From positions 1-59,219 of the forward strand of contig JAPPEG010000297.1 in the NCBI GenBank assembly GCA_028875345.1: a stretch of 59,219 nt of DNA. The letters are read 5' to 3'. Positions 1 to 59,219 of this stretch are shown here, piece after piece (position 1 is the first letter of the stretch; every line of letters starts with the position of its first letter). The notes under the pieces are model-generated. The model worked only from the letters and a program-made list of their open reading frames with translations, searched no databases and was not told where the DNA came from. The translations under genes were made by a program, and so were the position numbers. The DNA comes from Gemmatimonadota bacterium (GTDB taxonomy: Bacteria > Latescibacterota > UBA2968 > UBA8231).

Positions 1-1336
1 GCTCGGCAAAATAGCTCTGCTCGGCGAAGTTGACGGCGACCCGCTGGCGGCGGAGGTCGTCGAAGTTCAAGTTGCCCATAGCATTTTCAAACAGCTCTTC
101 GACGGTGTCCAAGCGCTGACGGGCTACATCGGCACGCCGGCGCAGAATCTGCGTGTTTTCCCGTCGGCTTTTCAGGTCGTAAAACGCTTCGACTACTTCG
201 AGTTCAATCAAGTTGCGGGTCTCGTCGCGGTCTTGGCGCAGTTCGTGGAGCCGCGCCCGCTCCTGGGCCCCCTGTGCCAACCGCCGACCGCCTTGGAACA
301 GCGGCAGCGAGACGTTGGCCATCACGCGCCAGCCCTCGCCCATGTCTAGGGCGGGATCTAAGCCTTGGCTGGCGAGCGAGCGGCGACCGGATCCCACCAG
401 CTTCCAAGTTTGGCCGTTGCCGCTCCAGTTCAAGCCGAGGTCGGTGTCTTGGACATCCTTGGTCAGTTGCAGGCCGACGTGGGGTAGCCACTGCCAGAAA
501 ACACTGCGCGCTTGGTGCTGCTGTTCGCCTATTTGCCAAACGAGTTCGGCGAGGTGGGGCCGGTTGGCGCGGGCTTCCTCGATGAGGGCTGGTAGGTCCG
601 CTTCGCTGGGGTCGAGTAGCTGTAGTTGCTCGTAGGGCGGGCCGACGATCTCGATGTCGCGGAGCGAGCGTTTGCCCACGAGGCCGATCTCGGTGAAGAG
701 CTTCAGATGCAGGGCGCGCAGCTCGCGCTGGAGGTTGTTGATCCGCGTCTGTTCCTCTAACACCTCTAGCTCGGCCTCGTGCAGTTCCACAGGCCGCGCC
801 AAGCCAGCGTCGAGGCGCGTTTGCACTCGGTCCATTTTAGCGCGGAAATAGGTGAGCAACTCGTCGCGGCTGGCTATTTCGTCGCGCGTCAGCAGCAGGC
901 GGTAATACGCTTGGCGCACCTTGCTATCCACGTTGATAATGGCCTCGCGGTAGCGCGCCTTTTCCGCCTGCTCTTGATGCTTGGCGGCAAAGCGCGATGG
1001 GGTGGTAGCTCCGTAGCGCACGATCTCTTGCTGGGCTTCTAAGAAAAGCTCGCGTTGGTCGGCTTCTAAGAAAAGCTCGCGTTGGTCGGCTTCCGGCGCG
1101 TTCGCGTTGGCGAATTCGCTGCGCTCGTAATCCGCGTTCAGGCCGATAGTCGGAAGCTGCTCGGCGTAATCGAAGCGGGTGCGCGCCGCCATTTGGTTCC
1201 AGCGCGCGTGCGCCGCTCCGAGCACCGGGCTGTGGTGGCCCGCTTCGCGCTGGCAAGTCGTTAGGTCCCACTCCTCTGCGTGGACGATGCTCGTCAAGCA
1301 GCAGAGGGCTGCCAAGGCCGATCGATAAGTAGTCAT
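1..1336 (-). CDS. TolC-like outer-membrane efflux protein (partial, runs off left edge)
   Basis: The frame is open from the ATG at 1336 to the window edge, about 445 residues, with no stop. It begins with a signal peptide ending near IVHA (about residue 20). Long amphipathic, coiled-coil-rich stretches follow, with two halves typical of the outer-membrane efflux (OEP/TolC) family and a glycine-rich strand segment near LPLFQGGRR. TolC-type trimers form the outer-membrane duct of tripartite exporters. Its ATG overlaps the stop of the upstream NEW3-type gene (ATGA), so the two are translationally coupled. An in-frame 27-bp tandem duplication at 1034-1087 repeats nine residues (EADQRELFL) at about residues 84-101. 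The membrane-fusion protein and the ABC ATPase that would complete the exporter are presumably left of the window. Confidence 0.85.
   Translation of the reverse strand, partial: MTTYRSALAALCCLTSIVHAEEWDLTTCQREAGHHSPVLGAAHARWNQMAARTRFDYAEQLPTIGLNADYERSEFANANAPEADQRELFLEADQRELFLEAQQEIVRYGATTPSRFAAKHQEQAEKARYREAIINVDSKVRQAYYRLLLTRDEIASRDELLTYFRAKMDRVQTRLDAGLARPVELHEAELEVLEEQTRINNLQRELRALHLKLFTEIGLVGKRSLRDIEIVGPPYEQLQLLDPSEADLPALIEEARANRPHLAELVWQIGEQQHQARSVFWQWLPHVGLQLTKDVQDTDLGLNWSGNGQTWKLVGSGRRSLASQGLDPALDMGEGWRVMANVSLPLFQGGRRLAQGAQERARLHELRQDRDETRNLIELEVVEAFYDLKSRRENTQILRRRADVARQRLDTVEELFENAMGNLNFDDLRRQRVAVNFAEQSYFAE
1034..1087. repeat. 27-bp in-frame tandem duplication inside the TolC-like gene
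   Basis: Two identical, directly adjacent 27-bp copies lie at 1034-1060 and 1061-1087, followed by the first six bases of a third copy. The unit length is a multiple of three, so the reading frame is kept and nine residues are duplicated. Confidence 0.95.
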
Positions 1337-2844
1337 CGCTTGCTCCATTGCACGGTGAAGACGGCGATGCCCAGCACGATGCTCACCAGCAAGATCACCA
1401 ACCCGGTGATGCCCCAAAACGAGCCATCGCTCTTGATGTTTATGTTGACGGTGCGCTCGACCGACTCGACCCACTGCCCCTTGTGTTGAGTGCTGGCGCT
1501 GGTCTTGACTTCGTAGCGTCCTATTTCGGCGCTGTCGATGGGCCGCACGGTCAGCTTGGCTTCTATTTCTTCGCGCGGTGAGATATGGGCGATTTCCTGC
1601 GGCTCAAAGGAGACATTCCAGCCGGGCGGCGACAGGGCTTGCAGGCGGATGTCGAGCAATTCAACCGTGCCGAGGTTGCGCAAATGCCAAACGGACTGCG
1701 ACTCGCCTTCGCCATTGACTGAGAGGTCGAGGTTGAGGGTGGTCAGTTCCAATTCGGCCCGGCCCGTGGGCACTAGTTGCAGTTGCTCATAGCCAATGCC
1801 CATAGCTTGCAAGCGCTCTGGATCGGCGGCGGCCAATACCTCGGCATCCACGGTCTTTGGCTCGTAGGCCAGCACCGAAAAAATTAGCGGCTGATCCACC
1901 GTGAAACTCTCGTCTTGTTCGGGGACGTACACGTTAAGTATGAGCGAGTCGCTGGAGTGGTCGCGGGAAAAGCGCAGCCGCGACAGGTTGCGGCCTCCGC
2001 TCTCGAACTCATAGCGGAAGTCGTCCGGCAGTCCGTGCGCCATGAGCTGGAAAATCTTTTCGTCTTCGGCCAGCCGCTCTAGGTGTAGCTCGTACGCCAC
2101 CGAGTTGCCCAAAGGGCCTTCTTGGGAAAACTGCGTGGCGTATACGCGCACTACGTCGCGAGCCGAAGCCTTTTCTAGGTGAATGACGTGGTCGTCCGTG
2201 CGGTTGAGGTACTGGAGCTGTACCGTGAGATCCTCGACCTCGGGACGCTGCAAGCCGACCTCGACTTCGACTTCCTCGCCGAGGGCCAGCACCGGGATGT
2301 GGACTTGGTAGGGCCGGCCGACCATGACGTGGTCGGCGAGAATGGTAGCGAAGATGTTGTTCACCTGCAACAGGGAGGCGGCGTCTTGGTCGAGGCCGTT
2401 GATCTCGTAGCGTCGGCGGGCCTGATCGACCATTTGCGCCAAGTTGAGATCGGAGTCGTTGCGCAGGGTGAGCCGCACGCGGACCTTGTCGCCCTCGACG
2501 CCGTATTTTTGGCCATTGACGACCGTCAGGTGCGTGGCGTCGGCCAGCGAGTTGAGGAAGGCGCGCTGGAGGTTTAGGTCGGCCCGTTGCCGCTCTTGGC
2601 GGGCGCGCTCGTAGCCCTCGCGGGTCATACGTAGCTCTTGGCCGGTGACCACGCCGCGCTCCTTGAGGCCGATCATCTGCTCGTACTCGATTTCGACCTC
2701 GGCCTCACGCGCTTTGGCCTGCTCTAGAATTAAGTGAGCTTCTTGGAGGTCGAGCAGGATGCGCTGCTGTTCTTTAGTCAAGTTTTCGGCTTGGGCCACG
2801 AGGGCGCATAGCAGCAGTCCGAAGATATAGAAGATTGAAGACAT
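1333..2844 (-). CDS. Secreted, C-terminally membrane-anchored protein with coiled coil and NEW3-like domain
   Basis: 503 residues. A signal peptide (about 1-19, cleavage after AQA) is followed by a heptad-rich coiled coil (about 22-95) and several beta-sandwich segments. The segment before the end (around PPGWNVSFEP) resembles the NPCBM-associated NEW3/COG1470 fold of large extracytoplasmic proteins. One transmembrane helix (about 478-498) and a short basic tail (WSKR) close the chain. The bulk is therefore predicted to be periplasmic, anchored at its C-terminus. It is the first gene of sigma-54 operon A; the SD AAAGGAGG sits just upstream of the ATG. It may be an accessory or adaptor subunit of the exporter formed with the overlapping TolC-like gene. 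That role is inferred from context; the domain call is moderate. Confidence 0.75.
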   Translation of the reverse strand: MSSIFYIFGLLLCALVAQAENLTKEQQRILLDLQEAHLILEQAKAREAEVEIEYEQMIGLKERGVVTGQELRMTREGYERARQERQRADLNLQRAFLNSLADATHLTVVNGQKYGVEGDKVRVRLTLRNDSDLNLAQMVDQARRRYEINGLDQDAASLLQVNNIFATILADHVMVGRPYQVHIPVLALGEEVEVEVGLQRPEVEDLTVQLQYLNRTDDHVIHLEKASARDVVRVYATQFSQEGPLGNSVAYELHLERLAEDEKIFQLMAHGLPDDFRYEFESGGRNLSRLRFSRDHSSDSLILNVYVPEQDESFTVDQPLIFSVLAYEPKTVDAEVLAAADPERLQAMGIGYEQLQLVPTGRAELELTTLNLDLSVNGEGESQSVWHLRNLGTVELLDIRLQALSPPGWNVSFEPQEIAHISPREEIEAKLTVRPIDSAEIGRYEVKTSASTQHKGQWVESVERTVNINIKSDGSFWGITGLVILLVSIVLGIAVFTVQWSKR

Positions 2845-2916
2845 TGCTGTCCTCCTTTCTCAATGGCTGGTCTCTAGCGACCAGCACAGATTGTTAATTT
2901 TTCTATATCGTATATC

Positions 2917-2932
2917 GCAATTATCGTGCCAA
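2917..2932 (-). promoter_or_regulatory. Sigma-54 promoter A
   Basis: The minus strand reads TTGGCACGATAATTGC. It matches the -24/-12 consensus TGGCACG-N4-TTGC exactly, with GG and GC ten bases apart. The start site would lie near 2905, giving a leader of about 60 nt to the NEW3-type gene. A degenerate copy of the -24 half (TTGGCGCGATAATCAT) lies exactly 30 bp upstream at 2947-2962. The AT-rich stretch at about 2968-3012 is a candidate bending (IHF-like) region. Confidence 0.88.
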
Positions 2933-3076
2933 TTAGTAGCCAGCGGATGATTATCGCGCCAATTTCTTTGATCTTATAGTTTATAAGTGACTGTTAAATA
3001 ATATCTTATAAAAAGAGAAGTAATTTTCTCGCCGATCTCTCAGGTCCTTTGCGATACCCTCTTGACGCTCTAAAGA

Positions 3077-3136
3077 TGCGCGAATACATCGCACAAGTGC
3101 GTCGAATTGTCGCTTTTAGTGCGCCTAAACATCGCA
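3077..3136 (-). promoter_or_regulatory. Triple activator-site array A
   Basis: Three 17-bp sites lie at 3077-3093 (TGCGCGAATACATCGCA), 3098-3114 (TGCGTCGAATTGTCGCT) and 3120-3136 (TGCGCCTAAACATCGCA). They are spaced 21 and 22 bp, so all lie on one face of the helix. They start about 147 bp upstream of the -24 element. The same array occurs before operons B and C. They are probable enhancers for the NtrC-type regulator at 14043-15449; that assignment is inferred. Confidence 0.82.
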
Positions 3137-3185
3137 TGAGTATGGGTGGTGCGGGTTGAGGGGTAGCGGGATTTTGGCCAAGAAA

Positions 3186-3216
3186 CGGGCAGCCCAGCCA
3201 TAGGCCGGGCTGCCCG
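3186..3216 (-). terminator. Hairpin terminator after the TPR gene (operon B), possibly bidirectional
   Basis: Ten-base arms CGGGCAGCCC and GGGCTGCCCG enclose an 11-base loop. On the minus strand the stem is followed by TTTCTT, and on the plus strand by CTTTT, so it could stop transcription both ways. It lies 23 bp after the TPR gene stop. Confidence 0.75.
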
Positions 3217-3239
3217 CTTTTAAGGTCTTTTCTTTCGGG

Positions 3240-4244
3240 TTAAGCGGCCATAGCCCTAATGACCGCTTGGCTCTGCATCTCCATACCGAGCTGTCTAAAC
3301 AGGCGCAACGCCGTCACCCATTCGTTCAACGCCCGCTGCTTGTCGCCGTCCTGCCGTGCGTACAGATTGCCCAAGGACACGTAGTTGAAAGCCTGCATCC
3401 TCGCGTTTCCTAGCTGTCGGCACAGATCCATAGAAGCCTGTATATGTCGTTGCGCCATCGCTAGGTCGCCGGTGGTCATGTAGAGATCTGCTAGCAGGGT
3501 CGCCATGCCACAGCGGCCTTGAGCATGACCTTGCGTCACGTAGATGCCCAGAGCTTCGTTGCCGCTGCTCAAGGCGCGTTCCAGATGGCCTAAGTCGCGG
3601 CAGACCGAAGCGATGGACCCGAGTTGTAGGGCTACTTCGAGGGGCGTCCCTTGCTGCTGGGCCGCCGCTAGTCCCGCAGTAAAATGTCGCAGGGCCTGCT
3701 CGGGATCGCTACGGCGCAGAGCCAGTTGTCCCAAGCTGTTGAGCAGGTTGCCTGGCACGTCGTCGTCATAGAGGTCTCGGCTGCGATGGAGCCACTGTTG
3801 AGCTTCTGCCAAGTCGTTCTGCTGCATGTAGAGATTGCCCATGTTGTTGGCTATCTTGGCTGCGAGGGCGGCATCGCCTCCTTCTTGGGCGTGCTGTATG
3901 GACTTGCGGTAGTACGCGGTAGCTTCGTCAAAGCGAGATTGGCTTTGTTTGATGAAGCCCACGTTGCCTTCGGCCTCGGCTAAATCGCGTAGGGAGCGGC
4001 CCGGCGAGCAGGCGGCCAATGCCTCTTGGAAGTACTGTAGCGATCCGTCGAGGTCGCCAGCGATCTCGCAATGGTGGCCGAGCTGGGTGCAAGCTGCAAA
4101 AAGCCCCTTTTGGTATTCCTCGGCGCGAAAGAGTCGACGCGCTATTTGGTAGTGGGTGGCCGCTTGCTCGTGCTGCCCTTTTTCTCGGCAGGTATTACCC
4201 CATTCGAGCTGTGTCCACGCCTTGGTTGTTTTTGGCGGATTCAT
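3240..4244 (-). CDS. Cytoplasmic TPR-repeat protein
   Basis: 334 residues with no signal peptide or membrane segment. About seven tetratricopeptide units run through the chain (for example around EAEGNVGFIKQ, ANNMGNLYMQ and FNYVSLGNLYA). TPR arrays are protein-binding scaffolds; no enzymatic domain is visible. The gene is last in operon B, just after the 63-codon ORF, with an SD (AAGGAGG) before the ATG, and is followed by a hairpin terminator. Its job in the peptide system is unknown; docking of a precursor or of transporter components is possible but only inferred. Confidence 0.85.
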   Translation of the reverse strand: MNPPKTTKAWTQLEWGNTCREKGQHEQAATHYQIARRLFRAEEYQKGLFAACTQLGHHCEIAGDLDGSLQYFQEALAACSPGRSLRDLAEAEGNVGFIKQSQSRFDEATAYYRKSIQHAQEGGDAALAAKIANNMGNLYMQQNDLAEAQQWLHRSRDLYDDDVPGNLLNSLGQLALRRSDPEQALRHFTAGLAAAQQQGTPLEVALQLGSIASVCRDLGHLERALSSGNEALGIYVTQGHAQGRCGMATLLADLYMTTGDLAMAQRHIQASMDLCRQLGNARMQAFNYVSLGNLYARQDGDKQRALNEWVTALRLFRQLGMEMQSQAVIRAMAA

Positions 4245-4254
4245 GGTAGCCTCC

Positions 4255-4446
4255 TTATCTCGTCAGTGCGAGTACGGGTATAACTACTTGCTCTGCACCG
4301 ATTTGTACCTCTATCCCACAGTTCAGCGTACCAGCGGGGAAATCGCTCGTATTGCGGATCTGGACGACTAAGCTGTTGTCCGCTTCCCGTTGGTGTTCGA
4401 TGTCCAGCTTTTTATTCCGTTTTAGACAATGCTGGCACGCAGCCAT
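4255..4446 (-). CDS. Small 63-codon ORF resembling a fragment of the NEW3-type protein
   Basis: The ORF overlaps the end of the ABC permease by 25 nt and ends 10 bp before the TPR gene. The product has a CxxC near the N-terminus (CQHC) and two beta-strand-like segments. IRNTSDFPAG and VIPVLAL echo LRNDSDLNL and HIPVLAL in the 503-residue NEW3-type protein at 1333-2844. It may be a real small protein or a decayed remnant of a paralogue. No function is assigned. Confidence 0.4.
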   Translation of the reverse strand: MAACQHCLKRNKKLDIEHQREADNSLVVQIRNTSDFPAGTLNCGIEVQIGAEQVVIPVLALTR

Positions 4447-5861
4447 GAGCGATAGGCCAGCATGTACGTGAGCGTAGCGAAGAAGAATAAGCCGATCACA
4501 TCGACGACCGCGTGCCGCAGCAAGGTCGTCGCCGACATGTTCTCGGTGAAGACCGGCAGGGTATCGGGGTCAATTTTCTGCCGCGATAGCCCTTGGGCGA
4601 TGTGGATGTGCATGCTTTTGGGATCGTCGCGGTCGAGGTTGAGCATGGTCTGCTCGAATTGCTGGACGTAAGTGCGCGCCTGCTCGACAAAGCTGCGGTG
4701 GCGCGCCAGCCCAGTGCCAGCGAAGGCCTCCATGCCGTACTGGAAGCAGCCCGTTGGCGACAGGCGCACGATGTGGCGGGCTTTTTCGACCTCGCCGAGG
4801 CTGTAGGCCAAAAACTCGTCTTCCCGATTTTGGATGACCCGACGATTGGCGTGGTCGTAGTCGGCGAACTGGCGCAATTTTTCGGGGTTTCTCAGATCGC
4901 GCCTCCGCGCACTGTTCCTATATTGAGCAATTTTATCTTTTTCTGGAGTTTGGAACTCCCACTCCATTACAACTGCGTCCCCGAATTCACGGACCACCAC
5001 GCGGGAGGCCAGTGCGCCGCCAGCCGATGGCCAGAGCAGCACCCCGCAGGTCCACAGCAACAGCACGCCCACCAAACTGGAGCGCGTGGTGCTGCTCCGT
5101 ATCGACACCCACAGCCCCAACCCGACAAAGCAAGCTAGATACAGCAGGGCTAAGCCGACCATGCCGATCAAGCGCCCGGCCTCGACGAGGCCCAAGTTTA
5201 CCTGCGAGAGTGCGATGACGATGAGCAAGTTGACGATGATGGCGAGGCTCAACACAATCGCGAGGGCCAGCATCGCACCGAGGAACTTGCCCAGCAGCAG
5301 GGTGTGCCGCGGCAGGCTCTGGGCCATGACCAGTTTGAGGGTGCCGCGCTCTTTTTCGCCGATGAAGGCGTCAAAGGTGAACAACAAGGCCATGAGGCTG
5401 AGCAGGCCGCCGATGATAAAGACCCAGTCGATGGCTCGGCTCTGCATCAGTTGGCTGGCCTTGGGTGCCCAGATACCCTCGATGTCCCAATAGATGAGTG
5501 GAAAGGGATCGTAGAACCAGGTGCCGTTGTACTGAAATTTCCAACTCGGCGTCCAGAGGTGCTCGGGCAGGGCGTCGTTGGCACCAACGGCGCAGAACAT
5601 GAGGGGGCTGGGTTTTTTGTAGATATAGTCCTGCCCCCCGTGGACGATCAGCTTCCACAATCCCGTTTGGGCGTGGCTGCGGCCGATTTCTTGCTCGGCT
5701 TGAACCTGTTCGAGATAGTGGTCGCGCCGGAACTCGTACGAGCCGCCGACAAAGCCGAGGGCGTTGAGCACCATCAGCCCTACGACCAGCACGAGAGCCA
5801 AGCCGAAGCGCAGGCTGATGAGGTGATCGATCAGTTCTCGTTTTACAATGGCTGCTAGCAT
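4422..5861 (-). CDS. ABC-2 type transporter permease with large extracytoplasmic loop (DUF3526-like)
   Basis: 479 residues. One N-terminal helix (about 17-38) is followed by a loop of about 105 residues, then five membrane helices (about 145-285), a second large loop (about 290-445) and a last helix. The conserved cytoplasmic signature GEKERGTLKLV after helix 2 marks the ABC-2 family, as in NosY and DUF3526 permeases. The SD AAGGAGG is well placed before the ATG at 5861. It is paralogous to the permease at 8457-10031 (compare GEKEDGTLRLM). It is fourth in operon B after the peptide and the two secreted proteins. No ABC ATPase is encoded in the window, so the partner ATPase must lie elsewhere, probably left of position 1. 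Confidence 0.88.
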   Translation of the reverse strand: MLAAIVKRELIDHLISLRFGLALVLVVGLMVLNALGFVGGSYEFRRDHYLEQVQAEQEIGRSHAQTGLWKLIVHGGQDYIYKKPSPLMFCAVGANDALPEHLWTPSWKFQYNGTWFYDPFPLIYWDIEGIWAPKASQLMQSRAIDWVFIIGGLLSLMALLFTFDAFIGEKERGTLKLVMAQSLPRHTLLLGKFLGAMLALAIVLSLAIIVNLLIVIALSQVNLGLVEAGRLIGMVGLALLYLACFVGLGLWVSIRSSTTRSSLVGVLLLWTCGVLLWPSAGGALASRVVVREFGDAVVMEWEFQTPEKDKIAQYRNSARRRDLRNPEKLRQFADYDHANRRVIQNREDEFLAYSLGEVEKARHIVRLSPTGCFQYGMEAFAGTGLARHRSFVEQARTYVQQFEQTMLNLDRDDPKSMHIHIAQGLSRQKIDPDTLPVFTENMSATTLLRHAVVDVIGLFFFATLTYMLAYRSWLRASIV

Positions 5862-5900
5862 TGGGAAGCCTCCTTCTTTAGAGTCAGCGGCAAAGGTGGA

Positions 5901-6758
5901 TTATATGAGGTTGAAGAGAAAGTTCTGCGGTACGCCGCCGCTGAAATATGCCTCTACATGGCGCCACATGGCCCGCTGTGGATCCCAGACCAGCCGGAAG
6001 AAGGACGGGGTGCGCCCCTGCCACGGCCAAGGGGAGACCCCGGCCGGCTCTTCGACGATGAACATGATGTCGGCGAAAATCAACGACTCGCCTGCCTGTA
6101 GAGCTTCCTCTACCTCGTCGTGTAGTTTGGGACGAAAATTCAAGGTAGCCTTGGGGATCATGCCGTGTGTCTGGAGATAGAAAGCATAGCTATCGTACGC
6201 CTCCTGCATTTCGAATACCTTGAACGCGCTGTCGAAAAAGGACACGTTCTCGAAAAAGTAATCGCGCTTCGCCATGTCGAGTATTGCTCTGTGCCCGGAT
6301 GCAAACATGGCAAAGGGCGTATCGCCGATGGGGGCGTCTTTGTTAGCGAGAAACTCTTTCAGGAACTCTATCCCGTCTGGGTTATTAACGCCCTCGCGGA
6401 GGTAAAACGCGGCGGCGAGGCTGTCGCTACCCGAAGCCGAAAAGACGACTAAGAATTCATAGAGCCAATCGCGCAATGCGGCTTCTTGCGCCAGGTCAAT
6501 GGGAGCACCCAGCTCGACGGGGATCGCCTCGACCGCCTGCCGCAATTCGGCCCCGGCCTCGACCTTCATCATCTCCTGACCGTGAATGTAGTCGTAGAAA
6601 ATTTGCAGGCTGTCGGGGTGGGATGAAAAGCCGCCGTAGTGGGACTTAGGAGGCGCGGCCGTAAGGCTGGAGACGCCTTCCTGTTCTACGCACGCAGCCT
6701 GGGCGAACCAAACAGCGATCAGGGCGAAATATAGGACGCGAATGGATAAGGTTTTCAT
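5901..6758 (-). CDS. Secreted protein of unknown family, paralogue 2
   Basis: 285 residues with a signal peptide (about 1-21). The cleavage region reads AQAAC, which could also be a weak lipobox. The mature part is largely helical, with the conserved blocks DSLAAAFYLREGVNNP, VSFFDSA, HGMIP and IFADIMFIVEEP, ending in an aromatic, membrane-free tail. These blocks are shared with the adjacent 278-residue protein (6801-7637), so the pair arose by tandem duplication. I do not recognise the family. Its position, after the cysteine-rich peptide and before an ABC permease in a sigma-54 operon, suggests an extracytoplasmic partner of the peptide, such as an immunity, processing or binding protein. 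That is inference. Confidence 0.8.
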   Translation of the reverse strand: MKTLSIRVLYFALIAVWFAQAACVEQEGVSSLTAAPPKSHYGGFSSHPDSLQIFYDYIHGQEMMKVEAGAELRQAVEAIPVELGAPIDLAQEAALRDWLYEFLVVFSASGSDSLAAAFYLREGVNNPDGIEFLKEFLANKDAPIGDTPFAMFASGHRAILDMAKRDYFFENVSFFDSAFKVFEMQEAYDSYAFYLQTHGMIPKATLNFRPKLHDEVEEALQAGESLIFADIMFIVEEPAGVSPWPWQGRTPSFFRLVWDPQRAMWRHVEAYFSGGVPQNFLFNLI

Positions 6759-6800
6759 CGTGAACTCCTTAGTCTTTAAGCTAAGCTCCGTTGGATTGGC

Positions 6801-7637
6801 CTAGATGGAACTGAACAGAAAATACGGCGTCCCGATGCAGTAAACGATCTCTACATGGCGCCACATAGCCTTGTCTTGATCCCAAGCCATGCGGAAGAAA
6901 AACGGGGTGCGCGCCGCTCCCTCAAAGGGGGCGAACTCCTCGGGCTCTTCGACGATGAACATGACCTCGACAAAGGTCTGCTGTTTGCCCGCTTGGAGGT
7001 GCTCTTGAACCTCGCTCTTCATTTTGGAGTGGCTGCCCGATACGGCCGCAGGTGGGATCATGCCGCGCTCCATAAGGGACCCGATATAAGGGCTAGGCTC
7101 GGTCTTCCTCTCGGACACCTCAAGCGCGCTGTCGAAAAAGGATACCTTGCCGAAGTAGTAATCGTATTCACGCTCGTCGAGGAGTTGCTGGTGTCCCGCC
7201 TTGAGGATATCAAAAGGAGTCTCGCCTTTTAGGAGGTCCTTGCTTGCAAGCTGGTTTTTTAACTTCTCTATTGCTTCGGGGTTATTGACGCCCTCGCGGA
7301 GGTAAAAGGCGGCCGCGAGGCTGTCACTACTCGAAACCGAAAAGGCGACTAAGAGATCGTAGAGCCAGGTGCGCAGGTCGGCTTCTTGCGCGGGAGTGAT
7401 AGGAGTGTCCCCCTTGACGGGGATGGCCGCGATGGCCTGCTGCAACTCGTCGCCGGCCTCGACGTTTATCATCTCCAAGCTGTTGACATAGTCGTGAAAG
7501 GCTTGGAGAATGACTTGGAGGCTGTCCATGGGCATGGCGGGGTGCATGGAGTAGCCACCGTACTGGGCTTTTGGCTCGGCAGAGACGCTGGTGGCGGCGA
7601 ACCAAGCGGCGATTAGGGCGAAGGACAAAGTTTTCAT
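6801..7637 (-). CDS. Secreted protein of unknown family, paralogue 1
   Basis: 278 residues with a signal peptide (about 1-20, cleavage after VSA). It shares DSLAAAFYLREGVNNP, KVSFFDSALEV, RGMIP, VMFIVEEP and AMWRHVE with the next gene. This protein keeps one mature cysteine (YCIG). It lies between the six-cysteine peptide gene and its own paralogue, separated from the peptide gene by a strong hairpin (7670-7705) that may lower its expression relative to the peptide. No known domain is recognised. Confidence 0.8.
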   Translation of the reverse strand: MKTLSFALIAAWFAATSVSAEPKAQYGGYSMHPAMPMDSLQVILQAFHDYVNSLEMINVEAGDELQQAIAAIPVKGDTPITPAQEADLRTWLYDLLVAFSVSSSDSLAAAFYLREGVNNPEAIEKLKNQLASKDLLKGETPFDILKAGHQQLLDEREYDYYFGKVSFFDSALEVSERKTEPSPYIGSLMERGMIPPAAVSGSHSKMKSEVQEHLQAGKQQTFVEVMFIVEEPEEFAPFEGAARTPFFFRMAWDQDKAMWRHVEIVYCIGTPYFLFSSI

Positions 7638-7669
7638 CTGTACACCTCTTCTGGGTTTGGTTTGGGTTG

Positions 7670-7705
7670 CCCCGGAATAGCGGCGGTTAAGCCACTATCC
7701 CGGGG
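7670..7705 (-). terminator. Hairpin between peptide gene and downstream genes (attenuator candidate)
   Basis: Fifteen-base arms (7670-7684 and 7691-7705) with two mismatches enclose a 6-base loop. There is no T-run on the minus strand. It lies 52 bp after the peptide stop and 33 bp before the next start. It may act as a partial terminator or mRNA stabiliser, giving more peptide than downstream product. Confidence 0.6.
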
Positions 7706-7756
7706 CGCGTTAGGGGGAGGGGCGAGTGGCCTAGATCAGCCGCCCCTGAAGGCTGA

Positions 7757-7936
7757 TTAGGATAGGCATACCGGCTTATCGTCTTCGTCGCAATAGCACT
7801 CGACCTGAGTACCGATTGCGATGCACCAACCGTCATCGCAACTGGCAACGCATACAAGAGCCTCGGCCTTCTGCGGCAGGAAGCTGGCGATTAGGCCCGT
7901 GAGGCCAATGGTTAGGTTGACGATACGCTTTTTCAT
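7757..7936 (-). CDS. 59-residue secreted six-cysteine peptide
   Basis: ATG at 7934-7936, TAA at 7757-7759. The N-terminus is a clear Sec signal peptide: KKR, a hydrophobic stretch at about 5-20, and a cleavage motif AEA at 24-26. Cleavage there leaves a 33-residue acidic peptide with six cysteines at positions 29, 33, 38, 47, 49 and 57 (spacing C-x3-C-x4-C-x8-C-x1-C-x7-C) and an acidic patch DEDD. Six cysteines in 33 residues suggests three disulfides or a modified core. AEAL at the cleavage site loosely recalls the NVEALA peptides of Bacteroidetes, but I claim no homology. It is the first full gene after sigma-54 promoter B; the SD is weak (AAAGGAAA). It is likely the central product of the regulon; its role as signal, toxin or adhesin is unknown. 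Confidence 0.82.
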   Translation of the reverse strand: MKKRIVNLTIGLTGLIASFLPQKAEALVCVASCDDGWCIAIGTQVECYCDEDDKPVCLS

Positions 7937-7998
7937 GATGATTTCCTTTGATCTGGTTTGCTGCGTTGTCTCGGAGGCGATCCCCGAGGTGAAGCATT

Positions 7999-8016
7999 TT
8001 AGACGATGTGTTTCAT
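7999..8016 (-). CDS. Five-codon leader ORF (MKHIV-stop) with strong SD
   Basis: An ATG at 8014-8016 follows a perfect SD (AAAGGAGG) at normal spacing but stops after five codons. It lies about 50 nt after the predicted start site and 60 nt before the peptide gene. It may be a leader that tunes translation or mRNA structure, or the remnant of an earlier first gene. Confidence 0.4.
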   Translation of the reverse strand: MKHIV

Positions 8017-8078
8017 AGGCGTTACCTCCTTTCTGTTGCTGTGGACGAGTGCGGGTTGTTGCTTCGGTAAGACCTATC

Positions 8079-8094
8079 GCAAGTATCGTGCCAA
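8079..8094 (-). promoter_or_regulatory. Sigma-54 promoter B
   Basis: The minus strand reads TTGGCACGATACTTGC, a full match to TGGCACG-N4-TTGC. The start site would be near 8067. A degenerate -24-like element again lies exactly 30 bp upstream (CC at 8121-8122), as at promoter A. The AT-rich tract at about 8135-8175 is shared with region A (TGTTAAATAAT). Confidence 0.88.
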
Positions 8095-8237
8095 TGCGTG
8101 GCCAGTGGGCGTCAATCGCGCCGAATTCTCTGATTGTATGAATTATAACTTATTGTTAAATAATGTTTTATAAAAAGTAGGCTGAATTTATCGCAGTCTC
8201 TCAGGCCCTTTGCGAGGCCCTTTTGACGGCCTAGAAG

Positions 8238-8297
8238 TGCGACAATATATCGCACAAATGCGTCTAAACATCGCGTTTGATGCGCCCAAACATCGCA
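8238..8297 (-). promoter_or_regulatory. Triple activator-site array B
   Basis: Sites lie at 8238-8254 (TGCGACAATATATCGCA), 8259-8275 (TGCGTCTAAACATCGCG) and 8281-8297 (TGCGCCCAAACATCGCA), spaced 21 and 22 bp. They begin 146 bp upstream of the -24 element, almost exactly as in array A. Confidence 0.82.
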
Positions 8298-8400
8298 CGG
8301 ACGCGCTTGGCTTTGACGGTAGGCGGTGGATGGTACGGAACGGGTAGATGGGGATTGGGGTGGCTGGGGCTGCTTCTCAGGGACGGTGTGGCCGGACGTG

Positions 8401-8435
8401 AAAGCGGGCCGCCCATAAACCGGGCCGCCCGCTTT
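8401..8435 (-). terminator. Hairpin terminator after operon C
   Basis: Outer arms AAAGCGGGC and GCCCGCTTT enclose a further GCCC/GGGC pairing. The minus strand ends in GCTTT. It lies 21 bp after the permease stop at 8457 and closes the glycosyltransferase-permease operon. The arms also carry A/T ends on the plus strand, so it may be bidirectional. Confidence 0.75.
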
Positions 8436-8456
8436 ACTTGCTTATGGGATTTCAGA

Positions 8457-10031
8457 TCACTGGGCGGCGTAGCGGGCAAAGAGCCGATTGGCGAGGACAA
8501 AGAGCACTACCGCATAGAGTAACAGGGAGGTTAGATCCGGCAAGGAGTGGCTCAGACTCCTGGCGACTGTCCAGCCGCGTTCTTTAAACCTCGGCAGGTC
8601 GCGCAGGTCGGCGCGCCAGCCGGGGTCGTCGTTGAACCACTCGCGGGAGCTGAAGGCATCGCGCTCTTCGAGAAAGGTGATGATCTGCCCGCGATAGGCA
8701 CGGACTTGGTCGATAAAGTCGTAGTATTCGCGTCGGCTGGTGCCGGCGAAAGCACTAGCGGCTTGGGCGTATGCTCCGGCGGGTAGAAGACGCTGGAGAT
8801 AGTCATTCCAGCGTTGGATGCGGCGGGGGAAGTCTTCGATAAGGGGGGCTCTGGCATTCCAGGCGGGTTGGACGTATTTCAGGCGCAACCGCTCGCCGGT
8901 TCGGACGATGTCTTGGAACTCGGCGAGTGCGGGCGAATCGACGACATTGGATAGATAGATAGCGGGCCTCTGCTCACCGCCAAAGTACGCACCTGTTCCC
9001 CCCCAACGTGTTATAGTCCCGCGTCCCGGCGGTGGAGGGAGTAGCTGCTCGACCATATCTATGGGGGGGTACCTGGTCTGGCCTTGCGCCCGAGCGAGGT
9101 TGGTGGCCTCTTGATCGAACTCCTTCCACACTTGTGCGGCCTTGTGATCGGCTTGCTTGTGCTTTTCACCCATGTTGGCCTGTTCGTTGAGCAAGGCCGT
9201 GATACTGGCAGGTAGCACAATCGCCAGCAAGGCCCACGTAAACAGCGCGTAGATCAAGCTGGTCGCCGAGCGATGCGTCGCGCACGAGATGGCCAGTCCA
9301 ATCAGGTAGAACACTAGCAGATACAGCAGCGACAGCGCGAACAGTAGCGCCAATCGCACCCATTCGCCGATTCCGACCTCGATGTTTTCAGTGCCCAACA
9401 GCAAGATCGTCAGCAGGATAAAGCCCAAGGCCGTTGGAATGGCCAGGGTGGTCAGGCCAGCGAGGGTCTTGCCGACGAGGACTTGGGCGCGGCTGACGTT
9501 GGTCGTCAGCATCAGCCGCAGGGTGCCGTCCTCCTTCTCGCCGGAGACGGTCTCGCTGGCGATGAGAATGGCCAGCAGACAGAGCACGAGTTGAAAGATG
9601 TACACCATGTCGAAGGAGGCAAAGATGGCGAGGTAGGGATTGCCCGACTGGAAGGGGACAATCGCCTCGGTTTGGTAGGGCACTTCAAAGAGCAGAACCT
9701 TGACGGCCTGTCCCACCTCTTGTTCGACGCCTTGAGCGAATACCTCTAAGGGGCGCGGGGGCCGTAAGGCACGCGGAGCCGGGTTGGCATCGAATCCACC
9801 GCCGGCCGAACTGAAGTGGTCATGGCCTAGGGCCGAATAATAGGTGATTTCGTGGAACTTGTTGTCTTCAACGGCGCGCTGGGTGAGGTAGCTGGCCTTT
9901 TTCTGGACATAGGCTTGGCTGGTGAGCATCCCGTTGGCGATGATGAGCACCACGGCGAGGGCGGTGCACGCGGCGAAGCGCTGACTCAGCAGATGGCTGA
10001 GCATCTCTTTTTTGAACACAATGCCTATCAT
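8457..10031 (-). CDS. ABC-2 type transporter permease, paralogue of the operon B permease
   Basis: 524 residues. An N-terminal helix (about 17-40) precedes a long periplasmic loop. Five helices (about 165-315) carry the ABC-2 signature GEKEDGTLRLM, then a large loop leads to a C-terminal helix near residue 500. Layout and motifs match the permease at 4422-5861, so the two may form a heterodimer. It ends operon C, separated from the glycosyltransferase by a short hairpin at 10067-10088. The substrate is unknown. Co-regulation with a secreted cysteine-rich peptide and two glycosyltransferases makes a modified peptide or glycan plausible, but this is inference. Confidence 0.88.
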   Translation of the reverse strand: MIGIVFKKEMLSHLLSQRFAACTALAVVLIIANGMLTSQAYVQKKASYLTQRAVEDNKFHEITYYSALGHDHFSSAGGGFDANPAPRALRPPRPLEVFAQGVEQEVGQAVKVLLFEVPYQTEAIVPFQSGNPYLAIFASFDMVYIFQLVLCLLAILIASETVSGEKEDGTLRLMLTTNVSRAQVLVGKTLAGLTTLAIPTALGFILLTILLLGTENIEVGIGEWVRLALLFALSLLYLLVFYLIGLAISCATHRSATSLIYALFTWALLAIVLPASITALLNEQANMGEKHKQADHKAAQVWKEFDQEATNLARAQGQTRYPPIDMVEQLLPPPPGRGTITRWGGTGAYFGGEQRPAIYLSNVVDSPALAEFQDIVRTGERLRLKYVQPAWNARAPLIEDFPRRIQRWNDYLQRLLPAGAYAQAASAFAGTSRREYYDFIDQVRAYRGQIITFLEERDAFSSREWFNDDPGWRADLRDLPRFKERGWTVARSLSHSLPDLTSLLLYAVVLFVLANRLFARYAAQ

Positions 10032-10066
10032 GGCGTGGCTCCTATCGGTGGAAGGCGAATGGCTAC

Positions 10067-10088
10067 GGCGCAGATATAGGTCTGCGCC
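10067..10088 (-). terminator. Intergenic hairpin GGCGCAGA/TCTGCGCC
   Basis: A perfect 8-bp stem with a 6-base loop lies between the GT2 stop (10095) and the permease start (10031). No T-run follows on the minus strand. It may be an attenuator or an mRNA processing site. A near-identical stem occurs at 13974-13995. Confidence 0.5.
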
Positions 10089-10094
10089 CCGATT

Positions 10095-11150
10095 TTAGGC
10101 TGCCCGAGCGGGATGCCGCATCAGCAGGGCCTCGATCTCGTTCATCTCGTCGGATTGCACCTCGCTGTAACGCTCGTGAAAGTGCAACAGGTCGCGCAAG
10201 ACCAGTGCGTCAGGAATGAGCGGATCGGGCCAGATGCCAGCTCGCCACAGGTCGATCAACCGCAGCTTAGGGTCGCGGTTTTCCCGCACCATGTAGTCGA
10301 TGGCTTGGTCCCGTGTGCGCTGCTCGTCGGCGATTTTGCTCGGGTCGGAAAACTCGTGATAGTGGTACAAGTGATAAGTCAGGGCGTGGCGGGCAAAGCC
10401 CGGACTGACGCCGGCGCGCTGCAACCGATAGGCCAAATCCCACCCCTCGGAAAACGGAATGTCCGCCGCAAAGCCCCCCACCTCGCAGAAGGCTTGGCGC
10501 GGCACCGCGCTGTTGTGCGGATAAAAGCCGAGAAAGCCGACCGGCGAATCTGGATGCGCCGCGTATAGCTCCTCGACCTGATCCTGCATGGCCTTCAGCT
10601 CATCAAAGGGATAACCGCCTTCTTGGGCGCGGGCATGGATGCTGGCAAAGTCGTAGCGGATTTGGTCTTCGGTGATCAGCACCTGTTCCTGACTGATCAA
10701 TAGGAAGTCGGCCAAAACGCTCGGAGTGCGCTCTTCGTCAAAGATGGCTTGCTGCGGGTCGGGTAGATACTCGATGAGGGGCAGACTATACATGAAGCCG
10801 CACAAATAGCGCTGGCGTGCTCCACGCTCCCATTCTGCCCATAGGTGCTTCAACCAAGTTGGATGCGGCAAGGCATCGCCGTCGAGAAAGGCCACTAACG
10901 CGCCCCGCGCCTGTTCGACGCCGGCGTTGCGTGCCCGGCAGCGCCCCACATTGGGCCGCATGGGCACCACGTGTACATCTGGATATTCGGCGGCTAGCAT
11001 AGTATCCGTACCATCGGTGCAGCCATCATCAACGATGATGATCTCAAAACGCTCCTTGGGAAAATGCTGGCAAGCCAAGCCGCACAACACCAAGCGCAGG
11101 CGCGCTCGCTGGTTGTGGGTGGCAATGACGATGGAAATATCGATGCTCAT
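10095..11150 (-). CDS. GT2-family glycosyltransferase
   Basis: About 351 residues from the ATG at 11150. This start is chosen because an ideal SD (AAGGAGG) overlaps the stop of the upstream gene and sits five bases before it. An upstream in-frame ATG at 11174 would overlap that gene and lacks an SD. GT-A features are clear: SIVIATHNQ, the VDDGCTDGT donor loop, GRCRARNAG, and the metal-binding variant AFLDGDALPHP. A later GWDLAYRLQRAG matches the acceptor or catalytic region. No membrane segment is seen. GT2 enzymes transfer sugars to lipids, glycans or peptides; S-glycosylation of bacteriocin cysteines (SunS) is a known GT2 case, so the nearby six-cysteine peptide is a conceivable acceptor. 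Confidence 0.88.
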   Translation of the reverse strand: MSIDISIVIATHNQRARLRLVLCGLACQHFPKERFEIIIVDDGCTDGTDTMLAAEYPDVHVVPMRPNVGRCRARNAGVEQARGALVAFLDGDALPHPTWLKHLWAEWERGARQRYLCGFMYSLPLIEYLPDPQQAIFDEERTPSVLADFLLISQEQVLITEDQIRYDFASIHARAQEGGYPFDELKAMQDQVEELYAAHPDSPVGFLGFYPHNSAVPRQAFCEVGGFAADIPFSEGWDLAYRLQRAGVSPGFARHALTYHLYHYHEFSDPSKIADEQRTRDQAIDYMVRENRDPKLRLIDLWRAGIWPDPLIPDALVLRDLLHFHERYSEVQSDEMNEIEALLMRHPARAA

Positions 11151-11160
11151 GGGATCCTCC

Positions 11161-13671
11161 TTATTGGCATTCAAGGGTCAAATGGCATTCGTAGTGCAGT
11201 CCCTCGGGTATGGTCAGCAGCCGGTTGGGTTCGGTAGCAGCGTTGGGGTTGGGCACCATGAGCTGCGGAATGTCTAAGACCGACTTGGAGCACATCACCC
11301 GATGGCAGTCTATATGGCCAAAGTAGTAATCGAGAAACGCCTCACTGTGTCCCTCAATGCGCTGGCGCAGCAAGGGGTCGGCGACGTTGGCCGCGGTCAT
11401 GGCATGGCTGCCCAAGGCGATGCCGTGAAATTCTACCGGCAACCAGCCGGTCTCGCTCGTGTACAGCTCTACCCAAGTGTGGCCGAAGATGGGGTTGTCG
11501 TAGGTGCTAATGCCATAGCGATCCGGTCCTTGGGGTGCTACGGCTAAGCCTCCTGTCACCTCGCGGGCCGGAATGCCCAGCAGGCGGCACAGAGCCATAT
11601 AAGCGCGGCTCAGGGTAATGCAGTGGCCGCTGTCGTTGCTGAGCGTCATGGATGTGCTACATGCTAGGCATTGGCACCTTTCGTTGGTTTTCTGGAAGCG
11701 TTTGCTGCGCGCTAGGCTTTCGTATAGGCGGCGGGCCTTATCGACATCGCTCAGGCTCGGTTCGTCGAGATGCAAGTCGGCGAGAAAGTCGCGCACCAGA
11801 CGCGACTGGCCCAAAGAGTCTTCTACTTCGGTGTAATGGCGGTGCTCGCTAGGAGTCAGCGGCTCGGAAACGCGCCCGGCCATGGGCAGGTTATGCACCT
11901 CAACCTCGCAGGAATACGAGAATTCTAGCGTCCCATCGGCTGGCTCAATAGAGCAGGGGTAAGCGTAGAAGAAGCCGGCGTGGGGAGATAGATAAGGGCG
12001 CAATTCGCTTGGATTGCAGGCAGTAAGCTCGACGACCGGCTGCTGGGGCAGGTGCAGCGGATAGGGCAAAAACAGACGCGCCGCTCCAGTGGTCTCGCAA
12101 GAGGCTACATGCGCCTTGTAGGTGTACGTCAATCGGTAGCGCTGGCTAGACTGACGGGCCTCTAGCTTGCCATTGCAATGCGCGAGGAAAGGAGCCCGCA
12201 TCTGTTCCCGCATCCGATAATCTAGCTCGAAGAAGCGCGGCTCATGGTCGTAGAGCCAATTCCACGAGGTCCGCTTGTCGTACCACACCAGCCGTCCTCG
12301 CTGCACGTGAGGTATGCCCCGCTGGCGCGCCTCGGCGAGCAGGGCGCGGAGGGTCGGCAGGGAAGAGGTGCCGGTCAGGGGGTAGAGATGGCGGATGAAT
12401 TCGTCCTCTGACACCATGTTGTCCTGATCGAAAGAGTCGTTGTGGTAGATCAGTTTGTCGATTACATCGGCTGCGGTTTCCCCGCCTTTATAGGCGGACA
12501 TGTGCTTGGCAAAGGCAGCACAACGGGTGCTGAATTCTTCGTAGTGGTCGAATAGGTGGCGCACCTGATGGAGTATGTCGCTTGCTTTGGCAAAGCGCTG
12601 GCGCGGCAGTTTTAGGCCCAGCCCGAGGTCACGGATTCGGTTGAGGTGGTACTCTTGATCGAGGTGTTCGGGTGCTCCTATGATCGGCACGCCCTCGGTC
12701 AGCGCATGGTAGATGGAGCCAATGCCGCCAATGCCGATAAAGAGCGCGGCTTGGCGCATGGCCAAGCGGGCGGGCAGGTAATCGACGATCCGCACGTTGG
12801 CCGAGGGTGCTTCCACAGTATAGCGGCCCGCTGTGGTCACTAGCAGGCGGTAGGGCAAGGGGGCCAAGGCCCGCAGAACGGCTGGCAAAAAGCGATCATC
12901 CACTCCTGTGCTGCCAGCGTTGAAGTAAATGAGGGGCAGCGAGGTGTTCCAGCCCTCGTCGGATAGGGCCGCGGGCGGTTCATCGGCTATTGGCTCGTCT
13001 TCGATGAGTGGGCCGACGTAGTGATGGGAAGCAGGCACCGGCCCAGCGGACGGATGGAACTGAGGCACATCGGCCATCAGGAACGCGCTGTGGTGGGGCC
13101 GCTGCTCGGCGAAGTTCTGAGTTAGGTATTCGTCAAAGCAGCCGGCCTGCACCGGGAAGTAATCAGGCAGGCGGATGGCGCTGGAGTAAGTGGGCAGATT
13201 GTACGCTGCGTCTATAAAGGCGATGTCAATGCCCTCCAAGGCGGCCGTTAGCCGCAACGTGGGCCGCAAATCAGCGATGAGCAAGGAGGGCTGCACTTGG
13301 CGCACCAGAGCTTGCTCGGCTTCGACACAGCGCCTGATCCACTCGTCGTCATAGTACTCGTATGCGCCCCGCGCTAGGTGCTCGTCCATGCGCTGTTGCG
13401 GCATGGTTTCGACATCGTAGAGCGGGAAGCCTTCGTCCGCAATGCGCTGGGCGTGCGGTCCCCGCCCGGCGAAGATGACCTCGTACCCGCGCTGGCGCAG
13501 CGCACGCGCCACCACAAGCGGGCGAATCACGTGGGCCAAACTGTAGCCGTGAAAGAAGATGAGGAGGCGATGCTCGTTGCGCTGGAGGGCCGCATCTCGC
13601 TCCATTTTGGCCAGAAAGACGTTCCAAATGGTCAACCAATCCCACAGCTTTTTGTTGATTTGTGCTAGCAT
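11161..13671 (-). CDS. Fusion of a GT-B glycosyltransferase and a transglutaminase-like domain
   Basis: 836 residues. Residues about 35-420 look like a MurG/UGT-type GT-B glycosyltransferase. The N-terminal half contains FFHGYSLAHVIRPL, and the donor half contains the glycine-rich GIGGIGSIYHALTEGVP with APEHLDQEYHL. Residues about 440-600 carry no recognised domain. The C-terminus (about 640-790) is a transglutaminase-like cysteine-protease fold with a catalytic cysteine in SGHC and a histidine in GHTWVE. The third position, usually aspartate in VPFD, is glutamate here (LPVEF). Two cysteine clusters (CQCLAC) are unusual. It is the first gene of operon C. This GT plus transglutaminase architecture is not one I know. 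A processing or modifying role for the peptide is inferred. Confidence 0.82.
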   Translation of the reverse strand: MLAQINKKLWDWLTIWNVFLAKMERDAALQRNEHRLLIFFHGYSLAHVIRPLVVARALRQRGYEVIFAGRGPHAQRIADEGFPLYDVETMPQQRMDEHLARGAYEYYDDEWIRRCVEAEQALVRQVQPSLLIADLRPTLRLTAALEGIDIAFIDAAYNLPTYSSAIRLPDYFPVQAGCFDEYLTQNFAEQRPHHSAFLMADVPQFHPSAGPVPASHHYVGPLIEDEPIADEPPAALSDEGWNTSLPLIYFNAGSTGVDDRFLPAVLRALAPLPYRLLVTTAGRYTVEAPSANVRIVDYLPARLAMRQAALFIGIGGIGSIYHALTEGVPIIGAPEHLDQEYHLNRIRDLGLGLKLPRQRFAKASDILHQVRHLFDHYEEFSTRCAAFAKHMSAYKGGETAADVIDKLIYHNDSFDQDNMVSEDEFIRHLYPLTGTSSLPTLRALLAEARQRGIPHVQRGRLVWYDKRTSWNWLYDHEPRFFELDYRMREQMRAPFLAHCNGKLEARQSSQRYRLTYTYKAHVASCETTGAARLFLPYPLHLPQQPVVELTACNPSELRPYLSPHAGFFYAYPCSIEPADGTLEFSYSCEVEVHNLPMAGRVSEPLTPSEHRHYTEVEDSLGQSRLVRDFLADLHLDEPSLSDVDKARRLYESLARSKRFQKTNERCQCLACSTSMTLSNDSGHCITLSRAYMALCRLLGIPAREVTGGLAVAPQGPDRYGISTYDNPIFGHTWVELYTSETGWLPVEFHGIALGSHAMTAANVADPLLRQRIEGHSEAFLDYYFGHIDCHRVMCSKSVLDIPQLMVPNPNAATEPNRLLTIPEGLHYECHLTLECQ

Positions 13672-13725
13672 GGCGCTCTGCTTTCACCAAAGGGGTGCAG
13701 GGTATCGCTTCTGCTAGCACTATTT

Positions 13726-13741
13726 GCAAATGTCGTGCCCG
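13726..13741 (-). promoter_or_regulatory. Sigma-54 promoter C
   Basis: The minus strand reads CGGGCACGACATTTGC: GG and GC ten bases apart, differing from TGGCACG-N4-TTGC only at the first T. The start site would be near 13714, giving a leader of about 43 nt to the fusion gene. The 30-bp-upstream duplicate seen at A and B is not evident. Confidence 0.85.
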
Positions 13742-13864
13742 TCGTGTGTTTGCGGCTGGTAAGCGAGTCGCAAAAACTGATCTAACTATCCGCTAAATAA
13801 GGATTTGTGAAATTAACAATAATTTTGTCGAGCCTTTTACCGCGACTGCTTGACTCTATGAAGA

Positions 13865-13923
13865 TGCGATAATATATCGCAGATATGCGTCTAATTATCG
13901 CATTGATGTGCTTAATCATCGCA
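13865..13923 (-). promoter_or_regulatory. Triple activator-site array C
   Basis: Sites lie at 13865-13881 (TGCGATAATATATCGCA, a near-perfect palindrome), 13886-13902 (TGCGTCTAATTATCGCA) and 13907-13923 (TGTGCTTAATCATCGCA), spaced 21 and 21 bp. They start about 126 bp upstream of the -24 element and lie about 120 bp past the 3' end of the regulator gene. Confidence 0.85.
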
Positions 13924-13973
13924 CGGGTCAGTTAGTGCGGTAGGGTAGAAGTCACGCCTAAAGGCGCGGTGAA

Positions 13974-13995
13974 GCGCAGACGAGGATGTCTGCGC
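13974..13995 (-). terminator. Hairpin after the response-regulator gene
   Basis: A perfect 8-bp stem (GCGCAGAC/GTCTGCGC) has a 6-base loop and lies 48 bp after the regulator stop. It is the best candidate terminator for the kinase-regulator operon, although a T-run is missing. A small stem CGCC-TAAA-GGCG lies next to it near 13955. Confidence 0.5.
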
Positions 13996-14042
13996 CATGT
14001 TTTGGCTGCGGACGCGAGTCCGAAGGGTGGGGATGATCGCCT

Positions 14043-15449
14043 TCAGGGCCGGCGGCTGTATTGGCTCACGTCTATGTCGAACTGCTTGATCTTGCGCTGT
14101 AAGTTGCGCCGCCCCAACTGGATTTGCTGGGCGGCTTGGCTGATGTTGCCGCCCGTTTTCTCGAGGGCGTCGCGGATGAACTGCTCCTCAAAGCGCTGGC
14201 GCGCCGCGTGGAAGAGCGCGTCGGACCGATCTATGACTTCCTCCTCTACGGCTGCTGGCTCATCCTGACGGCCAGTATTCTCTACGATAGCCGTCGGCAG
14301 GTCCTCCACCTCGATTTCTCGTCCCTTGGCGAGGGCTATGGCGCGCATGATCGCGTTCTCCATTTCGCGCACATTACCCGGCCAATCGTAGGCTTCGAGA
14401 TACTCTAGGGCCTCTTTGCTGACCCCTTGGATCTGTTTGTCGAAGCGGTCGTTTAGGCGGTCGATAAAGAAGTGGCAGAACAAAGGAATGTCGCTCTTGC
14501 GCTGGCGCAGCGGCGGCACGTCGATGGTGACTGCGTTGAGCCGGTAGAACAAATCCTCGCGGAACTGACCCCCAGCCACGGCCTCCGTCAAATTCCGGTG
14601 GGTCGCGGAAAGGACACGCACATCCACCTTGTGGGTCTCGGTTGAGCCCACCATCTCGAATTCCCCTTCCTGCAACACGCGCAAAAGCCGGGTTTGCAGC
14701 CCCACCTCCATATCGCCGATTTCGTCGAGGAACAGAGTGCCGCCGTCGGCCTCCATAAAACGCCCTTTGCGGTCGCGCACTGCGCCGGTGAAAGAGCCTT
14801 TTACGTGCCCGAACAATTCGCTCTCTAGTACGCCTGGGTTCAAAGCCGCGCAGTTGCAACGTACAAAGGGACCGGCGGCGCGGTCGCTGGCGCGATGGAT
14901 GGCCGCAGCTACGAGTTCCTTGCCGGTGCCACTTTCGCCGCAGATTAGCACTGGCAGGGGAGTGGAGGCCACGTCTTGAACCAGCCGGTAGATTTGCCGC
15001 ATCTGCTCAGTCTCACCGACCATGCCCAACCCCGTGCCTTGTGTTTGGCGCAGACGCTCGTTCTCGGTCCGGAGCTTTTGCAGTTCGCGGATATTGCTGA
15101 TGTGGCTGAGGATTTCTTCGGCGTTAAAGGGCTTGGCCAGATACCCATACGCGCCGAGCTTGACGGTCTCTACCGCGCTTTGGAGATCCGCATACGCCGT
15201 TAAAATTAACACTTCCTCGGGCCGCTCGCGCACATTGAGCTGCCGCAGAAATTCGAGGCCACCCATCTCGGGCATGTGCAAGTCGAGCAGGATGATGTCA
15301 AAGGATTCTTCTCGCAGGAGCGCGAGGGCCTCGCGTGCGTCTGAGCGGGTTTCCACCGCGAAGCCTTCTCGCTGCAAGATGCTGCTCGACAGCTTCAGCA
15401 AGTCCTGTTCGTCGTCAATCATGAGTATTTTGCCGTCGTATTGGGCCAT
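14043..15449 (-). CDS. Sigma-54-dependent response regulator (NtrC family)
   Basis: 468 residues in the classical order. A receiver domain (about 1-120) has the acidic pair in IDDEQD and phospho-acceptor Asp in LLDLHMP. An AAA+ domain (about 145-380) has Walker A GESGTGKE and the sigma-54-contacting loop as GSFTGA, a variant of GAFTGA. A Fis-type helix-turn-helix lies at about 420-465 (GGNISQAAQQI). Its AAA+ activity would remodel closed sigma-54 polymerase. It follows the kinase gene with a 2-nt gap. Three sigma-54 promoters with identical triple operators lie within 13 kb, so it is their likely activator. The nearest array is 120 bp past its own stop. Confidence 0.95.
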   Translation of the reverse strand: MAQYDGKILMIDDEQDLLKLSSSILQREGFAVETRSDAREALALLREESFDIILLDLHMPEMGGLEFLRQLNVRERPEEVLILTAYADLQSAVETVKLGAYGYLAKPFNAEEILSHISNIRELQKLRTENERLRQTQGTGLGMVGETEQMRQIYRLVQDVASTPLPVLICGESGTGKELVAAAIHRASDRAAGPFVRCNCAALNPGVLESELFGHVKGSFTGAVRDRKGRFMEADGGTLFLDEIGDMEVGLQTRLLRVLQEGEFEMVGSTETHKVDVRVLSATHRNLTEAVAGGQFREDLFYRLNAVTIDVPPLRQRKSDIPLFCHFFIDRLNDRFDKQIQGVSKEALEYLEAYDWPGNVREMENAIMRAIALAKGREIEVEDLPTAIVENTGRQDEPAAVEEEVIDRSDALFHAARQRFEEQFIRDALEKTGGNISQAAQQIQLGRRNLQRKIKQFDIDVSQYSRRP

Positions 15450-15451
15450 AT

Positions 15452-17590
15452 CTATGCCTTTTCTTCTTTATTGTAAGGTAGCAAGAGCGCGAAGCAAGTG
15501 CCTTTGCCAACGCGGCTGGTAACGTCTATGTGGCCGCCGATTTCTCGTAGCTGGCGCTGGGCGATGGCCAGCCCCAAACCCGTGCCTTCTCCTGGGGCTT
15601 TGGTAGAAAAGAACGGCTCAAATATGCGGGAAAGTTGGGTTGGATCAATGCCAGTGCCAGTGTCGCAGATTTTTATTTCGACGCCTTCCTGTTCGGAGCG
15701 GGCACTCACCTGCAAGCGGCCACCTTGGGGCATGGCTTGGAAGGCGTTGCGGATGATGTTGAGGTAGATGTCCTTGAGCATGTCGCGGTTTACGAGCACG
15801 GCTGGCACCGGCTCAAACTGTCGCTCAATCGAGATGCCGAGGTGCTCGGCGTGTTTGGTCTCCAAGTCGAGCAACTGCCCCAATACTTCGGCTGCATCTA
15901 TCTGCTCGACTAGGTGCTGGGCCGGGCGGGCGAAGTCGAGCAGGCTGCCGACGCGATCGTTTATGCGGCGGATGGCCTCGCGCATCATGCGCAGGGTCTC
16001 GTCGCGCTCCTTTTCTTCTTCGGGACCCAATCGAGGCAGCAGGTCGCAAGTATTCTGCACAATGGCGAGGGGGTTTTTGATTTCGTGCGCTACGCCGGCG
16101 GCTACCTCCCCGAGCGCCGATAGTTTTTCGGCCTGCATGTAGTGCAGTTCAAGCAGATGCTGCTGAGTCCGGTCCTCGACGACTAGCAAGACCTTGCCGC
16201 TATGGCCGTGGCTCAACTCGGCCTTGTGCAGGTCCCAGTAACGCATAACGCCCTCGGTGTCCTCGATTGCCAAGTCATCCACGACTTGTAGATGCGGGTG
16301 GGCCTTTAGCCAAGCGCGTACTTGGGCTCCAGCGTGGGTCGCGCTCAGTTCGGCGTCCTGTTCCGGTAGCAGTAAGCTGGCCCACGCTTTGTTGCTCTGC
16401 ACGATGCGGTAGTCGGCGTCGAGTACGGCAATGGCGAGGGGATTGTCCTCAATCAGATGGCGCTGCAAGTCCAAGGTGCTTTCCAAGTCCCGCTGGCGCT
16501 CGGCCAGCGTTTGGTCCATCTCGACAAAAGCGTCAGCTAGTTCGCCGATCTCGTCGCGGCGCGTAACGGGCGTTCCTATGAGGGGATAGCCGTCCCGGCG
16601 ACGGCGCACAGCGTGCGTAAGCAAGACGAGAGGCGCGACGACTGAGCTGCGCGTCAGCCCGCCCAAAAGCAGTGCCCCTAGTGCAGAAAACGCGATGATC
16701 GCATAGATGGAGTACAGCACGACCGTGTACGGAGCATACGCCTCGTCTTCGCGCTGTTCAATGGCGACGATCCAGTCCCAGTCGCGCACGGGAGCAAAAC
16801 CCGAGACCCACTCGGTGCCCCCCACATCGCGCCACAAGAGAATTCCCGCCGGACCGCGCATGGCCTCTATATGCGGGTGGTGTAGCCACGTGTAGAAGGA
16901 CTGGCGCATGGGCCGCGCTAGATAGTGTCCATCGTCGGCGTGGAGCAAGGTCGCATAGCCGGTCCGACCGATGCGGATGAGATTTATTTTGCTCCAGACT
17001 CGGTGAAAGTCGAGGCGAGCTATCAGGGCTTGTTGGGGCGGCTGGCCTTCCCGTTCCACTGGCAGCGCGACAAAGAGCTTGGGCGTCTCCTTGAATTCTT
17101 CGATCAGGACGACGTATAGGCTGTTTGCTGCCATCTTCACCCAGGTTGCGTCCCAGTCGTAGGAAGCGGGTAGAGCAATCGCCGTGCTCGCGGCCTGTAT
17201 TTGGTTTTGGGCGTCTACTAGATAGAGCGTCTCCACTTCGCTGGATTCGAGTCCAGCCTCTTTGAGCAAAGTGTGCCAATCCTGCGGCTCGGTTCCCACA
17301 GTGCGTGCGAGGCCTTTCAAATCGGAGATAATCGGGGAAAAGATGTGGGCGATTTCCTCGGCCGTGCGGTGCGCCATTTCGCGGCGGCTGTCCAGCACGG
17401 CCTCTTCTATGGCATCGCGGGCCGTGTTCAACACGAAAAGATCGACTAACAACACGGGCACTAGTCCCAAGGCGAGGTAATAGCCCAGCAGGCGCAGCCA
17501 CAGCCGTTGCCTTTTACCGCGCCAGCCTTTAAGCCTCACGGCCCAAGTCTTCAGGCTTGAGATCATCTGTCGCATGTGCTGTGCAACCAC
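15452..17590 (-). CDS. Membrane sensor histidine kinase (NtrB-like) partner of the sigma-54 regulator
   Basis: 712 residues. TM1 (about 28-50) is followed by an extracytoplasmic Cache-like domain (about 55-285), TM2 (about 290-312), a HAMP linker, and a PAS domain (about 380-490). The HisKA box is AHEIKNP, and the HATPase domain has DTGTGIDP and the GEGTGLGLA loop. It should autophosphorylate in response to a periplasmic ligand and pass phosphate to the regulator encoded 2 bp downstream. The annotated start is a GTG with no good SD; ATGs at 17575 and 17566 are alternatives. Architecture resembles sensor kinases paired with NtrC-type regulators. The ligand is unknown; the secreted peptide or its receptor proteins are possible, by inference. 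Confidence 0.93.
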   Translation of the reverse strand: MVAQHMRQMISSLKTWAVRLKGWRGKRQRLWLRLLGYYLALGLVPVLLVDLFVLNTARDAIEEAVLDSRREMAHRTAEEIAHIFSPIISDLKGLARTVGTEPQDWHTLLKEAGLESSEVETLYLVDAQNQIQAASTAIALPASYDWDATWVKMAANSLYVVLIEEFKETPKLFVALPVEREGQPPQQALIARLDFHRVWSKINLIRIGRTGYATLLHADDGHYLARPMRQSFYTWLHHPHIEAMRGPAGILLWRDVGGTEWVSGFAPVRDWDWIVAIEQREDEAYAPYTVVLYSIYAIIAFSALGALLLGGLTRSSVVAPLVLLTHAVRRRRDGYPLIGTPVTRRDEIGELADAFVEMDQTLAERQRDLESTLDLQRHLIEDNPLAIAVLDADYRIVQSNKAWASLLLPEQDAELSATHAGAQVRAWLKAHPHLQVVDDLAIEDTEGVMRYWDLHKAELSHGHSGKVLLVVEDRTQQHLLELHYMQAEKLSALGEVAAGVAHEIKNPLAIVQNTCDLLPRLGPEEEKERDETLRMMREAIRRINDRVGSLLDFARPAQHLVEQIDAAEVLGQLLDLETKHAEHLGISIERQFEPVPAVLVNRDMLKDIYLNIIRNAFQAMPQGGRLQVSARSEQEGVEIKICDTGTGIDPTQLSRIFEPFFSTKAPGEGTGLGLAIAQRQLREIGGHIDVTSRVGKGTCFALLLPYNKEEKA

Positions 17591-17629
17591 GAAAAAGCTG
17601 CTTTCTCCGTTTCTCGCTTCCGAAGCCCT

Positions 17630-18400
17630 TCAGCGACCGACGATGGCCGACGAAAAAGTGAGGGTGCCGAAACGGTTGGCGCGGTGGAAGTCGGCTTGGG
17701 GCGTGCCGGTGTCGGACCACAGTCCAAATTGGCCTTGGTAGCCCTTGGTGCGATTGAGTCCGGCGCGCCATTGGTCGCCGTCTTGGGGCGGGATCTGCCC
17801 ACCCAAGTGGCGGAAGTTGTCGTGGGGGATGGCGATTTCGAGAATCCAGCTTTGGTCGGTGTCCGAGTGGTCGTTGAGCGTGCCGTCGTAGGTCGTGGCA
17901 ATGACCACGCCTTCGCTCTGCCAGGATGGGTGAATGGCCTTGGTGCGCTCCTTGCCGCCGCGGAAGGCGATGTAGTCGAGCAGGGTGCCGTTGATGTTCA
18001 TCTCATAGCCATAGTAGTTGCCGGGGACTTCCATGTTGGGGGTGGCGAAAATTTCAACGGCGTCCTCTTGGTACACCGCTCCATCGTGCTCGGTTACTTC
18101 TGAATGTAGATACGGATCGACGCACTCGTAGATGATGTAGAGGTTGTCGTCGTCCCACAGCAAGCGTGCCGTCGTGGATTGCGGTTGCTCTTTTTCGAGG
18201 TTGCTCCAAGGCATTACAAAGGCGATGGGCGCGGCGCGCTGCCAGTCGGCCTCGTCGAGGCGACCATCGACTTGGATGCCTTGGTCGGTGCGGAGGACTT
18301 GGTAGGTGGGCAGCTCATCAGGCACAGCTTGGAAGCGAGTGGACTCTTGGGCACTGGCAGAGCCAGCGAGGACGATGGCGAAGAGCAGGCTGTAGAGCAT
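17630..18400 (-). CDS. Secreted carbohydrate-binding (CBM9-like) protein
   Basis: About 256 residues from the ATG at 18400, chosen because a signal peptide (cleavage after SASA) begins there. An upstream in-frame ATG at 18430 would overlap the rnhA stop. The mature part follows the CBM9/DOMON-like pattern: VDGRLDEADWQRA near the N-terminus, then LLWDDDNLYI, EDAVEIFATP, YYGYEMNINGTL and WILEIAIP. Family members bind sugars or act as lectin-like domains, usually attached to enzymes; here the domain stands alone. It is not obviously part of the sigma-54 regulon, being upstream of the kinase with no operator seen. Confidence 0.8.
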   Translation of the reverse strand: MLYSLLFAIVLAGSASAQESTRFQAVPDELPTYQVLRTDQGIQVDGRLDEADWQRAAPIAFVMPWSNLEKEQPQSTTARLLWDDDNLYIIYECVDPYLHSEVTEHDGAVYQEDAVEIFATPNMEVPGNYYGYEMNINGTLLDYIAFRGGKERTKAIHPSWQSEGVVIATTYDGTLNDHSDTDQSWILEIAIPHDNFRHLGGQIPPQDGDQWRAGLNRTKGYQGQFGLWSDTGTPQADFHRANRFGTLTFSSAIVGR

Positions 18401-18426
18401 GGTCAATCCTTTCGGTAGTGGTCGGG

Positions 18427-18927
18427 TCAAGCGTTGTGCAGGGAGAGCGTCTCCCCGCGCGAAAATGCTTGGGCGATCTGGTCGCAGCGTTCGTTATCTG
18501 GGTCGCCAGCGTGGCCTGGGGTGTACTGCCACTGGACGGCGGGCGTATTGAGTTGGTCGAGAGTGCACCACAGGTCTTGGTTGAGCACGGGCTTTTTGGC
18601 AGCCGTGCGCCAGCCCCGCTTCTTCCAGCCGTGAATCCACTCGGTGATGCCCTTGCGCAGATACTCGCTGTCCGTAACGAGCGTAATAGCGATGTCGGAT
18701 GGGACGGCGCGGAGACCTTCGATGGCCGCTTGCAACTCCATGCGATTGTTGGTGGTCTCTGGAAAAAAGCCGCCCAATTCCACGACGCGGCCATCGCCGT
18801 AGAGCAGCCGCGCTGCCCAGCCGCCTGGCCCTGGGTTGAACGAACAAGCACCGTCGGTAAAAATGGTCACGGTTTGCGCGGGCTTCGACCTGAGCTCAGC
18901 CGAAGGATTGGATTGCTGTTGTAGCAC
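18427..18927 (-). CDS. rnhA: Ribonuclease HI
   Basis: 166 residues, close to the usual length. The RNase H fold is clear: first strand with catalytic Asp in FTDGACSFNPGPGGW, catalytic Glu in NNRMELQAA, Asp in VTDSEYL, handle-region basic residues in WKKRGWRT, and the loop PGHAGDPDNERCD with the last Asp. It hydrolyses RNA in RNA/DNA hybrids in the cytoplasm. An extra N-terminal stretch of about 20 residues precedes the fold, so the true start may be slightly downstream. Confidence 0.95.
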   Translation of the reverse strand: MLQQQSNPSAELRSKPAQTVTIFTDGACSFNPGPGGWAARLLYGDGRVVELGGFFPETTNNRMELQAAIEGLRAVPSDIAITLVTDSEYLRKGITEWIHGWKKRGWRTAAKKPVLNQDLWCTLDQLNTPAVQWQYTPGHAGDPDNERCDQIAQAFSRGETLSLHNA

Positions 18928-19098
18928 TAGATTTGCCTTTATTTAGGGGACGCCGCTAGTTTGCTACGATAAAACATGGCGCGAGTAAGAGCAATCGAGG
19001 CGGGTATTCGCGGTTATTTGCCAGTCCTATTTGTGCCCAAGGTAATTGCCTTTAGATTAGGGGCTTCCTTTATCTGAGCTTTAGAAAGAAAATGCAAT

Positions 19099-20493
19099 AT
19101 GGCAGCGTATGATGTGGTAGTTATCGGCGGCGGCCCAGGTGGGTATTCAGCCGCCATTCGCGCGCGGCAGTTGGGATTAAAGACCGCGCTGATCGAAGAC
19201 GCCGAGTTGGGCGGCACCTGTCTCAATTGGGGCTGCATTCCCACCAAGGCCCTGCTCAAGCAAGCCGAAGTGTACCAGCTTTTCTTGCGCGCCGACGAGT
19301 TCGGCTTGCGCGTTGATAAGCCGGCAGTGGATTGGGATGCGGTCATTGGCCGGAGCCGCCAAGTAGCAGCGCAGTTGTCCAAAGGCGTGGCCTATCTGAT
19401 GCAGAAGAACCAAGTCGAGGTGTTCGCCGGCAGGGGCCGGTTGACGCCTAGCCGCCAGATCGCGGTTGAGGACGCCGAGGGCGAGGTGGCGGCCGAGTTG
19501 GATGCCGCACACGTGGTGCTAGCTACTGGTGCCCGCCCCAAATCCATTCCAGGCGTGGAATTCGATGGCGAGCGGATCATCGCCAGCCGCGAGGCCATGG
19601 TCGTGGCTGAGCAGCCCGCTTCTCTCGCGATCATTGGGGCCGGAGCCATCGGCGTAGAATTCGCCTATTTCTACCGCGCCTTTGGTAGCAAAGTGCTGCT
19701 TTTGGAAGCCCTGCCCCAGATCTTGCCGCGCGAAGACGAGGAGATCGCCGCGGGACTGGCCGAGAGCTTGGCGCAGCAGGGGATCGAAGTGGTGACTGAA
19801 GCTCGGGTCGAGGAGGTCAAAAGACAAAAGCGCGGGATCGCGCTGCGCTACCGGGCTGGCGAAGAGCAAAAGACGCGGAGGGTGGAGCGAATACTGGTTG
19901 CCACTGGGGTCCAGGGCAATATCGAGGGACTGGGGCTGGAAGCGTTGGGCATCCGCACCCGCGACGGCGCGATTGTGGTTGATGAGCGGATGCAGACCAG
20001 CGCCAAGGGCATCTACGCGATTGGCGATGTGGCTGGTCCACCGCTGTTGGCGCACGCAGCCGCGCAGGAAGGGGTTGCGGCCGTCGAGTTTATAGCGGGC
20101 CGCGACCGGCCCACCTTGGACCCGCGCCAAGTGCCCAACTGCATCTATTGCCAGCCACAAGTGGCCAGCGTCGGCCTGAGCGAAAGCCAAGCGCGCGAAG
20201 CTGGGTACGATGTCAAGGTCGGGCGCTTTCCGTTTGCAGCTAGCGGCAAGGGACAAGCGGCTGGGGAAACTGAAGGACTAGTCAAGCTAGTCTTTGACGC
20301 GCGCTACGGCGAATTGTTGGGCGGGGCCATTCTGGGAGCCGAGGCCACGGAGTTGATCGCTGAATTGACGCTGGCCCTGCGGCTTGAAGCCACCTATGAA
20401 GAGCTGTTGTTGACCTCTCACGCCCATCCGACGCTGTCCGAGGCCGTGATGGAAGCCGCCGGACAGGCGTTTGGCGAGGCTATTAACTACTAG
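19099..20493 (+). CDS. lpdA: Dihydrolipoyl dehydrogenase
   Basis: 464 residues. N-terminal FAD Rossmann motif GGGPGGYSAA, redox disulfide in GGTCLNWGCIPTK, NAD-binding GAGAIGVEFA, second FAD motif YAIGDVAG, and the C-terminal His-Glu dyad in SHAHPTLSEA. It reoxidises dihydrolipoamide of pyruvate or 2-oxoglutarate dehydrogenase or the glycine-cleavage system. No E1/E2 genes are adjacent. Divergent from rnhA across 171 bp that must hold both promoters. A heptameric repeat array starts inside its stop codon. Confidence 0.95.
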   Translation: MAAYDVVVIGGGPGGYSAAIRARQLGLKTALIEDAELGGTCLNWGCIPTKALLKQAEVYQLFLRADEFGLRVDKPAVDWDAVIGRSRQVAAQLSKGVAYLMQKNQVEVFAGRGRLTPSRQIAVEDAEGEVAAELDAAHVVLATGARPKSIPGVEFDGERIIASREAMVVAEQPASLAIIGAGAIGVEFAYFYRAFGSKVLLLEALPQILPREDEEIAAGLAESLAQQGIEVVTEARVEEVKRQKRGIALRYRAGEEQKTRRVERILVATGVQGNIEGLGLEALGIRTRDGAIVVDERMQTSAKGIYAIGDVAGPPLLAHAAAQEGVAAVEFIAGRDRPTLDPRQVPNCIYCQPQVASVGLSESQAREAGYDVKVGRFPFAASGKGQAAGETEGLVKLVFDARYGELLGGAILGAEATELIAELTLALRLEATYEELLLTSHAHPTLSEAVMEAAGQAFGEAINY

Positions 20494-20533
20494 GAATTGA
20501 GAATTAAGAATTAGGAATTAGGAATGGGGAATG
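20492..20533. repeat. Six heptameric tandem repeats RRGAATT between lpdA and the aminotransferase gene
   Basis: Consecutive 7-bp units read AGGAATT, GAGAATT, AAGAATT, AGGAATT, AGGAATG, GGGAATG. The array begins in the lpdA stop codon and contains the predicted ATG of the next gene (20524). Such short heptad arrays are known from cyanobacterial genomes; length changes here would shift the SD or the start context. Confidence 0.85.
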
Positions 20534-21747
20534 TAGAGTCGCGTGGCATAGAGCCCCCTGAGTTGCCATCGTTGGACCAGCTCCTTCCAGCCGAGCCGTT
20601 GCTGTTGATGGGAGCTGGGCCGGTGCCGGTGGCGACGGAGATCGCGCGGGCGGGCGGCATGGTCATCAACCACTTGGGGCCGACCATGGATCGGCTGGTC
20701 GAGCACATCAAGCAGTTGGCTGGCTATGCCTTTCAGACGGGCGACGAGCACATTTTGGGGGTTGGAGGGCCGGCTTCGGCCGCCATGGAGATGGCGATGG
20801 GCAATTTGCTCTGGCCGGGCCGCCGCGCCTTGGTGCTGCAAAACGGGTGGTTTAGCGGGCGCTTTGCCGAGATGGCGGCTGGGGTGGGAGCGGAGGTCGA
20901 AGTGCTGGCCGTGTCGGAAGGGCAAGCCATCTGCGCCGAGCGCGTTGCCGAGCGCCTCAAGAGTCAGCGCTACGACGTGGTGACGATGGTGCAGGGCGAG
21001 ACCTCCAGCGGCGTCTGCACGACCGAACTGCCGGCGATTGCTCGCTTGTGCCGCGAGCACGGGGCGCTGGCAGTCGTCGATGCGGTCTGCACCTTGAGCA
21101 CCATGCCATTGGAAAAGGACGCTTGGGGCGTTGACGTGGTTTTCACGGGCAGTCAGAAGGGCTTGTCGTCGCTGCCGGGCGTGGCGCTAATCGCCTTTTC
21201 CGATGTGGCTTGGGAGCAGGTGCAGCAGCATCCCGGTCCTAAGCCGCACTGGTGTTTGGACGCACTGCGGGCAGAAAACTTTTGGCAACAACACCAGTAC
21301 CACTACACGGCTCCGGTCTCGGGGTTGTTAGCCCTGCACGAAGCCTTGCGGCTGGTCTGCGAGGAGACGTTGGAGCGCCGCTTTGCGCGGCATCGGCACT
21401 CGTCGCTGGCGCTGCAAGCTGGCATTGAGAAGATGGGCCTAGTGCTGAATGCGCCGCGTCGCATTCGCCTCAATTCGGTGGTGGCAATCCAAGTGCCCGC
21501 TGGGGTAGATAGCGCCCGAGTGCGCGCCGATATGTCAAATCGCTTTCACGTCGAGATATCCGGGGCCTTTGGCCTCGACATTGTGCGCATCGGCCAGATG
21601 GGCGAGCAGTGCCGAGCACCGCACCTGTTTCGCGTGTTGCACGCCTTGGGTGGGGCCCTCGCGCACGAGGGAGCCAGCGTGAATACCAGCGCAGGGATGG
21701 CAGCGCTGGAGTATTATTTGACGGGTTATGCGGACGATTTGTTTTGA
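20524..21747 (+). CDS. Class V aminotransferase (alanine-glyoxylate/serine-pyruvate type)
   Basis: 407 residues of the fold-type I PLP family. GPVPV near the N-terminus, a substrate-contact segment QGETSSGV, PLP-Asp in VVDAVCTLST, and the Schiff-base lysine in FTGSQKGLSSLPG are all present. Family members transaminate alanine, serine or glyoxylate, or act as cysteine-desulfurase-like enzymes; the exact substrate cannot be read off. The ATG used lies inside the heptamer repeat. A later ATG (MGAGPVPV, near 20608) would drop only a poorly conserved leader. Confidence 0.88.
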   Translation: MGNVESRGIEPPELPSLDQLLPAEPLLLMGAGPVPVATEIARAGGMVINHLGPTMDRLVEHIKQLAGYAFQTGDEHILGVGGPASAAMEMAMGNLLWPGRRALVLQNGWFSGRFAEMAAGVGAEVEVLAVSEGQAICAERVAERLKSQRYDVVTMVQGETSSGVCTTELPAIARLCREHGALAVVDAVCTLSTMPLEKDAWGVDVVFTGSQKGLSSLPGVALIAFSDVAWEQVQQHPGPKPHWCLDALRAENFWQQHQYHYTAPVSGLLALHEALRLVCEETLERRFARHRHSSLALQAGIEKMGLVLNAPRRIRLNSVVAIQVPAGVDSARVRADMSNRFHVEISGAFGLDIVRIGQMGEQCRAPHLFRVLHALGGALAHEGASVNTSAGMAALEYYLTGYADDLF

Positions 21748-21811
21748 CTCCCTTTAGATCCTCTCAGCGTGGATAAATTGATCTAACGGCGTTTCTGGAG
21801 AAGGGCTATTA

Positions 21812-22918
21812 ATGAGCGGCCAACTAGCGTATCCAACCTACGAAAGCCTCGGCGTGCGTCCCTTGGTCAACTGTCGAGGAACCTTTACTATCATCAGCGG
21901 CTCGTTGATTTTGCCCGAAGTGCGGCAGGCCATGGTCGAGGCCTCCAAGCAATACGTCCACCTCGACGAGTTGATGGAAGCTGTCGGAGCGCGCATCGGC
22001 GGGTTAATGCAGTGCGAGTGGGGGCTCGTTACCAATGGTTGCGCTGCGGCGCTGTGCCAAGTTACAGCCGCTTGCGTGGCCGGCACGGATCCCGAGAAAA
22101 TGGCGCGGTTGCCCGACACTACGGGCATGAAAAACCAAGTCCTCGTCCAGCCGAGCCACCGCCACGTGTACGATCACGCCGTGCGCATGGTCGGCGTCGA
22201 AATAATTGAGGTCGAGACACTCGCCGAACTCGACGCGGCCTTGTCGGATCGCACGGCCATGCTGTTGGTGTTTGGCGATGCGGCCGAGCGGGGGCCGATC
22301 TCGGTGGCGGATATGGCAGCGGCTGGGCAGCGGCACGGCGTGCCGACGTTTGTCGATGCCGCGGCCGAGCGGCCGGATGCGCCTAACTGGTATCTGGAGC
22401 AGGGAGCCGATGCAGTGGCTTATTCGGGCGGCAAGTGCCTGCGCGGGCCGCAGGCGTCGGGCTTGGTCTTGGGGCGCAAAGAACTGTTGCAGGCGGCCTT
22501 CCTCAACGGGGCACCGCACCACGCGCTGGGGAGGCCGATGAAGGCGGGCAAGGAAGAAATCATGGGGCTGTTGGCCGCGGTTGAGCAGTGGGTGGTGCGC
22601 GACCACGAGGCCGAATGGCGGGAGTGGGAGCGGCGCTTGGCCGTGATAGCGGCGGCAGTGGAGCCGTTTCCGTCGGTGGCGACGCAAGTCAATCAGCCCG
22701 GGCGCTCGAATGTCGCGCCGAACTTGGCGGTGCGCTGGGATCGAGACCAGCTAGCCATCAGTGGTAACGAACTAGCGCGCCAACTATCGGCTGGCCAACC
22801 GCGAATCGAGATCGCCGCCCACGAGAGCGGCTTTGGGATCAATCCCTATATGATGGAGCCTGGCGAGGAAGACATTGTGGCGCGGCGGGTGAGTGAGGTT
22901 TTGGCCGCAGTTGATTAG
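21812..22918 (+). CDS. SelA-like PLP-dependent enzyme
   Basis: 368 residues. The family signature is clear: LVNCRGTFTIISGS at the N-terminus, NGCAAAL in the PLP phosphate-binding region, VDAAAERP with the PLP-binding Asp, and the lysine in YSGGKCLRGPQASG. This subgroup is related to selenocysteine synthase but also contains D-glucosaminate-6-phosphate ammonia-lyases. No SelB or tRNA-Sec is nearby, so a catabolic lyase role is more likely. It follows another PLP enzyme by 64 bp and may be co-transcribed. Confidence 0.82.
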   Translation: MSGQLAYPTYESLGVRPLVNCRGTFTIISGSLILPEVRQAMVEASKQYVHLDELMEAVGARIGGLMQCEWGLVTNGCAAALCQVTAACVAGTDPEKMARLPDTTGMKNQVLVQPSHRHVYDHAVRMVGVEIIEVETLAELDAALSDRTAMLLVFGDAAERGPISVADMAAAGQRHGVPTFVDAAAERPDAPNWYLEQGADAVAYSGGKCLRGPQASGLVLGRKELLQAAFLNGAPHHALGRPMKAGKEEIMGLLAAVEQWVVRDHEAEWREWERRLAVIAAAVEPFPSVATQVNQPGRSNVAPNLAVRWDRDQLAISGNELARQLSAGQPRIEIAAHESGFGINPYMMEPGEEDIVARRVSEVLAAVD

Positions 22919-22921
22919 TGG

Positions 22922-24964
22922 TTAGTTAGGCCGCTCGCCCCGGCGCAAGGCCACAGACAGCGGCTCAACCCCGTCCTTGTTGGGCTCTGAACTCACCTCG
23001 CCGGTGAGGGGGTTCACGCTGTAGATCATCACGGCCTCGGGCACGTCAAAATCCTTTTCCGGCCGCCCTTCATTTATGGCGATCATAAAGTCCGTCCAGA
23101 TGGGCACGGCACCGCTGCCGCCAGTGATTTGCACTCCACGCGTATCCACCAGCTTATGGGTGCGGCGGTCGTCGAACCCCACCCAGACGCTGGCGATTAA
23201 GTCCGGGGTGAAGCCAGTAAACCAAGCGTCGGTATTGTCGTTGGTCGTGCCGGTCTTGCCAGCGGCTGGCCGCGCGAAGCCGCGTTTGCGGACTTGGTGC
23301 CCGGTGCCGCGGTCCACGGTCTGGCGCAAGAGGTGGACCATCTGCGCGGCGAGGTCGGGTGCGATGGCTTGGCGGATCTGCGGCTGGTGGGTAAAGATCT
23401 GCTGGCCGTCAGCATCGACGATCCGCTCTATCAAGATCGGCGGCACCTGCAAGCCGTAGTTGGCAAAAATCCCGTACGCCGCGGCCATTTCCAACACGGT
23501 GACTTCGGCGACGCCCAAGGCAATGCTCTTGTAGGCTCCTATTGGCCCGGCAAAACCCAAGCGGTGGGCAATCTCGACGACGCGGTCCGGGCCGACGAGT
23601 TCGGAGATTTGTATGGCCGTGGAGTTGGCCGAGCGAACTAAGGCCCATGCCGCGATCGTCTGTCCCAAGTAGCGTCCGCCGTAGTTGCGTGGTTGCCACT
23701 TTTTCCCGTTGTCGATATAGGTGCGCGGCTCGTCGTTAAAGACGGTGACTGGGCTGATCTCACCCGCTTCCAAAGCTGCTAGGTAGGCAATCGGTTTAAA
23801 GCCGGAGCCGGGCTGGCGGCGGGCGGTGAGGGCCCGGTTGTAGTAGCTGACGAAAATGTCCCGGCCCCCGACCATGGCCAGCACTTTCCCAGTCGGCGAC
23901 AGGCACACCAACGCGCCTTGGACGTAAGCTGGGCGCTCGGCCATCGACGCTTCCGCATAGGGCTTAAACCCCAGCCGCTCATCTAACTCGACCATCCCCT
24001 TAGCTACCGCTTCTTCAGCCGCTTCTTGCATTGTAATGTCCAAGGTGGTATAGACCTTCAGACTCCCGTAGTGCAGGGCCGACGATCCCCACTGCCGGAC
24101 GATTTCTGCGTTGATGGCTTCGACCCAATAGGGTACTGGGTTGCGGGGCGGGTAGCCGGGGTTGATGAGGTCTTCGGCTCGGAGGGCGGCGTATTCCCGG
24201 CGCGTCGCCGGGTCGAGGAAGCCGCTGGCGACCATGCGGTCGAGCACGTGTTGCAGCCGGGTGGTGGCCCGTTGGGGGTGCCGCAGGGGATTGTACTTGG
24301 TTGGGGCGTTGACTTGGCCGATGAGCAGAGCGGCGCGGGGCAGGCTGAGCGAGTCGGGGGTGGTGTCGAAGAAGGTGATCGCGGCGTCGTGAATGCCGTA
24401 GGCGTTGGTGCCGTAGAATACCTCGTTGAGGTACAGCTCTAGGAGGCGATTTTTGTAAGCGGGTTGCCCAGCGGCGTTGGTGTCTGGATACGAGGCGGCA
24501 AAGAACGCCTCTAGTTGCAAGGCGAGGAGTGCTTCCGAGAGCTTGCGCGTAAAGGTCTTTTCCGGCGAAAAGAACAGGCGCTTGACGAGCTGTTGGGTCA
24601 AGGTGCTGCCGCCGCGCGTAATGCTGCCCTTGCGCAGGTTGTCGCGCACCGCGCCGCCGATGGCCAGCAGGTCGATGCCTCGGTGGTGGTAAAAGTGCCC
24701 GTCTTCCGTGGCGATGAGCGCTTGCACGACGTGGGGGCTGATGTCTTCGAGGCGCACCCATTGGCGGCTCTGATTGAAGGTGTAGATGCGCTCGCCAGAA
24801 GCCGCGTACATCTCCGTGCCAGGGCGGATGCCCAACTCGTGCGGATCGGTGGGCAGGCTGGGCAAGTTAGGGGCTATGCGCCAGATGGCGTACCCCACTC
24901 CCGCCCCACCCGCCAAGATGAAGAACACAGTCAAGACCACGCCGATGAGTAGCGCGCGGCTCAT
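22922..24964 (-). CDS. Class A penicillin-binding protein (PBP1A-type)
   Basis: 680 residues. One N-terminal helix (about 6-28) is followed by a GT51 glycosyltransferase domain (catalytic Glu in TEDGHFYHH, RGGSTLTQQL, VFYGTNAYGI) at about 50-230. A transpeptidase domain (about 320-610) has the active serine in GSGFKP, SAN in RSANSTA and KTGTT. It polymerises and cross-links peptidoglycan at the inner membrane. It overlaps the stop of the upstream membrane protein (ATGA) and ends 3 bp from the convergent SelA-like gene. Confidence 0.95.
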   Translation of the reverse strand: MSRALLIGVVLTVFFILAGGAGVGYAIWRIAPNLPSLPTDPHELGIRPGTEMYAASGERIYTFNQSRQWVRLEDISPHVVQALIATEDGHFYHHRGIDLLAIGGAVRDNLRKGSITRGGSTLTQQLVKRLFFSPEKTFTRKLSEALLALQLEAFFAASYPDTNAAGQPAYKNRLLELYLNEVFYGTNAYGIHDAAITFFDTTPDSLSLPRAALLIGQVNAPTKYNPLRHPQRATTRLQHVLDRMVASGFLDPATRREYAALRAEDLINPGYPPRNPVPYWVEAINAEIVRQWGSSALHYGSLKVYTTLDITMQEAAEEAVAKGMVELDERLGFKPYAEASMAERPAYVQGALVCLSPTGKVLAMVGGRDIFVSYYNRALTARRQPGSGFKPIAYLAALEAGEISPVTVFNDEPRTYIDNGKKWQPRNYGGRYLGQTIAAWALVRSANSTAIQISELVGPDRVVEIAHRLGFAGPIGAYKSIALGVAEVTVLEMAAAYGIFANYGLQVPPILIERIVDADGQQIFTHQPQIRQAIAPDLAAQMVHLLRQTVDRGTGHQVRKRGFARPAAGKTGTTNDNTDAWFTGFTPDLIASVWVGFDDRRTHKLVDTRGVQITGGSGAVPIWTDFMIAINEGRPEKDFDVPEAVMIYSVNPLTGEVSSEPNKDGVEPLSVALRRGERPN

Positions 24965-25854
24965 TGTTCTTCCAATCCGAGGTGTTGTTGCACGGACTGG
25001 GCCGGCAGCACGAGCGCTGTGGCCTCTTGGCCTGGCACGAGCGCGTACGCGGCGAATTGGTCTTCGTCTCCAGTGCGGGTCAGACGAAGTTCAAAACCGT
25101 CTGCGCTGTCCCAAGCTGTGAGTAGATGCTTGGTCTCGCCTTGGCGCAGCGAATCGGCCCACGCTTGCACGACCTCCGCTAGGGCGGCTTTGATGATCGG
25201 TCCGGCATCGCTTTGCACGCGCTCGGGGTCAGGACCCAAAAGCGGCGCTAAGTGCTGACGCCAGTAGGCCATGTCTTCCTCTTTCATCTTCAGAAAGGTC
25301 CAAGCTTCGGGCTCGTCTTTAGCCAGTAGGCATTTGTGAAGCTGGTAGAAGAGCGAGCCGTCCTCTAGGGCTATTTGCGCGCCGACGAGGGCGCGGAGAT
25401 ACGAACCGTGGTCGGGTACGATGGCTTGGGTTAGCAAAGAGCGGCCCTGCTCGTAGATCTGCAGGGAATAGGCGAGTTCGCGTAGGTTTTCCGGACTGAG
25501 GAGATCGGGCTGAAGGGCGGTGTCGCGCCGCGCGACCGCAAAGAACGCCGCGTGGGTGCCGTGGTACTGAAGTTGATAGTGATTTTGCAAGACCGGCAGC
25601 GGGGCTTGGCGCGGCTCTAGCGGCACCTCGGCCAGCGAGTCGGATAGGGCCATGCGAGTCTGCCGACTGGCGAGAATGCCCTGCCAGAGCGCGCCTCCTG
25701 GCTGGCGTTTGGAGTTTTGCTGCATCAGGTATTGACCGATGTAGCGGGCCGCGTATTGGGTTTGGTATTCGAGTAAAAAAAGTACGCCAGCCGCTCCTAA
25801 AGGCACCAGCGCACACAGGGCGATGCGGACGAGGCCGTAGAGCAAGGATAACAT
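24961..25854 (-). CDS. Membrane-anchored protein of unknown function coupled to PBP1A
   Basis: 297 residues: one N-terminal transmembrane helix (about 8-28), then a helical periplasmic domain with few conserved-looking motifs. No known family is recognised. The gene overlaps the PBP1A start by 4 nt (ATGA), so the two are translated together. That suggests a partner or regulator of peptidoglycan synthesis, comparable in context, though not visibly in sequence, to lipoprotein activators of class A PBPs. Confidence 0.75.
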   Translation of the reverse strand: MLSLLYGLVRIALCALVPLGAAGVLFLLEYQTQYAARYIGQYLMQQNSKRQPGGALWQGILASRQTRMALSDSLAEVPLEPRQAPLPVLQNHYQLQYHGTHAAFFAVARRDTALQPDLLSPENLRELAYSLQIYEQGRSLLTQAIVPDHGSYLRALVGAQIALEDGSLFYQLHKCLLAKDEPEAWTFLKMKEEDMAYWRQHLAPLLGPDPERVQSDAGPIIKAALAEVVQAWADSLRQGETKHLLTAWDSADGFELRLTRTGDEDQFAAYALVPGQEATALVLPAQSVQQHLGLEEQ

Positions 25855-25966
25855 AGCGACACAATAAGTTCAGGACAGCTACTTGTCAAAAGTGCTTGCC
25901 CATTTTGGGCGGCTAATGGTACTTTTGGCTGAGAGGCGATTAATCTATCTGGGGAGGTAGAAAAAC

Positions 25967-26953
25967 ATGAAACGCCTAAAATTTGCATGGATTGCCGTCG
26001 TCGTTGGGTTGTGGCACTGCGGCGACGAGGGCGAAAAGGGCACCAGTCCCGTCGCGACCATTGATTCTCCGCAGGCACCGCGCGCGCTAAGTGTAGAGCG
26101 CATCGGCGACGGCGAGGTATGGCTCAATTGGCAGGCTGTCGAGGGCGGGGACGAGGTGCTCTACGTCGTCTATCGCTCGGTCGGAGACGACGCGGCCGTG
26201 GCCATTGACTCCACGTTTGAGACCCGATACAAGGATCAGGGGCTGCGATACGAGCTGGAGTACACCTATCGAGTAACCGCGATAAACGGCGGCGGCGAGA
26301 GCAGCCCCTCGAATGCCGTCAGCGGCCAGCCCCTCAACAGCTTGACGCCGCAGCGGCCGACCGCGGTGCGCGCCGTAGCGCATCACCTCGAAGTACTCGG
26401 CCAGCTCGACATCGCACTCGACTGGGCTGACAACGCGGAGACCGATCTCGCCGGTTACCGGGTCTATCGCTCGACTGAGCAGGGCTTCACTCCGACCCTT
26501 GGGCATTTGCTCATGCAGGTATCGGGGCCGAGCTTCATCGACGCGGAGGTCGCGGTGGGCACGGTGTACTACTACCGAATTACGGCGATAGATCTCGGCG
26601 GCAAGGAAAGCAAGGCCTCCGAGGAAGTAAGCGACGTCGCACTACCCTCGCCGGTGCCGTTGGTCCCGGTCGCTGGAGAAGAAGCCGCGGCACCGTTGAC
26701 CTTTACTTGGAATCGCCTGCCCGAGGCGCGCGCATTCCGGGTGATCGTCACTACCTCGCTGACCAGTGGCGAAGTGTCGGACATACCGCTGACTAGCGAT
26801 ACCACGGCTGTATTTACCGGTCGCATTAAGGATGGGCGTCTGGTCGCGCTCGAACCCGGACAAATGTACTACTGGAAGGTCGTGGCCAGTACGCACACCG
26901 AGGGGATTGAGAATTCGGTGAGTCGGGTCGAGAGTTTTAAAGTGGCTGAGTAG
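25967..26953 (+). CDS. Lipoprotein with fibronectin type III domains
   Basis: 328 residues. A signal peptide with a possible lipobox (LWHC, lipid-modified Cys about 18) is followed by two Fn3 domains (about 35-120 and 125-225; AVEGGDEVLYVVYRS and DLAGYRVYRS are typical cores). A third beta-sandwich (about 235-328) has the Y(W/Y)KV pattern of Fn3 (MYYWKVVAS). Likely surface or periplasmic binding protein. It is followed directly by the CCA-adding enzyme gene; the link is probably only genomic. The SD (GGGGAGG) is clear. Confidence 0.82.
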   Translation: MKRLKFAWIAVVVGLWHCGDEGEKGTSPVATIDSPQAPRALSVERIGDGEVWLNWQAVEGGDEVLYVVYRSVGDDAAVAIDSTFETRYKDQGLRYELEYTYRVTAINGGGESSPSNAVSGQPLNSLTPQRPTAVRAVAHHLEVLGQLDIALDWADNAETDLAGYRVYRSTEQGFTPTLGHLLMQVSGPSFIDAEVAVGTVYYYRITAIDLGGKESKASEEVSDVALPSPVPLVPVAGEEAAAPLTFTWNRLPEARAFRVIVTTSLTSGEVSDIPLTSDTTAVFTGRIKDGRLVALEPGQMYYWKVVASTHTEGIENSVSRVESFKVAE

Positions 26954-26954
26954 G

Positions 26955-28277
26955 ATGGACGCGGATATAGACGCTGGGGCACTGCGCGTTGTCGAGACCT
27001 TGCGCCGGGCTGGCTTCCAAGCTCTGCTAGCCGGTGGTTGCGTGCGCGACTTGGCATTGGGACGCGTGCCTAAGGACTGGGATGTAGCTACGGATGCCGG
27101 GCCAGAAGAGGTGGCTGCGCTCTTTGAGCACACAGTGCCGGTGGGCGCGCAGTTTGGTATCTCATTGGTGGTGCTCGACGAGGGTGACTACGAGGTAGCG
27201 CGCTTTCGCAGCGACGGCCCGTACCGCGATAGCCGCCGTCCCGCATCCATCGAGCCAGCCGACGCCCGCGCCGATGCCGCGCGCCGCGACTTTACCATCA
27301 ACGGTTTGTTCTACGACCCGGAGAGCGGTGAACTGCTTGATTACGTCGGGGGGCAGCAAGATCTCGACGATAAGGTCATCCGCGCCATCGGCGACCCGGC
27401 CGCGCGCTTTGCCGAAGACCATCTGCGCTTGTTGCGGACCGTGCGCTTTGCCGCTCGGCTCGGCTTTACCATCGAACCTGAGACGTGGGACGCGCTCTGC
27501 GTCCAAGCCGAGAGCATTGCCGACGTTAGTGCCGAACGCATCCGCGACGAGCTAACCTTGTTGTTGACCGAGGGAGGGGCTGTGTACGGCTTGCGGCTGT
27601 TGGACCAGTCGGGTCTATTACAAGCCGTGCTGCCGGAAGTCGCGGCCATGCGCGGCGTGCCGCAGGAGGCTGAATTCCATCCCGAAGGCGATGTGTGGAC
27701 CCACGTCCAGCTCCTGTTTGAACACCTCGACGAGCCGTCGGCTGAGTTGGCTTGGAGCGCATTGCTCCACGACATTGGCAAACCGTCAACTATGGTGCGA
27801 GCCGAGCGCATCCGCTTCCACGGCCACGACGCGGTTGGGGCCGAAATGGCGGCGGCGATCTGTGGGCGGTTGCGGATGTCCAACGAAGCGCGGAGAGTCA
27901 TCGGTACGCTCGTGGCCGAACACATGCGGATAAGCCACGTGCGCCAGATGCGCCCGAGCACGCTCATGCGCCTGTTGCGCGAGCCGCACTTTCACGAGTT
28001 GCTCGAATTGCACCGCGCCGATTGTTTGGCCAGCCACGGCAAGCTCGACCTGTACGAGTTTTGCCAAGAGCAGCTAGCCGCTCTAAAAAAGGAGCATCTG
28101 CGCCCACCGGCTTTGCTCACGGGAAGCGACCTCATCGCCATGGGTTTTACTCCTGGACCCTTATTTAGGGAAATTCTCGCCGCGGTCGAGGATGCCCAGT
28201 TGGAAGGGCAACTTGATAGCTATCGAGCCGCGCTGCGCTTTGTGCAGCGCAAATTCTGCGCTGAGCCTGCTGCCTAA
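26955..28277 (+). CDS. CCA-adding enzyme / poly(A) polymerase with HD domain
   Basis: 440 residues. The class II nucleotidyltransferase head has GGCVRDLALG and the metal-binding DWDVAT, and RRDFTINGL. The RNA-binding neck follows (RFAEDHLRLLRTVRFAARLGF). A C-terminal HD phosphohydrolase domain begins at LLHDIGKP. It acts in the cytoplasm on tRNA 3' ends or as a poly(A) polymerase; the two cannot be separated by eye. The HD domain favours a multifunctional CCA enzyme. It starts one base after the Fn3 gene stop. Confidence 0.92.
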   Translation: MDADIDAGALRVVETLRRAGFQALLAGGCVRDLALGRVPKDWDVATDAGPEEVAALFEHTVPVGAQFGISLVVLDEGDYEVARFRSDGPYRDSRRPASIEPADARADAARRDFTINGLFYDPESGELLDYVGGQQDLDDKVIRAIGDPAARFAEDHLRLLRTVRFAARLGFTIEPETWDALCVQAESIADVSAERIRDELTLLLTEGGAVYGLRLLDQSGLLQAVLPEVAAMRGVPQEAEFHPEGDVWTHVQLLFEHLDEPSAELAWSALLHDIGKPSTMVRAERIRFHGHDAVGAEMAAAICGRLRMSNEARRVIGTLVAEHMRISHVRQMRPSTLMRLLREPHFHELLELHRADCLASHGKLDLYEFCQEQLAALKKEHLRPPALLTGSDLIAMGFTPGPLFREILAAVEDAQLEGQLDSYRAALRFVQRKFCAEPAA

Positions 28278-28330
28278 TTCACAAGATGATCCGCAGATGG
28301 ACGCAGTAGGGTGGTTTGTGCGACGTGTGT

Positions 28331-30232
28331 TCAGTCTAGACCTCGCTTGAGTACCTCTAGTACCGGCTGGTGCCCTGCTGGCGACATCAGGTACAGTCCG
28401 CTCCAGCCCTCCGTGCGGACTTGACGCACTTGCTCGGCAGCCAATTCGACACCCGCTTTAGCTTGGTCGGCCGGGTCTGCATACGCGGATAGCTCGGCAA
28501 AAATCGCTTCCGGCACAACCACTCCGGGCACCTCGGCAATGCGCCGGGCGTGTTCCAGCCCTCGCAGCACCATGACTCCCACAATGATCGGCACCTGAGC
28601 GCGATAAGTGGTCAGGGGCGCTAGGGCCTTGCGGTCAAAGGTCGGCTGGGTCATTACGTAATCGGCTCCCGCGTCGATTTTGTGCGCCAGCCGCTCCCAC
28701 TCGCGCTGGCGATCGAGGGCTTCTGGCTCGCAGCCTGTGCCAATGGTAAAGTGGGTGCGGGGGTTGCGGTGCGAGCCGAGCGGTTGGCCGCCAAAGTCCA
28801 GTCCGGCATTGAGAAAGGCGTGGGCATAGCGAATGAGGGCGGTGGAGTCGAGGTCGAAAACAGCGGTAGAGCGCGGATAGGTCGGGGCCATTTTCGGGGG
28901 ATCACCGGTGATGAAGAGTACGTTGTGGATGCGATTGGCCCAGTAGCCGATGAGCTGGCTTTGCAACCCCATGACGTTGAGGTCGCGGCAGGTGCAATGG
29001 GGAATTAGTTCGAGGAGGTCGCGCTCCCAATGCAGGCGGCGGCGGATGAGGTGGATGAAATCGCCCGGCGGCATTAGGGGGATGCCGCGCGAGCCATCGG
29101 TTATGTCAAGGGCATCGGCCAAGCCCGAGGCGGCCAACTCGGCGACAAAAGCGAGCCGGGCCTTCAGGCCGCCGGTGCCGCGCGGGGGCAGCAGCTCGAC
29201 GCTGACGGCGAATTGGCCGTCGATGAGCTTGCGTGAGAACGGGCCATTGCGGCGCTTGGTGGTTGCGTCGGTTGGTTGCTGGTCCGGTGTCCTTGCCAAC
29301 TGGACGATGCGCTCCCCGGCCGCAAGGCCGTGGAGGTAGTTGTGCATCTCGTGGATGTGGGGGGGATGGACTTCGCAACAGCCGCCGATGAGGCGAACGC
29401 CCTTGTGCGCCATTTCGCGGGCAAAGCGCCCCATGCACTCGGGGTTGACGCCCGTCAGGTAGCGATGGCCCACGCGCCGGAACTCGCCGCCGTTGGGCAT
29501 GACCGCGAGTTGGACTTGGCCGTCGCGCACGGATGCACATCCTTGCACCGCGACGAGGAAAGCCCGCGCTTCTGCGAGTGCACAGCAGTTGATGCCAACG
29601 ACATCTGCGCCCAAGGACGCGGCGGTTTGGACGTATGTTTGGGGAGGTTGCTCCCACGTGTCGTCGCGCTGGTGCAAGGCCATCTGGACTATGACTGGCG
29701 CGGGGTTGTCGAGGTCCTGTAGGAGTTCTAAGAGGGCGGCGACCTGATCGAGGCAGGTAAAAGTTTCCAACAGCAGGGCATCGACACCGCTGTCCACGAG
29801 GGCCTCGACTTGGGCGCGGTACAGGTCGCTGGCCGTGCGCGGGGCTTGGGCCGCTGGCAGGGGCGGACCTAGGGAGCCGAGGACGAACAAGGGATCGCTA
29901 CACTGGGCCTGCTGGCAGTATTGGTCAATGGCCTCGCGTGCCAAGCGCACAGCCGCCGCGTTGAGCTCGGCGATGGACGCAGCCGGGGGATAGGTCGCGT
30001 TGGCGGCAAAGGAATTGCTGGTCAGGCATTGGGCACCGGCTTGCAGATATTCGCGGTGGAGCTGGCGGACGAGTGCTGGGCGGGTGAGGTTGAAGGCTTC
30101 GTAGAGGTGATTTTGTTCGGAGACGCGGCCGGTAAGCGCGAACAGATAAGAGCCCAAGGCACCATCGGCTAGCAAGGGGCGGTGGTGGAGGACGGCGAGG
30201 AATGGCTGCATGGGGACAGTGGGGTTGTCCAC
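28331..30232 (-). CDS. Bifunctional homocysteine S-methyltransferase / methylenetetrahydrofolate reductase
   Basis: 633 residues. The N-terminal half (about 10-305) is a BHMT-type (beta/alpha)8 barrel with zinc ligands in GINCCAL and GGCCEVHP. The C-terminal half (about 335-620) is an MTHFR barrel (SVELLPPRGTGG at its start, YVMTQPTFD, and GDPPKM). The layout matches the YitJ family, which joins N5-methyl-THF production to homocysteine methylation. The GTG start overlaps the stop of the nitrile-hydratase accessory gene by one base, so the gene is co-translated with the nitrile hydratase operon. An internal ATG (MQPFLAV, codon 8) is an alternative start. Confidence 0.92.
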   Translation of the reverse strand: MDNPTVPMQPFLAVLHHRPLLADGALGSYLFALTGRVSEQNHLYEAFNLTRPALVRQLHREYLQAGAQCLTSNSFAANATYPPAASIAELNAAAVRLAREAIDQYCQQAQCSDPLFVLGSLGPPLPAAQAPRTASDLYRAQVEALVDSGVDALLLETFTCLDQVAALLELLQDLDNPAPVIVQMALHQRDDTWEQPPQTYVQTAASLGADVVGINCCALAEARAFLVAVQGCASVRDGQVQLAVMPNGGEFRRVGHRYLTGVNPECMGRFAREMAHKGVRLIGGCCEVHPPHIHEMHNYLHGLAAGERIVQLARTPDQQPTDATTKRRNGPFSRKLIDGQFAVSVELLPPRGTGGLKARLAFVAELAASGLADALDITDGSRGIPLMPPGDFIHLIRRRLHWERDLLELIPHCTCRDLNVMGLQSQLIGYWANRIHNVLFITGDPPKMAPTYPRSTAVFDLDSTALIRYAHAFLNAGLDFGGQPLGSHRNPRTHFTIGTGCEPEALDRQREWERLAHKIDAGADYVMTQPTFDRKALAPLTTYRAQVPIIVGVMVLRGLEHARRIAEVPGVVVPEAIFAELSAYADPADQAKAGVELAAEQVRQVRTEGWSGLYLMSPAGHQPVLEVLKRGLD

Positions 30233-30573
30233 TAATGCCCGTGCTCGTCGTGAATGTTAGCGGCGTATTCTGCGGTTTTGGCGTCTAGTTGCTCTCGGCT
30301 GAGCAAGCCCTTGGCAATGATCAACTCTTCAAGCGAAGCGATCCAGCGGGTGTAATAGTTAGCTGGGTCGTCGTTTTGGTCGGCCGCGGCGATGGTCGCC
30401 GCTAGTTCCGCACTGAACTCGCGCCACTCGTAGAGTTCTTTCTGGTTAAGTGCAACGGCAAGACCAAAGGCGCGTGCTTCCCAAGGGGCCTGAAAAATTA
30501 GTTCGCCATTTTCTCGCGGCAGGGCGATTTGTGCTTCCATTGAGGAAATTTGTCGATCGGCTTTTTGCGTCAT
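30232..30573 (-). CDS. Nitrile hydratase accessory / activator protein (P14K-like)
   Basis: 113 residues, related to the N-terminal part of the beta subunit (FQAPWEARAFGLAVAL compares with [15 protein letters not shown] in the beta subunit). This is the pattern of P14K/NhlE activators that help load cobalt and oxidise the active-site cysteines of the alpha subunit. It follows alpha by 7 bp and overlaps the next gene by one base. The beta-alpha-activator order is that of known cobalt nitrile hydratases. Confidence 0.83.
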   Translation of the reverse strand: MTQKADRQISSMEAQIALPRENGELIFQAPWEARAFGLAVALNQKELYEWREFSAELAATIAAADQNDDPANYYTRWIASLEELIIAKGLLSREQLDAKTAEYAANIHDEHGH

Positions 30574-30580
30574 CCCGGAC

Positions 30581-31189
30581 TTACTCTGTAGGAGATTCGA
30601 TCGCAGCCACGCCGATCATCGAGTCGCGCGTGACGAGCGCAACGAGTTGTTCTTCGGTATGGTCTTCCGCGCCAGCAGGGCGTTCGGGCAGCACCATGTA
30701 GCGGAGATCCGAGTTGCTGTCCCAGACGCGGATTTCGACCGAATCGGGTAGGTCGAGGTCAAATTCTCGCAAGACCGCTCGCGGCTCACGCACCACCCGA
30801 GCGCGATAGGCGTAGGATTTATACCAACTCGGCGGTAGGCCGAGTACGGACCAAGGATAACAGGAGCAAAGGGTGCAAACGACGACGTGGTGGACGCTTG
30901 ATGTGTTTTCCAAGACGACGATTTTGCTGCCGTGTGCGTCGCCGAAACCTAGTTCGGCAATAGCTGCGGTGCCGTCTTCGAGGAGCTGTCGCTTATAGTT
31001 TGAGTCAATCCAGGCGCGGGCAACCACTTTGGCACCATTGAGCGGACCTACGTCTTGTTCGTATTTCTGCACGACTTCGTCTATGATATCGGTTGTCAGC
31101 AGTCCTTTTTCGATCAGGAGCGATTCGAGCGCTCTGGTGCGCAGGGCGGCATCTGTCTCGGTGTAGGCAGTTTGTTGAACGTTGTTCAT
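30581..31189 (-). CDS. nthA: Nitrile hydratase alpha subunit, cobalt type
   Basis: About 202 residues from the ATG at 31189, which has AAGGA eight bases upstream. An in-frame upstream start at 31246 would run 28 bases into the beta gene. The claw-setting motif reads [10 protein letters not shown]. Threonine at the second position is diagnostic of the Co(III) type (iron enzymes have serine), and the following GLPPSWYKS is canonical. The three cysteines bind the metal after two are oxidised. The enzyme hydrates nitriles to amides in the cytoplasm as an alpha/beta heterodimer. Confidence 0.94.
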
Positions 31190-31218
31190 AACAAAATCCT
31201 TTTGCGATTGGGGATTGG

Positions 31219-31890
31219 TTACGCCGGTTCTAGGTAGCTTTCCCACATATCCAAATAGACAGCATTTTTTGTTTCAGCGGCGTTACCCCACAGTTCTGCG
31301 GCGTCAAAGCGCACGGCATATAGGGGTTGTTGGCGAATTGCACACCCTGTGGGTAGTTCGGCGTCTTGGAGGTTGTAGATGCCGTAGAAATCGGTGACCG
31401 TGCCGTGTTTATCCCGGGCGTAGCGGGGAAGCCGGGTGTGGCCTGTGGGGTGGATATTGCGCGACCGGACGCGATCGCCGGTGGAAAATTGCGGCTGGAT
31501 ATCCATTTTCTGTGGGGATGGAGCCGCAGGACGCGAGCGCTTGAATTCGGCGCGGACGGCATCGGGGTCGGGATGCACCGGGGTTTCGGCATTGGGATGA
31601 TCCCGGAGAAGAGCCATCCGCGTTTCCAGTTCTTCTTGGGTTAGTACGCCGGCGTCAATCAGCCCTTTGATGCGGGAGTGTAGCCATTTTTCGTAATAGC
31701 TGGACGACAGATAGTGGGCTGGGTCCATGTTTTCGATGTTGTTGCGGGAGCCGCCGGGGATCGGTACAGGTGTCGCTACAGTCATGGCAAGTACCCGGCC
31801 CTCCCAAGGATGGTGGAATAGAGGTTCGTTTTCCTCGCGTATAATGGGGCCAAATCCGTGCATCCCGCCCATGTCGTGAATGCCGTCCAT
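31219..31890 (-). CDS. nthB: Nitrile hydratase beta subunit
   Basis: 223 residues, beginning [14 protein letters not shown], a hallmark of NHase beta chains. HPWEGRVLA follows, then a C-terminal SH3-like barrel ([28 protein letters not shown], and [10 protein letters not shown]). It forms the heterodimer with alpha, providing substrate-channel residues. It is first in the beta-alpha-activator-methyltransferase operon. Confidence 0.95.
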
Positions 31891-31943
31891 GGTTGCTCCT
31901 AGGGTTTAGCTATCGTGGATGATTGGGTTTCCGAATGTAAGGC

Positions 31944-33182
31944 TCACTTGATCGTTTGCCCAGTCGCGGACGGTTCAATCTGGTCCAATAAATGTATGAC
32001 GTCTTTGGGCTGGACTTTGTTGCGAAAAAAGAAGACCCCGCCGGGCACGTTTTTAAAATCGTCCTCGCTGACATTGAGGTTGGACGAGACGGCCACGAGC
32101 AAGTCTTTGCGCTGGGCTTGGCGCAGCTTTTCGAGCTTGCGCCGTAGATACTCCGGTCGCCAGTAGCCCATGATTTCCAGCAGAGCTATGCGGCCGTCGG
32201 GATGGCGGAAGGTGAAGTCCGGGATCATTACCGTCTCTTTGAGGTTGACCACTTCGCTCTCGCGTTCGAGTTGCCAGGCGGTTTTGGCCTTGGCAAAGCG
32301 CGAGGCAAACGTCTCCTCCAACAGCGAGTCGTACAAAGTCTGATCTTTGTAGTGCGACACTAGACCCGATTGGTCGTCGAGGACGAAGTGTTGGCGGCGA
32401 CCGTCTTTACGCAAAATGTCGGCTTGCATTGACCAGCGGGTACACAGCAATAAGGCCGGGAGGAAAATTGCCATTTGCAGGCCGTATTTTTGCGAGTGGC
32501 GGAACATGCTCACCGGGCCGTCGAGCCCGATCTCATAGCCGGCATCGACATCGCCTTCGATGGTGTGGATCAGCCGGTAGAACTTGATGAATTTGAAGAG
32601 TTGCTTGTAGCGTACCGGCAGGTTGCGATACACGCTCAGGCGCAAGACTTCGCAGCGGTAGAGCATGGCTTGGGCCAATGCCACGTTGTAGCGCAGCAGC
32701 AACTCGTTGGGCGAGGGCGCGGCAAAGGTGGCAAGCTGGTGGTTTTCAGGTAGGTCGGCGTATAGTCCGTCGAGCACGTCTTCGCTGCTGATCTGGTGTT
32801 TGAGGGCGACCTGTTCCAGCAGATCCTCGCGTTTGACTGGGTAGATGAGGCTGGTCTCGCGGACGACTGGATGATGGGCGCGGGCCAGCGTAAAAACGGC
32901 GTGGCGCAATTCTTCAGGGGGCTGGGGACTGGCGACGTGGAATTCGCAGTAGTGGTCGCAAAGTAGCTTGGCTAGGCCGCGTTGGATGCGGTAGTCGGTG
33001 CGGTCCCCGGCGAGCAAGTGGAGGGCGTGTTGTAATTCTCGTCGGGTTTTGCCTTGGTGTTCGACGTGGATGTCGATGAGCGCTTGGGCTAGGTCAATGA
33101 GGGCTGGGTCCTCAACGGCGACATAGCGCGGTTCGATATAGGGGCCGCGCGAGCGGGTCAGCAGGAGGTCCGAGGTCAGCAC
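31944..33182 (-). CDS. Bax1-like nuclease (DUF790)
   Basis: 412 residues of the DUF790 family. The C-terminal PDDEXK-like core shows PDFTF and ALLEIMGYWRPEYL. Archaeal Bax1 is a structure-specific nuclease that binds the XPB helicase in nucleotide-excision repair. Here the XPB-like helicase gene lies directly upstream with 5 bp between them, so the pair is probably one repair unit. The N-terminal half (about 1-200) is the family's helical domain. Confidence 0.88.
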   Translation of the reverse strand: MLTSDLLLTRSRGPYIEPRYVAVEDPALIDLAQALIDIHVEHQGKTRRELQHALHLLAGDRTDYRIQRGLAKLLCDHYCEFHVASPQPPEELRHAVFTLARAHHPVVRETSLIYPVKREDLLEQVALKHQISSEDVLDGLYADLPENHQLATFAAPSPNELLLRYNVALAQAMLYRCEVLRLSVYRNLPVRYKQLFKFIKFYRLIHTIEGDVDAGYEIGLDGPVSMFRHSQKYGLQMAIFLPALLLCTRWSMQADILRKDGRRQHFVLDDQSGLVSHYKDQTLYDSLLEETFASRFAKAKTAWQLERESEVVNLKETVMIPDFTFRHPDGRIALLEIMGYWRPEYLRRKLEKLRQAQRKDLLVAVSSNLNVSEDDFKNVPGGVFFFRNKVQPKDVIHLLDQIEPSATGQTIK

Positions 33183-33187
33183 GGTGC

Positions 33188-34543
33188 TTACTCGTAGGCT
33201 TCGTGGCGGCGGCGACGGTCGCTGATGCGATCTTCGACCGTGTCCTTAGAAACCACTTCGTAGAGCACGGCTTCCTTGCCTTGGCGACGGCGGAGGATGC
33301 GCCCGAGGCGCTGGACGTGCTCGCGGATGGTCCCCGAGCCGGAGAGGACCACCGCGACGTTGGCTTCGGGGATGTTGACGCCCTCGTTGAGCACTTTTGA
33401 GGCGACGAGGGCGAGGTACTCCCCCTTGTTGAAGGCTTCGAGGATGGCCTTGCGCTCGCGCGTGCGGGTGCGATGGGTAATGGCCGGGACTAGGAAGGTG
33501 CGGGAGATCTGATGGACGGTCTCGTTGTCGTTGGTAAAAATCAACACGCGGTCGCGCGGGTGGGCCTTGAGGATGTCTTCGAGGACGCGGAGTTTGGCCG
33601 TCGCGCCGAGGGCGATCTGGCGGTGGCGGCGGTAGGCGTGCATGGCCCGTCGGCCGCTGGTGCTTTTGGCCGAGAGCATGACGAAGTGCCGCCAGCCGTC
33701 TTTGGTGCCGAGGCGGATGTTTTTGGCGGCGAGGAAGGCTTGGTACTCGTCGCGGGCGGCCTCGTACTGGATGCGCTCTTCGGCGACCATATCCACTTGG
33801 CGGCGCTCGACGCGATACTCGGCTAAGTACTCGCCGGACAAGGCGCGGATGCCGCGCTCATAGGCTATGGGGCCGACGAGAGTGGCGAGAAGTACGTGGC
33901 GGCCGTCGGCGCGTTCCGGCGTGGCGGTCAGCCCTAGGCGGTAGGGCGCTAGGCACATTTCGGCGGCGTGGCTGTACATTTCGCCGGGCAAGTGGTGAAC
34001 CTCGTCGAAGACTATGAGGCCGAAGCGGTTGCCGTAGCGGTCCATCTGCATATAGGCGCTGTCGTAGGTGGCGACGGTCAGGTCGGCTAGTTCGTGATAG
34101 CCGCCGCCGAGCAGGCCAACCTCGACGGCAAACGAGCGGGTGAGCAGGTCGTACCACTGGTTCATCAGGTCGATGGTCGGAGCGACGACGAGGGTGCTGC
34201 GCTGGACTTCTACCATAGCCATGAGCGCGACTTGTGACTTGCCCGTGCCCGTGGGCAAGACGACCACGCCGCGACAGCCGTGCTGTTGCCAGGCGGCGAT
34301 GCTTTCAGCTTGGTGCGGGTGTGGCTCAGGCGCGGTGTGCAGTTGCAGGGAAAGGGTGTTATAGCGCGGGGCCGTATTCTTGAATGCGACTTCGTGCCGT
34401 TTGAGGTGTTCTACGCTTTCGCGGTAGAAGTGGGCTTGGGCACGCCAGTGATCGACTCGCGCGTCCCAGACAAAGGCTGGGGGCGCGTCTGGGCCGACGT
34501 AGTCGCGCAGGAGCAGGGTGCCTTCTTCAAAGGTCAGACGCAT
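33188..34543 (-). CDS. XPB/Ssl2-like DNA helicase
   Basis: About 451 residues from the ATG at 34543. Upstream in-frame starts would run into the divergent DUF362 promoter region and add unrelated sequence. An N-terminal damage-recognition-like segment is followed by superfamily 2 motifs: Walker A PTGTGKS, Walker B FDEVHHLPG, motif III LGLTATPERADG, and motif VI QRLGRILRR. XPB proteins unwind DNA at damage sites. It pairs with the downstream Bax1-like nuclease. Confidence 0.92.
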   Translation of the reverse strand: MRLTFEEGTLLLRDYVGPDAPPAFVWDARVDHWRAQAHFYRESVEHLKRHEVAFKNTAPRYNTLSLQLHTAPEPHPHQAESIAAWQQHGCRGVVVLPTGTGKSQVALMAMVEVQRSTLVVAPTIDLMNQWYDLLTRSFAVEVGLLGGGYHELADLTVATYDSAYMQMDRYGNRFGLIVFDEVHHLPGEMYSHAAEMCLAPYRLGLTATPERADGRHVLLATLVGPIAYERGIRALSGEYLAEYRVERRQVDMVAEERIQYEAARDEYQAFLAAKNIRLGTKDGWRHFVMLSAKSTSGRRAMHAYRRHRQIALGATAKLRVLEDILKAHPRDRVLIFTNDNETVHQISRTFLVPAITHRTRTRERKAILEAFNKGEYLALVASKVLNEGVNIPEANVAVVLSGSGTIREHVQRLGRILRRRQGKEAVLYEVVSKDTVEDRISDRRRRHEAYE

Positions 34544-34628
34544 AGACACAGATTGATTAGGAGGATGAGAAATGATACATTGGGGCCAGAGAGCGGGCAA
34601 GGTATTATCAACCAAGGAGACATGCAAT

Positions 34629-35576
34629 ATGGACACAGCCCGAGTGGGTTTAGCACGCGCCGGTGCGCGGCAAGCCAACGTATATCAAGCGCTAAATTTA
34701 GTGCGCGAGGACGTCGAGCCGAAGCTGGCCGCGCAAGTGATGCTCAAGCCGAACTTCCTGTCCAGCGAAAATCCCCTCGCTTCGACCCATGCCGACGCCA
34801 TGCGTGGTGCCATCGACTTTTTGCTCAGCACGCCGCAGCCTCCCGAGGAGATCGTCATTGCCGAAGGCGGCAACGAGAAGTATTCGGGCGAGGCGTTTGC
34901 CAATTTCGGCTATGATGCGCTAGTCGAAGAATACTCAGTGCCGATTCGCTTGGTCGATCTGCATCAGGAAACGCGGTGGGAAGAGACCACAATTCACATG
35001 GCCGGCGGCGTCGAGGCGACCGTGCGGATGCCGAGCGTGGTCCTCGAATGCCCCTGCACCATCTCGGTGGCTGTGGCCAAGACCCACGATGTGTGCGTGG
35101 TTACGTTGGCGCAGAAGAACATGATCATGGGGACGCTGCACAAAGAGGATCGCATCAAGATGCACGGCTATCCCTCGCACGCCGAGCGCGTGTTGCCCAG
35201 CGAAGCCGAGGTGCTCAACGTGAACTTGATTCGCTTGGCTCAGTATCTCAAGCCGGACATTGGGATCGTCGATGGCACGGTGGGCTTGCAGGGCAATGGC
35301 CCTGGGGGAACCGATGCGGTGCCCATGGCTGCGGCTGCGGCGTCGGCCGATGTGTTTGCCGTGGATGCGGTCATGGCCAAGGCCATGGGCTTTGAGCCAA
35401 TGGAACTGGGCCTTTTGCACTACGCCGACACTTTGGGCTACGGCGTGGCCGACTTGGAGCGAATCGAGGTACGGGGCGTGCCCATTGCCGAGGTCGCCTG
35501 CGCCTTCAAGCCGCACGAGACGACCGCGCAGCAGATGCAGTGGCGCAGCGCGGTCGTGGAGCAGTTTTTGCCATGA
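34629..35576 (+). CDS. DUF362-family protein
   Basis: About 315 residues from the ATG at 34629 (SD AAGGAG). An in-frame ATG at 34572 also has a strong SD (GGAGG) and would add 19 residues that look non-conserved, so either start is possible. Family features are the N-terminal VMLKPNF, the SVAVAKTHD block, and PDIGIVDGTVG. DUF362 proteins are often found with iron-sulfur enzymes, but no ferredoxin cluster is visible here, so the function is unknown. It overlaps the sulfatase start (ATGA). Confidence 0.85.
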   Translation: MDTARVGLARAGARQANVYQALNLVREDVEPKLAAQVMLKPNFLSSENPLASTHADAMRGAIDFLLSTPQPPEEIVIAEGGNEKYSGEAFANFGYDALVEEYSVPIRLVDLHQETRWEETTIHMAGGVEATVRMPSVVLECPCTISVAVAKTHDVCVVTLAQKNMIMGTLHKEDRIKMHGYPSHAERVLPSEAEVLNVNLIRLAQYLKPDIGIVDGTVGLQGNGPGGTDAVPMAAAAASADVFAVDAVMAKAMGFEPMELGLLHYADTLGYGVADLERIEVRGVPIAEVACAFKPHETTAQQMQWRSAVVEQFLP

Positions 35577-36997
35577 CGCTTCCCAACATCCTCTGGATCT
35601 GTACGGATCAGCAGCGCTACGACACGATCGGCGCTCTCGGTTATGCTCACGTCGATACGCCGCATGTCGACCGGCTGGTCGCCGAGGGCGTGGCTTTTAC
35701 GCACGCCTATTGCCAAAGCCCGATCTGCACGCCGAGCCGCGCGAGTTTTCTCACCGGCCAGTACGCCAGCGCCGTCCACATCAACGGCAATGGCCTCGAC
35801 AGTTTTCCCGACCACCCGCCGCTGGTCACGCGGCAGTTGGCCGAGGCCGGGTACGACTGCGGGCTGATTGGCAAGCTGCACTTGGCCAGCGCGTATGGCC
35901 GCATTGAGCCGCGCGTCAACGATGGCTATCGCTACTGGGAGTACAGCCACGCGCCCCGCGACGACTGGCCGCAGGGGCACGGCTATGCCGATTGGGTGCG
36001 GGAGAAGGGAGAAGTCTTAGGCGAGCTGATGAAGCAATATCCCCATGGGCTACCCGCCGAGTTCCACCAGACGACGTGGTGCGGCGAGAAAACCATTGAG
36101 TTTATGAGCGAAAAACGCGATGGGCCTTGGCTGGCCAGCGTCAACATTTACGACCCACACCCGCCGTTCAATCCGCCGCAGAGCTACCGCGATCGCTTTG
36201 ACCCAGCGGCCATGCCCGGGCCGTTGTTTGCCGATAGCGATTTGGCGCAGCAGGAAAAGCTGGCGGCGATTGATTTCCAATCCAAGGGACGGCGGCCCGA
36301 CCAACTCGACATTCGCGATCCCTTGCACCAAGACCGCCCGATGCCTGGGGCCGACGCGCGCGTGTTGCAGGCGGCGTACTGCGCAATGATCAAGCAGATC
36401 GACGATCAAGTAGGGAGGATGTTGGCCGCGCTCGAAGACACGGGCCAGCGTGACAATACCGTGGTGATTTTTACGTCCGACCACGGCGAAATGCTCGGCG
36501 ACCACGGGCTGATCCAAAAGGGATGCCGCTTTTACGAGGGCTTGGTGCGGGTGCCGCTGATTTTTTCTTGGCCGGGGAACTTTGAGGCAGGTTTAGTGCG
36601 CGACGATCTAGTCGAGTTGGCCGATAAGGCACCGACGCTTTTGGAGCTGGCCGGGCTGGAGGTGCCGGATCGGATGACTGGTCGCTCGCTTGTGCCGATC
36701 CTGCGCGGCGAGAGCGAGCAACCGCACCGCGACTTTGTCCGCTGCGAGTATTACGATGCCCTAGACGCGCCCGATGGGACCTTTGCCACCATGTACCGCG
36801 ACGAGCGCTACAAGCTAGTGCTCTATCACGGGCACGATTTAGGTGAGCTGTACGACTTGGATGAGGACCCGGGTGAGTTTGAAAACATGTGGGACGAGCC
36901 GGAAGCGCAGCCGCTCAAGTTGGCGCTGATGCAAAAGAGCTTCGACGCTTCGATGCTGGCGATGGACCGGGGGCCTCGGCGCGTAGGGCCAATGTGA
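35573..36997 (+). CDS. Type I (formylglycine-dependent) sulfatase
   Basis: About 474 residues from the ATG at 35573, which overlaps the DUF362 stop. An upstream ATG at 35540 lies inside that gene. Alkaline-phosphatase-fold features: NILWICTDQQR (metal Asp), the modification site CTPSRASFLTG whose Cys becomes formylglycine, and TSDHGEMLGDHG (metal Asp and His). There is no signal peptide, so a cytoplasmic or desulfating catabolic role is likely. The substrate is unknown. It overlaps the fdhD start by one base. Confidence 0.93.
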   Translation: MTLPNILWICTDQQRYDTIGALGYAHVDTPHVDRLVAEGVAFTHAYCQSPICTPSRASFLTGQYASAVHINGNGLDSFPDHPPLVTRQLAEAGYDCGLIGKLHLASAYGRIEPRVNDGYRYWEYSHAPRDDWPQGHGYADWVREKGEVLGELMKQYPHGLPAEFHQTTWCGEKTIEFMSEKRDGPWLASVNIYDPHPPFNPPQSYRDRFDPAAMPGPLFADSDLAQQEKLAAIDFQSKGRRPDQLDIRDPLHQDRPMPGADARVLQAAYCAMIKQIDDQVGRMLAALEDTGQRDNTVVIFTSDHGEMLGDHGLIQKGCRFYEGLVRVPLIFSWPGNFEAGLVRDDLVELADKAPTLLELAGLEVPDRMTGRSLVPILRGESEQPHRDFVRCEYYDALDAPDGTFATMYRDERYKLVLYHGHDLGELYDLDEDPGEFENMWDEPEAQPLKLALMQKSFDASMLAMDRGPRRVGPM

Positions 36998-37815
36998 TGG
37001 AGCGGCAGCAGCGGGTGACGCAGCGGCCGATCTGGCGTTTCCGCGAGGCGGACAAAGCAGCCGAAGACGACCAAGTAACGGTCGAAGAGCCGCTGGAGAT
37101 CCGCGTGGAGGAGACGCCGATCGCGGTAGTTATGCGCACCCCGCGCCACGACTTTGAGTTGGCGGCTGGCTTCTTGTGTACCGAGGGTCTGATCCAATCG
37201 CCGCAGGAGTTGGGCGCGATTTCGTACTGCACGGCCGCGGAGCCGCCCAACGAGGAGAATATCGTCGAGGTCAAGCTGGCCGCTGGCGTGGAGTTTGATC
37301 GGCAGCGGCTCCAGCGCAACTTCTATGCCTCGTCGAGTTGCGGAGTCTGCGGCAAGGCCAGCATCGAGGCCATCACCTGCGAGGCTCCCGCGCTGACGGA
37401 CGATTTTACCGTGCCGCTAGCCATGCTCTACGATCTTAGCGACCGCATGCGTCAGGCACAGGATGTATTCGAGCAAACCGGATCGCTGCACGCGGCGGCG
37501 CTGTTTGATCAGGCGGGCGACTTGCTCGTCCTGCGCGAGGACGTGGGCCGGCACAACGCAGTGGACAAGATCATAGGCCACTACGCGCTGCGCAACGAGC
37601 CGGTGCCAGCGAAGAGCGTACTGATGGTTAGCGGGCGCACCAGCTTTGAGATCGTGCAGAAGGCGCGGATGGCGGGGATTGCGGTGGTTGCCGCTGTATC
37701 CGCGCCGTCGAGCTTGGCGGTGGATTTGGCGCAGGAATCGGGGATGACGTTGTTGGGATTTTTGCGCGGGCGGGGGTTTAATGTATATACCGGAGAAAAG
37801 CGAATTATCGTTTAA
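36997..37815 (+). CDS. fdhD: Formate dehydrogenase accessory sulfurtransferase FdhD
   Basis: About 272 residues from the ATG at 36997 (TGATG overlap with the sulfatase). The conserved CxxC is in SSCGVCGK, and LREDVGRHNAVDK and GRTSFEIVQKA are signature blocks. FdhD passes sulfur from IscS to the bis-MGD cofactor of formate dehydrogenases. A molybdopterin oxidoreductase C-terminus is encoded at the right end of this window; the two may act together although they are 20 kb apart. Its position inside a sulfatase operon is odd. Confidence 0.94.
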   Translation: MERQQRVTQRPIWRFREADKAAEDDQVTVEEPLEIRVEETPIAVVMRTPRHDFELAAGFLCTEGLIQSPQELGAISYCTAAEPPNEENIVEVKLAAGVEFDRQRLQRNFYASSSCGVCGKASIEAITCEAPALTDDFTVPLAMLYDLSDRMRQAQDVFEQTGSLHAAALFDQAGDLLVLREDVGRHNAVDKIIGHYALRNEPVPAKSVLMVSGRTSFEIVQKARMAGIAVVAAVSAPSSLAVDLAQESGMTLLGFLRGRGFNVYTGEKRIIV

Positions 37816-37840
37816 TTTTTCCACGTAAAAGGAGAGGATC

Positions 37841-38713
37841 ATGGCTAAGAAAAAGCAGGCTAAAAGACCGCAACTCAAACTCTGTGCTGCGGCGTGGACG
37901 TTGACCAATTACCCGTCCGAAGCCAAGCAGTGGTCGATGGACCGCAAAGTCCGCGCGGCCAAGGAAGCTGGTTTTGCCGGCTTCAGCGCTGGGGCTGATC
38001 CCGAGATCGCCGAGGCGTGCGCCAAGCACGGACTACAACTCGTCGGCGGGGTCGATATAGCCACAGTAGAAGAAGCCGGGCCGAAACTGGCGGCTTTTAA
38101 GGAAGCTGGTGCCGAGCACATAAACGTTCAGCTCTGCGACCACGATACCGAGATCCGCAAGGCGGTGACCGTGGCGCGGGCGGTGATGAAGGCGGGCAAA
38201 GAGCTCAAGCTCAAACCGGCGATTGAATGGCACCGCGACACGTGTACTGAGACCCCGGAGAAGGGGCTGGCGCTGGCAGCGCAGTACGAGAAGCGCTACA
38301 AGGAAAAGCTGCGCACGAATTTCGACCACTCGCACCCGGCGATCATCAAACAACTCCGGCCCACCAACTTCTGGGAGCGCATCGCCGAGTATCGCCCCGA
38401 CCTGCTCAGAATGAGCGAGTTGATTCACTTCCGCACCTTTACGGGCAGCCATTGCCAGACGCCGGTCACCAATGGACGCGGAGTGCTGGACGCGGATTTT
38501 ATCTCTTGGCGCGACAACTTCCTCAAGCACTTGCTCTACAACTGGGTCAAGGGACAGCGCGGCGCTACCGAGCTATGGGCTGTCGTCGAGCTGGGGCCGA
38601 GGGGTTCGGGCTATGCGCTCGACTGTTTCCCCGACGTGTGGAAGGACGCGATCGTTGCGCGCGGTGAGATTGAGAAGGCGTTTAAGGGGGCGCTGAGGAA
38701 AGCGAAGAAGTAG
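37841..38713 (+). CDS. TIM-barrel sugar isomerase/epimerase-like protein
   Basis: 290 residues of the xylose-isomerase-like AP-endonuclease 2 superfamily. LCAAAWTLTNYP at the start, AKEAGFAGFSAG, an EWHRDT strand and NFDHSHP (possible metal ligands) are visible. No signal peptide. The basic start (MAKKKQAKRP) has a good SD. Substrate unknown. It is probably co-transcribed with the sulfatase and FdhD genes. Confidence 0.82.
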   Translation: MAKKKQAKRPQLKLCAAAWTLTNYPSEAKQWSMDRKVRAAKEAGFAGFSAGADPEIAEACAKHGLQLVGGVDIATVEEAGPKLAAFKEAGAEHINVQLCDHDTEIRKAVTVARAVMKAGKELKLKPAIEWHRDTCTETPEKGLALAAQYEKRYKEKLRTNFDHSHPAIIKQLRPTNFWERIAEYRPDLLRMSELIHFRTFTGSHCQTPVTNGRGVLDADFISWRDNFLKHLLYNWVKGQRGATELWAVVELGPRGSGYALDCFPDVWKDAIVARGEIEKAFKGALRKAKK

Positions 38714-38868
38714 CGTCTTACGCGGCGGAGTGTTGCGAGGCAGGCTCGGTTGCTCAGTTTGAGTCGTCGAGACCTGCCATAGCTGAGCCTCCGTGTTCTC
38801 TACGAGTGGATGCGCATGGTCAATTCTATGCCGCATAGTGTGGTTCTTAATCTGCTGTTTTGAAAGCG

Positions 38869-40419
38869 TCATCTGAAGCTTACAAAGCCGAAACGATTTC
38901 GTTTCAGGTCAGCTAAGAATTGTTGGCCTTCATCGTTCAGTGTTTTTTTAAGCCACAACTGATAGATTAGAAGCCAAAAGCGATCCTTCTCTCGGGGATC
39001 CGTACCCTTCAGCTTATCCGCACGTCTTCGAATATCCTCCCGAATGCTATTAACCCCGTAGCGTTTTGCGTACTCTAACAATAACACATTCGAAAGGCAG
39101 TCATCTATCTCGATAACCTCTCGAAGCTTGTCTTCCGGCGTACTCAACTGAAGGTTATGTTTGAGTGAGTGATACAAGGCATGTGCGATGGCATCCGGAA
39201 AGATTCTCTGAATTCCAATCACTAGGAGTTGCTCGATGAAATCAAGAATGGCTTTCTCGATTCCATCATAGCGATGCTTATTGAATACGTGTTCTTCTAG
39301 AATTGGAGCAAGATATGGGTAGATCAGGGCCAAGTTGATAGTCTCCTGAACGAAAAGACGTTTAGCTCGACTATCGAGATTCCGAGGCATCATCTTGATA
39401 GCGTAGTTCAAAACGGCATATGTCTCCGCTCCATGAGCTAGTTCCAGTGCTAAGTCTAGGAGCGAACGAACTGTCCCAAAATGAACGGTTGCGCCTTTGG
39501 CTGGCAATCGGAAGCTGTTCAACTCTCTAACCCAATCTTCTTTGATTGGAAGTGGCATTGGCAAGATTTCAGTTTTACGGCCGTTTAGAGTAAGTTCGTA
39601 TTCGCGCAATTGCATACCAAGGTCATGGATGAATTTTTCAGCTTCATTGTGGTCTTTCGCGTAAAAAGTGTAATCATCAATATAGCGGTAAAACCGCTTG
39701 TATCCCTTCTGAACCATGTTGTGATCAATTCTGGTCAGTATTATCTCGGAGACTACGTTGGAGGGGTGTGGCCCGATTAAGAGCCCATTGGTCTGTCCAT
39801 CTCGGGTTCCTCGAGTGACTTTATCCAGAAGGTTGCCTTCCAATAAGACCGAGCGGTTCTTTTTTGACTTACTACGCCCATGCAGTGCCCATGGGATTGA
39901 GTGAGTATAGATGCTGGGAAAGCAATTCGATATATCTGTGTGAGCCACATAGTGTGCGCCTGTCATTTTGCGAATGTCTGCTTCTTCGTTCTCGAGATGT
40001 TCCTTTCCTTTGTAATTCATCCGAAAAACACGCTTACTTGACATTTTGCGAACAAAGAGACGGCTCATGGGTGTCTCCGGTTTTGCACAGTGTCTTTTGA
40101 TTTTCGCCCAATGCCGCTTTAGAGCTAGACACTGGACAATATGGCTTTCGGGATGGGGGATCCCTATCTGACGAGTGATATTGACTTCGCGTAGCGGCTC
40201 ATAACGGATGAAATCGTGTTCTCGGTTCTTAAGGAGCTTATTTAATTTTTTTTCGTCAGTTTCTGTTATTAGCTTTAGAAGAATGTTCGGTACATAGTCT
40301 GAAAGCCCTTCGGAGGTAAAACATGGCGGAAGCTTTTCGCTGAATAGGCCATAGTCGACCAAGCCCATGAATGCTTCGTCCTCCGAGAGGCCAAGCCCTG
40401 TTGTTTGTCGCCTTACCAT
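38869..40419 (-). CDS. Reverse transcriptase of the Abi/UG (defence-type) class
   Basis: 516 residues. RT motifs are clear: motif A HTDISNCFPSIYTH (about 160-175), the GTRDGQTNGLLIGPH block, and the catalytic YIDD near residue 245 (RFYRYIDDYTF), followed by the NGRKTE region. The C-terminal half (about 300-516) is a helical-repeat extension like those of AbiA/AbiK/AbiP2 and other UG-class RTs. No maturase or intron structure is visible, so a group II intron is unlikely. The gene is clearly AT-richer than its neighbours and sits beside two toxin-antitoxin modules, which suggests horizontal acquisition. A role in phage defence is inferred. The 155 bp downstream can form a hairpin (GGCAGG/CCTGCC, about 38750-38780), possibly an RNA element. 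Confidence 0.87.
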   Translation of the reverse strand: MVRRQTTGLGLSEDEAFMGLVDYGLFSEKLPPCFTSEGLSDYVPNILLKLITETDEKKLNKLLKNREHDFIRYEPLREVNITRQIGIPHPESHIVQCLALKRHWAKIKRHCAKPETPMSRLFVRKMSSKRVFRMNYKGKEHLENEEADIRKMTGAHYVAHTDISNCFPSIYTHSIPWALHGRSKSKKNRSVLLEGNLLDKVTRGTRDGQTNGLLIGPHPSNVVSEIILTRIDHNMVQKGYKRFYRYIDDYTFYAKDHNEAEKFIHDLGMQLREYELTLNGRKTEILPMPLPIKEDWVRELNSFRLPAKGATVHFGTVRSLLDLALELAHGAETYAVLNYAIKMMPRNLDSRAKRLFVQETINLALIYPYLAPILEEHVFNKHRYDGIEKAILDFIEQLLVIGIQRIFPDAIAHALYHSLKHNLQLSTPEDKLREVIEIDDCLSNVLLLEYAKRYGVNSIREDIRRRADKLKGTDPREKDRFWLLIYQLWLKKTLNDEGQQFLADLKRNRFGFVSFR

Positions 40420-40484
40420 TACACTGTGCTACGCTCCTTTCATAGCCTCTTTACGCTTCACGCTCTTCCCGAAGTGCCCACCGA

Positions 40485-40904
40485 TCATGCAGGCCATGGG
40501 TTGATTACCTCAATACCACAGCGCTCGAAATGCCCAACATTTCTGGTAGCGATAGCCGCCCCGCGACAACGGGCGATGGCCGCGACCTGACAGGCTGCGT
40601 GGCTGATTGGCTGGCCAGCGGCTCGTCGGCTAGCCCCGATCTCGGCATAGATGCATGCGGCCTCGCTATCAAAGGGCAGAATACGTCGGGCGAAATCTTT
40701 TTGGAGCATATCCTCGACTGCGGCAGCGATCCGATCACGGCGTTGGCCCGCTGGCAGGATGGCGACGCCGTAGCGCAGCTCGGCCTCCGTAATGACCGAA
40801 AGGAAGACATTTGCGGCGGGTTGGCCGGCGAGCCAAGCCGCTACACTAGAATCAGGTTTAGGGCGCATCAACTCCGAGACGACATTGGTGTCGAGCAAGA
40901 TCAT
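40485..40904 (-). CDS. PIN-domain toxin (FitB/VapC-like) with altered motif
   Basis: 139 residues. PIN nucleases carry conserved acids. The first is in LLDTNVVSEL and the second in TEAELRYG. The third, normally Asp in PISxxDAQIAAIA, is alanine here (PISHAACQVAAIA). The C-terminal ATRNVGHF also has His where Asp is common. It is paired with the RHH antitoxin 8 bp upstream. If the Asp-to-Ala change is real, RNase activity may be reduced or lost. Confidence 0.9.
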   Translation of the reverse strand: MILLDTNVVSELMRPKPDSSVAAWLAGQPAANVFLSVITEAELRYGVAILPAGQRRDRIAAAVEDMLQKDFARRILPFDSEAACIYAEIGASRRAAGQPISHAACQVAAIARCRGAAIATRNVGHFERCGIEVINPWPA

Positions 40905-40912
40905 CCCAAACC

Positions 40913-41155
40913 TTAACCGAACTGAGGTGGATCGCGCATCGGCTCACGCGGTGGTATGTCTAGTTCGACACCGCCTAAAGGCGCGAATCGAGCTCGTATG
41001 GCGCGTGCCAGATTGGTGGGGGACGCAGGCCCGGTGAGCGCCGCACGCAAGATCGCCCGCGCTTCCTCCTCCATCGAGTGGCCGTGCTCGGCCGCTTGGA
41101 CGCGCAGACGCTGCTTTATGTCATCGTCGAGGTTGCGGATTGTCATACTAGCCAT
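40913..41155 (-). CDS. RHH antitoxin (FitA-like)
   Basis: 80 residues from the ATG at 41155, which has GGAGG eight bases upstream. A start at 41215 would extend across the operator. The N-terminus MTIRNLDDDIKQRLR is the ribbon-helix-helix DNA-binding fold, and SMEEEARAILRAAL is the dimer helix. The C-terminal tail should block the PIN toxin active site. Operator repeats lie just upstream at 41186-41212. Confidence 0.9.
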   Translation of the reverse strand: MASMTIRNLDDDIKQRLRVQAAEHGHSMEEEARAILRAALTGPASPTNLARAIRARFAPLGGVELDIPPREPMRDPPQFG

Positions 41156-41185
41156 TTTCTTCACCTCCAAGTCTAAGAAAATACG

Positions 41186-41212
41186 CAATGATGTCATTGC
41201 ATGCAATGATAT
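41186..41212 (-). promoter_or_regulatory. Operator of the FitAB-like module
   Basis: CAATGATGTCATTG (41186-41199, arms CAATGA/TCATTG) overlaps the perfect palindrome ATTGCATGCAAT (41196-41207) and is followed by another CAATGA. Repeated inverted half-sites directly upstream of an RHH antitoxin gene fit autoregulation. Confidence 0.72.
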
Positions 41213-41248
41213 CAAGGTTCCATAACGAGTTCAGAGAGTGATAGGGAC

Positions 41249-41788
41249 ATGTTACCGAGAGCATGGTCAGAGGGACAGATCGTCGTACGGACGGTCGAGG
41301 TAGCTCAGACTCCGGCGCTGCATGCTGCGGTTACGGAATGCGTAGATATCGTCGCGCTTGATCCCACTTTTGCCGAGGTGCCCGAAAGCGAGGTCGGTGA
41401 GTTGGTGGAGCAGTCGGTAGCGGAGGAGGCGCAGGAACGCGGCTTCCGCATGAGGAGCATTCACGTCGGTTCGGCTGAAGAGCTGGCCGGGTACTTTCAT
41501 CTTATGGAGGACGTTCCCACCGCGGGGGACGCTTGGCTCTCGATCCTAGCGATCCGGCCGCGATTCCGGCGCAGCGGCGTTGGTACAACACTCATCAAAA
41601 GCCTCAAGAGGGTGCTGGCCGCCGAGGGTTTCCGTTTCGCCTTGGCGCGCGTCTATCTGGCCAATATTCCGGCCTTGCAATTCTGGACTCGATTGGGTTT
41701 CACCGAAATCGTTCCCCATCGCGGTGACTACATCGGCCAAGATCTAGGGAAGCCCTGTATCGTCCTGCGAGCATCGCTCGGCGAGTAG
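41249..41788 (+). CDS. GNAT-family N-acetyltransferase
   Basis: 179 residues. The acetyl-CoA-binding motif A is clear: LSILAIRPRFRRSGVGTTLI with the R/Q-x-x-G-x-G/A pattern (RRSGVG). Motif B is ANIPALQFWTRLGF. The N-terminal region (about 1-70) is not recognised. Substrate unknown. It is divergent from the FitAB-like module. Confidence 0.87.
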   Translation: MLPRAWSEGQIVVRTVEVAQTPALHAAVTECVDIVALDPTFAEVPESEVGELVEQSVAEEAQERGFRMRSIHVGSAEELAGYFHLMEDVPTAGDAWLSILAIRPRFRRSGVGTTLIKSLKRVLAAEGFRFALARVYLANIPALQFWTRLGFTEIVPHRGDYIGQDLGKPCIVLRASLGE

Positions 41789-41820
41789 CCGATCCTGCGA
41801 GGGCCGACGAAGCCCCGTCA

Positions 41821-42963
41821 TCAGAAAAGCGGCACCTGTCGGTTGCCGTAGAATGGCTCTGTCGGCGGCGGCAAGGCCGTTACCGCGGCCTTGCCGCGCA
41901 GATCCACATGTGCCTCCACAAGCGGTATCTTGTTGACAGCATTCCAAAGAATATCGCCACCTGCGGGCAACCCCTCGCCGCCGAAAACGGCTTCAGTGAA
42001 GACGACCTTGTACAGCGCGGGATTTCGGTCGTATGGCACGGAATGGCCGAACGTCTCTCCAGGTGGCAGATACATCGGAATCTCCGCAATGTACATCTCC
42101 GTTGGCACGACATAGTTCAGCAGATGCGTTTTGCCGGATAGGATTGCCTGTACTTCAGGTGCTGAACGCGCAGTCGCTGCTACGGCGGCGAGGTCTTCGT
42201 CTGCAATCTCGACGATAGACAAATAGATGCCCTCATCTCCCTGATAGGTATAAAGCGCGTTCATTGAGAGAACCCGCAAGCCGAATGCAGCCAAGAGCGC
42301 CAGCCCAAGGACGATTGCGTAGGTCAGCGCCCATCCTGCAAACCGCTTTAGCTGGCTGTCACCGAATCGCAAGGAGACGTTGAGGTTGAACCACTCTGGA
42401 AGAAACATGCCGGTGCGCTTCATGTAGTCGGCATATCCGGGAAACTGGCGCAGACAGATGCCTTCTTCGGCCTTGGCTAGGGCAATGTAGATGAAGATTA
42501 CCGTTACCGTCAGCACGAGTACCAGATAGCGCGGCCAGATCAACAACATGCCAATACTGGCCACGATCAGCGCAAGGTATTGGGGATGCCGGATATGTCG
42601 GTACAGACCTCCCATCACTGCATCATCCCGGCGCAGCTTGGCGCGATAGATTTGAATCACCCCTATGGCGAACCCAGCTAACCCGCCGGTGAGCAATATC
42701 ATTCCTACTAATTCGTGAATATCAATCAGGACGGAACGCGTTTCCTCGACCAGATGCGGCATGAAGAACTGGATGATCCAGCTCGCCGGACCCGAGGCCT
42801 GCAACCAATCGAGTCCCGGACCATAGACTGCGTAGAAATACGCAGCGAATGGCGAGGCCATGTAAAAGAACTCAAAAGCGATAAGGACGTAGAACGCAAA
42901 CGATGCCCACAAGGCGCGCCGCGCTTGGACGGTTCCTTTGCCCGTTTCTGTTTCATTGGTCAT
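41821..42963 (-). CDS. Membrane methyltransferase of the isoprenylcysteine/phospholipid type
   Basis: 380 residues with several transmembrane helices. The motif YRHIRHPQYLALI followed by a charged loop and GYADYMKRTGMFLPEW is typical of the ICMT/phospholipid N-methyltransferase superfamily (SAM-binding at the membrane surface). The C-terminal 150 residues after another helix form an extra periplasmic-looking domain not usual for the family. Substrate unknown. Confidence 0.78.
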   Translation of the reverse strand: MTNETETGKGTVQARRALWASFAFYVLIAFEFFYMASPFAAYFYAVYGPGLDWLQASGPASWIIQFFMPHLVEETRSVLIDIHELVGMILLTGGLAGFAIGVIQIYRAKLRRDDAVMGGLYRHIRHPQYLALIVASIGMLLIWPRYLVLVLTVTVIFIYIALAKAEEGICLRQFPGYADYMKRTGMFLPEWFNLNVSLRFGDSQLKRFAGWALTYAIVLGLALLAAFGLRVLSMNALYTYQGDEGIYLSIVEIADEDLAAVAATARSAPEVQAILSGKTHLLNYVVPTEMYIAEIPMYLPPGETFGHSVPYDRNPALYKVVFTEAVFGGEGLPAGGDILWNAVNKIPLVEAHVDLRGKAAVTALPPPTEPFYGNRQVPLF

Positions 42964-42976
42964 GCCAGTTATTCCT

Positions 42977-43264
42977 TTATGCCGTAATCCGCAAATTCAT
43001 TCCCAATGCTCGCGTGATCCGCATCACCGTCGCGAACGTGGGATTGCCGTCCTCCGACAAGGCCTTGTAAAGCCCTTTGCGGCTCATTCCCGCCTCGCGG
43101 GCTAGCCGACTCATGTTCCCCGCCCGGGCGATGTCGTTCAAGGCCGCGCAAATAAGACTCCCGTCGCCTAGATCTTCCTCGGCGCATGCTTCTAGGTAAA
43201 GACGCGCGTCTTCTTGGGTGTTCAGGTGCTCTGTGACATCCCATTTCGTGAACGATTCGGTCAT
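42977..43264 (-). CDS. HigA-like HTH antitoxin
   Basis: 95 residues. The C-terminal half is an XRE-type helix-turn-helix (NMSRLAREAGMSRKGLYKALS) followed by the addiction-antidote end GNPTFATVMRITRALG. It overlaps the toxin stop by 4 nt (ATGA), so the order is toxin then antitoxin, typical of HigBA modules of the COG3636/COG3657 kind. Confidence 0.9.
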   Translation of the reverse strand: MTESFTKWDVTEHLNTQEDARLYLEACAEEDLGDGSLICAALNDIARAGNMSRLAREAGMSRKGLYKALSEDGNPTFATVMRITRALGMNLRITA

Positions 43265-43557
43265 GTCTGCCTCCAGTCTTTCGCCAGCCGTCTGGCGCGT
43301 TCGATGTCGCGCTGTTGACTATCCTTGTCGCCTCCGCAGAGTACGATGACCGCCGCTGCGTCGCGTAGACAGTAGAGGCGGTAGCCCGGTCCGTGATGCA
43401 CACGAAGCTCAAACAGCCCACCTCCGAGCGGCTTGGCGTCCCCGGAATTGCCCAGCGAGATGTTTCGCAAACGTGCATTGATCCGTGCCACCGCGCTTCG
43501 GTCGCGCAAGCCGCGAATCCAGCGCCGAAACGTAGCGCTTTCTATCACCTCAATCAC
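43261..43557 (-). CDS. HigB-like RelE/ParE-superfamily toxin
   Basis: 98 residues of the addiction-module killer type: FRRWIRGLRDRSAVARI at the start, LGNSGDAKPLGGGLFELRVHHGPGYRLY, and VIVLCGGDKDSQQRDI. These match small RelE-fold ribonuclease toxins. The partner antitoxin overlaps by 4 nt. A palindromic operator lies immediately upstream. Confidence 0.9.
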   Translation of the reverse strand: MIEVIESATFRRWIRGLRDRSAVARINARLRNISLGNSGDAKPLGGGLFELRVHHGPGYRLYCLRDAAAVIVLCGGDKDSQQRDIERARRLAKDWRQT

Positions 43558-43565
43558 TTGAGAAA

Positions 43566-43583
43566 TGTAAACTGTAGTTCACA
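43566..43583 (-). promoter_or_regulatory. Operator of the HigBA-like module
   Basis: An inverted repeat with arms TGTAAACT and AGTTCACA (seven of eight positions paired) and a 2-base centre sits 8 bp upstream of the toxin start, where HigA proteins usually bind to repress their own operon. Confidence 0.65.
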
Positions 43584-43692
43584 TTTTATCAACCGCATCC
43601 TGAAATTCGAGACGGATATATCGCAGCGGTGCGTTATTTTTTTCCGGTCTTGAGCATTTATAGGGCGAGTGCAGTCGAAAAAAGGAGTTTTC

Positions 43693-45558
43693 GTGAACGA
43701 CGCCCAACTGGTAGAGGCGTGCTTGGAGGGGGATCACCGCGCCTACGCGATCCTGGTCGACCGTTATCGCTACCCCGTCTTTGGGCTGTGTCTGAGCTAT
43801 GTCAAGGATTTCGACGCAGCCGAGGACGCTGCGCAGGAGGCGCTGATCGCTGCCTACCTGAAGCTGGAAAGTTTGCCCGAGCCGCAAAAATTCGGCCCTT
43901 GGCTGCGGACCATCGCCGCCAATCAGTGCCGCATGTGGCTCCGGCGTCAGCGCCGACAGGTTGCCATCGACGAAGAAAAGGCGGTCGTCGATCCCGCCCC
44001 GTCGCCGGCTGAGCAAGTGCTTTTGCGCGAGCGCCGGCAGCGGGTTCTGGCCGCCGTCGCCCGACTGAGCCGGCCGCAACAACAGGCCGTGGTCCTTTTT
44101 TATCTCGAGGGCCTCTCACTCAAGCGGATCGCCGCCTTCCTCGATGTCGCGGTACCTACCGTCGAGCAGCGGCTCTACCGGGCGCGCCTCAAGCTAAAAG
44201 AGGAGATGGCAACTATGGTCGAGGAAAATCTGCAAGAACACCGCCTACCCGAGGACTTCACACAGGAAGTAGTGCAAGAGGCCCTGACCCGGGGACAGGA
44301 CCTCTTGCAGGAGCGCCAGTGGCCCGAAGCCCGCAAAGCCTTCAACTGCGTCGTCGCCGCCGTGCCGGACCACCTCGAAGCCCACCGAGGTTTGGCCTTG
44401 GCCTTTGACGGCGAAACCCGCGAGGCTCTGAAACAGGACGAGCACTTTAGCGACGGTCGCCTGCTCGACAATACCTTCGCTGCCTTGCACAAGGTCTGCG
44501 AACTGGGTGCCGACGATCCAGAGATCGTCCGCGCGTTCGGCCAGCTCTATTCGCACTATGGCCGCCACGAAGAAGGCGGCCAATCCCTCGAAAGGGCTGC
44601 CGACCGCCTCGACGACTGGCGGCGCAGCGTGCCGTTGTACAAAATGGCCATCTCCGTCTACTACCACGCCCATTACACCGGACGCGGCGACCATATGGAA
44701 GCCTGCGTGCGCTGCCACCGCCGCGCTCGCCAGCTCGTGCCCGCGGACTGGCCGCCGCGCCGCCGCTTCGCGCTTTGGCAGCCCTCTGGGATGAGCATGG
44801 CCTACGCGCATTTGGGATTGAGCCAAGAAGTCTTCGACGAGTTGGACGTACTCAAGGCCCAAAGCGAGGACGAGTGGTCGGTGGAGGAGCACTTCCAATA
44901 CTACGGCATCTGCTCCAACCAGTACCGGGAAATGGGTCGGTGGGACGAGGTGGAGGAGCACAGTCGAGCCTATGTCGATTGGGCCAAGGCTCTGACCGGC
45001 GACGACCCGCGCCTCCAGATCCGGCCCTTGGCGCTCACAGAAGAAGGCGACGAAAACGCTGGCGCACACAATGGCGATGACTTCCGCTGGTGGACGGTGT
45101 GCTACGCGCTCGCAGACCGCATTCTGCGGGCGAGGCACGAGGCGGGGCGCGCAACTGCGGACATCCTCGCCGAACTCGACTGGGCGCTCGACCAGTACCA
45201 GAGCGCCGGATCCTATTCCATCGCCGGACAATCCGCCTGTGAAACCGGCCACTATTCGGAGGCTCTGCGCTATTTGCGCAAGGAGGAGGAACTGGGCGGT
45301 CGGCTCGCCAACCGCGGCGACATCTATCTGGCCGCCGCACTAGTCGCGCTAGGGCAGGTGGAGGAGGGGAAAGAGCGGCTGCGCAACATCTACGGCCGAC
45401 TCGTGGCCAACGGCCAATGCCGGAGTTGGTTCGGCAAGCTGTCTGCCTTTGACGCGATCCGCGGGGACGCGGACATGGTCGAACTGGTCGATGAATGGGA
45501 ACGGGTCGAGCGCGTCGGCGCGCCTACAGCGAGCGCAAATCCGCAAGTTATGCGATAG
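43693..45558 (+). CDS. ECF sigma factor with long C-terminal TPR domain
   Basis: About 621 residues from the GTG at 43693, chosen for its SD (AAAGGAG, 5 bp away); an upstream GTG at 43669 lacks one. Region 2 (about 1-75; CLSYVKDFDAAEDAAQEAL) and region 4 (about 110-165; LSLKRIAAFLDVAVPTVEQRLYRARLKL) form an ECF sigma. About 430 residues of TPR-like repeats follow (for example EALRYLRKEEELGGR). ECFs with C-terminal extensions often sense through them instead of using an anti-sigma factor, and no anti-sigma gene is adjacent. A shorter paralogue of the tail lies immediately downstream. Confidence 0.9.
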   Translation: MNDAQLVEACLEGDHRAYAILVDRYRYPVFGLCLSYVKDFDAAEDAAQEALIAAYLKLESLPEPQKFGPWLRTIAANQCRMWLRRQRRQVAIDEEKAVVDPAPSPAEQVLLRERRQRVLAAVARLSRPQQQAVVLFYLEGLSLKRIAAFLDVAVPTVEQRLYRARLKLKEEMATMVEENLQEHRLPEDFTQEVVQEALTRGQDLLQERQWPEARKAFNCVVAAVPDHLEAHRGLALAFDGETREALKQDEHFSDGRLLDNTFAALHKVCELGADDPEIVRAFGQLYSHYGRHEEGGQSLERAADRLDDWRRSVPLYKMAISVYYHAHYTGRGDHMEACVRCHRRARQLVPADWPPRRRFALWQPSGMSMAYAHLGLSQEVFDELDVLKAQSEDEWSVEEHFQYYGICSNQYREMGRWDEVEEHSRAYVDWAKALTGDDPRLQIRPLALTEEGDENAGAHNGDDFRWWTVCYALADRILRARHEAGRATADILAELDWALDQYQSAGSYSIAGQSACETGHYSEALRYLRKEEELGGRLANRGDIYLAAALVALGQVEEGKERLRNIYGRLVANGQCRSWFGKLSAFDAIRGDADMVELVDEWERVERVGAPTASANPQVMR

Positions 45559-45584
45559 GCTGTAGGTTGTTGAGGAGGTTGGAT

Positions 45585-45608
45585 ATGGGAATTTTGTCGA
45601 AGCGTTGA
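45585..45608 (+). CDS. Seven-codon ORF (MGILSKR-stop) with strong SD before the broken paralogue
   Basis: ATG at 45585 follows GAGGAGG at ideal spacing and stops after seven codons, 17 bp before the ATG of the TPR paralogue. It may be a leader peptide, or the original start that lost frame as the gene decayed. Confidence 0.3.
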   Translation: MGILSKR

Positions 45609-45625
45609 GAAAGGGGACTCGCCGT

Positions 45626-46735
45626 ATGACTAATTTAGAGCGTGCGTATCTTGATGGAGCAAGGGACGATAAGACCGTGGAGGCTCTTGGCCGGATCTAT
45701 ATCAAGGAAGGACGTTGGACCGATGCTGCTCTTCTCTACGAAGGTGCTGCAGAAGACCCCTCGCGAGAGTGGAAGAGCAAAATATGGTACCTAAAACGCG
45801 CATGTGCTAGATACAACCGCGTGAAGGACATGAAGGCATTTGTCAGGTGCCACCGGAAGGCAAGATCACTTATACCGGATGAGGTTGACGCAACGCTGAA
45901 GTTGGATATTTGGTGGCCGCCAGGCTTGGCAACGGCGTATCCGCACGTTGGTGCCGCTGATGAAGTTCTCTCCGAATTGAGTGCCGTAGAGGAAGTAATG
46001 GAGGAAGAGTGGACCATTTACGGCCGCTTCGTATTCCACTTTGCCCGTTCTCTCGTATACAGAGAACTTGAAAACTGGGACAAGATGATCGACGAGTGTA
46101 CTCAGTTCCTCGTTTGGGCAGAGAACTTGTCCGAAGCCGATAGCCAGTTCCAGCGAATGCACATCAACATCGATGAAGATGGGGCACCCGAATTAGTTGG
46201 CGAGTCAGGCAGATGCTACTGTGCCTGTTCTGTCCTTTTCGAAGGCATAATCCCGGCTGAGCGGAAGCTTGGTCGCGATTCAGGCAATACACTTGACGAT
46301 TCGGACCGATGGTTGACGCGGTATGAGAAATTCTATCAATCCACGCAGTGCGAGTCGGACGGCAATCCCAATGACTAGGGCCTACATGCACTTGCGAAGA
46401 GATACAAGAATCGCGTCGCAACCTGCTATGGCAAGGCTGCTGTCGCATTGTTCGAAACTGGACAGACTGCGAGGGCACTGGCGTATTTTCAGCAAGCGGA
46501 ACGTCTGGGGGGTAGAATCGACGGTATCTGGCAATTCTACAAGGCAGCCGCTCTGCTGTCTGACGGCCAAACGTCTGAAGCCAAGACATGCCTGCAAGAG
46601 ATTTCCGGGCCGGTTGTGTCCGATGGTAGTGGTTCAGCAATCTTCGATAAACTCAAGGAGTTCGACAGTATCAGAAACGACCCGGATATTGTCGATCTTT
46701 CAAAACACTGGAAGAATCGCAACGTCAGGCTTTGA
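45626..46735 (+). pseudogene. TPR paralogue of the ECF tail, broken by an in-frame TAG
   Basis: The frame starting at ATG 45626 matches the tail of the upstream ECF-TPR protein (MKAFVRCHRKARSLIP against MEACVRCHRRARQLVP). It stops at TAG 46376-46378, then continues in the same frame to 46735 with clearly homologous sequence (ARALAYFQQAERLGGR against SEALRYLRKEEELGGR). One amber codon therefore separates two parts of one gene. It lacks the sigma domains and is AT-richer than the intact copy. Either a nonsense mutation or suppression of the codon could explain it. Confidence 0.75.
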
Positions 46736-46736
46736 G

Positions 46737-47582
46737 TCAGACGATTCCCCACTGCACTCGTCCCAACTCGCGCGACCGTTCCCGATTATATGATGGATCG
46801 ATGTCGAATTCGCGATCCAGCCACAGCACCTCCCGCTGCTCGGGGCTCAGAGAATTGAGCAACTCAGGCATCAGGTAGTCCCCCCACGTAAAGCGATGGT
46901 TGTCGATCGCGTGGGGATGGAACAGCCAGTGGCTCAGATAACGGCAGTCACTGGTGCGGTTGAGCCACGTTGAGTGAAACAGCTTGGCATGGCGGACGAT
47001 TAGCTGATGAGGTTCGACTTCTAGGGAAATCTCGTCGTCGAGAGCGACGTCTTCCCAGCCGTCATCGGCCTGCGAACCGGGAATTCCCCGTTTCTCCCTG
47101 AGGTGGGCGGCCGTTTCTTGGAGAGAGGTGGGCGGCCCACTGTGACTGCCTGGGACGATGCGCAGACACCCATTGGCGCGCGACGCCCCGGAGAAGTAGT
47201 GCATGAACTCCGCCCAGCCCGGACCTCCGTCGATGTGCCAGCCGACTGATCGGTTCGGGGCCTGCTCGTTGATGCCGCCGTTGCGCAGATAGATATCGCG
47301 GTCCTCGTTCAGTTGGCGGGCGAGTTCGATGATTTCGGGGTGCAGGATGATCTGCATGAACGGCAGGGAGTGATCGAGGGCGCACCAGTACGAGTCTTCC
47401 ACCTGGGGCCGTAGGTAAAAGTGATTCCTCTTGCTACCGTCTGCTGGCCCTTCCGATGGATCTTGGGCTGCCTTTTCGACCGCGGCCATGCACGCCTCGG
47501 TGAGACTTTCGGGGAACGGACAGTCGAAGATGACGTAGCCGTACGTGCGGTACTGCTCTAGTTGTTCCTCGCTGAATTTCAT
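46737..47582 (-). CDS. Phytanoyl-CoA dioxygenase family protein
   Basis: 281 residues. Fe(II)/2-oxoglutarate-dependent PhyH fold: iron-binding His and Asp in GWHIDGG, a distal His in KLFHSTWLNRTS, and an Arg (CRYLSHW) for 2-oxoglutarate. It hydroxylates an unknown substrate in the cytoplasm. It runs in the same direction as the SDR gene upstream (32 bp away) and may share a transcript. Confidence 0.9.
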   Translation of the reverse strand: MKFSEEQLEQYRTYGYVIFDCPFPESLTEACMAAVEKAAQDPSEGPADGSKRNHFYLRPQVEDSYWCALDHSLPFMQIILHPEIIELARQLNEDRDIYLRNGGINEQAPNRSVGWHIDGGPGWAEFMHYFSGASRANGCLRIVPGSHSGPPTSLQETAAHLREKRGIPGSQADDGWEDVALDDEISLEVEPHQLIVRHAKLFHSTWLNRTSDCRYLSHWLFHPHAIDNHRFTWGDYLMPELLNSLSPEQREVLWLDREFDIDPSYNRERSRELGRVQWGIV

Positions 47583-47614
47583 GCTGTTTTCCCCGCGCGG
47601 TGTGGCGTCAATCC

Positions 47615-48421
47615 CTATTGCAACCTGCGGTCAGGCGGAATCCGCAAGGAGTGAGTCTCGATATCCCAGTCGCCATCGAAGATGGTTGCAGCGTCACCGG
47701 CGGCTGCTCCCGCGTCGGAGGCGAGATCGATGAGCTTGATGGCCGAATCCTCGGGCGGCGATAGGACGGGGCGCGATTCTCGCTCTGCTTGGTCGGCGGA
47801 GCGGCCTGCTTTCTCGGCCATCTCCCGGATGGCACCCAACTTCATATTCGTCGCCATCTCTCCCGGAGATACGGCGTGGATGCGGATGTTCAGGGGACGA
47901 AGCTGTTCGCGGGCCACTAGGACCAGCCCGCGGACGCCCCCTTTGCTCGATCCGTACGGAAGGGAGGCACTGCCGCCTAACACGCCAGCACCGGATATGA
48001 CGAGCAAAACCACACCTCCACCCGCCTTCTGCATCAGGGGAACGGCGTATTTCAATAGCAGGAAGCTGCCGGTGAGGTTGACGTCGATGACCCGCCGCCA
48101 GGACTCTTCGAAATATTCGTCTATGCGCGTCCCCGCATCGACGAGGATGGCTGCTGGATTGATCAGGATGTCGAGGTGGCCGAATTGCTCGCCAACGGTG
48201 TCCATCAAGCGGCGAACGTCTGCGGACCGGCTCAAATCGGTGTGCGCGAAGTGAGCTGTGCCGCCTTCGTCGGAGATTAGTTGGGCCGTAGCTTCGCCGC
48301 CAGCCTCATCGATGTCGGCGAGGACGAGCTGCGCCCCCTCTCGGGCCGCGCCGATGGCAGTGGCGCGGCCGAGGCCAGTCGCGGCACCAGTGACGACCGC
48401 TACCTTGTTTGCGAGTTTCAC
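47615..48421 (-). CDS. Short-chain dehydrogenase/reductase
   Basis: 268 residues. Rossmann motif TGAATGLGRA, the cofactor-binding Asp in LVLADIDE (which favours NAD), and the catalytic YGSSKGG (Tyr-x3-Lys) with the serine in LLVISGAG. The usual NAG motif is replaced by NPAA. It likely oxidises the product of the neighbouring PhyH hydroxylase or a related alcohol; this is inference. Confidence 0.9.
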   Translation of the reverse strand: MKLANKVAVVTGAATGLGRATAIGAAREGAQLVLADIDEAGGEATAQLISDEGGTAHFAHTDLSRSADVRRLMDTVGEQFGHLDILINPAAILVDAGTRIDEYFEESWRRVIDVNLTGSFLLLKYAVPLMQKAGGGVVLLVISGAGVLGGSASLPYGSSKGGVRGLVLVAREQLRPLNIRIHAVSPGEMATNMKLGAIREMAEKAGRSADQAERESRPVLSPPEDSAIKLIDLASDAGAAAGDAATIFDGDWDIETHSLRIPPDRRLQ

Positions 48422-48472
48422 GTGCCTACTCCCGCGTCATCTGACATGGTGGGGATCTGGCGGCGGATCGGC

Positions 48473-50098
<1,626 letters not shown>

Positions 50099-50110
50099 TG
50101 AGATCCTTAG

Positions 50111-50668
50111 TTAGGGGGCAATAGTGCGGTGCTTGACCTGTCCCCAACTTTTGCTTTCGACGGCTGTTGGCAGCGACGAGGGTAGGTCGAAGTAACTTAG
50201 TGGCGAGCGATAGAGCGCGCCGTCGCGTTCGATGGTGGCGGAGATAGCCCAGTCGGTTAGTTCGGTTAGTACTAAACCGAGGGGGGAGACAATGACAGTG
50301 CCCTTCTCGGCGTTTGCTATCTCGTCGGCTTTTACGCTCGCCCAAGGAACAAATTCGCTAGTCGGCTCTTCGAGCGTCACCACGTTGCCGTTTTCGTCTA
50401 TGCCGCGAGTGATCTCGACTTCTCGCCAGATCCGATAGTATGTGATATCCGGCACGAGGCTAAACTCGAATTGCAAGTCAGTTACCTTACCCTCGTCGTT
50501 CAGATAGAATCGCACGCCGAGGATTTCAGGTGAAATAATCGCGGCGTCTTCTGTCTCGACGGGGCCTTCCCAAGGTGTAGTGAGCAGGGTGACAGTTTTG
50601 ACTTCGCTGTCGGTCCAAGCTACAGAAACCGCGAGGACAGAGAGGATGATAGGGGCGAGTGCAAACAT
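50111..50668 (-). CDS. Secreted protein of unknown function
   Basis: About 185 residues from the ATG at 50668, which has AAGGAGG six bases upstream. An upstream start at 50740 would add a poor sequence before the signal peptide. A signal peptide at about 1-19 (MFALAPIILSVLAVSVAW) is followed by a compact, mostly beta domain with no recognised family. It lies 12 bp before the fumarase start but is unlikely to be functionally linked. Confidence 0.7.
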   Translation of the reverse strand: MFALAPIILSVLAVSVAWTDSEVKTVTLLTTPWEGPVETEDAAIISPEILGVRFYLNDEGKVTDLQFEFSLVPDITYYRIWREVEITRGIDENGNVVTLEEPTSEFVPWASVKADEIANAEKGTVIVSPLGLVLTELTDWAISATIERDGALYRSPLSYFDLPSSLPTAVESKSWGQVKHRTIAP

Positions 50669-50823
50669 TGGGAGCCTCCTTGAGGTAAAACCTCCGTGGG
50701 ATGCGGTTAGCATAGGATAGAATATATTACAAAAGTGCACCTATAGGGAAGCAGTTGTTGTCTGGGTCTCAGTGACTCGGATTGGTCAAGGGGTGATTGG
50801 CGAAAGGACGGAAGGAAACTAGT

Positions 50824-52332
50824 ATGCCGGATTTGAACCTGTACTGGGGCGAGTTGCACAATCACAACGAACTCGGCTATGCCCAGGGCAGTCTCGAGCG
50901 CAGCTACGAGATCGCCCGCTCCCACCTCGACTTCTACGCCTTCACCCCGCACGGGCTACACGCCGATGGCGGTGTGCCGGACGGCTACCCCGTGGTGGTC
51001 GCCAATTGGGAGCGGATTCGCCGGGCCGCCAGCGAGAACAATCGGCCGGGCGAGTTTACCTGTTTTCCGGCCTACGAGTGGCACTCCTCGGCTTGGGGGC
51101 ACCTGCACGTGCTCAGCGCCGAGGATATGGAGTCGATGTACTGTGCGCGGAGTTTGGCTGATTTACAGGATCACTTCAGGGGTAGACAGGCCATCTTGGT
51201 GCCCCATCACACGGCCTACGAGCGCGGGGTGGACTGGGAGGGCTTTGACGAGACATTGTCGCCAGTGGTGGAGATCTTCTCCGAACACGGCTCGTCGGAG
51301 CGCGACAGTGGCCTCTATCCCATGCTGGGGCACAGCGGCGGTCCGGCCGACTATCAATACACCGTGCAACACGGCTTGGCGCTGGGCAAGCGGTTCGGTT
51401 TTGTGGCCGGTACCGACAACCACGACGGCTATCCAGGGGGTTACGGGTTAGGACTGACGGGGATTTGGGCCGAGGATAATAGCCGCGCAGCGCTCTTTGA
51501 CGCCTTGCAGCAGCGGCGCACCACAGCCGTCACCGGAGATCGGATCGAGGTGTATTTTCGCGCTGGGGAGGCTTGGATGGGCGAGGTGGTGAGCGGATCA
51601 GTGGAGCGCAGGCTGGACTATCGGATCGAGGGTTGGGACGCGCTCAAAAGCGTGGAAGTCGTGCGCGACAATTTTCCGGTACACATAGAAGTCCCCGACT
51701 ACAGCACGCCACGGGCAGCACCGCCGCAACCCTATCGCCTGCGCTTTGAATGGGGCTGGGGGCCGATGAAGGGATACCAAGTTTACGACTGGCAGGGGCG
51801 ACTGAAGGTCGAGGGAGGACGGCTTTTGCAGGTCGTGCCCTGCTTTAGCTCCGATCCCTTTGACGAGGTGCGGCGCAAGCGCGTCCTCGAATGGAATGAG
51901 AGGCAGTGTGCTTGGCAGTCTCATACCTCGCGCGGTTCTGTCTTTACCACGCGCAATGGTTCCACTGCGCCAAGGGCCAACGACGCCCTGTGTGTGGAGG
52001 TGGAGGGGACCGAAGAGGCGCGGGTCGAACTTGAATTCGACTGCCGCACCAGCAAGAGCCTGTTGGCCACGCCCGCGGACTGGTCGCTCACGGGCAAACT
52101 CGGTGGTTCTCAGGCCAGCTTCAGCATCGGCGAACTTTTGCAGGGGCGGCAGGGCTGGCGCGTAGATGGGCTGCCCACTTGGATCGTGGCCCACCGGGCC
52201 TTGCCCGAGGCGCTCTACGCCCTAAAAGGCTATTTCATCGACCGGAGCGAGATGCCGGCCTATTACTATCTGCGCGTCACCCAAGAGAACGGCCAGTTGG
52301 CTTGGGGCAGTCCCATCTGGTTTGCGGAATGA
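50824..52332 (+). CDS. DUF3604/PHP-like metal-dependent hydrolase
   Basis: About 502 residues from the ATG at 50824 (SD GGAAGG). Histidine-rich motifs of the PHP-type fold: LHNHNELGYAQGS, FTPHGLHADGG, VPHHTAYERG, FSEHGSSER and GTDNHDGYPGG. There is no signal peptide. The C-terminal 200 residues are beta-rich. DUF3604 members occur widely in marine bacteria; the substrate is unknown. Same direction as the TPR lipoprotein, 109 bp away. Confidence 0.85.
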   Translation: MPDLNLYWGELHNHNELGYAQGSLERSYEIARSHLDFYAFTPHGLHADGGVPDGYPVVVANWERIRRAASENNRPGEFTCFPAYEWHSSAWGHLHVLSAEDMESMYCARSLADLQDHFRGRQAILVPHHTAYERGVDWEGFDETLSPVVEIFSEHGSSERDSGLYPMLGHSGGPADYQYTVQHGLALGKRFGFVAGTDNHDGYPGGYGLGLTGIWAEDNSRAALFDALQQRRTTAVTGDRIEVYFRAGEAWMGEVVSGSVERRLDYRIEGWDALKSVEVVRDNFPVHIEVPDYSTPRAAPPQPYRLRFEWGWGPMKGYQVYDWQGRLKVEGGRLLQVVPCFSSDPFDEVRRKRVLEWNERQCAWQSHTSRGSVFTTRNGSTAPRANDALCVEVEGTEEARVELEFDCRTSKSLLATPADWSLTGKLGGSQASFSIGELLQGRQGWRVDGLPTWIVAHRALPEALYALKGYFIDRSEMPAYYYLRVTQENGQLAWGSPIWFAE

Positions 52333-52440
52333 CGAGAACGGAACGTTCTATAAAATCACCTTTGATTGCCTTGCACAGGGTGGAAAAAGGCGATGATCGG
52401 GATAATAGATTCGTCTAAATCGAGAGTCAAGTAAGTGCCG

Positions 52441-53382
52441 ATGCGTCTAGAGTTATGGCTAATTATCGGGTTGTTGACAGCCTGCGATAGCGGCGAGAAA
52501 CCGGCAGCGTCAGGGGAGCGTGCCAGCATAAGTCGGGAGAGCGCCGAGGGGTTCCGGTTGTTGCAGCAGGGCCGGCCCGGAGAAGCGCTGGCTCTTTTGC
52601 AGCGAGCTGCCGAGAAAGACTCGGCAAGCATGGAAGTCCATTACAATATGGGCGTGGCACATACGCACCTGAAAGAGTACGCAAAGGCCATTGCGGCCTT
52701 TGAGCGCGCCGTGGAGTTGGCTCCGGAAAATCCAGACGCACATTTTGCCTTGGGGATTGCCTTGGGGGTTGAACACCGCCAGCGCGACGCAGCCAAACAC
52801 TTTGCACGGGCAGCAGCCTTAGCACCGGACCAGGCCGAATACCATTTCCGCCTCGGGGAGGCCCGCCAAGCCCTAGGCGAGGTCGAGGGGGCAATCGCGG
52901 CGTTTACTGCGGCAATCCGCGTGGATTCGACGCACGTGGACGCTCATTTCTTGCGCGCTGGGCTGCTGGCCTCAAGCAACCGCCTAGAGGAAGCTGAGAA
53001 AGGATATAGACGGGCGATCGAGTTAGACAGCCGCCGCGCGGACATCCTGTGGGAACTGGGCCAAGTCTACATGCAGCAGGGCCAATACCCGCAGGCCGCC
53101 GAGGTGCTCAGAAGCGCCCTCGAACTTGAACCGCGCAATACTCATGCGCTCTATCTGTTGAGCCAAGTGTATTTGCTCAGTGGCCAGCCGGACGAACGAG
53201 CGGAAGTCTTGAGCACCTTCCAGCGCCTGAGCGCGGCTCAGAGGCATTTCAAGCAAGGCGCGTTATACGCCGAACGCGGAGCCATAGACGAGGCGCGGAA
53301 GGCACTAAAAGAAGCTTTGGTACTTGATCCAGACCATTCCAAAGCTCGAGAAAAACTGGAACAGCTAAGTAAAGAGCCATGA
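52441..53382 (+). CDS. TPR lipoprotein
   Basis: About 313 residues from the ATG at 52441; a GTG at 52435 is also possible. Lipobox LLTAC gives a lipid anchor at about residue 15. Seven or more TPR units follow (for example VHYNMGVAHTHLKEYAKAI and LWELGQVYMQQGQYPQAAE). It overlaps the CRTAC1-like gene by 4 nt, so the two lipoproteins are probably made together. Confidence 0.88.
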   Translation: MRLELWLIIGLLTACDSGEKPAASGERASISRESAEGFRLLQQGRPGEALALLQRAAEKDSASMEVHYNMGVAHTHLKEYAKAIAAFERAVELAPENPDAHFALGIALGVEHRQRDAAKHFARAAALAPDQAEYHFRLGEARQALGEVEGAIAAFTAAIRVDSTHVDAHFLRAGLLASSNRLEEAEKGYRRAIELDSRRADILWELGQVYMQQGQYPQAAEVLRSALELEPRNTHALYLLSQVYLLSGQPDERAEVLSTFQRLSAAQRHFKQGALYAERGAIDEARKALKEALVLDPDHSKAREKLEQLSKEP

Positions 53383-55040
53383 AGGCGTGCATCTTGTTCT
53401 TTCTTTTTGTGGCTTGCTCACCTCCAGAAGAGCAGCCGCTCGATTCGGAGCCTACGGCATCCGAACAGTCCCACTTTGTCGATGTGGCTGCGGATATCGG
53501 CCTGGCGAAAGTTCACACGGGTGGCAATGCGGAAAAAGGCTATATCGCAGAGGCCAAAGGTGGAGGTGCGGCTTGGTTGGACTTTGACGGCGACGGAGAT
53601 CTGGATCTCTACTGGGTGAACGGAGCCGCGCTGGACGATGCACATGGAGGCGGCAATGCCCTCTACCGCAACGATGGAGGAAGCGGTTTTGTCGATGTGG
53701 CCAGCGCCTTAAACGCAGCGGGCCGGGGCTGGGGCATGGGGGCTGTCAGCGCCGACTACGACAACGACGGGGACGCGGATCTCTACGTCACCAACCTGCG
53801 CGCGAATATACTCTACCGCAACGACGGCAATGCGGGTTTTGCCGAAGTGGGAGGCGAGGCCGGGGCGGCTGGGGCCACTTGGAGCACGGGCGCGGCATTT
53901 GGGGACTACGACCGGGACGGGGACGTCGATCTGTACGTGGCCGGCTATGCTGAGTTTGAACCTGGGGAAATTCCGCGACTGGGCAGCCAGTGGAAAGGGG
54001 TCGATGTGTTCGTCGGGCCGCTGGGGCTGGTGCCGGAGGCCGACTCATTCTACCGCAACGAGGGTGGCTTCTTTGTAGAGGTCACTGAGGAGACCGGTTT
54101 GGCGCATCCCGAGCCGGGCTATGGTTTTGGGGTGCTCTTCGTCGATGTGGACGACGATGGGGATGTCGATCTGTACGTGGCCAATGATTCCACCCCTAAT
54201 TTCCTGTGGCTCAACGAGGGGAATGGCACCTTTGCCGAGGTGGGGCTGCAAGCCCAGGTGGCGTATGGGGCGATGGGACACTCACAGGCCGGCATGGGCG
54301 TGGCCTGGGGCGATTACGATGGGGACGCCCGTCCCGATATTTTCTCGACGCACTTTGAGGACGACTACAATACCCTCTACCGCAACGAAGGGGCGGGCTT
54401 ATTCGCCGATGTGTCTGTAGCGGCTGGTCTGGGCAGGACCAGCTTTCACTTGGTGGGTTTTGGCACTGGTTTTTTCGACCGCGACAACGACGGTGACCTA
54501 GACCTGCTGGTGGCCAACGGCCACGTCTATCCGCAAATAGAGCGCGCGGGCAGCGGCACTTCGTACGCCCAACCCAACCAACTCCTCGACAATCGGGCCG
54601 GTCGCTTCGAGTTGTTATTGCCTCGCGACGGCGACAGCTTGGGTGCGGTCAAGGTGAGTCGGGGGAGTGCGATCGCCGACTACGACAACGACGGTGACCT
54701 GGACCTTCTCGTCACTAATCTGGACGACCGACCTGCGCTTTTGCGCAACGATATGGGGAATAGACAGAACTGGTTGGGGGTCGAGTTGGTCGGCAGGGAG
54801 AGCAATCGAGGTGGGATTGGTGCCCGTCTGCGCTTGGCAGTCGGCGGCAAAGTGCAAGTCCGCGACATTATCAGTGGCAGCAGTTTTCTCTCCAGCGAGG
54901 ATCCGCGAGCCCATTTCGGTCTGGGCCAGATTGAGACGGTAGATTCGCTGCAGGTGCGCTGGCCGAGCGGGGCCGTGCAGGTGTTGAAGAACTTGCGGAT
55001 CAACCAGTATTTGGTCGTGGAGGAGGACGGGACTGAATGA
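53379..55040 (+). CDS. CRTAC1-like FG-GAP lipoprotein with ASPIC/UnbV domain
   Basis: 553 residues. Lipobox FVACS is followed by seven calcium-binding FG-GAP loops with DxDxDG patterns (for example DFDGDGDLDLY, DYDNDGDADLY, DVDDDGDVDLY), which should form a beta-propeller. The C-terminal ASPIC/UnbV domain (about 440-550) has WLGVELVG, GIGARLRLAVGG and WPSGAVQVL. Such proteins are common in FCB and Planctomycetes bacteria as surface-associated, calcium-dependent binding proteins. Translationally coupled to the TPR lipoprotein. Confidence 0.92.
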   Translation: MKACILFFLFVACSPPEEQPLDSEPTASEQSHFVDVAADIGLAKVHTGGNAEKGYIAEAKGGGAAWLDFDGDGDLDLYWVNGAALDDAHGGGNALYRNDGGSGFVDVASALNAAGRGWGMGAVSADYDNDGDADLYVTNLRANILYRNDGNAGFAEVGGEAGAAGATWSTGAAFGDYDRDGDVDLYVAGYAEFEPGEIPRLGSQWKGVDVFVGPLGLVPEADSFYRNEGGFFVEVTEETGLAHPEPGYGFGVLFVDVDDDGDVDLYVANDSTPNFLWLNEGNGTFAEVGLQAQVAYGAMGHSQAGMGVAWGDYDGDARPDIFSTHFEDDYNTLYRNEGAGLFADVSVAAGLGRTSFHLVGFGTGFFDRDNDGDLDLLVANGHVYPQIERAGSGTSYAQPNQLLDNRAGRFELLLPRDGDSLGAVKVSRGSAIADYDNDGDLDLLVTNLDDRPALLRNDMGNRQNWLGVELVGRESNRGGIGARLRLAVGGKVQVRDIISGSSFLSSEDPRAHFGLGQIETVDSLQVRWPSGAVQVLKNLRINQYLVVEEDGTE

Positions 55041-55049
55041 CATTGAGCC

Positions 55050-56207
55050 TCAGACTGCGACTCCTTCGAGCCACGGCAAATCCACTTCAATGCCAAAGCC
55101 GGGTGCGTCGCTGGGGACGAGATAGCCGTCTTGGATAGCTGGCGTGCCAGGCAAAAGGACCATTTCGTGGAGCGGTACCCCGGGCGGCGACACGCTTTCC
55201 GAGCGCTCGCCCCAGACGATGGCGGGCATGGCAAAAGAAAGGTGCTGGCCGTAGGGATAGTTCATGCCGCCGTGGGTGATGACCGAGACGCCTGCGGCCT
55301 CGGCGAGGTGGCAGATTTTGACCCCGGCCGTTATGCCCCCGACCCACAGCACGTCTGGTTGCAGGATATCGACGAAGCGGCCGTCGAGGGCTTGGGCAAA
55401 GGAGCGCGGCAAGTACCAGTGCTCGCCCGAGGCGAGGGTTTGCCAAGGGAGCCGCTGGCGCACTTGGGCGTAGCCGATCCAATCGTCGGCGGGTAGGTAG
55501 TCTTCAATCCACTTCAAGCGATAGGGACGGAGCATCTCGGCGAGGCGGACTAAGTGCTCCACGTCCTGCGATAGCCAGCAGTCGAGACACAGTTCGATGT
55601 CGTCGCCGATGAGTTGGCGCGTGGTGGCTACGAGTTCTTCGATTTTTTTGAGGCCGTCGAGGCCGTCGGCCGCGCCCCACGGGGTGAAGAGCTTGGTCGC
55701 CTTAAAGCCTAGCTCCATGTACCACTCCTGCTCAAACCCAGAAGCATAGCAGAAAATTTTGTCCTTTTGCGGGCCGCCGAGCAGTTCGTACACGGGTTTT
55801 TGCAGCAGCTTGCCTTTGAGGTCCCACAGCGCGGTATCTACGGCGCTGATGGCGTAGCTGGCCAGCCCTTGGCCGCCAAAGGGCGCGGTGGAGCGCATCA
55901 TGACGTCCCACAGCTTTTCCGTGGCCATGCAGTTTTCGCCGGCGAGCAGGGAGGCGAAGTGATCGTTGATGATGGGGAGTACGGGCGGCGAGTGAACGGT
56001 TAGCCCGAGGCCCCAAGTGCCGTCCTCGGCCGTGACCACGCAGGCGATGCGGTGCCACGGTGGGGTGCCAGTGCGGTCGGCGCGGAAGCGGGCGTAGCGA
56101 TCGAGCGGCCGATGCAGGGAGTGGTCGGGCCGCTGGCTGGGGCGTGGGGTTGTCTTCTGGGGGGGCTTAAGCGCGATTTGTGCGGCGCGGATTTCCTTGA
56201 TTTTCAC
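55050..56207 (-). CDS. Enolase-superfamily (mandelate racemase/muconate lactonizing) enzyme
   Basis: About 385 residues from the GTG at 56207, chosen because upstream starts run into the previous gene. Metal ligands are visible in order: Asp in LCLDCWLS, Glu in KWIEDYLP and Glu in LASGEHWY. A general-base His is in VITHGGMN, and a Lys in FKATKLF. It abstracts a proton alpha to a carboxylate. The substrate is probably a sugar acid, given the uronate-isomerase-like gene 10 bp upstream. Confidence 0.9.
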   Translation of the reverse strand: MKIKEIRAAQIALKPPQKTTPRPSQRPDHSLHRPLDRYARFRADRTGTPPWHRIACVVTAEDGTWGLGLTVHSPPVLPIINDHFASLLAGENCMATEKLWDVMMRSTAPFGGQGLASYAISAVDTALWDLKGKLLQKPVYELLGGPQKDKIFCYASGFEQEWYMELGFKATKLFTPWGAADGLDGLKKIEELVATTRQLIGDDIELCLDCWLSQDVEHLVRLAEMLRPYRLKWIEDYLPADDWIGYAQVRQRLPWQTLASGEHWYLPRSFAQALDGRFVDILQPDVLWVGGITAGVKICHLAEAAGVSVITHGGMNYPYGQHLSFAMPAIVWGERSESVSPPGVPLHEMVLLPGTPAIQDGYLVPSDAPGFGIEVDLPWLEGVAV

Positions 56208-56217
56208 GGGAGCCTGT

Positions 56218-57492
56218 TCAGGTGAGTTGGGAAAAGCGGTTGGGCGTGAAGAGGGTCTGGAGGGTTTGGGCAATGCCAGCGCGTGTTACTTGTCGGCCGG
56301 CGTCGTGCAGGTCTTGGTACTTTTCGGTCAAGACTTTGGCGAGAATGTCCCGGAAGCGCTGCCACTTGGGAATGAGGTTTTCCAGCACGCGGGCGTCTGA
56401 GTTGAAGGGGATGAAGCGGTCGCCGGTCATTTCAAGACGCATCCTCAGGTCCTGTTCGACCAAGCCCGGATGGTAGTTAAACCACCAGTGGCCAATGACC
56501 ATGATGTTGTCGTTGTGGCAGGAGAGGACGCTGGCGTCGTACTGGTTGGCGTTGTGGAGCGGCGTGATGAAGAAGGCGTTGTCGGGATGGCGGCGCACTA
56601 GCTGCTGATAGGGATACATGTCGGCGAGGCCCACGCCGTCGCCGGCGTCGCGCCACTCGGGTTTGAGTTGGCGGATGGGGCCGGGCATCATAAAGAAGGG
56701 CAAGTTGAGTTCGCGCAGGGCTGGTAGCACGGAGTGGTGGAGGACGGAGCCTTCCAGGCCGCTGAGGTCGTGGACTTGGCAGTGAGGTGGGAACGAGCAC
56801 GCGCCGTACGCGACGCCGTGCAGCTTGTCGTACCAGTCGGCGAGGAAGCGGCGGATCGCATGGGCTGTGGCTGGCTGGCTGGGGTCGTTGCCTACCTCGT
56901 AGCCCCAGGCGTTGAGCTTCACGGCCGCGCGCGGGTAGTGCAAGACGAGTTCGTCGAGGCGGTAGCCGGACAGATAGCACTCGTCCCACTCGCCGCTTTC
57001 GTAGTAAGCGCGCTCTTGGTCGTTGAACACGTCTTGGGTGCCGACGATGCGGCGGACGCCGGCTAGCTCCATGCAGCGGCGTTGGATTTCTTCCGGGGCA
57101 GTGTCCGCGTAGAACTGGCGCGCTTCGTCGAGGGTGGCGGCGTTGGGGTCGAGGCCGAGGGCTTCTAGTGCGACGACTACGCCGCGACAGCCTTCGTCGA
57201 AAGGATCGGAAGCAGCGTCGGCAAAAAGCTTCTGCCAGGTAAAGTCGCCTTGTTTTTCTAAGCTCCAGGAGTAAAAGGTAGTCGGGTCGATGTGGCTTGC
57301 GGCGAAGAGCTTGCGGCGCACGTAGTGATAGGCGAGCTGTTGGTCGATGCCGTACAGGCAGAGCTGGGGGCCGGCTTGGGGGCCGAGGAGATGGGTGTGC
57401 CAGTCGTCGACGATCAGTCGTTGGGCCGAGGTTTCTTCGGCGACGGCGGCGGGAATTTGGTCGCGGAATAGGGGTAGAGTAGCGGTGCTCAT
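56218..57492 (-). CDS. Amidohydrolase-superfamily, uronate isomerase-like protein
   Basis: 424 residues of the UxaC-like branch. The first metal-binding HxH is in VDDWHTHLLGP, later histidines in FITPLHNANQYD, and the C-terminal conserved FIPFNSDARVLENL. True uronate isomerases catalyse glucuronate-fructuronate interconversion; this group is divergent, so substrate is uncertain. It is followed by the enolase-superfamily gene, consistent with a sugar-acid catabolic pair. Confidence 0.82.
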   Translation of the reverse strand: MSTATLPLFRDQIPAAVAEETSAQRLIVDDWHTHLLGPQAGPQLCLYGIDQQLAYHYVRRKLFAASHIDPTTFYSWSLEKQGDFTWQKLFADAASDPFDEGCRGVVVALEALGLDPNAATLDEARQFYADTAPEEIQRRCMELAGVRRIVGTQDVFNDQERAYYESGEWDECYLSGYRLDELVLHYPRAAVKLNAWGYEVGNDPSQPATAHAIRRFLADWYDKLHGVAYGACSFPPHCQVHDLSGLEGSVLHHSVLPALRELNLPFFMMPGPIRQLKPEWRDAGDGVGLADMYPYQQLVRRHPDNAFFITPLHNANQYDASVLSCHNDNIMVIGHWWFNYHPGLVEQDLRMRLEMTGDRFIPFNSDARVLENLIPKWQRFRDILAKVLTEKYQDLHDAGRQVTRAGIAQTLQTLFTPNRFSQLT

Positions 57493-57612
57493 GGCGAAAG
57501 GCTCCTGTCGAGTTAAAGAGCATAACAGTAGGCCAAGAGCAACGGGGCGTCAAAGTTGCTCTTGTGTGCCGACGGATCAAGAGCTTTATCCGTTGTCGCG
57601 TCGCTCAAAAGC

Positions 57613-58625
57613 TCATCTATCGCCTTCTGCGGCGGACTCGCACTGCAAATAAAACTCTTGCAGTTTGGCTTCCAGCAATTTCTTGTCGGGCAACTGCATC
57701 TGATACTCGGCAATTAAGGCGGGAGAGAGTGTCCGGTTGAGGGCATACTCGACGACTTCCTCGTCTTTGCTCGCACACAGCAAGACACCGATGGATGGGT
57801 GTTCGTGCGGCTTCTTCACATCGCGGTCCAAAGCCTCTAAATAAAAACTAAGCTTGCCCAAATACTCCGGCTCGAACCGTCCTACCTTCAGCTCAAACGC
57901 GACCAAACAGTTAAGCCCGCGATGAAAGAAGAGCAGGTCCAGCGCAAAATCGCGATCGCCAACTTGGAGGGGAAACTCGGCTCCCACAAAACAAAAATCC
58001 CGTCCTAGTTCGACCAGAAAATCCCGCAGCCTTGCGACCAGTGCCCGCTGCAAATCAGGTTCGGCGTGGTCGCCCGGCAAATCGAGAAACTCCAGCAAAT
58101 AGCTGTCTTTGAACACTTCGTGGGCTTCCGGCTGCATTTGTGCCAGCACTGCTGACACTTTTGGCGGACTGAGTACGGCTCGCTCAAATAAGGCTCCCCG
58201 AAACTTGGTTCAAGTTCACGGCTGGACCATTTTTCGCGAATCGCCGTTTTCAGATAAAACTCGCGTTCTTCCGGGGTTTTACTCTGCGATAGGATGATGA
58301 GGTTGTGCGTCCAGGGTAATTGTGTCACCAGTGGTGGCACTTTCTCGTCGCTCCGATAAGTCACGTAAAATTGCCGCATCCGAAATAAGTTTCGCCGCGT
58401 AAATCCACGCAGGCCGGGCTGCGTCGTTTTGAGGTACGTGGCCAGTTGATCGACGACACCCTCGCCCCAAGCGGCAGACTCTAGTTTGTTGTGGATATAT
58501 GCCCCGACCTGCCAGTACAGTTCAACTAGCATGGAGTTGACAGCCTAGTACGTGCGCTGTTTTGCTGCGGCAATCATCTGAGCGACTTCATCGAAATCGC
58601 GGCTGGGAATCACCTCGTTACTCAC
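57613..58625 (-). pseudogene. Decayed DUF1016 (YhcG-type) PDDEXK nuclease
   Basis: The GTG at 58625 overlaps the upstream molybdopterin gene stop. The N-terminal domain begins in frame (RDFDEVAQMIAAAKQRTY), meets a TAG at 58547-58549 and continues with VELYWQVGAYI. Near 58195-58215 the frame shifts by one base (GALFERAVLSPPKVSAVLAQM lies in the other frame). The C-terminal nuclease half (DFCFVGAEF, DLLFFHRGLNCLVAFELK) then reads to 57613. Two lesions make it a pseudogene unless the sequence is wrong there. Such proteins have been linked to foreign-DNA cleavage. The 120 bp from 57493 to 57612 show nothing else. Confidence 0.82.
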
Positions 58626-59219
58626 TTTCAACCAACGCCTCGACACTCACCGGGCAGACCTTGAGCTCGGCAGTGTGGGTGACGGGATCGTACCCGGAGC
58701 CGGTGAGGATGTTGATCGGCACGTCGTTGAAGCTGAAGCTGGCAAAGACCGTGCCGCGCGGCGAGCGGGTGGTGCCCTTGACGCGAATTTCAATGGCACC
58801 GCGCGCACTGGACAGGCGGCACAAGCCTCCATCTTCGAGGCCCCAATCGGCGAGGTCTTCGGGATGGACTTCGAGACGCTCTTCGGCGAGTAGGTAGTCG
58901 ATTCCTTGGGAGCGGCCGGTTTGGGTGCGGGTGTGGTAGGCTTGGAGTCGGCGGCCGGTCGTCAGCCAGACCGGGAACTCAGCTGAAATGGTCTCGGCTG
59001 GGTCGCGGTAGCGGATGACTTTGAAAAGACCGCGGCCGTTTCTGAAAGCTCCCTCGTGCAAAATCGGCGTCCCCGGATGGCCCTTTTCGGGCACGGGCCA
59101 GTGGTACTCGCCCTTGTCGATTCGGTCCCAATCGAGGCCAGCGTAGATAGGTGAGAGGCCGCATAGTTCGTTGAACACGTCCTCGGCCGAGGTGTAGTCG
59201 AAGCCGCTAAAGCCAAGCC
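58618..59219 (-). CDS. Molybdopterin oxidoreductase, C-terminal part (runs off right edge)
   Basis: The frame stays open to the window edge; about 200 residues are visible. They match the C-terminal molydopterin dinucleotide-binding domain of formate dehydrogenase/nitrate reductase-type enzymes: PVWLTTGRRLQAYHTRTQTG, LEVHPEDLADWGLEDGG, IEIRVKGTTRSPRGTVFASF, and NILTGSGYDPVTHTAELKVCPV near the end. FdhD at 36997-37815 may serve it. Substrate cannot be settled from this end; the visible sequence fits formate dehydrogenase alpha. Confidence 0.88.
   Translation of the reverse strand, partial: LGFSGFDYTSAEDVFNELCGLSPIYAGLDWDRIDKGEYHWPVPEKGHPGTPILHEGAFRNGRGLFKVIRYRDPAETISAEFPVWLTTGRRLQAYHTRTQTGRSQGIDYLLAEERLEVHPEDLADWGLEDGGLCRLSSARGAIEIRVKGTTRSPRGTVFASFSFNDVPINILTGSGYDPVTHTAELKVCPVSVEALVESE

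Follow-up and report, generated by a model that had tools for sequence, protein, structure and literature searches.

A GT-B/transglutaminase-like fusion protein of one Latescibacterota family and its possible role in the tailoring of small secreted peptides

A protein of 836 amino acids that joins a GT-B glycosyltransferase half to a transglutaminase (TGase)-like half represents a fixed, multi-copy architecture of one family of Latescibacterota. It was studied in a DNA stretch of 59,219 nucleotides (the window; features are listed in Table 1), in which it precedes the gene of a second glycosyltransferase, of family GT2. We hypothesize that both proteins act in the cytoplasm as tailoring enzymes of a RiPP-like system of secreted peptides (glycopeptides) specific to this lineage, a reading that we hold to be about as likely as not.

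Domains, folds and catalytic residues of the fusion protein

The initial annotation had described the gene product as one chain of a GT-B and a transglutaminase-like domain, and this description was borne out by Pfam, AlphaFold and Foldseek, the coding strand being the minus strand. GT1-type C-terminal models of Pfam span residues 264–382 (EryCIII-like_C 286–375, 2.9e-9; UDPGT 264–370), and macrolide-type glycosyltransferase models of NCBIfam score far under their cut-offs (61.5 bits vs 260 for MGT). Transglut_core (PF01841) matches residues 640–747 (7.4e-13) with 49.2 bits against a curated cut-off of 23. A fold search of the C-terminal half, which had been set beforehand as a check, returned a TGase fold: modelled alone (pLDDT 89, pTM 0.88), this half is closest to 3isr, a putative cysteine protease (probability 1.00, E 8.6e-9), followed by TgpA and TglA and, more weakly, by transglutaminase 2 (TG2). 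The full-length model (pLDDT 81) reaches a pTM of only 0.56, so the relative placement of the two halves is uncertain; its GT-B half matches GT1 enzymes of the OleI/OleD, CalG and YjiC type with E values of about 1e-17. With the macrolide and natural-product enzymes OleD, CalG and YjiC the fusion shares the whole GT-B fold and a recognisable donor-binding motif, whereas identity is about 20% and the TGase half is an addition. Bacterial transglutaminase-like proteins of the COG1305 type (3isr, TgpA) display the same beta-sandwich and TGase core with conserved Cys and His; unlike them, all homologues of the fusion carry Glu at the Asp position and are always fused to a GT-B half.

Alignment of 21 homologous sequences displays identity at Cys684, His731, Glu735, Glu747 and His749, and Cys684-His731-Glu747 is the triad predicted from it for the transglutaminase-like half. 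The replacement of the usual Asp by Glu, which had been claimed earlier, is real, but it had been placed in the GHTWVE motif. Glu735 of this motif is the ordinary HxWvE glutamate after the catalytic His, and the canonical TGase of the source genome has THAWVE. Glu747 is the last Pfam-aligned residue of the fusion (profile position 107 of 108), and around the Asp position the canonical TGase has GFDPTN (ordinary TGase, THAWVECRLPELGWVGFDPTN) against PVEFHG in the fusion (GHTWVELYTSETGWLPVEFHG). The end of the Pfam alignment and the comparison with the canonical TGase therefore assign the Asp-to-Glu change to Glu747.

In the GT-B half, an alignment by hand with OleD puts H47 at what we take to be the position of the catalytic His of the GT1 family, and E335, D338 and Q339 were placed by sequence at the donor-binding motif (E-x-x-D-Q). 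H47 and this motif are kept in cluster types A to D (defined below), with Q339 changed to E in L007. Fusions of type E (L055, L056, L057) have lost H47, E335 and D338 and kept the TGase triad; their GT-B half may be inactive.

Chance or an assembly chimera as origin of the fusion is ruled out by intact homologues in many genomes and by a paralogue of the same architecture (about 50% identity) elsewhere in the source genome (G000:C297). Two variants were seen. At L046 (1606–4860), fusion and GT2 form a single frame of 1084 residues, in which the fusion part ends at residue 786; this frame is either a genuine triple fusion or due to misassembly. The closed genome G050, which also has intact copies, contains a decayed fusion gene with in-frame stops (G050:C1:229346-230148; L059 9359–10146).

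Distribution, GT2 partner and common regulation

Of 64 Latescibacterota genomes searched in full, 12 have the fusion, with as many as six matches in one genome; all 12 belong to the family-level group of the window. Scanning contigs from the genomes of 84,980 species, which reaches close relatives only, yielded 13 fusion loci, all from metagenome-assembled genomes. They are labelled Latescibacterota, except for two labelled Gemmatimonadota that match, by contig and position, genomes that group here with the family of the window. Searching with a profile built from the TGase half retrieves essentially only fusions. Stand-alone homologues of this half gave no strong match in the 64 genomes (two matches were weak and core-only), and plasmids gave only distant TGase-core matches with a query coverage of 25–43%. 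Neither a family with this domain order, for which the initial annotation had likewise known no example, nor a common fusion with an unrelated known role emerged from Pfam, NCBIfam, PDB and the open-licence literature, collections outside the phylum being covered for close relatives only. Open-licence papers yielded no description of the fusion or its peptides.

The GT2 gene lies directly downstream of the fusion in all 19 compared loci, its DxD motif is invariant in the alignment, and it occurs in exactly the 12 genomes that have the fusion. An alternative upstream TTG start (11174) would give an overlap of 14 bp with the fusion gene. This adjacency and a promoter box 55 bp before the ATG agree with the earlier view that the fusion heads a sigma-54-type operon together with a GT2 enzyme. 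One type A cluster (L066, 2809–4681) has a GT2 gene 92% identical, without a fusion gene ahead of it. PADLOC gave no match for fusion, GT2, peptide or c5, and a role in anti-phage defence was rejected. A short frame in the window (4255–4446) resembles a remnant of a DUF1573 gene, which is intact in L047 and L066.

Table 1. Features of the window discussed in the text, in the order of the minus strand
Feature	Position	Strand	Basis and remarks
Sensor histidine kinase with Cache, HAMP and PAS domains	15452..17590	-	Pfam
NtrC-type response regulator, probable activator of three promoters	14043..15449	-	Pfam Sigma54_activat 9.9e-70
Enhancer palindromes GCGAYNNTNNNNCGCA upstream of fusion promoter	13866..13901	-	Palindrome search
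Sigma-54-type promoter box of fusion operon, GGGCACGACATTTGC	13726..13740	-	Pattern search; one mismatch, 55 bp before ATG
Fusion protein, 836 aa, GT1-like GT-B half and transglutaminase-like half	11161..13671	-	Single open frame, Pfam, AlphaFold model, Foldseek
GT-B half, residues 1–411	12439..13671	-	Pfam, Foldseek, homologue alignment
Transglutaminase-like half, residues 412–836 (helical linker, beta-sandwich, TGase core)	11164..12438	-	Model and Foldseek
Cys684 (SGHC), predicted nucleophile	11620..11622	-	Same in 21/21
His731 (GHTWVE), predicted catalytic	11479..11481	-	Same in 21/21
Glu747 (PVEFH), usual Asp position of the triad	11431..11433	-	Same in 21/21; Pfam alignment
GT2-family glycosyltransferase, DxD invariant	10095..11150	-	Pfam 1.7e-24; directly downstream of fusion, 19/19 loci
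ABC-2 type permease, third gene of fusion operon	8457..10031	-	Pfam
Three enhancer palindromes upstream of peptide promoter	8239..8296	-	Palindrome search
Sigma-54-type promoter box of peptide operon	8079..8093	-	Pattern search; no mismatch
Precursor peptide of 59 aa, small and secreted, with signal-like leader and a core of six Cys; proposed substrate	7757..7936	-	Small-ORF census, locus comparison
c5 secreted protein, family unassigned, peptide operon	6801..7637	-	No Pfam match; repeated in related clusters
Second c5-type secreted protein, peptide operon	5901..6758	-	No Pfam match; repeated in related clusters
ABC-2 type permease, peptide operon	4422..5861	-	Pfam
TPR protein	3240..4244	-	TPR gene accompanies 17/19 fusion loci
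Palindromes upstream of box of exporter-like operon	3098-3135		Palindrome search
Sigma-54-type promoter box of exporter-like (NEW3/TolC) operon	2917..2931	-	Pattern search; no mismatch
Membrane protein with NEW3 domain	1333..2844	-	Domain match
Outer membrane efflux protein (TolC type), truncated by contig end	2..1414	-	In G050 followed by ABC ATPase

Sigma-54-type boxes alone do not exceed chance in the window (4 found vs 2.0 expected), and the pattern is uninformative if two mismatches are allowed. The palindrome GCGAYNNTNNNNCGCA occurs seven times vs 0.70 expected, a number reached in none of 100 shuffles, and all seven copies fall in three stretches upstream of the boxes of the fusion, peptide and NEW3/TolC operons. 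It recurs before most box-bearing operons of the type A cluster of G050, and the source genome encodes sigma-54. An NtrC-type regulator and a sensor kinase are encoded next to the fusion, and this regulator is the probable activator of the fusion, peptide and exporter-like promoters.

Precursor peptides and types of gene clusters

The sole Cys-rich secreted small ORF recovered by a census of the window encodes the peptide MKKRIVNLTIGLTGLIASFLPQKAEA-LVCVASCDDGWCIAIGTQVECYCDEDDKPVCLS. Of 16 fusion loci whose flanks are usable, 14 contain small secreted precursor peptides, at least one per locus (the window, L042 to L047, L049 to L052, L054, L056 and L060), with no peptide within the flanks of L055 and L057; L048, L053 and L058 were excluded because of too short flanks, and ORFs antisense to peptides were left out. 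None of the peptides has a match of value in Pfam. The "peptide" of the initial annotation hence corresponds to a whole family encoded near the enzyme, and its part as substrate is one that we infer from neighbourhood and co-regulation.

Mean identity of leaders vs cores is 0.89 vs 0.38 in type B, 0.69 vs 0.29 in type E and 0.60 vs 0.32 in type A, which is the RiPP trait of a conserved leader and a diversified core. The dN/dS of the leader is 0.08 (B) and 0.16 (E), and 0.57 in type A, there on 26 codons only. Conserved leaders in A, B and E and the low leader dN/dS in B and E argue for translated genes with diversified cores. Most peptides of these three types have 6, 8 or 10 cysteines, and most leaders end in signal-peptidase-like A-x-A sites. 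Type D cores are devoid of cysteine; in all 5 loci of this type with an intact upstream region the peptide gene precedes the fusion gene by 16–35 bp, in an operon-like arrangement (in L052, peptide, fusion and GT2 genes occupy 8515–12361). Processing as type IV pilins, considered because types B and E have a gene for an A24 peptidase, was rejected, as the leaders are by eye unlike prepilin sites.

Based on neighbouring genes, the loci were sorted into five types. Type A (window, L043, L060) has ABC-2 permeases and c5 proteins and, in G050, a TolC-type protein, a NEW3 membrane protein and an ABC ATPase. Type B (L042, L044, L045, L046) has thioredoxin-fold, FMN-binding, A24 peptidase and FG-GAP genes, the thioredoxin-fold genes adjoining the peptide gene. 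Type C (L047, L048) is characterized by c5, ABC-2 and DUF1573, type D (L049 to L054, L058) by sigma-54 activators with propellers and a histidine kinase, and type E (L055 to L057) in part by DUF4159 and FG-GAP genes. Fusion, GT2, usually a TPR protein, and a small peptide recur across the types, which share little else (A/C: ABC-2, c5; B/E: FG-GAP, thioredoxin; D: propeller regulators).

Many peptide genes of G050 are distant from any fusion (1.76, 3.26, 3.65 and 4.43 Mb). Arrays of Cys-rich peptides were observed at 495–533 kb, 1.76 Mb, 3.26 Mb, 3.65 Mb and 5.27–5.28 Mb of G050:C1 (L056, L064, L068, L069, L072, L073) and also in L070 and L074. In these arrays, of which a genome holds many copies, each small Cys-rich peptide gene lies beside a gene for an FG-GAP/FlgD_ig secreted protein, and the leaders are almost identical, with variable cores. 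Given arrays that lie megabases from fusions, one enzyme may act for more than one locus, or peptides and fusions may be associated only in part. Within peptide arrays of L042 (15632–16945), a DUF4159 protein has a TonB-like N-terminus (a short transmembrane stretch, then a Pro-rich part), and at L060 (3884–4024) a peptide leader runs into the end of a DUF1573 gene, a junction apparently created by a deletion.

The enzymes could instead act on larger secreted proteins (FG-GAP in types B and E, c5 in types A and C), modifying them or joining them to a glycan, the small peptides being separate, co-controlled products. Fusions of types A, B, C and E do have FG-GAP or c5 genes as neighbours, and many repeats of these genes occur in arrays; however, type D fusions have neither of them adjoining, just a small peptide and regulators, and we consider this explanation unlikely.

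Quite unlikely, in our view, is that the two glycosyltransferases make a surface polysaccharide or exopolysaccharide, on which the TGase half, in an auxiliary role, adds or trims a substituent made of an amino acid or a peptide. The best NCBIfam match of GT2 is an exopolysaccharide enzyme, under its cut-off, and its best PDB match is chondroitin synthase. Against this, the examined windows revealed no recognisable gene for a flippase, a polymerase, a priming transferase or sugar nucleotides, the GT-B half is closer to natural-product GT1 than to lipid-linked enzymes, and the recurrent precursor peptides would be left unexplained.

Proposed peptide-tailoring pathway and known systems

Tailoring of the peptides appears plausible because fusion, GT2 and peptide are common to cluster types with otherwise different neighbours, because peptide and enzyme of type D are arranged as one operon, and because those of type A share promoter and enhancer sequences. 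For this pathway we also infer in which order the steps occur and which reaction each half performs. The two-component pair would, via sigma-54, turn on three operons together, those of the tailoring enzymes, the precursor peptide and the exporter-like genes. GT2 and the GT-B half would add one or two sugars to the precursor, and the TGase-like half, via Cys684-His731-Glu747, would form or cleave an amide bond of this precursor by transamidation, deamidation or trimming. The peptide would then be exported via its signal-like leader, and Cys-rich peptides would be closed by disulfides.

Several observations count against peptide tailoring. Sec-like leaders imply that cytoplasmic modification must come before export, which is unusual for disulfide-rich peptides, and the Cys-free cores of type D leave no acceptor residue common to all. 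To these are added the peptide-free loci L055 and L057, the peptide genes distant from fusions, the GT2 gene of L066 without fusion, the loss of GT-B residues in type E, and the weak constraint on the type A leader.

The glycocins (sublancin, glycocin F, thermoglycocin; PMC12457901) are the known systems that work most like the one proposed for the fusion. They share a ribosomal precursor, a leader with a Cys-rich core and a co-encoded glycosyltransferase, and disulfides in the product are proposed here; a precursor of this kind near a glycosyltransferase is present in types A, B and E. Glycocins are further characterized by a sugar on Cys, Ser or Thr of the product. On the other hand, the present system has a signal-like leader, two glycosyltransferases, a TGase half, sigma-54 control and Cys-free cores in type D. 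In known glycocins, a C39 peptidase-transporter cleaves off the leader (PMC12457901). C39 peptidase (PF03412) had no match in the source genome, which is 87% complete, and the fusion system is therefore not classed with the glycocins.

The TGase-like B proteins of lasso peptides are cysteine enzymes of the TGase fold that act as leader peptidases on a ribosomal peptide. They differ from the fusion, which is joined to GT-B, has no recognised lasso cyclase and matches a different Pfam model (Transglut_core). That the TGase-like half might, by analogy with them, be a leader peptidase or maturation protease, the GT-B half mainly binding or glycosylating the substrate, is the most doubtful of the alternatives: its closest solved fold is the putative cysteine protease noted above and type E keeps the triad despite the loss of GT-B residues, but leaders ending in A-x-A need no cytoplasmic peptidase, and the examined neighbours included neither a recognisable lasso cyclase nor an enzyme of lanthipeptide type.

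Taking peptide tailoring further, we tentatively put forward, as possible though rather doubtful, a new RiPP-like glycopeptide class, jointly controlled through sigma-54, whose GT-B/transglutaminase fusion would have a Cys-His-Glu triad and link glycosylation with amide-bond chemistry on large sets of peptides with signal leaders. Latescibacterota in sponges have been noted as a prolific natural-product lineage (PMC9426513). If the hypothesis is correct, it would add an unreported enzyme architecture and a large peptide repertoire to an uncultured phylum, and it would make it possible to test directly whether a TGase fold is catalytic when Glu replaces Asp, and whether one enzyme can join glycosylation and transamidation.
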